A stretch of 64,000 bases of DNA from Porphyra umbilicalis (Eukaryota; Rhodophyta; Bangiophyceae; Bangiales; Bangiaceae), in NCBI GenBank assembly GCA_002049455.2, contig KV919065.1:29601-93600 (forward strand), in the 5' to 3' direction. The notes under the pieces were generated by a model, which saw only the letters and a program-made list of their open reading frames with translations, searched no databases and was not told where the DNA came from. The translations under genes and the position numbers were made by a program. Shown piece by piece: positions 1 to 64,000 of the stretch (within the stretch, counting starts at the first letter, position 1; every line of letters starts with the position of its first letter).

Positions 1-1625
1 TACCCGCGCTGGCCTCCGTCTTGCGCGCCGAGTCGGGCCCGGGGGGGGCCGGACAAAGAGGAGGGCCGTTGTCAACTCTCGCGGCGCCCGTATCGTCCGG
101 GGGAGCGACCGCGGCGGATGCGGTGGCAATGGGGTGCCCGCTCCCCTGCTTCCCGCAAAGGGAAGCGCCGCCAACACAGGGATCCGTTGCCTCCCCCCAA
201 GGGAAAGGGGCTGTGGCAGCGGCGGTGGCGTCGGCAGCGGTGGGGAACTACCGTCGAGCTGGAGCCAACGTGCGGGCGGGGGCGGTGCTACGATCCCCTC
301 TGGGGCGGCCACCTCCTCTGCCCAATCGTCCCCGTTATCGTCCACGTCCCCGTCTTGGACGACCGCGTCGTGTCCGCCCTCACCAGGCACCGGCACGAGC
401 TGTGGGGGTGACGGCAGCGGCGCTGGCCGCGTCGGCGGCATGGAGGAGAGAGGGTTTGCCGCTCCATCGACGTCGTCGGCCATGTCACTGGTCGTATCGA
501 CTCCACCCTCCCCCAACGCAGCCTGCCCATCGTCCCCCACATCGCCGGCCACATTGCCGGCGGTGCCGCTGGTGGCGGCCGCCGGAGGCGCAACGGCCGG
601 TACCCCCCTCGCGGATGCCACCCCCGCCGGGGTGGTGCGGGCGACCCCCCTTCCCGTACCTCTCACTCCCGCGAGCTCCACAGCGCCGCACCGCCCCAGT
701 ACCCCTGCCTCGATCGGCACGGCGTACGAGCGGGTACGGTCCCCCCTCGGCTCCATCCGCGTGGCGGTGCTCGACCTCCTCGCGCTCGTCTTTTCCTCCA
801 ACTGCCCCGAAGCGCACGCTGCGCTCGCCGCCGCGTCGGTGCCGTCGACGCTCATGGAGTTGTTTTGCGCCCTCCGCTGGAACAGCATCCTCCACCGGTC
901 CGTCGCTGACTGCGTCGCCGTCTCCCTCGCGTGCCCGTCGACCGCCCTCCACCGCGCGTGGCTGACCGAAGCGGAGCTGCCGGCGCGGACGCTCGAGCTC
1001 TACGCCCGCGCCTTTGACGTGTCAACACGGCGCCTGCGGCGGCCACGCACCCAGCCGGCTGCGTATGTGGGCGACGTGATGCGGATGGCCGACGCGATGC
1101 GGCAATTTGTGGCGCGCCACCGGGGGCAGCTGGAGCGGGGTTGCATGGCAGAGCCGGGGGGGTGGGGGGGGTGACGCCGCCGCCGCCGCCGTCGCCACCG
1201 CCGTCACCCCAGCCACGCCGAGCGCCGGCCGTGGCAGCGGCGGCAGCGGTAGCGCCCCGACGAGCGACGGCGGCCCGCTGGTGCGGGGCGTCGGCGGCGC
1301 GGGCGCAGCCGCCCTCGGGCCAACGTTTGGCGCGCCGCCCGCGCGTGGCGACGCGGTGGCCTTGCCCACCGCCTGCCGGGAGGCGCCCGCCGCGGTGGGC
1401 GGGCTGGCGGCGCCCGCCTACACCCACGAGGCGCTGCTCGGCCTGTTTGGGGGCACGCCCGCCGCGGGGGCGGCGGCGCTCAAGGCGCTCGACGCCTTTA
1501 CGGAGGGGACCCTCCAGGCGTACAAGGCCAACGCGGTCAAGCCCCTGGGGGGGGCCCGCCCGACCGTCTACTCGGGGTCGACGTTTGCGCCGCTGCGCAC
1601 CAACAGCTCGCTCAATGTGGATTAA
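1..1625 (+). CDS. SAPS-domain protein (PP6 regulatory subunit-like), 5' partial
   Basis: Open from the left edge in the frame of base 2, so the true start is probably outside the window. After a disordered Ala/Pro/Thr-rich part, bases ~720-1130 encode a SAPS-like segment (PLGSIRVAVLDLLALVFSSN, then LRWNSILHRSVADCV, then AYVGDVMRMADAM). In the family this all-helical repeat binds the PP6 catalytic phosphatase. The frame closes at 1172-1174 straight after G runs at 1156-1162 and 1164-1171. The next frame continues with FTEGTLQAYKANAVKPLGG, which matches the family's W-x2-F-x4-L-x3-N region, and stops at 1623-1625. I therefore join both parts as one gene with a homopolymer frameshift. The SAPS call is from motif similarity; the 5' end is unknown. 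Confidence 0.72.
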
Positions 1626-2893
1626 AAAAAACCGTGTGCCGCGGGTGGCGTTTGAGTCTGCTTCTTGTGCGGGGGGGGGAGGGGAGGGCGCCCGTGGCTG
1701 GGGTGACGCAACGTGCGCGCGCCGTCGCCACGTGGAGGCGACTGACACTGCCGCGCGATGGCCCTCGCCTGACGACCGCGAACGCCACGTCGACGACCGT
1801 CCGATGGGGGTGAGTCACGCCCCCGTCGGTCGCATGCGGCGCCTGCGGGGCTGACGGCAATGGGGAAGCACAGGCGGTGGGCGGGCGAAGCCCGCCGGCC
1901 CCGCGTTTGGCAACAAGGCGTCGCGGGCGTCCACGAGCCTCCACGCTCGTAGCGCCGTGGACGAGAGAGGCCTTGCAACCCGCCGGGCACCCACCTCCCA
2001 ATCCGACTGGACGGAACGGTTCCGCACCCACCGACCCGCCTGCGCGCGCGCCTGGACACGCGGGCGGCGCCCGCTGGGCCGCGCGCCCGGGCGCGGGGCG
2101 CCCCGCGGCGCGGCGCGTTGCTGCGTTGGCCCTCTGCCGCGCCTCCCCACCGTCCCCACCCACACGGTCCACACGGCGCGTGTACGTCATGCAATGGGGC
2201 TCCAGGCGACGTTCCCAGTGGTGATTGGCCGGCGGGCCGGATGGGAGCACGCCAGTCGTCTCTCCCCGCCGCCCCCCACCGACCGCCCAGGCCAGTGTTC
2301 ACAGAGCGCCACTGCTGTTGGGGGGGGGGGTCTATTTCCCAGCCGAGACGTCCCAATTACACTGCAGCGCGGACGCGCCGGTGGGGTGGCCGCGCCTCGG
2401 CCCCTCGCTCGACGGGTGTCATTTTTTGGTCTGACGGGCGAGCCTCGGTGGCTTGTTGGCCACCACCCTCCCTCTCCCCGGGAGCGCCGCCAGCCCGCAC
2501 CGACGCAGCGGCGGCAGCGACCGCGCCGACCGCCGCGCCGCGTCGCGCCCGCCACCGTGACGCGGGGGGCCCGCGGACGAGGGGGCGCCGCCCGGTCGTT
2601 GGCGGGGAGAGAGCGCGGCCGCCGCCACACTGCCGCCGCCGTCGGCCCGGCCCCCGCCGCGCCGCGTGCCGCACCGGCCGGGCGGCGCCACGCGGTGGCG
2701 GCCGCGCGGTGCGCGTGGCCACTCGGGGCGGGGCGGGGGCGGACGGGGAGGTGAGGGGAGGGGGGGGGGGGGGGGGGGGGGGGAGGGCGGGTGGAAGGCC
2801 GCCGAGGGGGGTTGTTGTGCTGACGCGGCAGCACCGGGGAGGGCGCGCCGACCGCCGCGAGCGGCGGCCAGTGACAGTGGGGGACTGCGGGCA

Positions 2894-2956
<63 letters not shown>
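2894..2956. repeat. (GGC)n microsatellite
   Basis: About 21 uninterrupted GGC units followed by imperfect GGC/GGT/AGC units, in the region upstream of the copine gene. It reads as poly-Ala or poly-Gly in shadow frames. Confidence 0.9.
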
Positions 2957-2966
<10 letters not shown>

Positions 2967-3677
2967 GTGGCGGCGGCGGCAGCGCGCCGGCGGGCGGTGC
3001 GTGCGCCGACAGGCACCGGGTGGGGCGTCGACGGCGGGCCGACGCGCCCGCGGGCGGCGCGCCCAGGGGGCAGCCGACGCGCGCCGCCGCCGACGGGCGG
3101 GCCGCTGGCGGGCGGGCGGCCGCCCCTGCCGCCGCCCCGTCGGCGTCGCCGCGTGCCGCCGCCGGCGGCGGTGTGCGCGTCGGCGGGCGGTGGGGGGGGG
3201 GGGGGGGGGGGGCGCCGGACGGACCGCCGCCGCCCACCCTGGGCGCGTCGGCGCCCCGCCGCCGCCGCCGCTGCCGACCGCACGCATTACGTTGGGGCGG
3301 CCGCGCGGGGGCGGCCGCGGGGGGGCCCGCACCCCGCCGACGGCGGTGGGGGGGAGGCGGCTGCCGCCGCCGCCCGTGCGTGAGGGTGAGGCGCCCGGGG
3401 GGAGCGCCCCCGTGTCCCGCGCGGCGCGCACCCGCCCCCGCACCCACACCCGCACCGCGGCGGCGGCTGGGGGGGCCGCCCGCTTCTGGCCGTCGGCGCC
3501 GTGCGCGGCGGCGGGGGGGGGGGGGGGGGGGGAGCGGCGGCGCCGACGCGCCCGTGTCGGCCCCCCGTCGCGGGCCGCCCGTGGGGGGAGGGCCCCCGTC
3601 GACGCGCAGCGCCGCGCGCCGCCGCCCGGTCCCCGTCGGTTGCGCGGCGGCGGGCGGCGGCGGCGCCGTCGGCGGCG

Positions 3678-3702
3678 GCGCGCGCGCGCGCGCGCGCGCG
3701 CG
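3678..3702. repeat. Alternating (CG)n tract upstream of the copine start
   Basis: About 12 CG dinucleotides in a row, ending about 70 bases before the proposed copine ATG. Alternating CG is the classic Z-DNA-forming sequence. Confidence 0.85.
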
Positions 3703-3774
3703 GCCGACCCCGCCGCCGGCGGGTGCTTGACGCCTCCCCCCCCGCCCGCCCTCGCCGCCGCACCCTGTGCCGCA

Positions 3775-4797
3775 ATGGGGACGCGCGTGCGCGTGGCGGG
3801 CCGCCAGCGCCACGACGTGCCGTCGGTGGGCGGCGCGAGCGCGGGCATGACCCGCATCGTCGTGCACATTGCCGGGGAGCGCCTCGCGGACCGGGACGTG
3901 TTGTCCAAGTCGGACCCCTTTGCGGTGCTCTACATCCGCGCCGCTCGGCAGAGCCGCTACACGGAGCTCGGCCGCACAGAGACGCTCAAGGATACGGTCA
4001 ACCCGCGGTTTGTCTCCTCCTTTGAGCTCCCCTACGCGTTTGAGCAGCTGCAGGAGCTGCGCGTCGCCCTCTACGACCGGGACAGCCCGTCGGCGGATTT
4101 GCGCAAGCACGACTTTATCGGCGCCGCCGAGTGTGCGCTCGCGCAGGTCGTCACGTCGCCGGGGCGGTGCATTAAGCTCGGGCTCGTCAACCCCGCCGCC
4201 CGCCGGCGGCAGTGTGGGTTTGTGTCCCTGACGGGGGAGGAGGTGAGTACGACCAAAAAGATGGTCTACCTCGACCTCGGCTTGCGCCTCGCGCAGCGCT
4301 CCTCCGACTCCGTGCGGCGCTACTTTGTGATTTCGCGGCCGGCGGACAAGGGCACCGGCTCCATCGACGTGTACCGCTCCGAGGCGACGCGGTGTTCGGA
4401 CCGTCGGATGCGCTTCAAGAGCGTCTTTGTCGATGGGGAGACGCTCACGCGCGGGGACGACCGCCGGGAGGTGACCATCCGCTTTATGGAGGAGCGGGGG
4501 CGCTCCCAAGACGCCCACCGCCTCCACTCGGAGATCACCACCTGCTTTGCGCACTTGGCGGGCTTGGACGTGGGCGCAGAGGTGCCCGTGGGCGTTTACG
4601 TCGGCCCGCGCACGCCGGCGACGCGGCGCCTGGGGGGGCTCTTCTCGCGGCGGGGGGGGGGGGACAAGGCCGCCGCGCACAGCAGCTCGTCGACCATCAC
4701 GGGGTCGTCGGCGGCGTCGGGTGGGGGCGGCGGCGGCGCTGGTGGCGGCAGCCTGTCGGCCAACAGCGGGGACACGGCCAACGGGGACGCTGCCGAC

Positions 4798-4851
<54 letters not shown>

Positions 4852-6062
4852 GGTGCCGCGCAGGTGACCGACAGCCAGGGCAACTTTATGCCCGTCGGCT
4901 CGGCGGCGGCGGTGGCGGCCGCGCACGGCGGCGCCGTCGGCGACTTTGTGCGCACCGGCAGCATGGCGGTGTATGGGGTGCGGGAGATCAAGGAGCCGTC
5001 CTTCCTCGACTTTGTCACGGGCGGTTGCCGCATCCGGCTGGCGATCGGCGTCGACTTTACCTCCTCCAACGGGGACGCGCACGCAGACCCGTCGTCGCTC
5101 CACTATGTCGGGTCGGAAGAGCCCAACGACTATGAGTGGACGCTCCGCTCCGTCGTCGACATCCTCTCGGCGTACGTGCACGAGCCGGTGTTTGCGTGTT
5201 ATGGCTTTGGCGCGCGCGTGCCGCCCGAGTATGGGGTGTCCCACTGCTTCCCGCTCGGCGCCGGTGGCGGCGCCGAGGCGGCCCTCTGTCAGGGCATTGA
5301 GGGCGTCCTCGCCGCCTACCGCCGCACGCTCGACGAGGTGCAGCTGTACGGGCCGACGGTGTTTGCTGACCTCGTGCGCCACGTGGCGACGCTCGCGTCG
5401 GGGCGCGTCACGCAGGCCGACCAGCAGTACACCATCCTCCTCATCCTCACCGACGGGGTCGTGTCGGACATGCGCGAGACGATTGCCGAGGTGGTGGGCG
5501 CGTCCGTGTTGCCCCTCTCCATCATCATTGTCGGGGTGGGGGAGGAGGACTTTTCGCGCATGGCCATCCTCGACTCGGACGACCGGCTGTTGCGGTCGGG
5601 GGAGCGCGTCGCGGCGCGGGACATTGTCCAGTTTTGTGCGCTGCGCGACGCCAAGCGGGACCCGCGGGCGCTCGCCGCCGCCGTGTTGGCCGAGGTGCCG
5701 GCGCAGCTGACGGGGTTTATGAAGGCCAACCAGATCAAGCCCAATTTGCCGGACCGCGACGCAGCGGGGGGTGCGGGGGGGGGGGGGGGGGGCACCGACG
5801 GCGATGGCGTAAAGGGGGGAGGTGGGGGTGGGGGTGGGGGTGGGGTTGGGGGTGGCGGCGGCGGCCGTGCGGCCATGGCGGCGTCTGGCCGCGGGGCGGC
5901 AATCGCGGCGGCGGCCGTCGGCGGTGCCATCCCCGACCTCATGGGCAACGACCCCGTGGCGACCGCCAACGCGGTCGCCCCGGGCTTTGTGGCCGACCAC
6001 CTCAAGCGGCAGGAGCAGCTGCTCGAGCGGGAGCGGCGGGAACAGGCGGCGGCGGCGGCGGC

Positions 6063-6096
<34 letters not shown>

Positions 6097-6420
6097 GCAG
6101 CGGCCGCCGCGGCAGACGAAGCCCGCGCCACGGCGGTGCGGCAATCCCAACACCAGGCGGTAGCGGCACAGCAGGCGGCGGCGGCGCAGATGGCGGCGCA
6201 ACACCATGTCGCCCAACAGCAGCAGCTGGCGGCGGTGCACCACGTGTCGCAGCATCAGGCGGGGCACCAAGCCGCCGCGGCGCGCGCGCACCACGAGCAG
6301 CTCGAGCGGATGGAGTTGGCGGAGCAGCAGCGGCTGGCGTACATGGAGCAGGTGCGGGAGGCGGAGCAGGGGGGGGGGATGGACGCGGGCGGCAGCGACG
6401 TTGACAGCCTCGACGGTGGT

Positions 6421-6454
<34 letters not shown>

Positions 6455-6470
6455 ACCGCAGCGGCAGCGT

Positions 6471-6539
<69 letters not shown>

Positions 6540-7359
6540 GGGCACCTCGTTTGACTTTTCCGCGTTGCAGCACTCGTGGACGGCCGACGCGGCGGCGCCC
6601 CCGTTTGGCCGCCGCGACGCGGCGGCGCGGGGCGGCTTGGTCGCCCCCGCCCCGCCGTTTGGGGCGTCGCCCCACGCGGGCGCCGTCGGCGGCGGCGGCG
6701 GCGTGCACCTGCCGCGGCAGCTGCCGGCCTACTGCCCCGAAGACGATGGGCTGCTCGGCGGCGGCGGCGGCGGCGCCGCCGCCGCTGCCGCCGCCGTCGC
6801 CCGCGGCGCGGGGGTGCCGCCCCCCTTTTGCCCTGAAGACGACTTGCCGGCGGGGGGCGGCGCCCACGGGGACCGCCCGCGCGGGGAGGGCGGCGCCGCG
6901 GCGCCGCCGCCCCGCCGCCGCGGCGGCGGCCGCGCGCGCTCCGTCGGCCTCGACTTGTCGGCGCTCGTGCGGCCGGCCGACGCGGCGGGGGGGGGGGGGC
7001 GCGCTCCCCGCTCCCCCGTCGTCCTCGCCGCCGCCGCGTCAGCGGCGGCCGCGGCGGCGGCGGCGGCGGCGGCGGCGGGCGGCCGCGTCTGGTCACGGCC
7101 CCGCACGCCCGACGGGCTGGCGGCGGGGGAGGAGGGTGGCGGCGGTGGCGGTGGGGGTGGTGGCGGCGGCTGTGGCGGCGGCGGCGGCGGCGGCGGCGGT
7201 GGGGGCGGCGGTGGCGGGGGCGGGGGGGGCGCCCCCGGCGGCCGGGCTCGCGCCTCGCGGCCGACGGGGTTGTGTACGGGGCGGGCGGCAGGGGCTACCC
7301 CTACTCCACGGTGGGGGCGTCCCCCCCCCTCACGCCACCGGCACGCCGCCGGCGGGTGA
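3775..7359 (+). CDS. Copine (C2-C2-copine/VWA) with long low-complexity tail
   Basis: Copines are Ca2+-dependent phospholipid-binding proteins that recruit partners to membranes. From the ATG at 3775: a C2A domain at residues ~25-150 (SKSDPFAVLY, NPRFVSSFELPY, HDFIGAAE), a degenerate C2B at ~165-275, a Gly-rich insert including a (GGC)n run, and the copine/VWA domain at ~410-660. That domain has the family hallmarks DFTSSNG (MIDAS-like), GFGARVPPEY, LYGPT, ILLILTDGV and DIVQF. The remaining ~530 residues are Gly/Ala/Gln-rich with CAG/GGC repeats, unlike usual ~540-residue copines. The frame closes at 7359, but G and C runs at 7222-7229 and 7321-7329 suggest frame changes; a natural-looking end occurs in frame at 7600-7602 (DWPAADASWDG onwards). 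ATG 3847 is an alternative start. A frame is open upstream to 3001 but is featureless. Confidence 0.9.
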
Positions 7360-7988
7360 TGGCGGGCGCGGGGGCGGCGGGCACCCCCCGCCGGCGGGTA
7401 CCGGCACCCGGCCAGACGCGGCGGCGGCGGTGGCGGCATGGGTCGACCCGCGGGGGCCCCCGGGGGGCCCCGGGGGGCAGGCCCGCCCCCGCCCCCGCCC
7501 CGCGCGGCGCGCGACTGGCCCGCCGCGGACGCGTCGTGGGATGGGGCGGCGGCGGCCAACTGGCAGCCGTCGCCGCCGGCGCACCGGACGGGGTGGGGGT
7601 GACGCGCCGCCGCCGGAGGGGGTGGGGGGCTGTTCATTTTTTTTGGGGGGGGGGGGAGGGGTGCGACCACCCGTGCGCGCGTGTGACGGCGCCCCCGTTT
7701 TATCCGTCTTGTGTTTGTGTCCCATAGTTCATCGCACTTGTTTGTCCCGCCGCCGGCGTGCGCGCCGCGCCGCGGTCGCCGCCCGCCCCGCTCGTCGCGC
7801 GTGACTGACCGCCGCGCGGCCGCCGGGGTGCGGCCGATAAAACAAACCATCCACACTGGGTGGGGGGCCGCCGACCGCCGGCCGCCACGGGGTGGCGGCC
7901 GCCGCGCAGACCGCCGCCGCGTCCCCAGTGCCGTCGCCGCCTCTGTTGGGCCGCCCCCGCCCCCGCCCGCCCGTCGTCGTGCCGGGCG

Positions 7989-8610
7989 TTAGGCGTTCGC
8001 GCCACCACCGCCACCGCCGGCGCCCCCCCCCCCCCCTCCAAAAACGTGCGCACTTTGGCGAGCGCGCGCCCCCGGTGGGAAATCGCATTCTTGGCGCCTG
8101 CCTCCATTTCCGCGTACGTGCGCCCCCCCCCCTCGTCCGGTTGAAACACCGGGTCCCACCCAAAGGCGGCGGCACCCCGCGGCGGCACAATCACCCCCGC
8201 CGTGCGGCCTTGCAGCACGGTCACGGGGTGGCCGACGCCGCCGCAGTAGGCAAACGTACACACCGCCTCGGCCGACTTGTCGTCGTAGGCGGCGAGGAGG
8301 GAGCCGAGCCCCCCACGCCGAGCGCGTCGAGGAACCACTTGATGTAGGGGCCTGGGAGGCCGCCCAGCGCCGAAAATTCCAACCCCGTGTCTTCCACGAG
8401 TACGGGCCCGCCGACGGCGGCGGCGGCGGCGGTCGCTTTGGCGCCCGCAATTGCGGCGGGGGTGCCCTGCAGCTCGGGCAAGTCGAGCGCCATGGACGTG
8501 ATGGCCAGGGGGGGGTGGTGGCCGAGAGGATGGCGCGCACTTCAGAGAGCTTGTTGGCGTTGCCAGTGACAAAGGTGATGGGGGGGGGGGGGGGGGGGGG
8601 GGGTGGCCAT
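7989..8610 (-). CDS. ITPA: Inosine triphosphate pyrophosphatase (ITPase/HAM1 family)
   Basis: ITPase hydrolyses ITP, dITP and XTP to monophosphates, clearing deaminated purines from the nucleotide pool. The start ATG at 8610-8608 is followed by poly-Pro from a 24-base G run (8580-8603), then [17 protein letters not shown], the N-terminal phosphate-binding motif. A run at 8508-8515 shifts frame to [17 protein letters not shown] and [21 protein letters not shown] second run at 8309-8314 shifts to [35 protein letters not shown], then [14 protein letters not shown] (SHR signature). All core motifs are present in order and close to the usual ~190-residue length. After a final G run the most natural stop is 7989. 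No single frame covers the gene; each break sits in a homopolymer. It converges on the copine gene. Confidence 0.88.
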
Positions 8611-9670
8611 GGCGGCGCGGCCGCCGGCGGCGGCGGCGGGCCGGGGGCGGTGCGACGGCAGGGGGGGGCGGCACCGGAAGGGCAGGTGGTGGTGGCTGGT
8701 CAGTAGTGGCTGCACCGGGAGGAAGGCGGTGCGGTTGGGGTGGGCGGTCACAACCATGGGGGCGGGGTGGCGCAGGGGGAACAAGGGCGCTGCGACGGAG
8801 CTGAGCGTCGCCGGGCGACGTAGGAGCGAGGACGGCAAGAACAAGGCGGATCAGGGCGCGAGTCGATCGTGACGAACGAGGGATCAGGGAACCGAAACAC
8901 AGCTTAGCCCATACGTAATTTGCAGAAAAATAAAAAAAACGTTCAAGCGCACAGTATTCCCTGGCCTTTAGGACAGGGTGCTCTCAAAGTGTAGTGATGC
9001 ACACATATACTTAGATCAAGAGACTTGCTCTCCGTTTCAGAGGTGGCAGTCTGCATTCGTGTCCTCAGGGATCTGAGGGCGTGTCAGCGTTGGAAGGGTC
9101 GCGATGACGATAAAAGCGAATAGAGTTACGTTGCTGAGAGGGACTGCCCTGCCGCAAGGGTCACAGGGCTCGGACGGCGCGCGCCCCCCTGCCCCCCCCC
9201 ACCGCCCCGAGTTGCGCACGGCGACCACGCGCAGCGACTTCCGGGGTTCGAAGCGCTCACGATAACCCGCGGGTGATCGTGCCTGCGCGCCGGCTTCTGT
9301 TGCGGCGGCGCGTCGGCGGTTGCTGACGCCATCTACCGGCGCTGTTAGAGGCGCCCCGTCGCGCGGCGGTTGATTCGACCCGCCCACCCGTGCGCTGTGT
9401 CGGCCGCCCCGCCCGCCGCGCGCAGATGCGCTGCGCGATGGGGTGAAGGTCCTGCCCGTGGGCGTTGCGCGACGCCGGCGGGCCGCCCCTTCTGCGGTGG
9501 CGGTGGCGGCACCCCTTTCCCCGGCCCACGCCCCCCCCGCCACGGCAACGTGGCTGTGCGTGCCCCCGGGCGTGCTCGCGGCCATGGAGCCAGCCGGCGT
9601 GCCCGGTGTCTACGCGTCGCCGAGCGCGCCACCGCCCTGAAGGCCAGGGTGTTGCACCCATGTGCCTGGA
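8611..9670. other. Intergenic region with a less GC-rich island
   Basis: No recognisable coding sequence. Bases ~8870-9160 are clearly more A/T-rich (runs such as AATAAAAAAAA near 8929), a base change that also marks the transposon-rich segment to the right. The first part holds the upstream region of the ITPase gene. Confidence 0.5.
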
Positions 9671-10122
9671 ATTGCTAACGTCCAAAAAATGGCGGTTGCA
9701 GAGAGAAGGGAGGCAGAGCCGACGACACAGCATAGAAATGATGTAGAATTGGCTGTTCGACAAGCCACGATCAAACTATTGGCTGGGAGTTACCGCCAGT
9801 ATTCTTGCAAGCCAATCAACGTGTCTTCCAGGAATCACACAGAGCCATTGCAACCCACAATGAGATTTCCTGAGATTTTTGGGCCGCTTGCTTGGGCCTG
9901 GAGAGGGCATGGAGAGGGTTCTGGGCCAGACCTGTGATTTCTCATGAGATCAACCAGTTTCTTCAGATTTCTTGAGATCCTGATGTGCGTTTCCAGTGCG
10001 CAGAACTGCATGAGGAGACTGTGTAAGGAACTCACATGATTCCTAGCTTTTCCATTGGTCCACGTTCTCTGTTGAATGATTGCAACCACTCTGCAACCGC
10101 CATGTTTTTGGAGGTCAGCAAT
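9671..10122. mobile_element. Short inverted-repeat element (MITE-like), ~450 bp
   Basis: The ends are imperfect inverted repeats of 33 and 34 bases: 9671-9703 begins ATTGCTAACGTCC and contains ATGGCGGTTGCAGAG, and 10089-10122 is its reverse complement with a few substitutions and one indel. The interior has no coding potential and is richer in A/T than neighbouring genes. Size and structure fit a non-autonomous DNA transposon. I see no clear target-site duplication, perhaps because a second element is inserted at its right edge. Confidence 0.65.
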
Positions 10123-10123
10123 A

Positions 10124-10153
10124 CAGTAGCCTGTCGGGGCCAAATGTCGACCA
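10124..10153 (+). repeat. Left terminal inverted repeat of pogo-like element
   Basis: Contains GGGGCCAAATGTCGACCA at 10136-10153, identical in reverse complement to 12470-12487. A further GTCGACC lies just inside at about 10163, a possible second transposase-binding site. Confidence 0.8.
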
Positions 10154-10379
10154 GTCTTAGAAATGTCGACCACTTTACAGTAACCACCGTACCGCAAGGT
10201 TGACTGCAAAGAACAGCGATTGACTTTGTGGTGACAGTGTTCGCCGCCGTAGATCTCCCGTGTCCCTTCTTCCAACCTTTTCCCTCAAGCCGTGTTCCAT
10301 CCTCTCGTGCCCGTGTCACCCACATCCCATCCGGCAACTCGTCGGCACCCCCTTACTTTTTTTTGAGTCCCCCCCGGTC

Positions 10380-12002
10380 ATGGCGTCTCCCTCTTCCACT
10401 CGATCGACCGCCACCGAGGTCACCCCGGCGCGTTCCAAGTGGGGTACCCGACTTACATCGGAAATGCGTGAGAAGCTCGCAGTGGCGCGGGGGGAGCTGG
10501 GAACGGACAGCGTGGCGAAGTTGATGACCGCCACCGGTGCTTCTCGCTCGAATGTGCGGACCTAGCTCCGTAGCGCGAGCGCCCCGATCAAGCTGGGGCG
10601 CCCCACGTTTTTCTCCTCTGAGGAGGAGGACGTGCTCGCCATGTACATGGCCGCCTAGACCAAGGGCGGCGACCTTTTAACCTGTGAGTTGGCCGCCGTC
10701 CTTTTGCGTCAGTATATCACGGACATGGGAAGGGAGGAGGACGCCGAGCGTCGGTTTGGTGTGGGTGGGTTCCCTGGGCGGTCGTATTTCGACTTATTTT
10801 TGGGGCACCACCCGCAGCTCCGTCGTGTGAGACCCATGGGTATTGAGAGTGCCCGGGCTGATGCCTCAACGCCCGAGGCAGTGGCCAAGTTTTTCGCTGC
10901 GTTTCGCTTTCTTTGTCGCGACTTTAGTATTACTCGGGCTGCGCAGGTGTGGAATACAGACGAGTCCATGATGAATGCCCAAGAGCTGATGGAGACTACC
11001 CCCGCGACGGTCATGGCGGGCGCGCAGACGGCCGTCCCCGAGTTTGTGTTTCCTAGCGTGCAGAGCGGCGCCGAGGCGGCCAGCCTAGTCGCTACCGTGT
11101 GCGCGGACGGTACCCGCCTCCCACTCTTCGTGGTCGTTGCGGGCAGCGGCGGGCGCCTTCCCTACGCCGTGGAGGACGGTGGGAACGGCAGCACTCGTCG
11201 TGTGCCGCTGGCCGCCTACCTGGACGAGGGCGCCGAGGTCCACCGCCGCGGAAAGCCCGGCTTTGACGGTGCCCTGTGGGAGGTGTACGCTGGTTTCGTG
11301 GCACGGCACATGGTCGGCAAGTGCCCGGGTGACTGGAAGGTGTGGTTGATGGACGGGTGCAAGTTGCACGCCTCCGTGGTTGGCTTGAAGGTGCTCCATG
11401 CCGTCAAGGTGGTGGTCCTAATGTTCCCCTCCCACCTCTCCCATATACTCCAGGCGCTAGACAAGGACCCGTTCTTGAAGACCAAGGCGTACGCCCGCAT
11501 CTCCCTGCGCGCAATGCTACCCACACTGCCCCACAATTCCAAGTTCAACCTCGCCAACCTCATGAAGGTGATTAAGCAGGGGGCCTTCCACGGCCTGTCA
11601 TTCGTCAACGTCGTCAACGGCTTCATAAAGACGGGGACGTGGCCCATTTGCCCCTCGGAAATCAATGTCGGCCGGCTGGTATTGGGGAAGGGGGCGCGGA
11701 ACGGGGCGCGCACGGTGGACCTGGAGCTGTTGGCTACCCGCCTGGGCCCTGAGGCTCGCAGAGACATGCGGCAGCCGCAGGTGGCCTTTGAGTCGGTCAG
11801 CACCCGGGGGTTGGCCTTGGAGGCGACCGTCCCCGCTGTGCTGGCCGCGTTCGTCGAGCTGGACGCCGAGGCCGCGCGGAAGCAGGCGGCCAAGGCCACG
11901 GTGCAAGCGGCGAAGGCGGCCAAGGAGGCGGCCGTTGTCGAACTTAACGCTCATTTGGTGGCCGAGGCGGCGGCGCGGCGCAGCAGCCCCCAGTTCCAGT
12001 AG
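10380..12002 (+). pseudogene. Pogo/CENP-B-like DDE transposase with two in-frame stops
   Basis: Reading from ATG 10380 gives a helix-turn-helix-like start (SEMREKLAVARGELGTDSVA), a TAG at 10563-10565, a further open piece, a second TAG at 10656-10658, then a clean 437-codon frame to 12002. The long part holds the DDE_1 catalytic core: first Asp in VWNTDESMMNAQ, second in WLMDGCKLH, third in SHILQALDKDPFLK, with ADGTRLPLF between. The C-terminus is Ala/Lys-rich. Both stops could derive from CAG by one C-to-T change. The downstream frame alone keeps the catalytic triad but not the whole DNA-binding region, so the gene is probably inactive unless stops are spliced or read through. It lies within terminal repeats at 10124 and 12500. 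Confidence 0.8.
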
Positions 12003-12469
12003 CGCAAGCCTAGCCTGCGGGCGCGGGCGGGCGCGCGCGCGCCGCCGCGGGGGAGGTTGCCCCGTACACGTGCGTGGGTGGGGCCGTGGTGGAGCATGAT
12101 ACGCGCCGGAAGAGGCAGCGAGGGTGAGATGGGCCGGGTGGGCGGGGGGGCGGGGGGTGGGGGACTTGGTCTGTGGTGCCAATAGAGACAGAACACACAC
12201 GCGTTGCCACGATGGGAATTTGCTTGGGATCTCTGGGAAGATGTGGCTCCTCAGCCAGTGAAATCGCCTGTCGCGAGACCAGATACAGGCCGATTCCGAT
12301 GGTCGACAATAATATGACAGGAAACCCTGTTCTCTTTTCTCTGCGCCCACGACTCGGATCGCATGCTCAGAAGAAGAAACTGCGAGGTAAAATCATACGT
12401 CACATGGGCTTTCTTCTCGTACCACGGGGGCCCGCGCGACGAGTCTGTAGCGCATCTGGGCCTCAGAAA

Positions 12470-12500
12470 TGGTCGACATTTGGCCCCTACTAGCTACCTG
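12470..12500 (-). repeat. Right terminal inverted repeat of pogo-like element
   Basis: Reverse complement of the left repeat, with an 18-base identical core and a slightly diverged outer part (CAGGTAGCTAGTA against CAGTAGCCTGTC). Confidence 0.8.
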
Positions 12501-12959
12501 CAGGTGGTCGACGATAAACAGAAAGAGGGTGGGGTCGCAAAACGATGACGGTCGTAGCGCCGTCGCGGTCGACCAGGCCTGGCTACACTGGGGTCCCCGC
12601 ACCAGGGAGCCGATGTGAGCGGGGGGGTTCCCAACAACCACCAGAAACGCTTGCACGGCCGGCGGCCTTGCAAGGGCACAGGCAAGACCAGGGCCGCCCC
12701 GCCGCATCCCACGTACCGGGGGTACGTCGAATGATGGGTCATTTGGACTTTCAAAAACACGAACAGCTATGATCGTGAAGCGCCCCCACCTCAAGCGACA
12801 CATGGAAAACACAAGCAGTACCTCTTCCATTTGTTTCTCTTCATGAGAGTGACACAACGAGGCATACCCCGCTCGTAGGATTTTCTTCTTTATTTTCAAT
12901 GCATTCTCCCTTGAAATCCCTCCGAACGCATGCAATCTTGATCACTGTCAGCGCCTTTG
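12501..12959. other. Spacer between the two transposase regions
   Basis: No gene recognised. Moderately A/T-rich, with another GGTCGAC at 12503-12511 and a GGTCGACC near 12569; may be remnant transposon DNA. Confidence 0.4.
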
Positions 12960-14787
12960 TCAGGGCCCTGCGTTGCCCCCATGGGCAGCCGCCGCGCCCG
13001 ACTTCGCGCCGCCTCTCCGTCCCTGGGCGGCCAGCCGGGCAGCGCGCGCCGCGTCGCGCGTAGCCGAGGCCGCAGCCTTCTTGGCTGCGGCCACAGCCTT
13101 GCGGTCGGCCGCCGCAGCCTGCTTGGCGGCCACGTCCGCCGACTTCTTCGCAGCTGCGGCCGACCGGCGCTGTGCGACGCCGGCCTGTCGCTGCTCCTCC
13201 TGCTGACGCCTCTCCGCCACCTCAGCCGTACGTGCCTCCTTTTTTGCGGCCTTGGCGACCTCGGCCTTCGACTTGGCCGACTCCTTCTCTGCCAACTACC
13301 GGCGGTTGTCCTTGTCCATAAACACAGCTTGTGTCGTGCGCAGCGTGCCGCGCTCCCGTTGCAGGTTGTGTCGTCCGGCGGCCACAGAGGGCGCGAGCCG
13401 GACAGCGAGGTGGGACAGAGACTGCTCTGACTTCAGCTTTCGCCCGACAGAATCGCTATGAGAGGTGTGCTTGTGCAGCTTGTCGGGGTTCCAGGGCTCC
13501 ACCCCCGTCTCGGCCCATGCGCGCTTGATGACCGTCGGGTTGAATGTCTTGGAAGAAGCCCTGGTGATGGCCTCGACCACCTCGCAGAAGCCGAGCTTCA
13601 TGTTCTTGTTGTTGCTGATGTCCAAGTCGCGCGTGACAATGGCAAGCTCGTCGCACAGCGAGCGCTTGAAGGGCTGGAAGACGACCACGTCCAACTGCTG
13701 AGTGGCGTGTGTGCTGTTGGCGGGGAGTACGAAAACCTCCACGTTGTCCTTGGCCAGGGCCTCCAGGGCCTTCCAAGCGATATGGACGCGGCATCCGTCG
13801 ATAATGAGCATCTTGGGCTCGCCCGGGCGCGTCGTTGAAAACACCTCCGCCGCGTAGCGATTGCATCATTGCGTCCACATGTCCTTGTCCATCCCAGGCG
13901 GGGTCTTGACAATCGTAAAGGCGCCTGGGGGGGCCACGTCGGTCAAAAAACTGCCATGACGCGGCCCCGTTGTCGCCCGTTTTTGGGCGCCGCCGCTTGA
14001 CGTGCCCCGGAGTGCCCTTGAAAACAAAGGTGCGCGGCAGGTGAGTCCCATCCGCGGCAATCACAGGGAGGAGGGTCAACGACTCAGCGTCCGACGCGAC
14101 GCCCGGGACGAGAACGCTGGCTGAGGCCGTGCTGGTGGGGGCCAGGTACTTCTTGCGGCGTGAGGCAAGGAGCTCTTGGGCGTTGATGCCACAGTCGTCC
14201 GCATTTAAGATGTTGCACGGCTTGATTCCTTTCTCCTCGCGCACCTGCTTGAGCAACGCCATCATTCTGGCCATGGTCTCTGGGCTTGTTGCCGCCGCCC
14301 GGACACCCGACAGCGGCCGACCCGTCACCTTTGCCACGGCAGGGTGCCGGCGACGGAAGCCCACCATCCACTGGCGCCCCGGCCTGCCGTCCTTGAAGAT
14401 GTTGCGGGCAAGCTTGCGGCGTTGCGGGCTTACATCCTGGTTGATGTAGAACTGCACCGCCGTACAGACGTCTGTCACCGTGAGGGGCACCCCGCGAGAG
14501 TAGTAGAACAGGATCTTGCGCTCAATAGCGACCTCTTCCTCTGATGTAAGCACGGGAGGCCGCCTCCGTCGAGCTTTCTCCCGCAGCCCATCCCGGGCAC
14601 GGGAAACGACGCCACGCGAGCATCCCAGCCGTCGAGCCGCCTCCGTGATGGACAACTTCTTCTCTTTGAGATTGACAACCCAACCAAGCAACATCTCTTC
14701 CTGCGCCTCATTGAGGCCGCGGCAGTTCACCTCACCGCGTCGCAAGGTAGGAGCCCGGACTCGCGAGTTGGCCTTGGCATTTCCCAT
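12960..14787 (-). pseudogene. Second pogo/CENP-B-like transposase, frameshifted and with stops
   Basis: Starts at ATG 14787. The N-terminus has a psq/CENP-B-type helix-turn-helix (SITEAARRLGCSRGVVSRAR), followed by a second DNA-binding segment (GRQWMVGFRRRHPAVAKVTG) and the first catalytic Asp in NILNADDCGINAQE. The frame breaks at a T6 run on the coding strand (A run 13945-13950). It resumes as FLTDVAPPGAFTIVKTPPG, meets TGA at 13866-13868, continues through MLIIDGCRVHIAWK (second Asp) and STHATQQLDVVVFQPF (third Asp), meets TAG at 13296-13298 and ends in an Ala/Lys-rich tail at 12960. It is clearly different from the 10.4-12.0 kb transposase but shares the layout and the basic tail. I found no convincing terminal repeats around it. 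Confidence 0.82.
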
Positions 14788-15733
14788 GGATGCTACGGGG
14801 AAAAGCCCCTTGGAGTGGAAAGCGAGGGTAAGGTGGGGGACGAGCGGGGGTGACGACGCGATGGAGGCAGCACAGGCAAGCGAAGCAGGCTAGAATGGGA
14901 GAAGATGGCGGGGGAGTGCTTTAAAGAGACTGAAGAAGCAGCTGCTGCCAGCAGCGGGGAGATTGTGAGCTGTGGGAGGGGTGCTGCTGTGGGGGTATCA
15001 CAAGCAGCCCTGTGGCTACGGGGTGTCGTCGCGATGCTCTGGGTGGGGGGCGGCAACGCCTGTCTTGTTCTTTTCCTAACTGGCTCAAGCTGTGGGCGCG
15101 CGGGATATCGGACTCCCCAATCAACGCTTGCCGGATGTGGAGAGGAGACCTTTCTTCTCGGGAAGAGGAACGGCGGCGTCGAAACACAGGCGGCCGGAAG
15201 CAGCTGACACAGCTCCTCGGCCTGACCAGCGGCTCATGAGCACGGTCCAAGCAACAGAAAGCACATGATCAGAACCGCCAGCTCATGCGCTTCGTGACAC
15301 TTACTTTGGTTTCGTACGCAGACGCCACGATCGTCATGATTCAGGCATTAGACCGCTTGGTAGGCGCGGATCGTTATTCTTGCATGTGCCTGGAAAATAT
15401 CTCTGGGGGCCCTGGTGGTGAATTTGATGCCTTTGAGGAGGTGCACATAATTCCACGTTGTGACCATCTTTTAGGACCCCCCCGGTACCCTATCGCCCTT
15501 TGCTCGCAGCCGCGCGCCACACTCCCCCCCATCGCTTCTCCTCTGTCAGACCCCCATCTGTCCGTTGCCGCCGACGGGCTCCCCCGACCCCACATCGGCG
15601 CCATCACGGCCGACGTCGCCACCACCGACCGACCGCGTCGACCGCCTGGCGCCGCAGACGCAGCGCCGGCCGCGTCAGCGCACCGCGCGGCTGACGCGCC
15701 GTGAAGCATCCCTGGCCGTGGCGCGGCCACCGA
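14788..15733. other. Intergenic, nothing recognised
   Basis: Upstream flank of the minus-strand transposase and then unassigned DNA. Short open frames (for example 15285-15704) show no family motifs. Confidence 0.4.
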
Positions 15734-16111
15734 TCAAAAGCACTGCCCCGTGACGGAAACAGCGTCGTCAGACTCGACCACGGCGGCAGCGGCAGCCGAC
15801 GACGACGGCACCAAATGCGGGCGCTTGAGCGGTCGTCCCGCCCGCTCCCACACCCCCGCCCCCCAAGTCACCACCAGCGCGTCTCCATCCGACAAGGCGA
15901 GCGCCTCCCGGTAGGTGGTGACGGGGGCGCCCTGCGGCCCCCCCGGCGGCCGCCACTGGCGCACCCGCAACGGGGAGGCGGACACCTCAAATGCCACCGC
16001 CAGCGCCTCGTGCAGCGCGGTCAGGGGAGGGGTCGGCGGCCCCGCCCCGATCCGCCCCGCCCTCCACACCCCGCTTCCCGCCCGCCTGCCCCCCCCCCCC
16101 CTTGCCCCCAT
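15734..16111 (-). CDS. Orphan ORF, possibly a host gene fragment with a ubiquitin-like fold
   Basis: The minus-strand frame ends at 15734. Its middle reads less like a shadow frame than its surroundings: LHEALAVAFEVSAS, RVRQWRPPGGPQGAP, LALSDGDALVVTWGAGVW. The pattern 'L-REAL...VRQW...SDGDALVV' resembles ubiquitin-like domains in a general way, but I cannot name a family. The ATG at 16111 lies in the CCATGG that also starts the retrotransposon ORF on the other strand, so the upstream part is missing or replaced by the element. It may be the 3' end of a host gene cut by the insertion, or chance. Confidence 0.25.
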   Translation of the reverse strand: MGARGGGGRRAGSGVWRAGRIGAGPPTPPLTALHEALAVAFEVSASPLRVRQWRPPGGPQGAPVTTYREALALSDGDALVVTWGAGVWERAGRPLKRPHLVPSSSAAAAAVVESDDAVSVTGQCF

Positions 16112-19100
16112 GGACCCCTTCGACTACCTTGTCACCCTCTCGGGCTCTCCTGAGACCTTCCAAGACATCCATACCCGCCTCGTCGCCGCCGCCGCCGCCT
16201 CTACGCCCGCCTGGACGCCCGAACAAACCAACACCGTCGTCACCCTCGTCTCCGGCGATTTCGACGCCTCGTTCCTGACCAACGGCCAAGTCCTCCAGCT
16301 CTCCCTCGTGATCAACGACCTCTGGCTCCCCTACCCTCTCCACAACACCAACTTCCACGACCCAGCCTTCTCGCGCACGACCGTCCTGGTCGAATACCTC
16401 GCCGGCAACATCGAGTCGGTCGCCAACCTCCGCCGCCCCTACTCCGTCGTCCCTTTTTCCCTCGACCCCTCGGACAAACCCGTCCATCCCTCACCCCCCG
16501 TCCCCTCCGCCCACGCCACCCCGCCCGGCGCAAGCGTCGCCCTCCCTTCCTCCCCGCCCGAGCCCGCCCCCGCCGTCCCCTCGCCCGCCACGCCCCCAGC
16601 CCCCGCTTTCCCGCCACCGCTTCCCGCCCCACCTCCGCCAGACCCCGCCTACCCCCCCGAGGCGCCCCCGCCGCACCACCACACAACCGCCGTCCGATCC
16701 GTCATCCAATTCTACACGCCCGCCAACCAATACGGCGGCGGCGACGACGAATCCCTCTCCCGCGCCATCGCCAAGTTCCGCGCCATCTGCAACGCGATCG
16801 GCGTCCCCGCCTCCCGACGTGCCAGTTGCGTGCCATTCGCCCTCCGCCAATCCGAACACAACCTGCGCGCCCTCGTCGCCGACGCCGACGGCGTCACCGA
16901 ACAGCAACTGTGGTCCCTCGTGAACGCCCGCGTCAACACCGACGACCGCGCCCTCCGCATTCACGACGAATGGCAGACGACCACCCTGGCCACAACGCCC
17001 TCCCGAACTGACGACACGCCCGTTTCCCGATTTACCCGCATGGTCTCCCGCCTCTCCCTGCTCCAAGCCCAAATGCCCAGCCGCTACCAGACCGCCGCCA
17101 TGCTCCTCGACAAGATCCTCGACGCTACCCAACACCACTGGTTCACTCACTCCGTCCTGGCTCTCCACCCCAACGACCCCAACGCCCTCATCGCCCACAT
17201 CAAGCTGCTCCTCACCGCCGGCCCCCCGCCTTGCCCCGACGCCCCGCCCCCGCCGCCCGCCGCCCCGACCCCCTCGACCGCCTACCATACCCACTCCACC
17301 GCTGACGCCTCGCACCGCCCCGACGACACCATCTCGTACGACGTCGTCGCGCCCGACCCCTCCGACACGGCCACCTTCTACTATTCCTTCAAACGCTTCA
17401 GTGCACACGCCACCCAACCCTACCAGACCACTCGCCTGCCTGGCCGCCCATTCCGCCCCCCGCCCGGCCCCTTCAACACCTGCGACATCTGCCAAGCACC
17501 CGACCACTTTCGGCGACACGTGGCTCCGTCGCCACCCCCAAGCCACCACCGGCCCCATGCGCCCCCCCACCACCAACTACGCTCTCGGCCACGACACCCC
17601 CACCTCCCTCGACCGCCTCCGGCTCCGCATCCACACACGCTCCGCCGCGGGCGCCCCCCTCTACGTCGACCTCCCCGACGTCCACGTCCTCCGCCAAGAC
17701 GCCGTCCCCCTCCTGATCGGTCTCCACTCCCACAAGCGCCTCAACCTCGTCGTCGACCCGGCCAACAACGCCATTCTCGTCGGCCCCTCCGCCACGCCCA
17801 TCCGCTGCGCCGTCCAACCCGGCCACCTCACCCTCCCCCCCCCCCCTGTCATCCTCCCCGCCGCGCCGCCGTCCACTACACCCGCGCCGAGCTCGGCCAC
17901 GCCCACCGCCAATTTGGCCACGCTAGCGTCGACGCCCTACTCCGTGCCTTCCCTCCAAACACCTTCTCCCCGGCCGACATCACTCAACTCCGGGACGTCG
18001 CCGCCACCTGCGCCGCCTGCCAACAACACGCTCACATGCCCCGCCGCCCCCGCTACGCCCTGCCGCCCCGCCCCGTCACCTTCAACCGCGTCATCGCCAT
18101 TGACGCCTTCCAGGTGGCTCCCCTGGTCCCCAAGGTCCTCGACATTACCTGCTTGCACACCGACTTCGGCCAAGGCCGATTCATGCCCTCCATGCGCGGC
18201 GAAGTCACCTTCCCAGTCCTCTACCTCGCCTGGCTCTCGATCTGGGGCTGCCCGGAGACCATCATCACCGACCGCGGGTCCGAAAACGAAATCGACGCAA
18301 TGATCAACGCCCTCCACGCCATGGGCATCCACTGGCGCCCCATTCCGACGGAAGCCCCCTGGGGCATCGGCCGCAACGAGCGCCACCATCGCCCAATTCG
18401 AGACGCCTACACCCGCATTCTCGCCGAAACGCCCCGCCTCGCCCCCGACCTCGCACTCGCCATGGCCTACAAAGCCCGAAACGACGCCCCCCGCGCCCAC
18501 GGCATCGCCCCCAGCACCGCCGTCACCGGCGAGGCGCCCCGCCTCCTCGTCGGGGACAACCTGCACACCGACCCCTCCATCGCCGCACGCTCGGCCGCCA
18601 TGCAAGCCGCCCGGGCATCCATGGAACGCCACACCGCTGCCGACCGCCTCCGCGGCACCCTCTCGCACCCCGGCACCAACGTCCCCTTCGTCCACGTCGG
18701 CCAACCCGTCTGGTTCCACCGGGACCGCCACGGCTGGCTGCGCGGCGTCGTCCACTCACTCGACGACAAGACCGTATACGTGCTGCACAACAACAAGATC
18801 TTTTCCGCGCACGAGTCCGGCACCAAGCCCCTCGTCTCCCGCCTCCCGCCCCACCACGCCCGCCAACCGGACCACGCCGCCCCGGCCCCGCCAACCGACC
18901 CCATCCGCACGCACACGCCGGCGCCCCCACCTGCCGCCGCCCTTCCGCCGACCACCCGCCTCTTCCTTGCCGCGCCCGCCGACCCCTCCTCCCACCAGCA
19001 CCCCCGCTGGGACGCCGCCAAGCGCACCGAGCTCGCCATCTTCGCGGCCATCGACTGCAAGCACATGATCCCGATCCATAAGGTCCCGCACGGCAAACAA

Positions 19101-20531
19101 GTCTTCCCCTTCATCTGGCGAGTCACCCACAAGCCCAACCGCGGCAATGGCAAGCCACCTGAACGTGCCCGCTTCTGCATCGTAGGCAACCGCGACTGGC
19201 ACAAATACACCAACGTGCCCACCTCCCCCGTAACCCCGCAACGCGCCATCCGCACCATTATGACCGCCGCCTCCATCCTCCGCTTCATCATCCACACGGA
19301 GGACTTCCTCCGAGCCTACCTGCAATCCGACCGGCTGCCTGAGCCCGTCTATGTCCGCATCCCGCCCGAAGCCGGCGAGCCCGACGACCACGTGTGGGCC
19401 TTCACCCGCGCCATCTACGGCAAAGACGACGCGGGCCGCCACTTCCACTTCTCGACCCAAGCCCGCTACCTCGCCGTCCCCGGCATCATCCACAGCGCCG
19501 CCTTTGACACCGTTTACCTCATCCCCGGCCAAGGCGCCCTCTGCACCTACGTCGACGACACCTTCTCCGCCGGAACCCCCACCTTTGACCTCGCTGTCAC
19601 CGCCGCCATGCAAGACTACAACACGCACCGACCCGACCGCGGCAACGTCACCTTCGCCGGCCTCATCGCCACCACCGACGACGCCGGCATCCGCTGCTCC
19701 GCCGGCCCCTACACCTCCACGCTACGCCCCGCCCCGACCTCCGACCGCCCTCAAGACCGCCTCGCCTCCCCGACCGCCCTCCACTCCCTCGCCACCCAAC
19801 TGCTCTGGGTCGGCCGCTGCGCCCGCCCCGACGTCCTTACCAACGCCACCAACCTCGCCAACCTCCCCACCCCCACCTCCCTCGACGCTCGGCACGCCAA
19901 CGACACCTTGGCCATCCTCACTCGCCGCCCCATCACCCTCCACTTCCCCCGCCTGCACCGCCCCTCGCTCCACCTGAGCATCTATGTTGACTACTCCGGC
20001 TCCGCCACGTCGCCGCCGGCCAAGCGCCAAGTCGGCTACCTCGCCGCCCTCACCAACGACACACACCGCTTCTCGCTCCTGCACTGGGTCTCGCACCGCC
20101 CCCGCCGCGTCTGCCGAGGCTCCACCGCCGGAGAGCTGCTGGCGTTGGCCGACGCCTACGCCGCCTCCTTCGACTTCCGCCTGCTCCTGCAGGAACTCCT
20201 CAACCAGCGCGTCCCCATCGACGCGTACACCGACTCCGCCACAACTTACGAGCTTGTCACGTCCTTTAAGGACCCTGCCGACATGTCCGGGAAAAACGAC
20301 CTACACCTCCTTCGCCGCGCGCTACTCGGCGGCGACCTCGCGGAGTTCAACCACATCCACGGCAACGACAACCCCGCCGACGCCCTCTCCAAGCCCTCGT
20401 TCTCCCGCCCCGCCCCTACCGCCGCCCTCTCGACCGCCCTGACCTCGGGCACCCTGACTACTCCGGTGGTCTCCCACACGACCACCGACGGCTACCGCAA
20501 CCAGCCCCGCGCCGGCATCGACCTCGCCTGA
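16110..20531 (+). CDS. Copia-type Gag-Pol polyprotein, one open frame but protease out of frame
   Basis: ATG 16110 opens a frame of 1,473 residues. Seen in order: Gag-like N-terminus; a knuckle CDICQAPDHFRRH (17481 on) lacking its last Cys; integrase with GHAHRQFGH and CAAC zinc ligands, then catalytic AIDAFQV, ITDRGSENE and the Glu in WGIGRNERHHRP; reverse transcriptase with FLRAYLQSD and CTYVDDTFS near 19550; RNase H with IYVDYSGS, STAGELLAL, AYTDSATT and HGNDNPADALSKP. Between ~17515 and ~17845 the main frame is Arg/Pro/His-rich noise. The +1 frame there reads as the C-terminal half of a retropepsin (QDAVPLLIGLHSHKRLNLVV), but the Asp-Ser/Thr-Gly motif is missing. A deletion at the knuckle and a C-run indel at ~17831-17845 would explain both joints. 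A start further upstream (15915) is open but unlikely. Confidence 0.88.
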   Translation: MDPFDYLVTLSGSPETFQDIHTRLVAAAAASTPAWTPEQTNTVVTLVSGDFDASFLTNGQVLQLSLVINDLWLPYPLHNTNFHDPAFSRTTVLVEYLAGNIESVANLRRPYSVVPFSLDPSDKPVHPSPPVPSAHATPPGASVALPSSPPEPAPAVPSPATPPAPAFPPPLPAPPPPDPAYPPEAPPPHHHTTAVRSVIQFYTPANQYGGGDDESLSRAIAKFRAICNAIGVPASRRASCVPFALRQSEHNLRALVADADGVTEQQLWSLVNARVNTDDRALRIHDEWQTTTLATTPSRTDDTPVSRFTRMVSRLSLLQAQMPSRYQTAAMLLDKILDATQHHWFTHSVLALHPNDPNALIAHIKLLLTAGPPPCPDAPPPPPAAPTPSTAYHTHSTADASHRPDDTISYDVVAPDPSDTATFYYSFKRFSAHATQPYQTTRLPGRPFRPPPGPFNTCDICQAPDHFRRHVAPSPPPSHHRPHAPPHHQLRSRPRHPHLPRPPPAPHPHTLRRGRPPLRRPPRRPRPPPRRRPPPDRSPLPQAPQPRRRPGQQRHSRRPLRHAHPLRRPTRPPHPPPPPCHPPRRAAVHYTRAELGHAHRQFGHASVDALLRAFPPNTFSPADITQLRDVAATCAACQQHAHMPRRPRYALPPRPVTFNRVIAIDAFQVAPLVPKVLDITCLHTDFGQGRFMPSMRGEVTFPVLYLAWLSIWGCPETIITDRGSENEIDAMINALHAMGIHWRPIPTEAPWGIGRNERHHRPIRDAYTRILAETPRLAPDLALAMAYKARNDAPRAHGIAPSTAVTGEAPRLLVGDNLHTDPSIAARSAAMQAARASMERHTAADRLRGTLSHPGTNVPFVHVGQPVWFHRDRHGWLRGVVHSLDDKTVYVLHNNKIFSAHESGTKPLVSRLPPHHARQPDHAAPAPPTDPIRTHTPAPPPAAALPPTTRLFLAAPADPSSHQHPRWDAAKRTELAIFAAIDCKHMIPIHKVPHGKQVFPFIWRVTHKPNRGNGKPPERARFCIVGNRDWHKYTNVPTSPVTPQRAIRTIMTAASILRFIIHTEDFLRAYLQSDRLPEPVYVRIPPEAGEPDDHVWAFTRAIYGKDDAGRHFHFSTQARYLAVPGIIHSAAFDTVYLIPGQGALCTYVDDTFSAGTPTFDLAVTAAMQDYNTHRPDRGNVTFAGLIATTDDAGIRCSAGPYTSTLRPAPTSDRPQDRLASPTALHSLATQLLWVGRCARPDVLTNATNLANLPTPTSLDARHANDTLAILTRRPITLHFPRLHRPSLHLSIYVDYSGSATSPPAKRQVGYLAALTNDTHRFSLLHWVSHRPRRVCRGSTAGELLALADAYAASFDFRLLLQELLNQRVPIDAYTDSATTYELVTSFKDPADMSGKNDLHLLRRALLGGDLAEFNHIHGNDNPADALSKPSFSRPAPTAALSTALTSGTLTTPVVSHTTTDGYRNQPRAGIDLA

Positions 20532-20784
20532 CGCCGCCCCGCCCCCCCCTCCCCCCCCCCCCCGAGCCCGCCGTCGCGCAACCCTGCCGCGCCGGCGCCC
20601 CTCCCCCGCCGTCCCCCTCCCCCCCGCGGCCATCTCCCCCCCCCCCCCCCCAACCGGGGAAGTGTGCCCCATGAACCCGACCGCCCGACACGGTGAGGCC
20701 AACGCCCGGCAGACCGCCACCAAGCCGCGGCCGGACCACAACGGGACTGACATCCCCAAGACCTCGAGACCGACGAGCGGGAAG

Positions 20785-20940
20785 TGTCATCATTGATTAT
20801 TACTCGCATGACTTATCCGCCTGATTATCCGCCTGATTAGTTTCGCCCGCATCGTATCTCCGACTCGTATAAACGCCACCGCCCCGCCGACGACGAGCCG
20901 CGGGGCGCCACGGCAACCTTCTCACGCATATTCACACCAT
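20785..20940 (+). promoter_or_regulatory. Putative 3' LTR / promoter-like segment of the copia element
   Basis: Begins TGTCATCATTG after a purine-rich tract, contains a 12-base tandem duplication (TTATCCGCCTGA twice, 20814-20839) and a TATAAA at 20868. It is noticeably A/T-richer than the element. Without a 5' partner copy the LTR identity is an inference. Confidence 0.4.
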
Positions 20941-22545
20941 ACGTCGCTTTTCTGACGAGGGCCCAAGCCCCATTGACAGTGGGTGTCGACGGACCGGCTC
21001 GATGGGGTCAAAACCGCCTATCGAAGCTCTATCTCGATGGCCGACGGGGCTTGATGGGCCTCGTTGAGTCATTATTCTCAAGTAGACGATGCGTCTGGGG
21101 TGCGCCCACCCGCCGCCACTCGCGGCGCGTCCCGCCGGCGCCAGTGGTCGGCCTGGCGGCGCGCCACGGCCTGGTGGCCCCCCTACCCGCACGCCGCTTG
21201 GGCAAACTGACGTAGGCGGCGGGCCGGGCCCAACGGCTGGGGGCGGCGCTCCAGTGGGGTTCACCGCAAGATCCGGCGCGTCGGCGCACGCAAGTGGCGG
21301 TCCCAGTGGGGGAGGCCGGGGCGTCGCCCCCCCGCGCGCGCTCAAACGTGTTGCCGAGTCGTGAGACGCGGCCGGCGCCGGTACGCGGGACGCCGCGGCG
21401 CACAGAGGTCGTCTGCACCTGCCCTCGGATGGCGTTGACAGAGGGGGCGCGCGGCGCCCCGCTCCTCCAGCACAAGAGACGCCTCCCACACACGTTGGCT
21501 GCGTTCCCAACCGGTGGGGGGGGGGGCGGGCGGGCGGGCGACCCCCGCGCCGTCGGACGACACGGGCGTAACGTCGCTGTGTCAAATATGGATCACTTTT
21601 GTCCTTTTCTGGGCTCAGAGAAGGCAACGTCCATCAGAGCACGGGTTGCGCGAGTGCACTGGAAAGCCTGTGAGTTTCTCTACAAACGCCACGCGAGAAG
21701 TAATACGTTTTGTGCATGTCTTCTTACTCTTTTCTGCTCTTCTATAGCGCTCTCCAGTGTGACGTAGAATTACCATCCAGCGGCATCTCTGGATCACCGA
21801 TCGTCGGATCGTTTCACACCACGCGACGGCAATCGATCGAAAAAGGACACACGAAGACACAATGAAAGAGTAATTGTAGGATCATTGCTGCCCAACGGGG
21901 AACAATACTGTGTCTCGGCCATCTGAGGCCAGCGACGTAGCCGCGCCTGGTCACGCTCTGTGGCCACGGAGGACTTTGCGGCCACCGAGTGACAATATGT
22001 TGGTGATTAAAATAAATTTGCCTTCGATCGATCGTGTGTGTGTAACAATACAAGCGACTTGGCGGCGGTTCTGCCCGATCGATAGGGCTATGCGACATAA
22101 ACACGTGTTTATCTTCGATCATGGTGCTTTTCTCTACACCGTTCGAAAGCCCTTCAGCTCAGGCTTCTGCTCGTATGTTTATAGCCCTCCCGCGTGCTTC
22201 TGTACTGAGCGCTCGTCAGAGGAAGAAAAAACAGTGGGCAAATAGGCTGGAATCGACGATTCCGGTGATCCACATTTGACCTGAGTGATCCAGAATAGGC
22301 ACAGGGACGATAACTTGCCCCGCGAGGCACGGGGCACGGCGGTGGTCGACAAGCCAACGCCGTCAGGGGGGGAGGGGGAGGTGGCTGCCCCGCGACCGCC
22401 GCACGGCGGCGTGGGCGGGCCCCCCGCTTGCGCCCGTGGCTCGACGCCTCCCGCTGACGGGTGCCCCTCGGGAGATCCGCAGACCAAGCACCGTGGCCGT
22501 TTGGCTCGGCTGCCGCCGTCAAGGTGCCACTGTGGCTTCCGGTCT
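20941..22545. other. Intergenic, nothing recognised
   Basis: About 1.6 kb with no family motif on either strand. Bases 21040-21560 are GC-rich with a C/G run; 21580-22290 are A/T-rich, with several ATCGATCG stretches (21830, 22026, 22077). Possibly degraded transposon DNA. Confidence 0.45.
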
Positions 22546-22650
22546 CGTCAGAACAGTGGACACTTGAACGGGAGCCTGAACGGGAGGTTATCCGTACAGT
22601 TGTCTGTGCTGTAACGAAGGCCTGAACAGGAGGAGTTCCCGTTCAGGGAA
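22546..22650 (+). repeat. Left terminal and subterminal repeats of the 1.5 kb element
   Basis: Terminal TCGTCAGAACAGTGG followed by repeats of CCTGAAC(G/A)GGAGG, one of them in a hairpin (CCTGAACAGG...CCCGTTCAGG, 22622-22648). Confidence 0.65.
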
Positions 22651-23952
22651 GCTGTGCCAGGCCCTGAAGCATCTCGTGGCTGATCCCGAGGTCACACAAA
22701 ACTGTCGCACTAACCCAAGCCAATGATATCCCTGCAATGGATTGCAGAGACGTAAACTGTCAAGGTCGGGGTCCTGCACGGGCCTGGATGCTTCTTGCCC
22801 ACGACAATGCTGCACAACAAGGGGACACGCCAAGGCGTGTTCTCGGACCTGAGGTGCGCCGCTCCAGAACTTACCCCGAGTTGCTCTGTAAAGATGATCG
22901 ATGACCGAAGATTTATGTACTTCATGCTACGAGGTATGATGTCGAGCATATTTGAGAAGGGCCGGCCAATCAAAGTGAGCTACGCCAGACGTAGCCCTCG
23001 TGGTGGGTCGGACGTCTCCATGGAATAACGAACTTATCTGGTCGATTGGAGACAACTCGGAGTGACAGGCGAAAGCCTCCGATGATCTGACCGTCCACCA
23101 CCGCGCCGCTGACGAGCAAGACCACTGCAGTCGTCATCCGAGATCGGAGCGCCCGTGTCGATCTCTCCCGGCTCTTGCTGTCGTGCACCAACGTCCCCCT
23201 CCCCAACTGGGCGCCCCCCTACCATGCTGGGTCTTTGAGCCAGTCTTCCAACAGGTATGTTGTGCGCTGTTTGTGGTTGGATCCTCTCCTGTCTATCGTT
23301 TGTTTGTCTGTCATTGGGTGTCTTCCATCGATGTCATTGCACCGGATGTTGCACTACCGTACGGGGAGCCGTCGTTCACTGCCATCTGTAGTAGCTTGCA
23401 TCTGACTCGTGTCTACATGCGCTACCGTCCATGCATGTTTTTTTCCTGCGTATTGTGTATGTCAATCTCCCACTTCCTGAATGGATTTCTCTCTCCCCCT
23501 TCCTCCCTACGTCCGTCCCCAGCTTCGTGCCCTCTCTCTCGTACGTCCCCTATTTTGTTCCGTCGTATCGTTGCTATTGTTTCTTGGTCTTCTTCTCTCT
23601 CGATACCTCGAGCTCTCGTTTGATGTGGGTTTGGATGGTACGTCATCTGTCGCGGTCTTTGTGCCTCGTTCGCGGTACCACCTGCCGACTGGCTCCCCCA
23701 CTTGTGTTGCTGCCGCCGTTGGTACATGGTCACCTATGATAGGTGCACCGCTTGATTAACTTCATGGCCGTAGTCCCAGCCGTAGTCCCTCCAGAAATGA
23801 AACAGAGCCGCGTCGACGAGCAGTGTGCATGGGCCGCCAGTTACCTGTCATCGTCTAGAGATTGGCGCAATAATGATTGACCCTGGTTGACAGGAGTATT
23901 AAATTTGTGTCTCGCGATCGACTAACGTGCGACCTCGAGATCAGGTCCGTGC

Positions 23953-24056
23953 ACCTGAACAACGTTTGTAACAGGAATTCCCTTGTTCAGGCGCCGTGCC
24001 GTAACAGGGGCCTGAAAGGGATTTCCTCCCGTTCAGGATGACCATTGTTCTGACGA
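23953..24056 (-). repeat. Right terminal and subterminal repeats of the 1.5 kb element
   Basis: Mirror of the left end: CCTGAACAA...TTGTTCAGG hairpin at 23953-23991, CCTGAAAGGG near 24010, CCTCCCGTTCAGG at 24025-24037, and the terminal CCATTGTTCTGACGA. Confidence 0.65.
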
Positions 24057-25162
24057 TGGCGGGGACCGACGCGGAGCGCGCGGGGGGGCGTCGCGGGGCC
24101 CCTACTAGAGGGGGGGGGGCGGGGAGGGGGGGTGGTGCGGTCCCCGCTCCCCCCTGCACGGTACCCCTGCGGTGGGTCTGGGTGCCGCCACCGCGGTGGC
24201 CGCGACGGGCTGTGCCAGGCCCCGTGCAGGCGGCGCCAGCTGGAGGGCAGACGTGCCCGCCGACGCGCGCGGCCGACGCTGCACGCATGCGCGCGGCGTT
24301 CTGACGGCGGTGGCGACGCCGTGCCGCCGCCAGACCGTGCCACCGTCGGGGTGTGCCGCCGCGGAGGCGCGCTCCTCCCCCCCGACCCCCACCCCCCCCC
24401 CTTCCCCCCCAGCCACGCGGCGGCCGTGGCGACCGCCCCGGTCCACCTCGGGCGGCCGCCACAGGCGGTCCCGCGTCGCGCGCCCGCATCTGGGCCGTGC
24501 CGCCGTCCGGGACGGGCGCGCAGCAATGGCACCGTGGACCCCCGCGGGTCGCCGGGCGGTCCACAGACGGCCGCCGCCGCGCGACCGCGACCGCGGTCGT
24601 GCACGCCCGCACCGGGGCACGGCGTGCGTTGCCCGCCGATTGGTGGCCCGCCTCCCTCATTTGTGTCTTGGCTGCACCCCCCCCCCCCCCCCTCCTCCTC
24701 TTCAAACGCGGGGCCCCCTGCGGCGCACCACCCTCCTCCCGATGGGCGGGTGGGTGTGCCACGCGAGGGGGACACCACGCGCCGCCGCGGCTGTGCCGCC
24801 GCCCTCTCTCCCACCGGCCGACCGCGAGGAGGCGCGCGGGGGGCCCTCCCCGCGGGCCTGCCGTCGGGGCGGCCTCTTAAGCCCCAAACCGACCTCGCGC
24901 CGCAGCGCACTGCGCGACGGGGGTGTCGTCGCCGCGCTCCTCCGGTCGGGTCTGACGGCCACGCTCACCGTCTTGCCGCCGCGCCGACGCTGTCGCCGTC
25001 TGCCCTCCGACGCCGTTGGCGCGCGCAGCTCGTCCCGCTGCACACGCGTGAACGCTCGTCGCGAGCAGCCCGTCCCGCCGCGCAACGCTGCCTCCCACCC
25101 CCGTATCGCTACCGGGCGGCGGTGCACGCGCCCCCCCCCCCCCCCCCCCACCCCCTGTCGCC
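24057..25162. other. GC-rich upstream region of the 25.2 kb gene
   Basis: About 1.1 kb with no supported gene. The open frames are Arg/Pro-rich shadows, and C runs occur at about 24675-24692 and 25131-25148. It presumably contains the promoter and pyrimidine-rich 5' UTR of the gene starting at 25163. Confidence 0.5.
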
Positions 25163-26818
25163 ATGGACCGGGCGCCACCTAGTGTTCGCCTCTCCCTTTT
25201 TTCCCGCTTTCGGCGCGTCGTGTCTCCCGGCGCGGGCCGGCCCAAGCTGCTGCCCCGCGCCACCTCGCTGCGGTCTTTGCGGCCGCGGCGGTGGGCGGGG
25301 GGGCGGACGGGCGCGACCGACGGCAACCGCGGCGTTGGCGCCGCCGCCACCACCACCACCACCACTGCGGGTGGTGGTGGGACGGCCGCGGGGGACAATG
25401 ACACGCCCTTTCAAGGCATTGGCGGCGCCCATGCGCCGACGATGCAGGGCGTGATGTCGGCCGGGGAGCTCGGCCTTCATGGCGGCAATGAGGGCTCGTC
25501 GATGAGCGCCATTGGCACGGCAGGCGACGAGGACACGATGCCGCCGCCGTCTTCCAGTGCATCTGACGATCCCGACGCCCCCGACACGACGACGGTGATG
25601 GATGGCGACGAGGCGCCTGCGGCGGGTGCGCCGGCTGCCGAGCCGTCCGCCGCTATGGGGGACCGGCGGGGGGTGGTGGACCTTGCTGCTGAGTATGACG
25701 CGCGGGAGGCGGCCGCGCGCGCGCGGCGCGAAGCAGCCGCCGTGGCCCGCGGCCGTGGCGTGGTGCCGCTGCCGGCGCTGTCGGCCGCTGCAGCCGCCGA
25801 CGGGGAGGAGCCGATATCCCCCATTGACAGCGGGGCCAAGGTCGCTGCCCTCATTGACGTGTTTGAACGCACGGGCGGCGTTGTGAGCGCCGTCGGCCTC
25901 GGCGTCGCGCCGGGCAGCAGCGGAGGTGGCAGCGGCGGCGGGGCGGGAGGGACGGCAGCAGACGGCACTGCCGCCGCCGCAGCGGTGCCCGTACCCCCAT
26001 CCGAGTCGTCGACGGTGACGCTGCCGATCGCTGCAGATGTCAGCGCCGTGCCGCTGCCGGCGGCCGCCGACGATGGCGACGTGGTTGGTGACGCGCCGCC
26101 CACATCGGGCGCACCTGGCGGTGCGGGTGCGGCCGCACAGCCAGTCTCGGCCGCCACACCCCTGGAGCCGCCGGCAGCGGCGATGGAGGCGGTCCCCCCT
26201 GGCTCCACCGCAAGCCGCACCTCGTCTTCCTACTCGTCGGGCCCGGCTGTGACGTCGGCGCCCATGCTGACGATTGTCCGCTCGCCGGCCACGGTCGGCA
26301 AGACTGCCAACGGGGGGACGCCCCCGTCGCCGACGGTGCCGACGACGTTACCCACGCGCCGGGACTCTCAGCCGGGGGATGGCGATGCCACCCCCGCCCA
26401 GGGCGAGTCACCCGCGAAAGCGTCAGAAGCGGCGGCCACACCGAACAAGACGGCCGTTGTTGGTGACGGCGGCGTGCCATCCGTCGCGCCGCTGACAGTC
26501 GAGCGTGACGCTGCCGCCGCCACGGATCGTGCAACGGTGCTCCCAGTGGCCCCGCGGGCGCCATCGTCCAACCGCGCCGCTGCGCACGCGGCGGCGGCGA
26601 CGCGCGTGACTGGGGACGGCGGCGGGCAAGGCGGCGGCGGCGGCGGTCAAGGTGGCCGCGTCCGCGGCGGGCCCGTGGCGGCGGCCAAGGCGGCCCGCAC
26701 TCTGTCGCGGCGGGCGCTGCGGCGTCAGCCATCGTCGGCGTCGGTGGCCACGGCCGATGGCGGCACATCGCCGCCGCCGTCGTTGCACCGCCTCTTTCAA
26801 CGGGTGCCCAGGGGATGA
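25163..26818 (+). CDS. Hypothetical disordered protein, 551 aa
   Basis: A single uninterrupted frame from a Kozak-like GCCATGG to TGA at 26816-26818. The first ~55 residues are basic and Ser/Arg-rich without acids (SVRLSLFSRFRRVVSPGAGR), which could be an organelle-targeting or nuclear-localising start. The rest is mostly low complexity Ala/Gly/Ser/Thr/Pro with acids, with a short ordered-looking piece at ~215-245 (SPIDSGAKVAALIDVFERTG) preceded by a charged helix (EYDAREAAARARREAAAVAR). The C-terminus is basic (KAARTLSRRALRRQ). I recognise no domain. It could be a scaffold or regulatory protein. The absence of frame breaks over 1.65 kb argues it is a real coding sequence. Confidence 0.6.
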   Translation: MDRAPPSVRLSLFSRFRRVVSPGAGRPKLLPRATSLRSLRPRRWAGGRTGATDGNRGVGAAATTTTTTAGGGGTAAGDNDTPFQGIGGAHAPTMQGVMSAGELGLHGGNEGSSMSAIGTAGDEDTMPPPSSSASDDPDAPDTTTVMDGDEAPAAGAPAAEPSAAMGDRRGVVDLAAEYDAREAAARARREAAAVARGRGVVPLPALSAAAAADGEEPISPIDSGAKVAALIDVFERTGGVVSAVGLGVAPGSSGGGSGGGAGGTAADGTAAAAAVPVPPSESSTVTLPIAADVSAVPLPAAADDGDVVGDAPPTSGAPGGAGAAAQPVSAATPLEPPAAAMEAVPPGSTASRTSSSYSSGPAVTSAPMLTIVRSPATVGKTANGGTPPSPTVPTTLPTRRDSQPGDGDATPAQGESPAKASEAAATPNKTAVVGDGGVPSVAPLTVERDAAAATDRATVLPVAPRAPSSNRAAAHAAAATRVTGDGGGQGGGGGGQGGRVRGGPVAAAKAARTLSRRALRRQPSSASVATADGGTSPPPSLHRLFQRVPRG

Positions 26819-27516
26819 GGCGCGCGGCGCGTGGGCGGTTGAGGGGCGGTGGCAAGCGGCAAGGGGTCCCCCGGCTTTTGTTTTCTTTTCTTTTTCGTGT
26901 CTTGTTGCTGTCGCGGGGACGACGCTGGGCGTCCACCCCCGTTTGCCACCGCCGCTGCGATTAGGGTGTTGGTGGGCGGGAGGGGGCGCGTGCGTCCCTT
27001 GTGTTTGTGTTGCTTGGACAGACAACATTGTGATTGTTCTTATCGGCTTGTCGGATCGCGACGAGCGACGGGCGACGCACCCAGTGGTCGCATCAAAAAC
27101 TGACAACAAACAGCGTTGGCACTGCCAACGCTGCCAAACTTGGCAGTGCAAAGGATCCAGATGGGGGCTGACGTGCGCGCGCCTGCCGGCACAGACGCGG
27201 CGGTGGGGCTCCGCTAGTGGGTACGTGCAAATGCGCGCCGGCCGAGCTGTGCTCTGGGAGCCGACGTACACAGTGCACGTGGGAGACAAACAGCACGATG
27301 GCTCTGCTGCACGACACAAAGCAAGCGACGCGCCGGGCACCCAGCAACACGAGCCACGAAAACGAGCAGCCCGCGCGGTCAACCGACCCACGACCACGAT
27401 GCTGCCCAGTTTGTAACATTCGCCTCCAACGCCGCTGCGAGTACCCCGCCCTACCCCCCACCCCCCACCCCCCACCCCCCCCCTCCCCCGACTCGCACCG
27501 GCACCGCCGCAGCGGC
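26819..27516. other. Intergenic between convergent genes
   Basis: Contains a T-rich piece after the stop of the 25.2 kb gene (26875-26905) and a local inverted repeat at 27113-27145 (GTTGGCACTGCCAACGCTGCCAAACTTGGC region), a possible hairpin. The bL19 frame stays open through here but shows no conserved sequence. Confidence 0.4.
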
Positions 27517-28302
27517 TCACGGGCGCCCCCCCCCCCCGCCCCCTCCTCCCGCGCCGGCCGCAGCGGCGCCGACCCAAACGTGCTCTCCCGCAGCGGCTTC
27601 TCCCGCAGGTAGTAGAGCTTGGCGCGGCGCACCTTTTTCCGCCACAGCAGCTCCACGTTGCGCACGAGCGGGGAGTAGGTCATCCACCCGCGCTCGACGG
27701 CCACCCCGTCAACGACGTTGCGGAGCACAAAGACGCTGCCGAGGCCCGCCCGCCGCACCCGCATGACGACGCCCGTAAAGTGGGCGAGCGGCGCCTCGGC
27801 CGCGCCCGCCGCGCCCGCCGCTGCCACGGCGGCGGGGCCCCGCACGTAGGAGACGCGGAGGACGTCGCCGGGGGCCATATCCGGCGCGAGCGCCGGCACG
27901 ACGGCGCGGCCCGAGAGGACCATGCGCGCCGCCTCTTCCTCGTTGAGGGCGGCCATGAGGGCGCCCGCGCGCTTAAAGGGGGACTTGCGTTTGGGGTAGA
28001 CGGGCCGCGCGTCGGGCGTGTCCGCGTCGGGGGGGAGGTAGGGGGAGGAGCGGGGGCGGTCCCGCGGGTGCCGCCGCGTCAGCGGCGCGCCGAGCGGCCG
28101 CCCATCCACGTCGACGGGGGGGGGGGTGCGGTCGGGGCGCCCGAGGAGCGTCGCGCCTGCGAGCGTCTTGGCGCCGCGGTGGGAAGGGGGGGGGGGCGTG
28201 CGGCCGGTGGGGGGGCCAGCGAGGTAGGGGGGGGGGGAGACGGCCGGGGCGGCAGAGGTGGCGGCCGCCGCGGACGGCTGCAGCGGCAGCCGATGATAAC
28301 AT
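27517..28302 (-). CDS. Organellar ribosomal protein bL19
   Basis: bL19 sits at the subunit interface of bacterial-type ribosomes. The diagnostic block is ALNEEEAARM..MAPGDVLRV..LAHFTGVVMRVRRAGLGS..FVLRNVVDGVAVERGW, TYSPLVRNVELL and the near-invariant KVRRAKLYYLREK, followed by PLRESTF. The ATG at 28302 gives MLSSAAAAAVRGGRHLCRPG, a presequence rich in Ala/Arg without acids, so a mitochondrial or plastid protein. Two G runs (28227-28237, 28186-28196) require a frame change to join it to the ribosomal part. In the conserved frame translation runs on to 27093, but after the C run at 27526-27537 another frame stops at once (27517), a more natural end. Whether it is mitochondrial or plastid cannot be decided. 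Confidence 0.86.
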
Positions 28303-28878
28303 GGTGGAGAACAGGCGGAGAGCGGAAAGGGATTGTGTCTCAAAGGGTAAAGAGAGGTCGCTCGTGGGGGGTAGTGAAGCAAGGTCAGGCGGGGGCGACG
28401 CGGCGTCGATGGGAAGGGAGGCGTCGTGATGCGCGGAGAAGACCCGATCCGCGACGTCGCGGCAGGCGGCGGCTTGAGTAGTTGCCTATTAGTGGTACAA
28501 GTACGTGCCCAGAGAAGCCTTCGTGTCGATTTGACCATAGAAAGCACAGCTTTTTGGATCAATTGAGGTGCGAAAGATGCAGGATATTCATACTCAGACA
28601 CAGCCCAATGGCCTGGTCAATCTCTGGGTCCAGCGTCATGTGCGGGAGCCCGTTTCGCCCTGACCTGCCACTGCCACGCCTGCAAATTGCAGGCTGCAAT
28701 ACGTGTCCACGACGCCCGCTCCTCTCTGTGCCCTGGCCCCCCCCTCGCCCCACTCCAACCCGTGCCGTGGTCGTTCGCTTCCATCTCTGCGACTCACCCT
28801 CTGCCATCGCTTCGCCGTTGCCCCTGTGCTTCTTCACCCGGCGACGAGCTCGTCGTCCGCCCAACGTCGCGGACGACC
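28303..28878. other. Divergent promoter region between bL19 and the two-exon gene
   Basis: Head-to-head genes share this ~580-base spacer. It is less GC-rich around 28470-28640 and ends in a pyrimidine-rich leader before ATG 28879. Confidence 0.5.
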
Positions 28879-29587
28879 ATGATAGGTCCCGCCGCCACCC
28901 GTCGCGCCGCCCGCGCCACTGCCTCCACCGCTCTCTTTGCAGTGGGCCTGGCGACGGTTATTGGGCTGTCGTGGGCGGCCAACGCGCTCGGGCCGGACAA
29001 GTCGCAACCTTGTGGAACGCTCAACATGGACCATCCGGCGACGCAACATTGCTTCCCCTTTGACGGGTCCCACCACTGTATGCTAGTCACTCGCTTGTGA
29101 TACTGCTCTCTATCTGGCCTCATTTGCATGCAGCTTCCGCGAGGGTTCCTGGCTCTCGCCGGCTACTTGGCGCCAGTTTAGATAGCTGACATGTGCGTTG
29201 CTCCTGCTGTGCGTGCTCTCAAAACGCCAACGCTGACCAACTGCACCTGCCTCTTCCGTCTTGTTCGTTGCGCTTGGTTGTGCGTCTTTTGGTCACCCGT
29301 TCCCCTCCCTCTGCCCAGTCGTTTGCTGCGTCGACATCGCATCCATCAACAACGAGGCCAGCCCCCACGGCAACGCCAACCCCCTCGGCGACGTCATCCG
29401 GGCCGCCTCCACCAACGCCTCCTTCTCCTGGTGCACCTGCTCCGAAGAGATTTGCGAGGAGCAGCTGGGCGGCCGCGTGGCGTGGAACCAAAACGGCATG
29501 GGCTGGCGCGGCTACCGCGCCGACCCGCGGCGCGTGCGTGCGTTCTACACGGGCGTCGGTGGCGATGAGCGCAGTGGCGGGCTGTGA
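28879..29587 (+). CDS. Small Cys-rich secretory or membrane protein, two exons
   Basis: Exon 1 is 28879-29077 and exon 2 is 29319-29587; the 241-base T-rich intron starts GTATGC and ends CCCAG. Splicing joins phase-1 ends and gives about 155 residues. The N-terminus (RRAARATASTALFAVGLATVIGLSWAANAL split by basic residues) is a signal peptide or signal anchor. The lumenal part has Cys in QPCGTL, QHCFPF, VCCVDIA, WCTCSEEIC, and ends WNQNGMGWRGYRADP, VRAFYTGVGGDERSGGL. The even number and spacing of Cys suggest disulfides. I recognise no family. A second copy of the last ~16 residues lies downstream (29789-29857), so an alternative or ancestral terminal exon is likely. Confidence 0.6.
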
Positions 29588-29786
29588 GGGGGCTCGTCTG
29601 GCCTCGCCCTCGGGCTCGCTGTCTCTCTCCTCTGTCGTCGCCTTCGGGCTTGTTTTTGTACATGTTTTTAGAATCGCTACGTGCATATTGTCCAGCAGTC
29701 GCTGTGTTGGTGATGCAAGGCAGGGATCATCTGGAAAAAGACCGGACCAATGCTGGTGCGACTTGTCCATGACCATTGACCCTCCC

Positions 29787-29857
29787 AGCGTACGCTCCTT
29801 CTACTCGGGCGCCTGTGGGGACGACCACCGTGGAGGGTGTAAACGTACTGCCCTTCT
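29787..29857 (+). other. Diverged duplicate of the terminal exon segment
   Basis: After a splice-acceptor-like CCTCCCAG this stretch reads VRSFYSGACGDDHRGGC, against VRAFYTGVGGDERSGGL at the end of the upstream gene. The match suggests an alternative last exon (adding two Cys) or a decayed tandem copy. Confidence 0.45.
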
Positions 29858-30363
29858 CAGACCTCTTGCTACCGAGTTGACCCGCCTGGCGAGGGCAAAG
29901 GCGCTTGTCCCAGACGGCCATGTGACCACGGTCGATGTGATCGTGAAGCGGGTGTGCCGTCCATCCGCGCTCCAGCTTGGATCCAGCGCCATGAAGCATG
30001 TCAGATCCACCCGGCTGACACAACGGCATCCTACCAGTGATTGGACCTCGCATCGCAGATACAGTCAACAGTGGCCAATCGTCGCCTATCATCAAGCAGT
30101 GCGAGAGACCACTCTCCGGCGTGCAGTGGTTCTTCCACCTCGCGTTGCGACGCTCACGGCTGCGGTTCCGCGCCACCGTCACGGCCGCCTCCCCCCCACC
30201 CTCCTATCGACGTCCGCACTTCCGACGCGGTCCTCTCCCGGCCGGTAGCTCGTACGCTCCGTCGCGGGCTGGTCGGCCAAGCTCCTTCCCGCCCTCCAGA
30301 GACCTCGTTCTTTTTTGGGAGCACATCGCCGTCCCCGGGCGCACCCGCCGCCGCCCAGTCACC
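29858..30363. other. Intergenic, upstream of aminopeptidase P
   Basis: No gene recognised. The aminopeptidase frame is open from 30037, but its first 100 codons have no targeting or enzyme features. Confidence 0.4.
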
Positions 30364-32472
30364 ATGGCCCCCGCCGCCGCCTTTGTCGTTACCGCCGCCA
30401 CCCCCGGCCGGTTGGCCGCCCCCGCCGCCGCCCGCGCCGCCACCTGCCGCTCGTCCACCTGGTGGGGCACCCCCGCCGCCGTCACTGCCCATGGGCGGCG
30501 GCGGGCACCCCCCTGCCGCCCCGCCTCGCGGATGCGGATGAGCGCCGCGGCCGACGCCACCCCCGCCGCCGCGGACCCGCCCCCCGCGGAGCGCCTCGCC
30601 GCCCTCCGCAAAGCGCTCGCCCGCCAAGACCTCTTTGCCTTTGTCATCCCCTCGGCGGACCCGCACAACTCAGAGGCGCCGCCGCCCGCCTTTTCCCGCC
30701 GCGCCTGGGCGTCGGGCTTTACGGGCAGCGCCGGCACGGCGCTCGTGACGGCCACGGGGGCCTACCTGTGGACCGACGGGCGGTACTTTTTGCAAGCGGA
30801 AACGCAACTCTCCCCCGACTGGACGCTCATGCGGGCGGGGCTGCCGGGCACCCCGACGCTGCCCGACCACCTCGGCTCGATTGTGCCGCCGGGGGGGGTC
30901 GTCGGCATCGACGCGACCGTGCACTCGGTCGACGGCGGCCGCGCGTTGGCGGCGGCGCTCACGGGCGACGGCGGCCGCCGCGTGCGGACGGTGGCGACCA
31001 ACCCCGTGGATGAGGTGTGGGGGGCGGCCCGCCCGGCGCTGCCGGCGGGGCCCGTGCGGGTGCACCCGCTGGGGGTGGCGGGGGAGGACGTGGCCGCCAA
31101 AGTCGGCCGCATGCGGGAGGCCATGGCCGACCGCCGCGCCGACGCGCTCGCCGTGTGTATGCTCGATGAGGTTGCGTGGCTCCTCAACATCCGCGGGGAG
31201 GACGTGCCCCACACCCCAACGGTGCTGTCGTACGCGCTTGTCACGGCCGACGATGTGCGCTTTTACGTGCAGGCGGGCAAGGTCCTCCCAGGCAGCGACG
31301 CGGAGGCGCACTTGGCCGCCTCGGGCGTGACGGTGTGCGACTATGAGGCGATGTTGGGGGACGTGGCGGCGCTCGCGGCGTCGGGCAAGCGCGTGTGGGT
31401 CGACGCCGCGTCCGCGTCGGTCGCCATCTACGACGCGGCGGCGGGGGTGGAGCGCGCCAACGAGGCTGCCGTCGTCACCGCCCCCTCCCCCGTGTCGGCG
31501 GCCAAGGCGGTGAAGAACGCGGCCGAGTTGGCCGGCATGCGCGCCGCGCACGTGCGCGACGCGGCCGCGCTCGTGCGCTTCCTCTCGTGGCTCGGCGACG
31601 AGGTGCGGGGCGCGCCCGCGGGGGTGCGGGAAACCGCCTCGGCCGACGTCCTCGAGACGTACCGGGCGGCGATGCCCCACTTCCTCACCCCGTCGTTTGA
31701 GACCATTTCCGGGTCGGGCGCCAACGGGGCCATCATCCACTACTCGGCGGCGGGCGCCGGGTCGACGGCGTGCATCACGCCCGACGTGATGTACCTCCTC
31801 GACTCGGGCGGGCAGTATGTGGACGGCACGACTGACGTGACGCGGACGATGCACCACGGCACGCCGTCGGCCTACCAGCGGGGCTGCTTCACGCGCGTCC
31901 TCCAGGGCCACATTGCGCTCGCGTCGGCCGTCTTCCCGCCGGGCACCACGGGGTTGATGCTCGACGCGCTCGCGCGGCTGCCGCTGTGGCGCGCCGGCCT
32001 CGACTACCGCCACGGGACGGGCCACGGCGTCGGCGCGGCGCTCAACGTGCACGAGGGCCCCCACTCCATTGCGCCGCGGCCGGCAGCCAACGGGACGGCG
32101 CTGGCGGTGGGGATGGTCGTCAGCAACGAGCCGGGCTACTATGAGGAGGGCGCGTTTGGCATCCGCATTGAGAACCTCGTGGAGGTCGTCCCCGCCGAGA
32201 CGGTCGGCTCGTTTGGGGGGGGTGGGTACATGGGCTTTCGGGAGCTCACGCTCGTGCCGCTCGACCGTTCACTCATGGACGTGGCGCTGCTGAGCGTCGC
32301 GGAGGTGACGTGGGTGGACGCGTACCACGCGCGCGTGTGGGCCGAGGTGTCGCCGGGGGTGGAGGCGACGGGGGATGCGCGGGCGCTCGAGTGGCTGCGG
32401 AAGAACACGCTGCCGTTGGAGGGTGGGGGGGGGGTGCGGGGGGAGGGGACGGCGGCCGCGACCGTGGCGTAA
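30364..32472 (+). CDS. Xaa-Pro aminopeptidase (aminopeptidase P, M24B)
   Basis: Removes N-terminal residues that precede proline; a two-metal (usually Mn2+) enzyme. The start at 30364 (CACCATGG) gives 702 residues, versus ~620 for eukaryotic cytosolic forms. The extra ~70 N-terminal residues lack acids and are rich in Ala/Arg/Ser/Thr, a plastid- or mitochondrion-type presequence. The creatinase-like N-domain holds GFTGSAGTALVTATGAYLWT and DGRYFLQAE. The catalytic domain keeps all five ligands: Asp480 and Asp491 (DSGGQYVDGTTDVTRTMH), His554 (GTGHGVG), Glu589 (NEPGYYEEGAFG) and Glu603 (IRIENLVEVV); their spacing matches human XPNPEP1 apart from one inserted residue. ALEWLRKNTLP is the usual C-terminal motif. 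The frame is intact over 2.1 kb. Confidence 0.95.
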   Translation: MAPAAAFVVTAATPGRLAAPAAARAATCRSSTWWGTPAAVTAHGRRRAPPCRPASRMRMSAAADATPAAADPPPAERLAALRKALARQDLFAFVIPSADPHNSEAPPPAFSRRAWASGFTGSAGTALVTATGAYLWTDGRYFLQAETQLSPDWTLMRAGLPGTPTLPDHLGSIVPPGGVVGIDATVHSVDGGRALAAALTGDGGRRVRTVATNPVDEVWGAARPALPAGPVRVHPLGVAGEDVAAKVGRMREAMADRRADALAVCMLDEVAWLLNIRGEDVPHTPTVLSYALVTADDVRFYVQAGKVLPGSDAEAHLAASGVTVCDYEAMLGDVAALAASGKRVWVDAASASVAIYDAAAGVERANEAAVVTAPSPVSAAKAVKNAAELAGMRAAHVRDAAALVRFLSWLGDEVRGAPAGVRETASADVLETYRAAMPHFLTPSFETISGSGANGAIIHYSAAGAGSTACITPDVMYLLDSGGQYVDGTTDVTRTMHHGTPSAYQRGCFTRVLQGHIALASAVFPPGTTGLMLDALARLPLWRAGLDYRHGTGHGVGAALNVHEGPHSIAPRPAANGTALAVGMVVSNEPGYYEEGAFGIRIENLVEVVPAETVGSFGGGGYMGFRELTLVPLDRSLMDVALLSVAEVTWVDAYHARVWAEVSPGVEATGDARALEWLRKNTLPLEGGGGVRGEGTAAATVA

Positions 32473-32683
32473 GGGGGGGTGGACGAAGGACAAGGGGATG
32501 GGGGACGCACGTAACGTTTTGATAACCCCGATGCTTGCTTGGGCTCCCGCGCCGCTCTCGCCATGCACACAAACGTCCCACTGGTGTGGTGAACGCCGCA
32601 ACCAACAGTCTTGAGCACACCATCCCGTGGGCCACCGCTCGATGTGTCCGAAAAAGAAAACGCGCAAGGCTGCCAGTCTCTCT
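32473..32683. other. Short spacer between convergent genes
   Basis: About 210 bases between the stop of aminopeptidase P and the stop of the RING-H2 gene; no feature seen. Confidence 0.5.
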
Positions 32684-34819
32684 TTACACGTCGGACGCCG
32701 CACGCCCCTCGTCTCGTCCTGACGCTCCTCTCCCTCCCTCCCCCCTCGCCGTCAACGCCGACGGCGAGCCAATGGGTACGACGGTGGCGTCCCCCCCCTC
32801 TGCCCGCTCCGCGCCCGCCTCCACGGCGGCAGCGTCCCCTGCCGCCACCGCCGACGCGTCAATGTCCTGCTTGCACAGCGGGCAGCTCTTGTCCGTCGCC
32901 AACCACTCGTCAATGCACTTTTTGTGAAAGTGGTGGCGGCACGGCAGGGAGGTGACGAGCTCCCCCGCCACGTACTCGCACAAGCAAATGACGCAGGTGG
33001 CTTCGTCCTCCTCCTCGCTGATGCCGCCGCCGGGTGTGGGAGCCGTACCAGACGTGCCGGTGCCGGTGCCTGCGGCGGCGGCCGACGACAGCATGCCGGG
33101 CGTGTAGGGGGTGGACGGCAGCGCCGCGAGCTGCGTCGCGTCGGCGGAGCGTGCCCGCCGCCACTCCCGCTCCGCGTATGGCAGGGCGAGGCGGTAGAGG
33201 ACGATGAACAGGGGGAGGCAGCAGACGATGAGGCAAAAGCACGCGAGGGGGAGAAAGAGCAACGCGTAGTAGATGACCGTGAGCGCAACGGCTAGGCGAT
33301 AGAGATGGGGGGCCGTTTGGGCCTGTCGGGGGGTGAATGCAAGATGTACCGATGCAGGCATCCAGGCAAGTAGTAGAAGGAGAGTGCACATGAGAGCGCG
33401 TGTGAGTTGGGGACATTGCGGCAGAAGCGACAGACCGCGCGAGCCTCTCGGCCTGCGCTTCAAGCCGAGTGCCACCCTGGACCAGAGCGCAGGCGGAGCT
33501 CAACACGAGCCCGTTGTTGCGGCCAGCCCGCCCCAACCGTGCCGCTAGCGCTGGGTTGTCACCCAGTGAAGCACAACGGCAGGTGCCCAAGAAAGCCCAC
33601 CGCAGCACCGACACTGCCAGCGCCCCGTGCCCCCCGACCAAACGTACGCATGTCCCCCCGTTGGACACCCACACGGAGCTCAACACAAAGCACACGAGGA
33701 ACCACCAGTTAATCTGGCGGAGGTACTCGCTGACGGCCTCGTCGCGGCGCTCCGCCTCGCGGGTCGCCGCTTCCGCGCGGGACCACCCGGCGGTCGGCTC
33801 CATGGCCGAAACGGGGAGCAGCGGGGGGGCCCCCGCCCCGCCGCCGCCACGACCGGCGGTGGTGGACGCAGCGCCGGCGGGCGTGGCTTGCTCCGCCGCC
33901 TCTTGGGCGGCGAGCCGCGCATTCCGCACCCGCGTACTGTTGATGCCTGGGGGCCGGCCGGGTGGAAAAGAAGAGGGAAAGGCGGGGAATGAAAGCAGGC
34001 CATGAAACCAGCGAGGACGCACGAGACCAGCCGAGTCGCCACACCAACGCACACACGGAAAGTACAGACGTCCATCTACCGCATCAACAAAACACCAGTG
34101 TCAGTACCAGGCGCGGCGCACCCCAACACGCAGTCGCACAGCTGCAACGTGCCCCCCCCCCCCAGACCCCCCCGTGCACCCCACCGCCGCCACCCAACGT
34201 ACGTATCCCGCTCAACGCAATCGTCGCCAGCTGCAACACGATCAAGACGATCAGCCACGGCCGCAGCGGGCGGTCACACGGTGCGCCGGCGCTAATCGCC
34301 AACACCCCCAGCTCCGCCACCACCTCGGCCGACACGAGGGCGAGCGTCAGCAGCAGCCCCGCGGGGTGGAGGTCCCGCCGCACCTGCTCCGCCACGTTGG
34401 ACCGCACGCGCGTCGACTCGCGGTGCACAAAGCCGCCCGCGGGGCGCGGCGCGTTGCCATTGCCGCCGCTCCCGCCGCTGCCGCCGCTGCCGCCGCTGCC
34501 ACCGCCGTTGCTGCTGCCGCCGCCGCCGCCGCCGCCACCCCCACCGCTGCCGCCCGTCACGGCCGACCGCGCCGCCGCCCGCGCCGCGCGCACCGCCGCC
34601 GAGTCACCCCCCCCGCGGGGGAGGGCGGTGAGCCCGCGGGCGCCGCGTCCAACGCGGGCGGGCGACTGCTGTTGCTGTTGCTGCTGCTGCCGCTGCCCCC
34701 CCGCCACCACCGCCACTGCCGCCATCCCCACCGCCACCGCCGCCGGCGGCGCCGTCCGACGCGGCGCCCGACACGCGCGCAAAGCCGACGAGCGGCACGC
34801 GCGCGTGGTCGTCGGCCAT
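32684..34819 (-). CDS. Membrane RING-H2 E3 ubiquitin ligase (RIE1-like), three exons
   Basis: I reconstruct three exons: 34819-34203, 33946-33648 and 33322-32684. Both introns (256 and 325 bases) begin GTACGTT and end CAG, and reading phase is kept at both junctions. Exon 1 starts MADDHARVPLVGFARVSG, crosses a C7 run (34696-34702) with a frame change, and ends in membrane helices (HPAGLLLTLALVSAEVVAEL; RPWLIVLIVLQLATIALSGI). Exon 2 has another (INWWFLVCFVLSSVWVSNGG). Exon 3 has two more (YRLAVALTVIYYALLFLPLA; FCLIVCCLPLFIVLYRLA) and the RING-H2 finger CVICLCEY..LPCRHHFHKKCIDEWLATDKSCPLCK. This order (paired helices, helix with WW, helices, C-terminal RING-H2) is that of plant RIE1-type ligases, which ubiquitylate proteins at a membrane. 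Substrate unknown. Confidence 0.87.
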
Positions 34820-35750
34820 GTCGACCCCCCGTCGACGGCGGCGGCCGACGGCGCGGCGCCGCGCGCGTCGCCGCCGACACGCCCACCACACACGCCCGCG
34901 GCTCGTGGGCGGTGCCAGGTCACGGGCACGTCGCGTCGCTTGGCGCGACGCGCGCGCCGCGCCCCCCGCCCGCCTCCCCCTCCCCCACAAAGAAAAGGTC
35001 CGCCCCACGCCGCCCGTCCACCCCACGCCGCCCGCCCGCCCGCCCCGCGCCGCGCCGGGGCGACCGCCGCCGTGGTCTGCTGCTGCGCCGTCCGCCGCCC
35101 GCCGCTCACCGACGCTGAGGTGCCGACGCGTCGCGGGAGCACGGGCGCATCCCGTCGTCTGCCGCCGACGTTATCGACGCCGACGCCAGTGCGACGCGAC
35201 GCGACGCGACGCGACGCGACGCGACGGCGGGGGCGACGGCACGCCCGCCCCTCGACCCGGCCTGGCGGCGGCCGCGCCCTCTGCCCTACACCGCGCACCG
35301 CGCAAGCGCGGCGCCGAGCGGCCCGTGTACGAGTCGTTGGCGGCCGCGCCGGCGTCTGCTGCCGGCGGGCGGGCGTGGCGCACGCCCTGCCGGCCGCCGG
35401 CACAACGCTACGTGGGCCCCGCGGGGTGCACGCCCGCCCGCCGGTCAAGTCACGGTCGCGGCGCGCGGCGGTGGCGGGGGGGGACGCGGGGGGAGAGACG
35501 CGGGGGGTGACGCGGGGGGCGCAGCGCCCGGCCACCTCGTTTGCAGCGTTCCAGCCCCTGGCGAGGTGCCCCATCTGGTTGCCGAGACAGAGACGGAGTT
35601 GGCACGCAATGCTGTCCGTCAGCGCCCTTAAAAAATTGCAGGAGCATTTTTCAATCAGGGTTTGTCAGAAAAAAGTAAAGATGTAGCACCCTCACCCAAT
35701 GGTACCGTGTCCGTACAGGATCAGTCGTTGACTGATGAGTAGGCGACGTC
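34820..35750. other. Divergent upstream region of RING-H2 and TrmO genes
   Basis: About 930 bases between head-to-head genes. Holds a pentanucleotide repeat at 35191-35225 and an A/T-richer part at 35600-35730 near the TrmO start. No gene recognised. Confidence 0.5.
35191..35225. repeat. (GCGAC)7 pentanucleotide repeat
   Basis: Seven exact GCGAC units, about 370 bases upstream of the RING-H2 start codon. Confidence 0.9.
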
Positions 35751-36079
35751 TTGGCGCCCACGCCGCCACCTGCGTCACGGCCGCCAGGCCGGCACCGCAC
35801 CGCATCGTCTCTTGTCAGCGCGCTCCACCAGTCGCCATCCCCAACTCCCCCCCCTTCCCTCACGTGTACTGCCTGGCAGTATGGAACAACCTTCGCCGCC
35901 CATCCTCGACGCTGCGTCTGTCAAGACGATCCCACCGGCACACTGGCGGCCGGACCGGCGCCAAAGGGGCACCCGGCCGCCGCCGACGCCGCGACCGCCA
36001 CCACCGACGCTGCCACCTCCACCGCCCCCGCCACTGACGCGGTCGCCCCCGCCACTGAAGCTGCCTTTCCCTCCACTGA

Positions 36080-36112
<33 letters not shown>

Positions 36113-36507
36113 CGTGGCTGCCGTCGAGGCCATCCTCGCGGAAGCCGCCGCCGCCGCCGCCGCCGCGACGGGCGCCCCCCCCCCCCCCCCGGCACCCCCC
36201 CCCCCCCCTCCCGCCCCTCCCCCGCGGCGACGCTGGCGAAGGGGACACCCCCCCCCCCCCCCCGCAGCGTCCCGCGCCGACGGTGGCCTCGACGGGCATG
36301 TCGCCTTTCACGGCGCCGCGGCGGCGGCGCTGGCGGCCGCGTCGGCGACGGCCGCCGCCGCCACGGCCGCCGCCGAAGCGCGGCTGGCCGTTGCCCTGCA
36401 GCTGGCGGCAGCCACAATGGCGGTCGTGCACGCGCGGGCGGGGGGGGTGGCGGTGGCGGCGGCGGCGCCGCCCAAACGCCGCTTCCGGCGGCTGCCCGTG
36501 CCGCCGA

Positions 36508-36543
<36 letters not shown>

Positions 36544-37818
36544 CGCCGGTGGGGGCGGGGGTGGTGGTGGCGCCGCCGCCGGCACCGCCGTCGCTGCTGC
36601 TGCTGCTGCTGCTGCTGCGGGCGGCGGCAGCGACGCCATTGCGCCGGTCGGCATCATCTACACCGCTTTTACCAAACGCTACGAGGCGCCGCGGCAGCCG
36701 TTTACGCCCGTCGCGGGGGCGGCGGTGGCCGTCTTTCGGTCGGCCGGCGGCGCCGAAGTTGACGACCTGCTCGTGGCGCTCGCCGCGCGCCTCGGCAGCG
36801 GCGGCGGGGGCGGTGGTGGTGGGGGCGACGGTGGCGGCGGCGGCGACGGCGGCGGCAATGGCGGCGGCGTCGGCGGGGACGCGGGGGCGTCCCCCCCCCC
36901 CCCCCCCCCCCCGCCCCCCCACGCCTGTGGTTACTCTACTGGCTCGACCGCAACGGCCGCCACTGGCGCCCGCAGGTGCGGCCGCCCCGCGCCGCCGGCG
37001 GGTACCGCGTCGGCCTCTTTGCGAGCCGCTCCCCCCACCGGCCGACGGCGGTCGGGCTCTCCCTCGCCGCCGTCACGGGGGTGGACGTGGCGACGCGGGC
37101 GGTGCGGCTGGCGGGCGTCGACATCCTCGATGAGACGCCGCTCCTCGGCGTGCGCCTGTACGCGCCGGCCGACGCGGTGGGGGGGGGGGGGCGCTCGGGC
37201 TGGCTCGACGCCCGCGACCGCGTGCAGGGGCTCTACTATGACGAGGAGGGCGGGGGTGGGGGTGGGGGGCGGGGGGGGCAGGCTGTGGACGATGCTGCGG
37301 CGGCGGCGGCGGCGGCGGCAGCGGCGGCAGCGCCAGCGTCGGCGGCAGCGGCGGCGCCGCCCGACGGCGCCGCCGCCTCCGCCCCGTACACCGTGACCAT
37401 TGCGCCCGCCGCCGCGGAGCGCCTCGCGTGGGTCGACGCCCGCTCCGCCGCCGACGTGCCGCGGCTGGTGGCCGGCAGCCTCTCCCGCTGGCCCCTGTCC
37501 TCGTCGGCAACGCGGCCGGCGGCGGCGGCGGCGGCGGCAACGGCAACGGCGGCGGACGCCGCCACTGCCACCGACGTTGCGACCGCCGGCGACGCGCCCG
37601 GCGTTGCGCACACGGTCGATCGGCTGCTGCCTGTCGGCGCCTATCGCGTCGTCTACACGGTCGACGTGCGCGCGCGGGCGGTGACCGTCACGGGGGTGGC
37701 GTCGGCCATGCGGCAGGCGGTGGTGGCCGCCGAGGGCGCCGTCGACCCAGAAGTGGCCGAGCACCGCCAGTTTGTGGCCGCTTTTGGGGGGGGGGGGGGG
37801 GGGGACGGGGGGGCGTAG
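35751..37818 (+). CDS. TrmO/TsaA-like tRNA N6-adenosine (t6A37) methyltransferase
   Basis: TrmO methylates t6A37 of threonine tRNAs using S-adenosylmethionine. The call rests on APVGIIYTAFTKRYEAPRQP (36633-36695), LWLLYWLDRNGRHWRPQVRP, FASRSPHRPTAVGLSL (signature SPHRPxxxGL), VRLAGVDILDETPLLGVRLY, and a C-terminal region like that of human TRMO (APYTVTIAPAAAERLAWV). No one frame covers it. The Ala-rich N-terminal part (35751-36508) is in frame 3, the segment between the G32 run (36509-36540) and the C run at 36891-36920 is in frame 2, and the rest to 37818 is in frame 1. The start is uncertain: 35751 is the first ATG of the Ala-rich frame. Low-complexity inserts (poly-Ala 37287-37350) enlarge the enzyme. 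Confidence 0.82.
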
Positions 37819-40295
37819 GGGCGTCGAATTGGGCGACCCCCGCCTTTTGGACGGAGGGTGTCTCTGTGGTTGGTACCTGGGGCGGGCGCCTGGCGCGGCG
37901 CCGCGGGGGAGTCCGTAGCCGCCGCCGCCTTCGCGGCCGCCTTTGCCGCTGCCTCTGCCACCCAATGTCGCGTCTGCCGGTGCGCCCGTGGCCCTTGACG
38001 CCGCCGCCGCAGCCGCAGCCTCTGGCATGGAGCGCGAGCAACAGCTGCGGGGGTGTGGGGCCGTGGGCGGCCGTCGGCCTGCCGGTCTGCCCGCGCCGCC
38101 TCGTCGGGCGCGCCGACGGCGCGCAGCAGCCGGTCCGGCATTGGCGCGTGGCCGGCGGAGCTGGGGATGGGCTCGCCCCGTCTGACGACGGACGCCGCGC
38201 AGCCTATCGGTAGATAGACGCGGCCTGTTGCGACGGGGGGTGCGTGACCCAAAGCGGCGGTGCGTCGCGCCACACGGCCGCCTCGCCGGCGCGCGCGGTG
38301 CCGCAGCCACCCCGCCCCGTCCGCAGCGGCGGCGGTCGGGCGTCGGCGTCCGACCCCCCGCCGGTCGCCCACGTGGCGCGTCGCGTCGCGGTGGGGCGCC
38401 CGCACGGTGGCGCCCGCGGCAGACGGGCAGACGGCGGTGGGGTCCCCCCCCCCCCCCCACTCTGCGGGCGCGGCGGGGGCCCCCGCCCGCGCCCCCGCGC
38501 GTGGCGCCGCCGCCGACGCGGCGTCTGGTCGACGCCCCCATCATTCACCCCCACGGAGCCGGGGGCGCCCCCGCCGCCCCCGCCCGCCGCCGCCGTGCCG
38601 CCGCGCTCACGTGCGACGCGGGGCGCACGCCGGGGCCGCGCGGCGGGCACGCGACGGCGGCGGGTAGGGGTCCACCACGGCCGCGGGGCGCTGCCGACGG
38701 ACCTCGGTTCCCCCCCCCCCCCCTCGAGGGCACGCGCGTGCGCGCGGGCGCGCCCGGATCCGCCCCCGCTCCCGCGTCTGTGGCTGCCATCGGCAGTTGT
38801 GGCGGCGGGGGGGGGGGAGCAGCGGCGCGCGCGCGGCGCGGGCCCCTGCCCCGCGCGCGCGGGCCGACGTGCCGGCCGCGGCCGCTCGCGCAACCGACGC
38901 CCGCGGGGGTGTGGGCGGCGGCGCCACGGCCGCCGGGGCCGGCCGCCGCGGCGCCGTGGCGGGGCGGCAGGCAGCGGGGCGTGGGGGGTCTCGGCGGGTC
39001 GGTCCCCCGCCGCCGAGGGTCATCCTCGGCGCCGGGGGGCCGACCCGCCGACACCGAGGCGGGGCTCGAGGCCCCACCCCACGCGCCCGCCCCGTGTGGG
39101 TGCCTGACGTCACGAGCGTCGGGCGCGGGGCGCTGCCCCGCCTCGCCCCGCCTCGCCCCCGCCTCGCCCCCGCCTCGCCCCGCCTCGCCCCGCCTCGCCC
39201 CGCCTCGTCCCGCCTCGCTCCACCTCGCTCCACCTCGCCCAACCCGTCGTTTGTGTGTGGTGGCAGACACGGTCGGTAGCGTCGCCGTTGCGGCGGTTGG
39301 CGGGGGGAGGATCCGCGGCGGGGGGGAAGGCGGCAATCCACGGCGGCGGTGATCGATCGGCGGGGTGGGCCCCCCTGCGCACCCCGCAATGCCGATCCGC
39401 GGCCGCGTCGGGGGCACGCGGCGGCCGGGCGCCGGCGGGTGCCGGCCGGGAGCTCACGCGGACCCGCGCGGGGGGGGCCCGCAACGGGTGAGGCGGGGCA
39501 GTGGTCCCTTGCAGAGCCCCCCGCGGACGGCGCCGCCGTCCGTCGTGGGTGCGGCCGCCTTACACGTTTTCGCCCCCCGTGCCTCCTCGCGCGTCAACGT
39601 CGGCGCCGGCGGCGGGCCGGCGGGCGGGCGGGCCGGCGGGCGGGCGGGCGGCAACGACTTTTGGCGTCCGACGTTTTTTTGGCTTGCTTGTGCGTCGTTG
39701 TCACGGTACCGGCCCGCGCCCCGCGCGGCGCGGGCGGTGGCCCGCGCGCGCGCGGCGGCGGCGGCGGCGGCGGCGGCCGCAGCGGTGCCTGAATTTGGCG
39801 GCCACGCCGGCGGCGGCGGCGGTGCCCCGCGGCGGGTGCCGGGGCGGCGGCTGCGACGGCGATCGGCGGCGTGGGGGGGGGGGGGAGCGCGCGGCGGCCG
39901 GCGCCGCCGTCTGCCCGCCACCGCCGCGCGTGGCGCGCCTCGGCGGGCGGGGCGGGCGTGTGTCGGCCGCCGCGGCGGCGCGTATATGGTCGTCTCGGGC
40001 GCCGGCGGCGGCCGCCCGCCGCCATCGGTCATTGCCCCACCGACGCGGCCGCGCCGCCGTCCCGCCCGCTGACGCTGCGCTGCGCTGCTCCGCGGCGTGC
40101 GGCCGTCCGTCTCCTCCCCCGGCGCGTGTCGTCCCCCACAAGCTGCCACGCCCTCTGCCGCCGCCCGGCGCGTCGCGGCCGCGCGTGGCCGTCTGACATT
40201 GGCAACGGCACCGCGGTGCGTTGCTGTCTGGGTGCTCTCTGGCGCCTCCTCGCCTCACTCCTCCCGCCCCCCCCCCCCCCCCCCGGACCGCCGCC
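37819..40295. other. Intergenic 2.5 kb, GC-rich, no gene recognised
   Basis: Many overlapping open frames on both strands, all Arg/Pro/Gly/Ala-rich without family motifs. Contains a minisatellite at 39137-39240 and the presumed promoter of the superoxide dismutase gene, ending in a C-rich leader (40266-40284). Confidence 0.5.
39137..39240. repeat. Minisatellite, ~10-base unit CGCCTCGCCC
   Basis: About ten head-to-tail copies of CGCCTCGCCC with occasional one-base length changes, grading into variants (CGCCTCGTCC, CGCCTCGCTC, CACCTCGCTC) towards the right. Confidence 0.9.
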
Positions 40296-41119
40296 ATGGC
40301 GCCCCTGCGCCGCACCGCGGCGGCGGCCGTGCTCCTTGCCGCCGCTACCGCCGCCGCCGCCGCCGCCGTCGGCGCCGCCGCCGAGTGCCCGACGGCCCCC
40401 CGCCTCGTGTGCACCCTCACCCCCACCGCCGGCAGCACGGTCGGCGGCTCTGTGTCGCTGACGCCCACGACCGCCCCAGACGGCACGTGCACGACGGCGC
40501 TGTCGGCGACGGTCAATGGCCTCACGCCCGGCACCGTCCACGGGTGGCACGTGCACGAGTTTGGGGACGTGTCCGCGGCGGACGGCACAGCGACGGGCGG
40601 CCACTTTAACCCGGCGGGCGTACCGCACGCGCTGCCGCCGAGTGCGGCGGGCGGGGGGGGCGGGGGGGGGGTGCGCCACGCGGGCGACTTTGGCAACTTG
40701 GTGCCCGCCGACACGGCGGGGGTGGCGACGGCCACGGCGGGGGCGACGAGCGCCTTGGCCGTCACCTCGTTGGTCGTCGGGCGCGGCCTGATCGTGCACG
40801 CGCTGCGCGACGATGGGGGGCAGCCGACCGGCAATGCGGGCGCGCGGCTTGCGCAGTGCGTGCTCGGCGTGGCGCCGCCAGTGGCCGCGGCGGTCCCCGT
40901 GGCGGGGGCGGCCGGGGCGGTGGTCATTGCCGACAGTGGCGACAATGCGGTCGTGGTGGAGGACGAGTCGGACGAGCGCACGCCGCCCTCGACGGTCACG
41001 ACCTTCCCGGGGGGGTCGTGTCGACGCCGACGCCCGAGGTCGTGACGCTCTTCCCGCCGCCGGCGGCGGTGGTTGTGAGCGCGACGCCGCCGGTTTTCTT
41101 TTCGACCTCGTCCGAGTAG
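40296..41119 (+). CDS. Secreted Cu/Zn superoxide dismutase
   Basis: Converts superoxide to hydrogen peroxide and oxygen. ATG 40296 gives a signal peptide (RRTAAAAVLLAAATAAAAAA, then AEC), so it enters the secretory route. The metal site is visible: HGWHVHEFGD, GGHFNPAG, RHAGDFGNLVP and LIVHALRDDGGQPTGNAGARL. The Cys that forms the usual internal disulfide in the loop before HFNP is absent (DVSAADGTATGGHFNP), and the C-terminal Cys sits one position later than usual (RLAQCVLG). The frame breaks at a G7 run (41009-41015); read continuously it stops at 41045, but the other frame gives a natural hydrophobic end (VVVSATPPVFFSTSSE) stopping at 41119, possibly a membrane- or wall-attached tail. Confidence 0.9.
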
Positions 41120-42118
41120 GCGTGTAGCCGTTGGGGGCGGACGGGAGCGGTAAACAGGAGGGGGGGGGTCGGCGTCGGATGGACGCCCTGCAAACACGAT
41201 GGACGGGCGCGTGGCAGCTGCAGGGGGGGTGGCGGTCTCTTTCGAGGGGGCAGGCCTTCTGCGCTGTAATCGATACCTATTTTTTTTTTTCTCGGTGGCA
41301 GTGGCCTTGGCCGTACTCCTCGTACAAACATAAGGGTGGTGTACCTTGCGAGAGCCATTCGAAGTAGACCAGTCTCAGATGCGTTGGGTCCTGTGATCGC
41401 CCTTCGGAGACCTGGAAGGCCGGTTTGAGCTCGAAGCCAAGAAATTTTCGGGGCGAGCTCTCCAGTAAGACAGAAACAGAGAGAAGGACAGGAAGAACGC
41501 CTGAGAATGAGCGCTACCTGCTAAAAAGTAGTTGACCATGCGCATGTTTGTGTTGTGTGTCCAGCCAAGGAACTTGGTTGTGCAGTACTCGACAGGACGG
41601 CTAAAACCACCTATGTGTGCCACATCTGTGCGTGTCCTTTCATGCTTTCGAGCGGGTGGACGAAGATTTTCAGGAAAGTCCAACTGTGCAGAGAAGTACC
41701 ACGGACGTGATACCTGCGCAAGTAAACGAACTTGAGGCGCACAGGCTGCTCGATGCGCTCTGCGCTCTCTGAACATTTTCAAGTTGTTTGTATTTATGAT
41801 TACGTATTTATTTGTGTCAGCTCGTCATAGTGCAGAGTTCGCGCGGCCGTCGATGGCCGCCGTCACCCATCGTGGCGATCACATGGCATCCCAGCTGTTC
41901 AGCTTGTGCGACAGCGATGGTGCTCATGACCATAAGAGTACCCCCTGGGTGGTGAGTCCCTGCCAGTGGATGGGTCTCTTCTTGCTGTCGACCGTCCTTT
42001 CTAGCTGGACCCTTGCCCTCCTTTCCGCGCCGGCCTGCTCTGGCACCTCGGCCATTGTGGTCGGCTGCCGCCTGCTCGCTTTCTGCCTGCTTCGCTCCTC
42101 CCAACCAAAGTCCACGAC
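41120..42118. other. Intergenic, A/T-richer, nothing recognised
   Basis: About 1 kb. Base composition becomes more even from 41270 to 41850 (T10 run near 41281), as in the transposon zones, but I find no terminal repeats or coding motifs. Probably contains the promoter of the kinase-like gene. Confidence 0.4.
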
Positions 42119-43375
42119 ATGGGTGATTCGCTTACGTCATCGACTCTGGCGGCGGACGCGCCCGCCAAAAATGGGGTCCCCCCCTCCCCAACGCCGGCCG
42201 TGCCCTTGTCGCTGGTGCGGGACGCGGTGTTGACCCACTGCACGGGGCTTGTGGGCGACGGCGGCGCGATTGACGCGTCTAGCATTACCGCCCGCCCGAT
42301 CGGCCTCGGCCTCGGCTTCCTCTCTTCGGTCGTAGCCGCCACCTTCGTTCCCACCGTCGTTACCGCCGCTGCCGACGCCGCCGCCCCCCCCGCCGACGCG
42401 GTGGGCGGGGAGGCGCCGCCGCCCACGCACCACACGGTCATTGTCAAGGTGGCGCCGAGCCGCGCCGACGCCCCCCCCATGCTCGACCTGCGCTTCCACG
42501 CCACGGAGGTGGCGTTTTACTCGCAGCTCCGCCCGCTCCTCACCACGGACGTGGTGCCCGCTGTCTATGGCGGCGCCGTCGACGACGCCACCGACGCTGG
42601 GGTGTTGGTTATGGAAGACATGACGCCACGCGGCGGGCGGGTGCTACCGTTTGCCGACGGCCTGCCGGCGGGTGCGGCGCTCGCCGCCGCGACGGCGCTC
42701 GGGCGCCTGCACGCGGACATTGACGCGGCGCTGCGTGGCGGGGGGAACGACGGCCGCGGGGGGCGGCCGCCCGCGTGGGTGTGCCGCCCCCCCGACGTGG
42801 CCGCTCGCCGCGCGGCGACGGTGGCGGGTCTCTTTGACGACGCGGCGGCGCGGCTGGCGGCGGCGGGCAGGGCAGGGGGCGTCCACCTCGATGCGGCCGA
42901 GTGGGTGCCGTCCCCGACTGCACCTCAGCGGCCGCCGGCCTTTGCAACGGTGGTCAATGGGGACTGTTGGTCCAACAACCTCTTTTTCCGCCACGGCGGC
43001 GCAGTCGCCGACGGTGGCGGTGCCGACCCCTGGGCGGTCGTCGGCATTGTCGACTGGCAAGTGGCCTCGTGGGACGCGGGTGCCGCCGACATTGCCTTCC
43101 TCTGGCTGTCGAGCGTGGACCCCGCGGTGCGCCGGCGGCCGGGCGCGACCGCCGCCTACCTCGACGCGTACGCGCGGGGGCTTGGGTCCGTTGGGTCCCG
43201 CGTCGGCCGCCCCAGGCTGGTGACCGACTGGCACGACGCGCTGCCGTGGGCGCTCGTCATGTGCATGACGATGCTCGAGGTGTTTGAGCCGGCGTGTTTG
43301 GCCCGCCTCGAGGCGGCGGTGGAGGACGCGGTGGCCGCGCGCAGGGGGGAGGGGCCGCTCGTGCTGACGCCTTGA
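42119..43375 (+). CDS. Ecdysteroid-kinase-like (CHK/APH-fold) small-molecule phosphotransferase
   Basis: 418 residues in one intact frame from ATG 42119. The APH/choline-kinase fold is indicated by TVIVKV (nucleotide-binding Lys strand), RFHATEVAFYSQLRPLLTTDVVPAVYGG (helix and hinge of EcK/CHK kinases), VLVMEDMTPRGGR, LGRLHADI, the Brenner-type loop VVNGDCWSNNLFF and the metal-binding VGIVDWQVASWDAGAADIAF. The catalytic Asp and Asn are kept, but the residue before Gly-Asp is Asn where most relatives have His. Family members phosphorylate hydroxylated small molecules (ecdysteroids in insects, choline or antibiotics in relatives). The substrate here is unknown. Confidence 0.82.
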   Translation: MGDSLTSSTLAADAPAKNGVPPSPTPAVPLSLVRDAVLTHCTGLVGDGGAIDASSITARPIGLGLGFLSSVVAATFVPTVVTAAADAAAPPADAVGGEAPPPTHHTVIVKVAPSRADAPPMLDLRFHATEVAFYSQLRPLLTTDVVPAVYGGAVDDATDAGVLVMEDMTPRGGRVLPFADGLPAGAALAAATALGRLHADIDAALRGGGNDGRGGRPPAWVCRPPDVAARRAATVAGLFDDAAARLAAAGRAGGVHLDAAEWVPSPTAPQRPPAFATVVNGDCWSNNLFFRHGGAVADGGGADPWAVVGIVDWQVASWDAGAADIAFLWLSSVDPAVRRRPGATAAYLDAYARGLGSVGSRVGRPRLVTDWHDALPWALVMCMTMLEVFEPACLARLEAAVEDAVAARRGEGPLVLTP

Positions 43376-44425
43376 TTTTGGGGAAAGGGGCGGAAAGGGG
43401 ATGGCGGGGGGATGACGATGAGGCTGGTCAATTGTAGTGCACAGAGGACGCTTGTACAGGATGGCTGCCTGAACAGCAGGCCAAGGTCGTGCGCAGCATC
43501 TGCGCTTGTACATCCGCGACGTATGCAGCACTCCATTGATACGTCGTGGCGCCACCAATCCAATCCACTCGTCTGTTCAGCTGCTACGCCTGTCAATGAA
43601 CCCGGGCTGCGTAGTCAACGTGCAGAGGAAGAGGACGGGTGATGCTCTGACAAACAGTCCAGAGGACGTCCTCGGCGTCGAAGCAAGCTCGGTCCAGGTC
43701 GCAACTGTGGCGATGCCCCATCAAGTAGCCCTGCGGTCAAAACGTGCCGATCCTGGTCAAATCTCGCTCTCATCACCCCGCAGAGTCTTGCAGCGGTCGC
43801 CTGCGGAGGTCAAGGAAAGGCCCCCCCTCGTGGCAGGCCCTCGGGGCACACTCGTCCGCTGATCCCATTCCATTTTGCACGCGGGTCGCGGCAGCACCGC
43901 TGCTGCACCGCCTGTGATCGCCAGTGCGCGCGTCGCGCGCTCGCCACCCACCGCTTGGGTGGCTCAAAAGCAGTCTCTGCGCTTCCTGGGATGCCTCCCC
44001 CACAGCCCCCTCCAACTCCCCCCACCTCATCTGCTCCTGTATGGCGCGTGAGCACACGCGCTGAGCGCTCGTTTGGGCAGCCCCCATAATATCCCCCCGC
44101 ACGCGCGCCCTCGCGCGTTTGCAAGCCCCGCTGCCGGGCGACGGGCGGCACGCGGTCAGTGGCGGGTCGCCACGCCGGCTGCCGAGTGCCCCCCCCCCCG
44201 CGTCACCGACGTGCGGTCGGCCGCTTCCCCCCGGCTGGCATCCGCCGCCACCCTCCCCGGTGCATGCACGCGCGCTCAACGGTCGCGTCCAACACCTTCC
44301 CCTGCCCCCCCCCCCCCCCCCCACACCTTCATATCTCTTTGACGTTGCACCGTGCCGTGCCGCGCCGCGCGTGCGCGGCCGCCCGCCGCGGCCTCCCCGC
44401 TCCACGCCGCCGCGATCTCGCCGCC
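43376..44425. other. Intergenic upstream of the giant gene
   Basis: About 1 kb without recognisable genes. It includes a C14-15 run near 44309-44323 and a pyrimidine-rich leader before ATG 44426. Confidence 0.45.
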
Positions 44426-47400
44426 ATGGACGGTCCGCCGCCGCCGCCGGTGCCCGCCTTCCTCACCCCCCCGGGTCTACCGTCGGCGCGTCGGCGGACG
44501 GCGTCGACGACGCCGTGGCGCCGCTCTGGTCGCTCTCTGTCGGTCGTGCGCGCGGCCGCGGACGGGGCCCCATCGGCGGGCAGCGCCGGCGGCGGGGCGG
44601 GTGAGAATGCGCCGCCGCCGTCGCGCAGTGCCTGGTCGGCGGTGGGGGAGCAGGCGGGGTGGGGGGGTGGCCTGCCTGGTGGCGCTGACGGGCGGCCGCT
44701 TGCGGAGCGAGTTGAGCTGGTAGGTTTCCTCTCCTCTATGTGTGGGGTGCTCGACGTGCCGGAGGCCGTGGGATTGTCTTTTATTGTTCTTGTTCGTTCT
44801 TGGGTTGGGAGCGGACATGTACGCGACTTGTCGGTATGGGTTGCTTGATTCTGGGCGACTTGGATGCTGACTGTGATTGTGTTCTGTTTTTTGGGCTCGT
44901 GAGTTGCTCTGCTACTCTCTTGGTTACGTTCCCGTTTTTCTTATTTGGATGATCTTGTTCCTCTCTTATCGGGATCGTGTGCTATTTGCCCGCGCGCAGG
45001 TGACCATCGCCTATGCGGCGTGGTTTTCCCGGAAGTTCGCAGTGCACACTGAGGTGAAAACGGTGCAACCCGAGCCGCAGCGCACGATCGGTGCGCGCGT
45101 GCTTTCTGGGGAGAGACTGGCCATTGCCACGTTTGGCTTCCAGGGCGTGTCGCAGTCGAGCAGCTCCTCGACGACGACGCGCACGAGCTCCACCCAGTTC
45201 ACCAGCACCTCACAGTCGAGCAGCTCTTCGACGACGACTACGCGCACGACCTCCAGCCGGGTCGATGGCGGTATGACGGCTACGACCTCGACCTCTTCGA
45301 CGGGGGTGGATGGGAGCTCTGATGTGGGCGCGTACGCGGCCACACCCGAAGGTGTCGCGCTGACGGCTGCAGTGGCGATGGACCAGGCGCTCGCGGCGTC
45401 AACCAAGTCTGGGACCGCTGGCGTCGGTGAGGTGACGCCCCCTGTGCCGGTAGCCGATGCTGCCGAGGATGCCGCGCGCCGCGCGGCTGGTGCTGTGGGC
45501 GGGGCGGTTGGCGACGCTGCCGACGCTGCCGCACGTGCGGCTGCATCGGCGGCAAGCGCGGCAAGTGTCGCCGGATCGGTGGCCGCGGACGCTGGGCGCG
45601 ATGCTGCCGCTACTGCTAGCCGCGCGGCGGATGTGGCTGGCGATGTGGCCTCGGACGCTGGACGGGTGGGTGGTGCGGTCGGACGGGACGCGATGGACGC
45701 GGCGGGGCGGGCGGCCAACGTTGCTGGTGATGTTGGCGGTGACGTTCTCGACAGTGCCGGCAGCGCTGCCGGGGATGCGAGAGACTCGTTTATGAAAGTG
45801 ATGGGCGCTGCTGCGAGTGCTGCCGCCGCCGCGGCGGGTGGCATTGCTGGCGCGGTCAGCCGTGCCGGTTCCGCTGCGGGTGACGCAGCGGGTGACGCGT
45901 CGGATGCGGCGGCTCAGGCTATCCGCGATCCGACGTCCGCGTTCCCGGAAGCAGTTGGGCCAGTGGAGCGCATTGCCGCCAAATTGGAGGCTGAGGCACG
46001 CAGCGCCGCTGGAGTGGTGGACAGCGCTGTCAGCGATGCGGCGTCGTCAGTGTACCGGGCGGCTGTCGACGCCGATGCTGATTTCCCTGATGCGGTCGGA
46101 CCTGTGGAGCGTATGGCAGCCCAGATGGAGGCGGACGCGCGCCGTGGGGCGAGTGCGGCAGACCGGGCGGCCATCGACTTGGCCTCGTCTGTGGGCTGGT
46201 CGGCCAGCAGTGCGACATCGTTTATGGAGCGCTCTTCCCGAAAGACGGCGTCCAAGACCGAGCGTGCCACCAGCGATGCCGCTTCAACGGTTGATCGTAG
46301 AGTCGACGATACGGTGCAGTGGGCGAGCCGTACGGTTGAAGGTGTGGATGATGCGTTTCCCGAAGCTGTCGGCCCTGTGGACCGGATTGCCGCCAAGATG
46401 GAAGTGGAGGCGCGTCGTGCCGCCGGGGTGGTTGACAGCGCTGCCAGCGATGCTGTGTCGTCCGCGTACCGGGCTGTTGAAGACGCCAATGTTGACTTCC
46501 CTGACGCCGTCGGACCGGTGGAGCGCATGGCTGCCAAGCTGCAGGCCGAGACTCGTCGTGGGGTGAGCTCGGCGGACCAGGCAACCAGCAGCTTCACTTC
46601 GACTGTGGGCAGGTCGGCCAGCAGTGCAACGTCGTTTGTGGAGCGTTCTTCTCAGGACACGGCCTCCAAGGTCGAGCGTGCTGCCAGTGACGCAGCGTCA
46701 ACGGTCGACCGTGCGGTCGATAGTGCCGCGCAATCGGTGAGCCGTGCTGCCAACGGTGTGGATGAAGCGTTCCCTGACGCGGTTGGACCGGTGGAGCGCA
46801 TTGCCGCCAACATGGAGGCTGAGGCGCGCCGCGCGTCTGGGGTGGTTGACAGCGCTGCCAACGATGCGGTGTCGTCGGTGTACCGGGCGGCTGTCGACGC
46901 CGATGCTGATTTCCCTGATGCGGTCGGACCTGTGGAGCGTATGGCAGCCCAGATGGAGGCGGACGCGCGCCGTGGGGCGAGTGCGGCAGACCGGGCGGCC
47001 ATCGACTTGGCCTCGTCTGTGGGCTGGTCGGCCAGCAGTGCGACATCGTTTATGGAGCGCTCTTCCCGAAAGACGGCGTCCAAGACCGAGCGTGCCACCA
47101 GCGATGCCGCTTCAACGGTTGATCGTAGAGTCGACGATACGGTGCAGTGGGCGAGCCGTACGGTTGAAGGTGTGGATGATGCGTTTCCCGAAGCTGTCGG
47201 CCCTGTGGACCGGATTGCCGCCAAGATGGAAGTGGAGGCGCGTCGTGCCGCCGGGGTGGTTGACAGCGCTGCCAGCGATGCTGTGTCGTCCGCGTACCGG
47301 GCTGTTGAAGACGCCAATGTTGACTTCCCTGACGCCGTCGGACCGGTGGAGCGCATGGCTGCCAAGCTGCAGGCCGAGACTCGTCGTGGGGTGAGCTCGG

Positions 47401-50400
47401 CGGACCAGGCAACCAGCAGCTTCACTTCGACTGTGGGCAGGTCGGCCAGCAGTGCAACGTCGTTTGTGGAGCGTTCTTCTCAGGACACGGCCTCCAAAGT
47501 CGATCGTGCTGCGAGCGATGTGGCCTCCAAGGTTGGTAGTGCAATGGACGAGGTGACGGCGGACTTTCCTGACGCGGTTGGACCGGTGGAGCGCATTGCC
47601 GCCAAGATGGAGGCTGAGGCGCGCCGCGCCTCTGGGGTGGTTGACAGCGCTGCCAACGATGCGGTGTCGTCGGTGTACCGGGCAGTTGGTGACGACAATG
47701 TCGAATTCCCCGACGCTGTGGGACCTGTGGAGCGCGTTGCCGCCAAGTTGCAGGCGGACGCGCGCCGCGGGATGAGCGCGGCGGACCGAGCGGCCAGCGA
47801 CTTGGCGTCGACAGTTGGCAGGTCGGCCACCAGTGCAACGTCGTTTGTGGATCGCGCTTCCTGGGATACGGCTTTCAAGGTGGATAGGGCCGCCAGTGAG
47901 GCGGCTCAATCCTTCAAGCGCACGGCGGGCGACCCGACAGAGTCTTTCCCGGACGCGGTTGGGCCCGTGGAGCGCGTTGCCGCGCGCTTGGCATTGCAGG
48001 CTGATGGCTCCGCCGGTGTTGTGGACCGGACTGCGTACGATCCGTCGGCGTTGCTCCCACGCCCGATCGGACCGGTGGAGCGAATTGCCGCCCGGTTGCA
48101 GGCTGAATCCGGCCGTGCGGCGCCTGCCGTCAGCCGCGATGCGGGTAGTGCAACTGCCGATGCCAGCAGCTCTGTCGACAGCGCCTCCAAGGTGGCCGAC
48201 CGGATGTCAGGTTCGTCTGTTCGCAAGACCAGCTCCTCGGCTGTGTCTTTCCCCGATGCGGTCGGGCCGGTCGAGCGCATTGCCGCTCGATTGGAGGCCG
48301 AGAAGGGTGGGGTTACCGAGTCGGCGCGCCGTGCTGCTCTTGAGGCGCTCAGTCCCATTGAGCGCATTGCCGCGGGTCTGGCAAGTGATACGTCAGCGGC
48401 GGCGAGCCGCGCTGCTGACTCCGCTGGCGACGCTCTCAACTTTGCCCAGTCGGCTGCGTCCGACGCTGCTCGTGGTGTGGACGAAGCGGGCGATCGCGCC
48501 GCGTCTGCCATCGCCGACACGAGCATTTCAGCCGTGGTCGGCGACGCGACAGGCACGGCTGCGCGTTCGGCCAAGAACTTTGCGGCGGATGCCGAGCAGG
48601 CGACTGAGTCGATTGCCGAGGACCTGGCCGGCAAGACGGGTGGTGGTAAGCGCCCCCTGGCCTCGGATGTACTCACAGGTGGCATGACGTCGCGCAAATC
48701 GACCGTCGACGACGTGGCTGCCGAGACTGCGAAGGATGTCCGGGACGCGACCGTCAATGTTGCCAAGGACGCACGAACTGCAGCAGCCAATGTGGCAGCG
48801 GGGGCGCGCGATGTTGCCTCAGATGTGGTGGACCGTATCCCGGGCGCCGTGGACGTTACTGGCAATGTGACGGGCGCAGTGTTAAATGCGGCCGGTCGTG
48901 GCGCTGCGGCTGTATCGGACGGCATTGCAGCCGGCGCAGCAGGTGCGGGTGATGTCGCGGCACAAGCGGCCGACGCCACTGGCCAAGCTGCTAAGGAGGC
49001 TGCGTCCGCGGCTGGGGATTTGGGCAATGATGCCCTCTCCAATGCCGGTGGCGCTGTCGGCTCTGCGGCGGTGGGTGCTGCCGACGCGGCTGACACGCTC
49101 GACAAGAAGGTTCAGGGTGTCAACTTGGGCGCCGTCGCCGCCGGAGCTGTGGAGGCGGTGGCCAAGGCCATTGCCGGCGCAGACGAGAAGGCCTCTTCGG
49201 CAGCTGGTGCCGCCCTGGAGGCCGCCGGTCGTGGGGCATCTGCCGGCGCTGACGAAGCCGCCTCGGTCGCGGCGGACGTGCGTGAGTGGGACCCAGCTGG
49301 CAAGGCCGCGTCTACTGCCAGCACCGCTGCGAGTGCGGTTGGTGACGTGTTGAATGCGACTGGGGAGGCCACCGCGGACACGCTGGCGGCCGGCACGCGC
49401 GTGGCGGGCGACGCTTTGACTGAAACGGAGCGTGCCGCCACAGACGCGGCGGATGCGGCGGGGAATGCCGCCCAGGACCTCGGCATTCGCGGCGCCATCG
49501 ATGACTCGGTCGGCGCGGTGGAAGGCAGCGCTGCCGCCGCTGCTCGTTTGGCTGGCGGGGCGGTCAATGCCACTGAGGATGCTGCCGTCAATGCGGCATC
49601 CGCCGCCGAGCGCGCTGCGCTCGACGCCCGCGAGCTGTCTGAGCTCATGGCGGCCGCTGCCAACCGCAGTGCTGAAGACCTCGCTGCTGACGTCAAGCGT
49701 CGTGCTGAGGAAGCCGGCCTTGGCTCGTCTGTCGACTCGGTGGTCGGCGACGTCCAGTCGGCCGCGAGCAGCTTTGTACAGACCATTGGCGACGCCATTG
49801 AATTGGCAGATGATGCAGCTGTGGACGCGTCGGGTGCTGCCATTGACGCTGCTGGGGAGACAGCGCGCCGCGCTGGCCGTGCGCTGGACGATGCGGAGGC
49901 GCGCTCCTCGAGTGCCGCCCAAGATGTGAAGCGGACGGCTGGGTATGTGGTTGATGATCTAGGCCAAGCAACTGCTTCGGCTGCCCGTCGCGCGGACAGC
50001 GCTTTGAGCGACGCCGAGGCTCGCGCAGCGGCGGCAGGAAGAGAGGCTAAGCGGACGGCTGGCAATGTGGTCGACAATGTTGGTGACGTCAATGTGTTGG
50101 AGGACGCTGCCGACACGGCCACCGACAAGGTGGGTGACGCGTACGAGTCTTTCAAGGGCGCTGTCGACTCGGCTTCTCGCAAGGCTGGTGACGTGGCTGA
50201 TGGTGCCGAAGACCGTCTGCGCTCGACCACTGACGAGGTCTCTTCGTCAGTTGAAAATGCGCTCGACGCGGCCGGTGGCGCTGCCGGGGCGGCCGTGCGC
50301 AAGACTAGCCATGCCGCAGACGATGCGAAGGACGAGACCAAGGAATCCGCCGCCGATGTCGTCTCTGCAGCTGGCGGCACAACTACCGCGGCGCAGCGAC

Positions 50401-53400
50401 TGGCGGCAGAGATGGCTGCCGCGGCGGACCGCAGCGCTGTCGATATCGCTTCAGAATTGCAGCGTCGCGCTGCTTTGTCAGCCGGTGGTGCCAGTGAAGC
50501 CGATAGTAACAGAGGCGCGAACAGCAGCGAGAGCGTTGCTGTGGAGACGCTCTACACGCCCCCTGGTTCGGGCGAGTCGCCGACGGGTGTGAGTCCGGCG
50601 GCACCCACGTCGACCGGTAGCTTATATGCTGCCCCAGGCGCTGCGGTTGTGCCGCCGGGCGTGCCTGATCCCGTGACGACTTCGTCGACTGAGACGTTGT
50701 ACACGTCGTCCGGGGCTACCTCCACGGAGGCGACGGACACGAGCACTCTTTACGAGGCGCCGTCGGCTTTCAAGGACGATGAGGAGGCGGGCGGCGCAAC
50801 GGGGGCGTCGTCGGACGGTTCTTCTACCGTTCCGCCCTCGTCGGTCAAGACACTGTACACCGCGCCCGGCTCCGGTCAATCGCCGACGGGGGTGGCCCCG
50901 TACGCGCCGGCGGCTCGGAGCTCACAGTATGTGGTTCCGGACTGGGGCGTCGACCCGGCCACTTCGTCGTCCACGGAGCAGCTGTACGAGGCGGCGAGCG
51001 ATGCTTCAAGTGCCGACTCGGCTGGCGACGACAATACGAGCGGTACCAGCGTTGCTGGCGACATTGCGGCCGAGCTCAACGCCGCATCCAAGGGGGTCGT
51101 GTCGGCCTCCACAGAAGCGTCGGACGTGGTGGCACAAGCTCTCGAGGTGGCCGAGTCGGCTGCTGAGGCAGCCAATGCTGGGGCTGATGGTACGGTCGCT
51201 GGCACCGGCACGGCCGCCGGCCAGACGCCCCCGTCGGTTAAAACGCTCTATACGGCTCCTGGGACTGGGCAGTCGCCTACAGGGGTGGCCTCGGGTCCGC
51301 CTGCGGCTCTTGGTACCATGTACGGGCCGCCGGATGATGCGACGGCAGCGCCTGGTGTGGAAGACCCCGTGACGACCTCGTCAACTGAGACGCTGTACGA
51401 GGCCCCTGACAATGGCTCTGCTGTGTCGTTGGATGCGACAACTCTGTACGAGTCGTCCTCGGGGGCAGCCGGCACCGCGGACTCCACATATAACACGTCG
51501 GGCTCGAGCAGCTCGTCGACCAAGACCAGTTCGTCAAGCACGAGCAGCACCACCACAACCTTCACCACGTCGACCTCGAGCAGCTCGCAAACCAAGGGCA
51601 TCGCGTTTAGTGACGTCAAGGCGGGTTCTATTGCCGCTCAGAATGCCACTGGCATTCCGGAGATCGAGCCTGACGCCAGCGGCACGTACAACTCCGGCAC
51701 GGACGGGTCGTCTGGCTCTGAAATTATCAGCTCCGCCGCCGATACCGTGGCCGGCGGGACGGCTGCTCTGGATGTGACGAAGGAGGACCTCCCGCCCGTC
51801 GAGCCTGGGTCCGTGGTGACGCCGGGTGGCGTCATCCTCCCGCCGGACACCCTCACTGGCGGCATGGACGGTGGCGTTGGTGAGATCTCCGACGCGGCGG
51901 CCAAGGGCGTTGTGTCGCCTGACACGGATGTGTCTGGTGCCATTGCGCAGGCATCGGATGTTGCCGAGGCGGTTAGCGGCGCACTCGACGACTCGGATGC
52001 TGGCGGCGCCATCACCGTGGAAGAGTCAGCGATCACGCCGGGCACAGTCGTCACACCAGGTGGCGTGATCCTGCCGCCGGCTGCCCTTGGATCGCAGTAC
52101 GAAAGCGCATCCATCGACGCAGCTGCCGGTGATTCGTCGACCAGCTCGTCAAGCTCGTACACCGCGAGCTCGTGGACGAGCTCGTCAAACAACTCTTCGA
52201 CTACGACCGCGACGGGCTCCACTGTCTCCTCGGGCGGTTGGACCCAGCCGCCGGCCGCTCGCGGGTCGCAATATGGCGTGTCATCTGGGGAAGTCGGGGA
52301 CCTCTCCAACGCTGCTTCCAAGGGGCTGGTGTCTCCGTCCACGGATGTGTCGGGCGCCGTTGCACGAGCGACGGAGGTGGCCGAGGCGGCTGAATCAGCA
52401 GTCAAGACGACTGACGCCGCGTTTGCAGGCGAGACCGCCGAATCGGTGCAGACCCTGTACACCGCTCCGGGATCTGGGCAGTCGCCCACGGGTGTGTCGT
52501 CGGGGCCACCAGCTGCGCTCGGGTCTCTGTACGCGGCCGGTGGTGGCCCTCCAGCGTCACCAGGTGTCGCCGATCCCGTCACCTCGTCGTCGACGGAGAC
52601 GCTGTATGAAGCCCCTGGGGCCACTTCTCCTGTGTCGTCGGACACCAGCACCTTGTACGAGGCGCCGTCGGGAGCGCCCGATGGCTTGTCGGTGTCGGGA
52701 ACCGCTTCCGCCGCTGACCGCTCTGATGCTTTGAATGGGGCGGCTGATGACCTCGCCGACGTGGCCAACGCGGCGGTCAAGGACGTAGTGTCTTCTACCG
52801 TGGACGTGGCCGGCGCGGTGGCCCGTGCCGTTGAGGTAGCCGAGGCGGCGGGCAAGACAATGCTCCCACCTGCGGCCCGTGGCTCTATGTACAATGTCCC
52901 GTGGGACTTGACAGCACCGGAACTCAAGGGCCCCGTGCCGCCGCCGGTCAAGGCTCCGGAGCCGCCGGCGCCAGAGTCGGTCGCTTCAGAAGCGTCTGCT
53001 GCTGTTGCTCCTAGTGCGGATGCGCCCGCGGTTGCCACGGGTGTCCAGCAGGAGCCGACGGATGCCTCTTCCAACTCGGGCACGGCTTTCCTCCAATCTG
53101 TTCTTGTGCCCGACAGCAGTGTTCCGAATGCAGTGGTCGTGGCTACGGAGGAAGCCACACCCTCTGACACTGAATCGGCCACGGACATATCTATGAAGTC
53201 GGCCTCGGCTGCATCCACGGACTCGATGGTGGTCAAGCCGCCCATCGAGGCCGCGACGGCGCCCCCGACGGCGGCGGCGGCTTCCCCGGTGGATCCCGCC
53301 ACTACTGCATCATTGGGCCTCTCTTCGGCTGCGGCCGCTGCGTTCAACGTGTCGGCGTCGGCAGAGACGACGTCGTCGTGGTCCACCAAGTCGACCACGT

Positions 53401-55754
53401 CATCAACCTCCGAGTCGGCCACGTCGTCATCATCTCAGTCAACGAAATCTTCGGCGGCTGGGTCTTCAACGGCAGACTCGACAGACCCGGCCATTGTGAT
53501 GCCACCGACAGCTGACGCGGCAGCGCCGCCGACTGCGGCCGCGGCTGCTCCTGTCGAGCCGGTGGACGCCCGAGCAGCGTCCGCTGCCAAGGGCACCGGC
53601 GTGTCTGCCTCGACAAGGTCCAGCAAGGCGGGTTCACCGCTGGGGTGGCTGCGGCGGGTGCTCAACGCTCCACGCGGCAAGTACCCTGGCGGTGGCGCCC
53701 GGGCGGAACGCCCGACACCGCAAGTGGGAGATGTTGTTCCTCAGTCGGAGCTGGATGAGGATGTTGGCGCCGCTGAGCGGGCGGCTGGCGTTGCGGCTAG
53801 CAAGGTGTCGGCCCAGGCGGACGCGGCGGCGGATCCCATGGCCATGTGGGAGGGTGCACCAGGCACTAACTCGGCTGCAGATGCCACGGTTGCAGGTGCA
53901 GGCGCGAGAGCGAGTGCGAGAGACGCTATCGCTGGCGACGCTGGCTACACCAGTGCGCTGTCCACAGCGTCGGAGAGCGGGGAGTCGCCGCCGCCCGGGA
54001 CTTCCTCATCCGCAGAGACCCTGGAAGAGACTGCCGATGTGGGCTCACCGGTATCCCCCTCACCGTCGACCCTTTATTCGGCGGAGACGGGTGGCGCCAG
54101 CAAGGACGCTTCATCGTCGACCCTCTACTCGGCGCAGATGGGTGGCGCCAGCAACGACGCCTCGTCGTTGACCAGCGGCACTTTCACGACAACCGACACG
54201 GAGACGTCCAAGAGTGCCATGGAGCGGGCGAAGGAGCTGTCGGCAAGCTTTGCCGCTGACATTGCTGCCGAGGCCGAGGCCGTCGCCGACACGCTGGACA
54301 CGTCAGTCGGTGCGGCGGAGCGTGCGGCGGGGGCCATGGCCCGTGACGTATCGGCCGAAGCCGACGAGTCGGGTACGTCGGGGTCGACGTGGTCGGGTGC
54401 AGCGTCGACCGGTGCGGACATTGCGACGGCGGGCGGCGACGCTGGTTCAGATGTGCTGCCGACGCAGCATGCGGATGAGCTTGGCTCTCGTTCGCCAGAC
54501 GCGTCGGCTTCGTCCGACGCGACGGTCGATGCGGCGAAACGCGCAGGCGGTTGGGTGTCGCGTGAAGAGTCGGCTGATGCCGACGAGGCGAGCACCTCTA
54601 GGTCGAGTTGGACGGCCTCCTCGTCGTCGTCGGCGGCCGATAAGAGCTCTCTGACGCGATCGCAGGACTCATCCATCTCGATTGACGCGACTGTGGGGGC
54701 GGCCGAGAGGGCGGCGGCGGAGATTGCACGCGAGGTGTCAGACGAGGCATACGCAGCGGGTCAGTCGGGCACGGGGGTGGTTGACGCCTCGACTGATGCA
54801 GACAAGGACGACTCTACTGGCGTGCCTGGTGAGGCGTCAGGCGACTCGCCGACGGGCGTGCGCGCATCGTCGACGGGCGTTGTGTATGTGCCCCCGGGCG
54901 GGGCGTCGGCTGTGTCGGTGGTTTCGAGCTCGGACACTGGGTCCTCGTCGTCGTCCACGTCTTCATCGAGCACGTCTTGGTCGTCGTACTCAACGTCGAC
55001 GTCGTCCACTACGACTTCCACCACATCGACGATGTACACGACGTCATCCACGGAGGGCACCCAGAGCGGGGCAGACGGCGATCAAGACGTGTCGGTGACG
55101 GTCGCGTACTCGCTCACCACCGATGGCAGCGAAGGAGGGAGCGAGAACGACGGGGGTGCCTCCTCTGCGCTGCCGACGGCCGGCGGCGCCGATGCGGCAG
55201 CGGCCAAGCTGTGGGACGCACAGGTCGAAACCTCCTTTGCGCCCGGCGGCGCCGACGCGGTCGCGGCAACGTGGACGAGCGCGACCGACACGTCGTGGGC
55301 CAAGCTCACCAGCTCCGGCACTGAGTCTGACGGTGCCGGCGTTGGCGGTGCCACCGGTGCGGGTGCTACCTCCCAAGCGAGTGCGGAGGCGACCGCTGCT
55401 GACGCTCAGTCGACTGTCTCTGGAGGGGATGCCAGTGGCACCGCTGCCGTAGGCACGGGCTCATCGGCCGCGACGGACCTGTCCAAGCCCGCCCCCGAGG
55501 GCGGCCAGGGCGATGGCGGCGAGGTTGCCTCGAACGCGGCGGAGTCGCCCGGCTTCACGCCGTCCTACCGTGAGTACCAGCGCGGCACGCAGTTCCGCCG
55601 GTGGCAAGGGGCGGGGAGGCGTCGGGGTGGCAAGGTGTCTTACAAGTCGGAGCGCATCAATGACATCCCCGCGTACGAGAATCCCTTCCTCAAGCGCAAC
55701 GGCGAGCAGGGGGAGGGGGAGGATGACAAGTCAGCGGGCGGTCCAGAGGCATGA
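44426..55754 (+). CDS. Giant repeat protein, LEA-like, with plastid-transit-like N-terminus (two exons, ~3,680 aa)
   Basis: Exon 1 is 44426-44719; the 280-base T-rich intron is GTAGGT...GCAG; exon 2 is 45000-55754; phase 0 on both sides. The first ~45 residues are Pro/Ser/Arg/Thr-rich with almost no acids, and RSLSVVRAAADG looks like a plastid cleavage site. Then come Ser/Thr tracts, an Ala/Asp-rich helical LEA-like part (~210-410), 14 units of FPDAVGPVERIAAKMEAEARR (~413-1230), a long second LEA-like part (~1232-1940; GQAAKEAASAAGDLG), units of ETLYTAPGSGQSPTGV and PPAARGSQY (~1945-2770), Ser/Thr-rich linkers, and a basic C-terminus (REYQRGTQFRRWQGAGRRR). No known domain is recognised. The 10.7 kb frame has no breaks and is less GC-rich than its neighbours. 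If the intron is not used, the frame could start at 44877. Function unknown; a desiccation or membrane-protective role is inference only. Confidence 0.72.
46050..47497 (+). repeat. Near-identical ~620-base tandem duplication inside the giant gene
   Basis: Bases ~46050-46669 recur, apparently without change, at ~46878-47497 (offset 828 bases), whereas the other units of the same protein repeat have diverged. The duplication carries four GPVER/GPVDR units and preserves the frame. Confidence 0.85.
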
Positions 55755-56161
55755 TTGTGTCGCTGGCGTTGCCAGTCGGTGGTGGGCCGCCTCCCTCAGA
55801 GCTCGGTTTGAGCTGCGCCGTGCGCGTGTTTGTTCTTCTTCGCATGCGTGTCCGGTTCATGCTTTGACTGGTTCATTCATTGCGTCGCAACTCTGTGGCT
55901 GTGCATTTTCTTTGTTCTTGCTTCTGCTACGGCACTGTTGTGCATCATTTTTTAGCCACACTGCTCTTCTTTGATTTTTTTTCTTTTGTCCTTTCCTTTT
56001 TTCCCCCACGGTTCTCGCTCACGTGCCGCCGACCGCACTGCGGCTCGAGCCAAGCACAGCCCACACAGCGGTCAACCCGCCAGGGACGCGGTCCCTCTTG
56101 GTTTGCCTCGTGCACACGCCACGCACACCATCCATTCACCTGGACGGACGGGCGCTGCCCG
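55755..56161. other. Spacer between convergent genes
   Basis: T-rich stretch after the giant gene (55855-56005), a likely 3' UTR and polyadenylation area. No gene seen. Confidence 0.5.
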
Positions 56162-57371
56162 TTATCCCCCGCCCTCCGCCCGGGGCGGCAAGTCGACGCC
56201 ATAAAAGTCGGCGCACGCAACCAACTCTGCCGGCGGGTTGGCGGTGATGACGACGGGCTCCCCCCCCGCCCCCCCCGCCACGACCGTCGCCGGCACGTGC
56301 AGCCGCCACGCGTGCAGCTTGAGCCCCGCCCGCGCCGCCACCCCGTCAATGACCTTGGCGCGGGCGGGCACCGCCGAGGCAGCGTGCAGCTCCTCCATCG
56401 ACCCGTACAGCGCCCGCTCCCGCCCGTACAAGTCGTCGCCGACAATCGGCAGGCCGACCGACCGCAGGTGCACGCGCAGCTGGTGAGTGCGCCCCGACAC
56501 GGGCGTGCAGTGCACGAGGGAGACGGTGCGGGCGGCGTTGACGGCAAGCACCCGAAAGTGGGTCAAGGCGGGCTTGCCGTCGGGGTCGCCCACGTCCACG
56601 CGGCGCGCAATGCGGACGTCGGGGTCCCGGCAGATGGGCGCGTCGACGCTAAAGTGGGTGGCGTCGGGGGGGGCGGCAGCGGCAGCAGCATCAGCAGCAA
56701 TAGCAGCAGCAGCAGCAGCAGCAGAAGCTGCCGCAGCAGCGGCGTCGGCAGTCGCGCCAGCGTCCGCAGCGGCGGCAGCGGCGGCTTGGTCGGCGCCGCC
56801 GCCCTTGCGGCGCGCCCCCCCCCCCCCCTCCCCCTCGGCGGCGGGACGCCGCGCAGGTCGGCCACCCCCGCCGCCACGGCGGCCGCGTCGCCATCCACCA
56901 GCGCGAGGTACTCCTTGTCAATGGTGCGGTTTTGAAAGGCGGCCGACATGGGCGCCACGACGGCCTTGGCCTTGCCAAAGAGCACCACCCCGGTCGTGTG
57001 CATGTCGAGCCGATGCAGCACGTACGGTTCGGTGCCGAGGTAGCCAATCAGGCGGTTGACGAGCGTGCCGCCGACAAAGCGGTGGATTGGGTGGATTTTG
57101 ACATAGGCGGGCTTGGCGACGGCGACGAGGTGGGGGTCCTCGTAGAGCACCGTGACGGGCTCGTGGTCAACGACGAGGGGGATGGCCTTGGATTTGAGGC
57201 GGAGGTCCATGCGCGCCCGTTCGCTCATGGCGCCCACGTCGAGGCCGACGTAGGGGGTGATGGTCGGACTTGGGGGGGGGGGGGAGGGGGGGGGGGCCCC
57301 CGGCCTCGACCGCATCACCACCGGCAGCGTTGCCGAGTGCGGCGCCGCCCGCAGGGGGTGGGGATGCGTGT

Positions 57372-57409
<38 letters not shown>

Positions 57410-57652
57410 GAGTGGGGGTGGCGGTGGTGGCTCACCCGCCGCCGAAGCGGCCATGCGGCTCGCCATGGCGCCGACGCGGCGCGCGTCGGCCGCCAGCAGC
57501 AGCCGCCGCCGCGCCCCCGGGGTGACGCGGGCGGCGGTGGAGGCGGCGCCGCGGCGCCCGCCGCCCGCGGCGGCGGCGGCACCCACAGTGGCGGGCAGGC
57601 GGGCGATACAGGCACCGCGCGGGGATGCGGGGAGGAGGAAGAGGATGCACAT
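56162..57652 (-). CDS. RluA-family RNA pseudouridine synthase, organelle-targeted
   Basis: Isomerises specific uridines of rRNA or tRNA to pseudouridine. ATG 57652 opens a hydrophobic/Arg-rich, acid-poor leader (MCILFLLPASPRGACIARLP). G runs at 57272-57284 and 57286-57296 shift frame to the catalytic domain: TVLYEDPHLVAVAKPAYVKI, LIGYLGTEPYVLHRLDMHTTGVVLFGKAK (HRLDxxTxG, catalytic Asp) and NRTIDKEYLALVDG. A C14 run (56815-56828 on the plus strand) shifts frame again. An Ala-rich insert follows, encoded by CTG/CAG-type repeats, then DVGDPDGKPALTHFRVLAVN, LVHCTPVSGRTHQLRVHLRSVGLPIVGDDLYG (family motif) and a stop at 56162. All core motifs are in order. The leader could be mitochondrial or plastid. 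Confidence 0.9.
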
Positions 57653-60600
<2,948 letters not shown>

Positions 60601-60778
60601 CTGCCCCGATCGTATCTATATCGCGTTTTTTGCTTTTTTTACTTCGATACACTGGCTTGTTGCCAGCAGATGGCGCTTGCCACAAAAAAAAAAAAAACAG
60701 TCAGCGATGCACATCCCCCCTTGTTCCCCCCCCCCCACCCTACTCGGGGGACCGCCCCCCCCCCCCCCCCCCCCCCCG

Positions 60779-62145
60779 TCACGGCAAGCCCGCCGCGGGG
60801 AGCCCCGCGCACTTGCCCCAATCCACCGCCGGGTCGTCGACGGTCACCTCAAAGACGCGGGGCCACCACTTGCCCGTCACCCACAGCGTCGGGGCGTCGG
60901 CTTTGGCGTGCCCCCCCCCCGCCCCCCCCCGGTCCCACGCAATGCCGTTGAGCACCGCCCCCCCCGAGCGGCGCTTGGCCTCGTCAAAGACCCCCCCTGC
61001 GACCATGCGGGTGAGGAGGCCCCGCATGTCGACGGTGCCGACGACGACCCCCGTCGCCGGGTCGATGCGCACGAGCACCGTCGTCAGCCACACGTTGGCC
61101 CACAACTCCCCACACACGACTTCGAGCTCGTTGAGGCGCGCGATGGGGAGCCCCCCGTTGGTCACCGCCACGGTGCGCAGCGGCACGCCGGCCGTGTAGT
61201 TGGACGCGTGGAACACCTGGATGGTGCTGCTGCCGTTGCTGAGGTACACAGCCGCGTCGCCGTCCCAGGCAATGCCCCACCCCTCCCCGGCGTACGCCCA
61301 CGTGCCGAGCTGCGCGAGCGTGTTCGGGTCAAAGAGCCACCCGGTGCCGGCCTTCCAACTAATCATGGCGAGGCGGTCGCGGACGCGCGTGGACCCCTCC
61401 CCAAAAAACCGGGAGCCGACCGTCACCCGCCGCCGCACGGCGCCCGTGGCGGCCGTGACGAGGCGCATGGAGCTCGTGTCCGGGGCGGGGGACGGCGGCG
61501 TGCCGGGCAGCGGCGGGTTGCCCGTCGACATGTAAAAGGAGCCGTTGGAGTAGAAGAAGCCTTGCGTAAAGGCGTCCGAGTCCGACGGCGCCTCCCCCAC
61601 GACCGTGTAGGGGAAGCGCGGCGCCCGCACGCCGGAGGGGGGCACGTGCGCGCCCGACGGCAAGCGCGCGGGCTCCGCAGCGGGGGCGGGCGCAGCCGCC
61701 GCTGGCGCGCCGGGGGCCGCAGCCACCGCCGGCGCCGCCGGCGCCGCCGGCGCCCCCCCCGCGTCGGGCACGGCCGTCGCGGGCGCCGCCGTCGCCACCG
61801 CCGGCGGCGCCGCCGTCGCCCCCTGTGCCGTCCCCCCCCCCCCTCTGCGCGCGGCGACCGCGCGGCGCGCACGCCCACGACGGCCACAATGGCGGTGGCG
61901 GCAAGGACGACGACGACCGCCACGGTCGCCGCGATGCGGCGGAGGCGCGACGGCCCCGCCGGTGGGGGCATCCACGCCGGCCCGCCGCCGCCGCCGTCAT
62001 CGTCGGCGGTGCCGCCCAGGAGCGCGGGCGCGCCGCCGCCCGACCGGCCGCCGCCATTCATGGCGGCGCTGAGCACCGCCTCCTCCTCGTCGCCGGCGGT
62101 GAGGGCGTAGGTGACGGACGCGGAGGAGGGTTGACCATAGGCCAT
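60779..62145 (-). CDS. Membrane-anchored glutaminyl-peptide cyclotransferase (plant/bacterial type)
   Basis: Cyclises N-terminal Gln to pyroglutamate on secreted proteins. ATG 62145 gives a short cytosolic part and a membrane segment (RRIAATVAVVVVLAATAIVA), a type II anchor. A C12 run (61832-61843) changes frame into an Ala/Pro linker and the beta-propeller enzyme: DAFTQGFFYSNGSFYMSTG, FFGEGSTRVRDRLAMISWK, FDPNTLAQLGTW, GEGWGIAWDGDAAVYLSNGS, LPIARLNELEVVCGELWANV (family signature LNELE..ANVW), RIDPATGVVVGTVDMRGLL, VLNGIAWDR and LWVTGKWWPRVFEV. It stops at 60779 after a complete propeller. The frame used by the propeller alone begins at 61975 with no signal, so the anchored start is preferred. 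Its 3' end converges on CDC5. Confidence 0.9.
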
Positions 62146-64000
62146 GCCGGGGGGGGCGGGGGGGGGGGGGGGAGCCAGTAAAAGGAGCCGGAGCCGGGAG
62201 ATGGGGGAAGGGGTGGGAGAGGACGCGCCCGGGGGGGGGGGGGGGCGGGGCGCCCCGCAACGCGTGACCCCTCGGGGTGTGGCGCCGGCACACGCCTCAC
62301 GAACACGACACCGCCGTCGAGAGCAGGGAAAACACAGGGAGGGGCGTGAGCGGCCACTGTGGCGCCGCCCGCCGTCGTGGACGTGCCAGCCTGGCGGCAC
62401 CGGCACCGGCGTCAGAGGCAGGGTCGTTGGCGCGATGGCCGCGACAGAGCAGACGCGCGCGGACGCCCCACGTTCCGTACCGGGCTGCCGGCCGGCCGGA
62501 CGAGCGCCCAACGGCGGATCCGGCCGCAGTGTCAGAACCACGGGGTGGAAAACGGGGAGAAATCGACGTTCGTTGTCAGGCGCTCCTTTCACGCAGACTT
62601 TTGTCAGCGGCGGCGACGCTGCCGCTTTTCTGAAAAACAACACCAAAATTCGCGTGCGCAGGCACACCGCGTCCCCGCGCGGAGCTGCAGCGCGCCCCGC
62701 CGCGCACACCGCGCGAGCCGCTGCCGCCGCGGTGCCTCCGCGACGGCGCGCGCGAGGGGCAACGTGACCGGCCAGTGGGGAAAGGCCGCGCCCCAGCGCC
62801 GCCGCCCGGCGCCGTCGCCGCCGCCGCCGCCGCCCGCGGAGAGTGGCCCGTACACCGCCGCCCGCGGAGAGTGGCCCGTATGGGGCATAAAAAAGTATTG
62901 TAAAAAAAAAACGGCGGGACGCCCGCTCGCCAGTGCCCGCTCTGCGCCCCGCGGCCACCCCAACCCCTTGTTCCTTTGCCTTGGCCGGTGACGGGCGCGC
63001 CGTCTTCAGCCGCCTTTGGCTCCCCCCACGGTCGGCGACGCGGGTGACGAACGCGCGCCGTGGCGGCCACCGACCCCCACCAGATGCCCGCGGTGGCGGT
63101 ACGGCCGTCGGCGGTTTCCCGCCGACGCACGCCGCTTCGGCGCCCCCCGCCCGTCGACGGCTGCAGGTGCTTCCCAGGGGTCCACCGCACGGCGGTGCGG
63201 TCGGACAACGCGTCGCCGGCGGTGTGGGGCGACCGCCCCCGCCGCGTCGGCGGTGGCAGGCAAGCGGCGCGCGCGCAGTGCGACGCGGGCGGCGCACTCG
63301 CGCGTGTGGCCGTTCTGTGCCGCGGTGGAGAGGGTCGGCCGCCGGCTCGAAGCGGCGGCCACCCGCCGACACCCACGGACGGACCACCCGTGCGGCGTCG
63401 GGCAAGCGCTCAGGCGGGTGGCACTTGCCGCGCTCCAGCTGGCGCCCCGGCTGTGGCGGCGTGCATTGGGCGGTGGGGGGTGGGTGGCGCACGGCGGGGG
63501 CCCCATCACCCATCGGCAGTGGTACCGCGTTGCCCTGCGGCGGCGTTGCGGGGGGGGTAACTGTCCCTGCCCAGACGGCGTGTGCAGGGGGGGGGGGACG
63601 CGCGGGGGTGGAACCGGGGGTGCCCCCGAGCAACATAAGCTCCCAAAGGGGGTGGCTCCCCGCTCCCCAGCCGCGGGGGTGACTAGCTCCCCCAGAGGGC
63701 CCCCCGCAGCCGTCGCGACAGGCCAAGAGCCGACACGGGCGGCGGATCGGCGCGCCGGCAACCGCACCGCAGCACGCGTCGGCGGGGGGCAGACGGACAC
63801 CCCTCCCCCCGCCCCCCCCGTCCCTTGCGCGGTCGTCGTGCCCCCCGCCCCCGCCACCGCGTGTGCCGGCCACTCCGTGCCGGCGGCAGCGCCGCGCGGG
63901 CAGCCGCCGAGCGCGCGCACCGACAACCCGCCGTCGCCCTCGCCCGCCCGTCGGCGGCGGTGGGGCGGCGCGGCGCGGCCGCCGCGCGGCCGACGGCGGT
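62146..64000. other. Right-end region, no gene recognised
   Basis: Upstream flank of the glutaminyl cyclase gene followed by GC-rich DNA. Several long frames on both strands, but all are Arg/Pro/Gly/Ala-rich without motifs. A/T-richer pockets occur at 62570-62660 and 62880-62915 (CATAAAAAAG followed by an A run). A 28-base tandem duplication lies at 62825-62880. Confidence 0.5.
62825..62880. repeat. Two tandem copies of a 28-base unit
   Basis: CCGCCGCCCGCGGAGAGTGG followed by CCCGTA occurs twice in a row, ending just before CATAAAAAAG at 62885. This could be a duplicated promoter-proximal element. Confidence 0.75.

Follow-up and report, generated by a model that had tools for sequence, protein, structure and literature searches.

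A giant single-copy repeat protein of the red alga Porphyra umbilicalis is a candidate plastid scaffold

Results

The window analysed here, a stretch of 64,000 nucleotides from Porphyra umbilicalis contig KV919065.1, contains a real gene, predicted to have two exons and 3,682 codons for amino acids, which is present as a single copy in the genome of this red alga. Internal copies of its motifs show that selection acts on short peptides within the chain. The best reading of the product, which we favour tentatively, is a nuclear-encoded, plastid-imported, stromal scaffold of the sticker-and-spacer type. All parts of the gene described below lie on the + strand, and coordinates are those of the window.

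Gene structure and composition of the product

The open frame from 44877 to 55754 comprises 3,625 codons. At the local G+C, which implies 0.0226 stops per codon, the chance that 3,584 codons stay open corresponds to an ln P of about -82, on which a chance open frame was rejected; the runner-up among the frames starting within 40000-56000 is an antisense frame of 594 aa. Position 44877 is a TTG that falls within the proposed intron. Joining 44719 to 45000 preserves the frame and yields 3,682 aa with a single terminal stop, which bears out the initial annotation of one intact frame of about 10.7 kb with a spliceable first exon. In this model, exon 1 (44426..44719) encodes residues 1-98 with a transit-peptide-like N-terminus, and exon 2 (45000..55754) encodes residues 99-3682 followed by the stop. 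The T-rich intron (44720..44999; GTAGGT...GCGCGCAG) has a G+C content of 0.507 and a T content of 0.396, compared with a G+C content of 0.796 and 0.671 in the two exons, and the predicted splice junctions therefore fit the base composition. An alternative splice, 44600|45043, is likewise in frame (3,628 aa, one stop), and an upstream in-frame ATG at about 44264 could give a leader longer than annotated. The product has a mass of 358 kDa, no Cys and long Ser/Thr tracts. The composition of the full chain gives an isoelectric point of 4.28 and a net charge of about -228, with 2.2% Lys and 5.2% Glu.

Conserved motifs in the GPVER array

The GPVER array (45936..48395; residues 411-1230) is amphipathic throughout and carries 14 FPDAVGPVERIAAK-type motifs, with the motif peptide FPDAVGPVERIAAKMEAEARR and the helix pattern FPDAVGPVERIAAKxEAEARR. 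The 14 units counted initially are all present, although they are not uniformly GPVER: 11 cores read GPVER, two GPVDR and one SPIER. All 13 spacings fall within 29-91 residues and are mostly 47 alternating with 91 or 80. The P, R, A and A positions are invariant in 14 of 14 motifs, and each uses three or four codons. Across 55 pairs from 11 of the 14 units, pN/pS is 0.23 in the 21-residue motif and 0.66 in the following 24 residues, with a pS of 0.53 in both. Three GAAER motifs close to the C-terminus, at residues 3021 (53766..53837), 3202 (54309..54380) and 3331 (54696..54767), are probably diverged relatives of the GPVER motif; the second lies in an AlphaFold2 helix that spans residues 3166-3215. 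Exact-pattern scans of the genome, which permitted zero mismatches and would miss copies split by introns, returned 12 matches to FPxAVGP and 13 to GPVxRxAA, every one in this gene, with 0 matches for the reversed-pattern control in each case.

Tyr motifs, third module and C-terminal tail

The Tyr-motif region (50406..52925; residues 1901-2740) holds 17 of the 20 [ST][LMQ]Y motifs of the protein, together with four copies of TLYTxPGxGxSPTGV and five of PPAA(L/R)G(S/T)xY, the repeats that had been recognised as ETLYT..PTGV and PPAARGSQY. The [ST][LMQ]Y motif accounts for 20 of the 45 Tyr residues, compared with a mean of 0.57 and a maximum of 3 in 2,000 shuffles. Among the TLYTxPGxGxSPTGV copies (4 copies, 6 pairs), pS is 0.65 and pN is 0.10, a ratio of 0.16. 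A third repeated module occurs four times: NAASKGVVSASTEASDVVAQALEV (51078..51149), AAKGVVSPDTDVSGAIAQASDVAE (51897..51968), NAASKGLVSPSTDVSGAVARATEV (52308..52379) and AVKDVVSSTVDVAGAVARAVEVAE (52773..52844). The last of these falls within a helix, one of two modelled by AlphaFold2 in residues 2560-3682. The C-terminal tail (55503..55751; the last 83 residues) has no Pfam match and is single copy in the genome. It contains the basic patch YREYQRGTQFRRWQGAGRRRGGKVSYK; the tail as a whole, which had been described as basic, has a pI of 6.5.

Helical periodicity and the desiccation-protectant alternative

Residues 231-1900, which make up 45% of the chain, display an amphipathic-helix pattern with the strongest periodicity in the GPVER array. 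Besides the array, this part comprises two Ala-rich amphipathic-helix stretches, A1 (45396..45935; residues 231-410; 38% Ala) and A2 (48396..50405; residues 1231-1900). The 3.6-residue period reaches a z of 24.5 in A1 and 11.1 in A2, and the local 3.6-residue power has a z of 17 to 30 over residues 231-1900. Self-similarity at lag 11 was observed in A1 (z 4.1), the GPVER array (z 9.2) and A2 (z 5.1); A1 is self-similar at lags 3, 4, 7, 11 and 18. The hydrophobic moment exceeds that of shuffled sequences with z values of 8.0 in A1, 15.2 in the array and 13.6 in A2. The helical stretches of the initial annotation are supported as an amphipathic-helix pattern by both the 3.6-residue and the 11-residue periodicity. 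With no or a shallow alignment, AlphaFold2 assigned a pLDDT under 50 to 1051 of the 1123 residues from 2560 to 3682 and to 128 of the 158 modelled in a section of the GPVER array, where all helices are below pLDDT 70. By charge-hydropathy, the leader and the tail alone are called disordered, and most regions are not.

Residues 231-1900 resemble group 3 LEA proteins, and an LEA-like or other plastid desiccation protectant is the rival that survives best. An Ala-rich chain of this kind would fold to amphipathic helices on drying and shield stromal proteins or thylakoids. The periodicity described above, the hydrophilic chain without Cys and a plausibly intertidal host all point this way. However, the LEA_4 profile gave no match to the protein up to E 1, and a whole-genome LEA_4 search gave two sub-cut-off matches elsewhere and none at this locus. 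Lys and Glu are scarce in the full chain and remain at 1.1-3.1% and 1.1-6.1%, respectively, across residues 231-1900. Selection is concentrated on discrete GPVER and TLY motifs, which a generic protectant does not need, and the Tyr-motif region, with weak helical patterning only (z 2.8-4.5), is left unexplained. LEA proteins were also not found in the Neoporphyra haitanensis genome, according to the accessible part of its description (PMC8752119). Membership of the classical LEA family is not supported, and we regard a desiccation protectant in the broader sense as unlikely.

Family searches and the surface-coat alternative

Searches of Pfam, NCBIfam, PHROGs and PDB sequences returned no credible family, in agreement with the first description of a giant repeat protein without a recognisable one. 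Sub-cut-off matches were obtained to COG5_N, DBINO, DUF6987, DUF6398 and GvpQ, and to one PHROG of unknown function (E 0.004). Scans of prokaryote genome contigs gave 593 pattern matches and those of viral contigs 194, with 0 homologues confirmed in either set. In the paralogue search, the GPVER array, Tyr block, tail, N-terminal block and third module each match only their own gene at E < 0.1, and the best matches elsewhere in the genome have E values of 0.16-0.29.

The sole match above cut-off is to ApoLp-III (PF07464), the profile of apolipophorin-III, a small insect helix bundle. It scores 43.6 bits against a cut-off of 36.3 on the GPVER array, with two passing stretches. This match, together with a hydrophobic moment in residues 231-1900 that far exceeds that of shuffled sequences (z 8 to 15), would suit an amphipathic coat on a membrane or lipid surface such as the thylakoid, inner envelope or plastoglobule, in the manner of an apolipoprotein or perilipin. 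On the whole of exon 2, however, the score falls to 38.1 bits without any single passing stretch. The family is an insect one, and the marginal match, judged without a shuffle control, probably rests on Ala-rich amphipathic-helix composition. The Tyr region and the acidic charge are also unexplained by a coat, which we consider rather improbable.

The N-terminus and predicted localisation

The N-terminus, MDGPPPPPVPAFLTPPGLPSARRRTASTTPWRRSGRSLSVVRA|AADG with the cleavage point guessed by eye, resembles a transit peptide and lacks a secretory or lumenal signal. The leader is roughly 43 residues long, rich in Arg, Ser and Pro, and comparable with the N-termini of nuclear phycobilisome linkers from the same genome. 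Residues 1-45 include seven Arg and one acidic residue, in keeping with the transit-peptide-like first exon noted initially. The leader contains AFLTPPGLPSARRR, resembling AFIPAGGVSPAALSTARR of control L036 in the phycobilisome-linker comparison. Hydropathy revealed no secretory signal peptide in residues 1-60 (best 11-residue value 0.93) and no secretory or membrane segment (best 19-residue mean 1.5, inside Ala-rich sequence), and on this basis a lumenal, membrane-anchored or secreted product was considered unlikely. Of the two compartments suggested at first, the plastid lumen is unlikely because a hydrophobic second signal is absent, and the stroma is the best reading. Import of the protein into the plastid is probable. 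A non-plastidic product, either a Ser/Thr-rich structural protein, secreted or in the cell wall, or a flexible cytosolic or nuclear one whose leader merely mimics a transit peptide, would fit the long Ser/Thr tracts, the lack of the very N-terminal M(A)AF of some nuclear phycobilisome linkers and the true N-terminus left open by the upstream ATG, but is the least probable alternative given the missing hydrophobic signal peptide, the Arg-rich leader with its single acidic residue and the L036-like element.

A proposed scaffold and its possible partner

In the scaffold that we favour, the leader would direct the protein to the plastid. The chain, whose acidic composition is evident above all in the second half, would be largely flexible, for which AlphaFold2 confidence gives weak support. 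About 14-17 short amphipathic helices, formed by the GPVER motifs and their GAAER relatives, may each dock on a site of one abundant partner; on tethers of 29-91 residues, the GPVER helices would allow a single chain to bridge many partner molecules. By analogy with the GTGYNP motif of PYCO1, some 20 Tyr motifs next to Pro/Gly residues may, along with the third module, join the chains to one another, and the outcome would be a dense condensate in the plastid. The motif-level pN/pS, the excess of Tyr motifs, the spacing, the phycobilisome-linker-like leader and the absence of a secretory segment were counted in favour of a scaffold, and the low AlphaFold2 confidence of the array helices and the charge-hydropathy result against it.

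The most plausible candidate for the partner, possible if somewhat doubtful, is red-type Rubisco in a pyrenoid, by analogy with EPYC1, PYCO1 and CsLinker; the partner may instead be of the phycobilisome, Calvin-cycle or thylakoid-surface kind. On the plastid contig, Pfam identifies rbcS, flanked by frames that we take by eye to be rbcL and cbbX. The full proposal, in which the protein is a giant acidic Rubisco linker of the red-algal pyrenoid whose GPVER helices bind red-type Rubisco and whose Tyr-Pro/Gly motifs join chains, independent of EPYC1, CsLinker and PYCO1, is a doubtful one by our estimate. The acidic pI, the net charge and the giant size were counted against it, and an LEA-like or surface-coating role would fit residues 231-1900 equally. 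The pI filter of the FLIPPer linker search would select basic proteins, and EPYC1 is strongly basic. The KWSP and AEW motifs of PYCO1 are absent from the protein, and the confinement of exact GPVER-type patterns to their own gene gives no support for a pyrenoid address motif shared with other genes. The accessible text on the FLIPPer linker search lists pI among the filters and a spacing of 20-120 residues (PMC11570498), a range that includes 13 of 13 GPVER spacings. Each binding motif of EPYC1, by contrast with the acidic chain here, uses three residues of positive charge (PMC9614477, available portion). In PYCO1, one plastid protein unites a Tyr repeat with a helical repeat that binds Rubisco, and Chlamydomonas pyrenoid proteins carry a common address motif (PMC10288592 as far as accessible, the latter in part general background). 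According to the accessible sections of PMC13159521, known linkers lack sequence homology between lineages, and those named come from green algae, a diatom and possibly a chlorarachniophyte. No Rubisco linker from red algae was found in the literature searched.

Diatoms use a Rubisco of the type found in red algae. Should the protein organise Rubisco, the sticker-and-spacer solution would have arisen again, in an acidic chain about six times the length of PYCO1, and the protein would be, to our knowledge, the first linker of this kind in a red alga with a primary plastid. The short motif peptides offer material for a direct test of Rubisco binding. With a different partner, a plastid scaffold of 358 kDa whose motifs are under selection would still be new as an organiser of this organelle in red algae.

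Comparison with known systems

The likeness to apolipophorin-III (PF07464) consists of a marginal profile match on amphipathic helices, which falls short of established homology. Group 3 LEA proteins (LEA_4) share the hydrophilic character and, in residues 231-1900, the amphipathic-helix and 11-residue periodicity; the giant protein differs in the lack of an LEA_4 match, the low Lys and Glu content and the discrete conserved motifs, and is about 6-37 times longer than LEA proteins of 100-600 residues. PYCO1 of Phaeodactylum tricornutum is likewise repetitive and plastid-targeted, a targeting only predicted here, and likewise combines a helical motif with a Gly/Pro-flanked Tyr motif in a host with red-type Rubisco. 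In the accessible part of its description, PYCO1 has residue numbers to 592, six repeats and KWSPR, GTGYNP and AAEWGSMNQ motifs (PMC10288592), whereas the Porphyra protein has a predicted 3,682 residues, an acidic chain, GPVER and TLYxxPG motifs and long amphipathic stretches. EPYC1 of Chlamydomonas and CsLinker of Chlorella resemble it in having elements repeated at 20-120 residues and a transit peptide (PMC11570498, accessible text), which here is only transit-peptide-like. Compared with these two by features only, the giant protein is acidic, far larger and built from more than one class of motif.

Gene model and genomic setting

The giant-protein gene (44426–55754, +) is predicted to consist of exon 1 (44426–44719), an intron (44720–44999) and exon 2 (45000–55754), all on the forward strand. 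The initial annotation had described one intact frame with a spliceable first exon, and this description holds: the spliced model encodes 3,682 residues, and the open frame is not due to chance (ln P −82 under an independent-bases model). A second in-frame splice (44600|45043) is possible and gives 3,628 aa, and a further in-frame ATG lies upstream of the predicted start. The translated model has a mass of 358 kDa, lacks Cys, and is composed of 22% Ala, 14% Ser, 9.5% Gly, 8.1% Asp and 2.2% Lys. Its pI of 4.28 stands out against the P. umbilicalis proteome, 70% of which is reported to be basic; the genome of that species is given as 87.7 Mb with a G+C content of 65.8% (PMC6681478). In the 83.8-Mb assembly used here (G000), the window corresponds to C305:29601-93600, and its 3´ edge coincides with the end of the 93,600-nt contig.

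No functional link was seen between the gene and its three ordinary neighbours, which Pfam assigns as an EcKL/APH-like kinase (42119–43375, +), an RNA pseudouridylate synthase (56563–57615, −) and a two-repeat Myb protein (58182–59033, +). Farther upstream, a 1,538-aa frame (15915–20531, +) resembles a Copia-type retrotransposon polyprotein by eye and coincides with a strong negative GC skew at 16–20 kb.

Regional anatomy and leader

The protein opens with an Arg/Pro/Ser-rich leader (residues 1–45, pI 12), for which VVRA|AADG is the likely cleavage site as judged by eye; hydropathy analysis found no hydrophobic signal or membrane span. A Ser/Thr tract comes after the leader, then the Ala-rich, amphipathic stretch A1 (231–410), which is followed by the GPVER array (411–1230), a second Ala-rich stretch, A2 (1231–1900), and the Tyr-motif region (1901–2740). 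The Ser/Ala-rich C-terminal part carries three GAAER sites, and the tail bears a basic patch.

The leader was compared with phycobilisome-linker loci of the same genome, where this domain has 12 matches, four on the plastid contig C665 (185 kb) and eight on nuclear contigs; the latter form the comparison set. Three of the eight (L035, L036 and L038) have an ATG-led leader starting with MAFV, MAAFI or MAFI. L039 begins with MYPPTGLASVCRRP, which is also leader-like, and L037 starts with MAFS and has no obvious leader. In L033 and L034 the in-frame Met occurs only within or after a stretch resembling a second leader exon, and L040, truncated by the contig end, has no in-frame Met ahead of the domain. 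In the giant-protein leader, PAFLTPPGLPSARRRTAS resembles L036 but is not placed at the very N-terminus.

Repeated motifs and selection

The array contains 14 GPVER-type sites, spaced by 47, 91, 47, 91, 47, 91, 47, 80, 47, 80, 36, 65 and 29 residues. Residues 411–548 and 687–824 share 95% DNA identity, and residues 549–686 and 825–962 share 88%. These are the two halves of a block of ~276 residues (828 nt) that was recently duplicated (window 45936–47591), and strains may therefore differ in their number of repeats. Among 11 units (55 pairs; two without a full FP[DE]AVGPV[ED]R and one beyond residue 1100 were left out), pS is 0.53 and pN is 0.12 in the motif, against 0.53 and 0.35 in the next 24 residues. 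Common descent of the units, along with the inclusion of recent copies, makes these pairs non-independent; the robust result is that, pair by pair, the motif differs from its spacer. The four copies of TLYTxPGxGxSPTGV give pS 0.65 and pN 0.10, and [ST][LMQ]Y sites number 20 against 0.57 in shuffles. The third module, centred on KG(V/L)VSxxTDVSGAxA(R/Q)AxEVAEA, occurs in four copies with varying spellings. When the protein is compared with itself, 87 diagonals score above the highest value from three block-shuffled controls, although a portion of these are just Ser/Thr tracts.

Helical pattern and predicted structure

Local 3.6-residue hydrophobic periodicity, measured over shuffles, reaches z values of 17 for A1, 30 for the GPVER array and 21 for A2, but just 3.5 for the Tyr region and 1.4 for residues 2741–3600. 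Across the same five regions, z is 4.1, 9.2, 5.1, 1.6 and 2.0 for lag-11 self-identity, and 8.0, 15.2, 13.6, 4.5 and 1.9 for the mean hydrophobic moment. By these three measures, which agree, amphipathic-helix patterning covers 45% of the chain. Such a pattern suits a multivalent helix array, and equally an LEA-like or surface-coating protein.

AlphaFold2, given 158 residues of the array and five aligned internal copies, models two helices. One starts at the Pro in the first GPV[ED]R, the other at the Pro in the second FPD; mean pLDDT is 44.5, with no residue above 70 and 128 of the 158 under 50. Residues 2560–3682, modelled without an alignment, come out as coil (1051 of 1123 residues with pLDDT below 50) except for two helices, which hold a copy of the third module (2670–2716) and GAAER 2 (3166–3215). 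Such low confidence agrees with disorder, yet would also be expected of a protein without relatives. A simple charge-hydropathy analysis, which scores Ala as hydrophobic, calls only the leader and tail disordered and counts against a disordered chain.

Family searches

The initial finding of no recognisable family is upheld. NCBIfam and PDB sequence searches returned nothing useful, PHROGs gave one weak match to a family of unknown function, and ApoLp-III was the sole Pfam family above its cut-off (36.3 bits), with 38.1 bits for exon 2, without a passing stretch, and 43.6 bits for the array alone. The protein is single copy in its genome, where sequence and pattern searches found its motifs in no other gene with significance.

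The LEA_4 profile has no match on the giant protein. Genome-wide it has just two, both on other contigs and below the cut-off (32.6 bits each, cut-off 51.1): L044 (G000:C11:156683-156802) and L045 (G000:C529:21107-21226), whose frames are 700 and 707 aa long. The two may be LEA-like proteins encoded at other loci of the host, and as such would be relevant to the view that algae of this kind have no LEA; the Neoporphyra haitanensis genome is reported to have yielded no LEA proteins (PMC8752119).

A candidate multivalent scaffold and known Rubisco linkers

On a long, putatively plastid chain, two or three exact short motifs, each repeated many times, would act as stickers on tethers. Since the motifs are conserved in many copies while their codons drift, the sequence has what a multivalent scaffold requires, and we tentatively read the protein as a general plastid scaffold, at somewhat less than even probability, with its partner left open. 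That the partner is Rubisco, an idea drawn from analogy, is doubtful. LEA-like protection, as proposed initially, is unlikely: LEA_4 finds no match here, and a protectant of this type requires composition and amphipathicity, not exact peptides. A lipid coat, which the same helical pattern would also favour, is improbable. A role outside the plastid is the least probable reading.

The host is a red alga, as its phycobilisome-linker matches and its rbcS locus show, and probably one of the Bangiales, which possess a pyrenoid. Pfam places rbcS on the plastid contig (L042, G000:C665:30000-32500), between frames that we take, by eye, to be rbcL and cbbX, and this locus supplies host Rubisco sequences useful for testing the linker idea. 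Among the matches listed from the open-access literature there was no red-algal Rubisco linker, which does not establish absence in print. Rubisco linkers are reported to lack homology between lineages (PMC13159521), so the lack of homologues of the giant protein is neutral evidence. The rule used in the CsLinker search calls for a disordered protein with repeated structured elements spaced by 20–120 residues (PMC11570498). The giant protein shows this spacing and repetition. Isoelectric point also enters that search filter, and the acidic pI of 4.28 is opposite to that of EPYC1. The nearest working analogue of the proposed scaffold is PYCO1, which attaches to the small subunit of Rubisco through a helical Trp motif and to the large one through a weak C-terminal helix, and whose self-association is driven by a Tyr repeat (PMC10288592).
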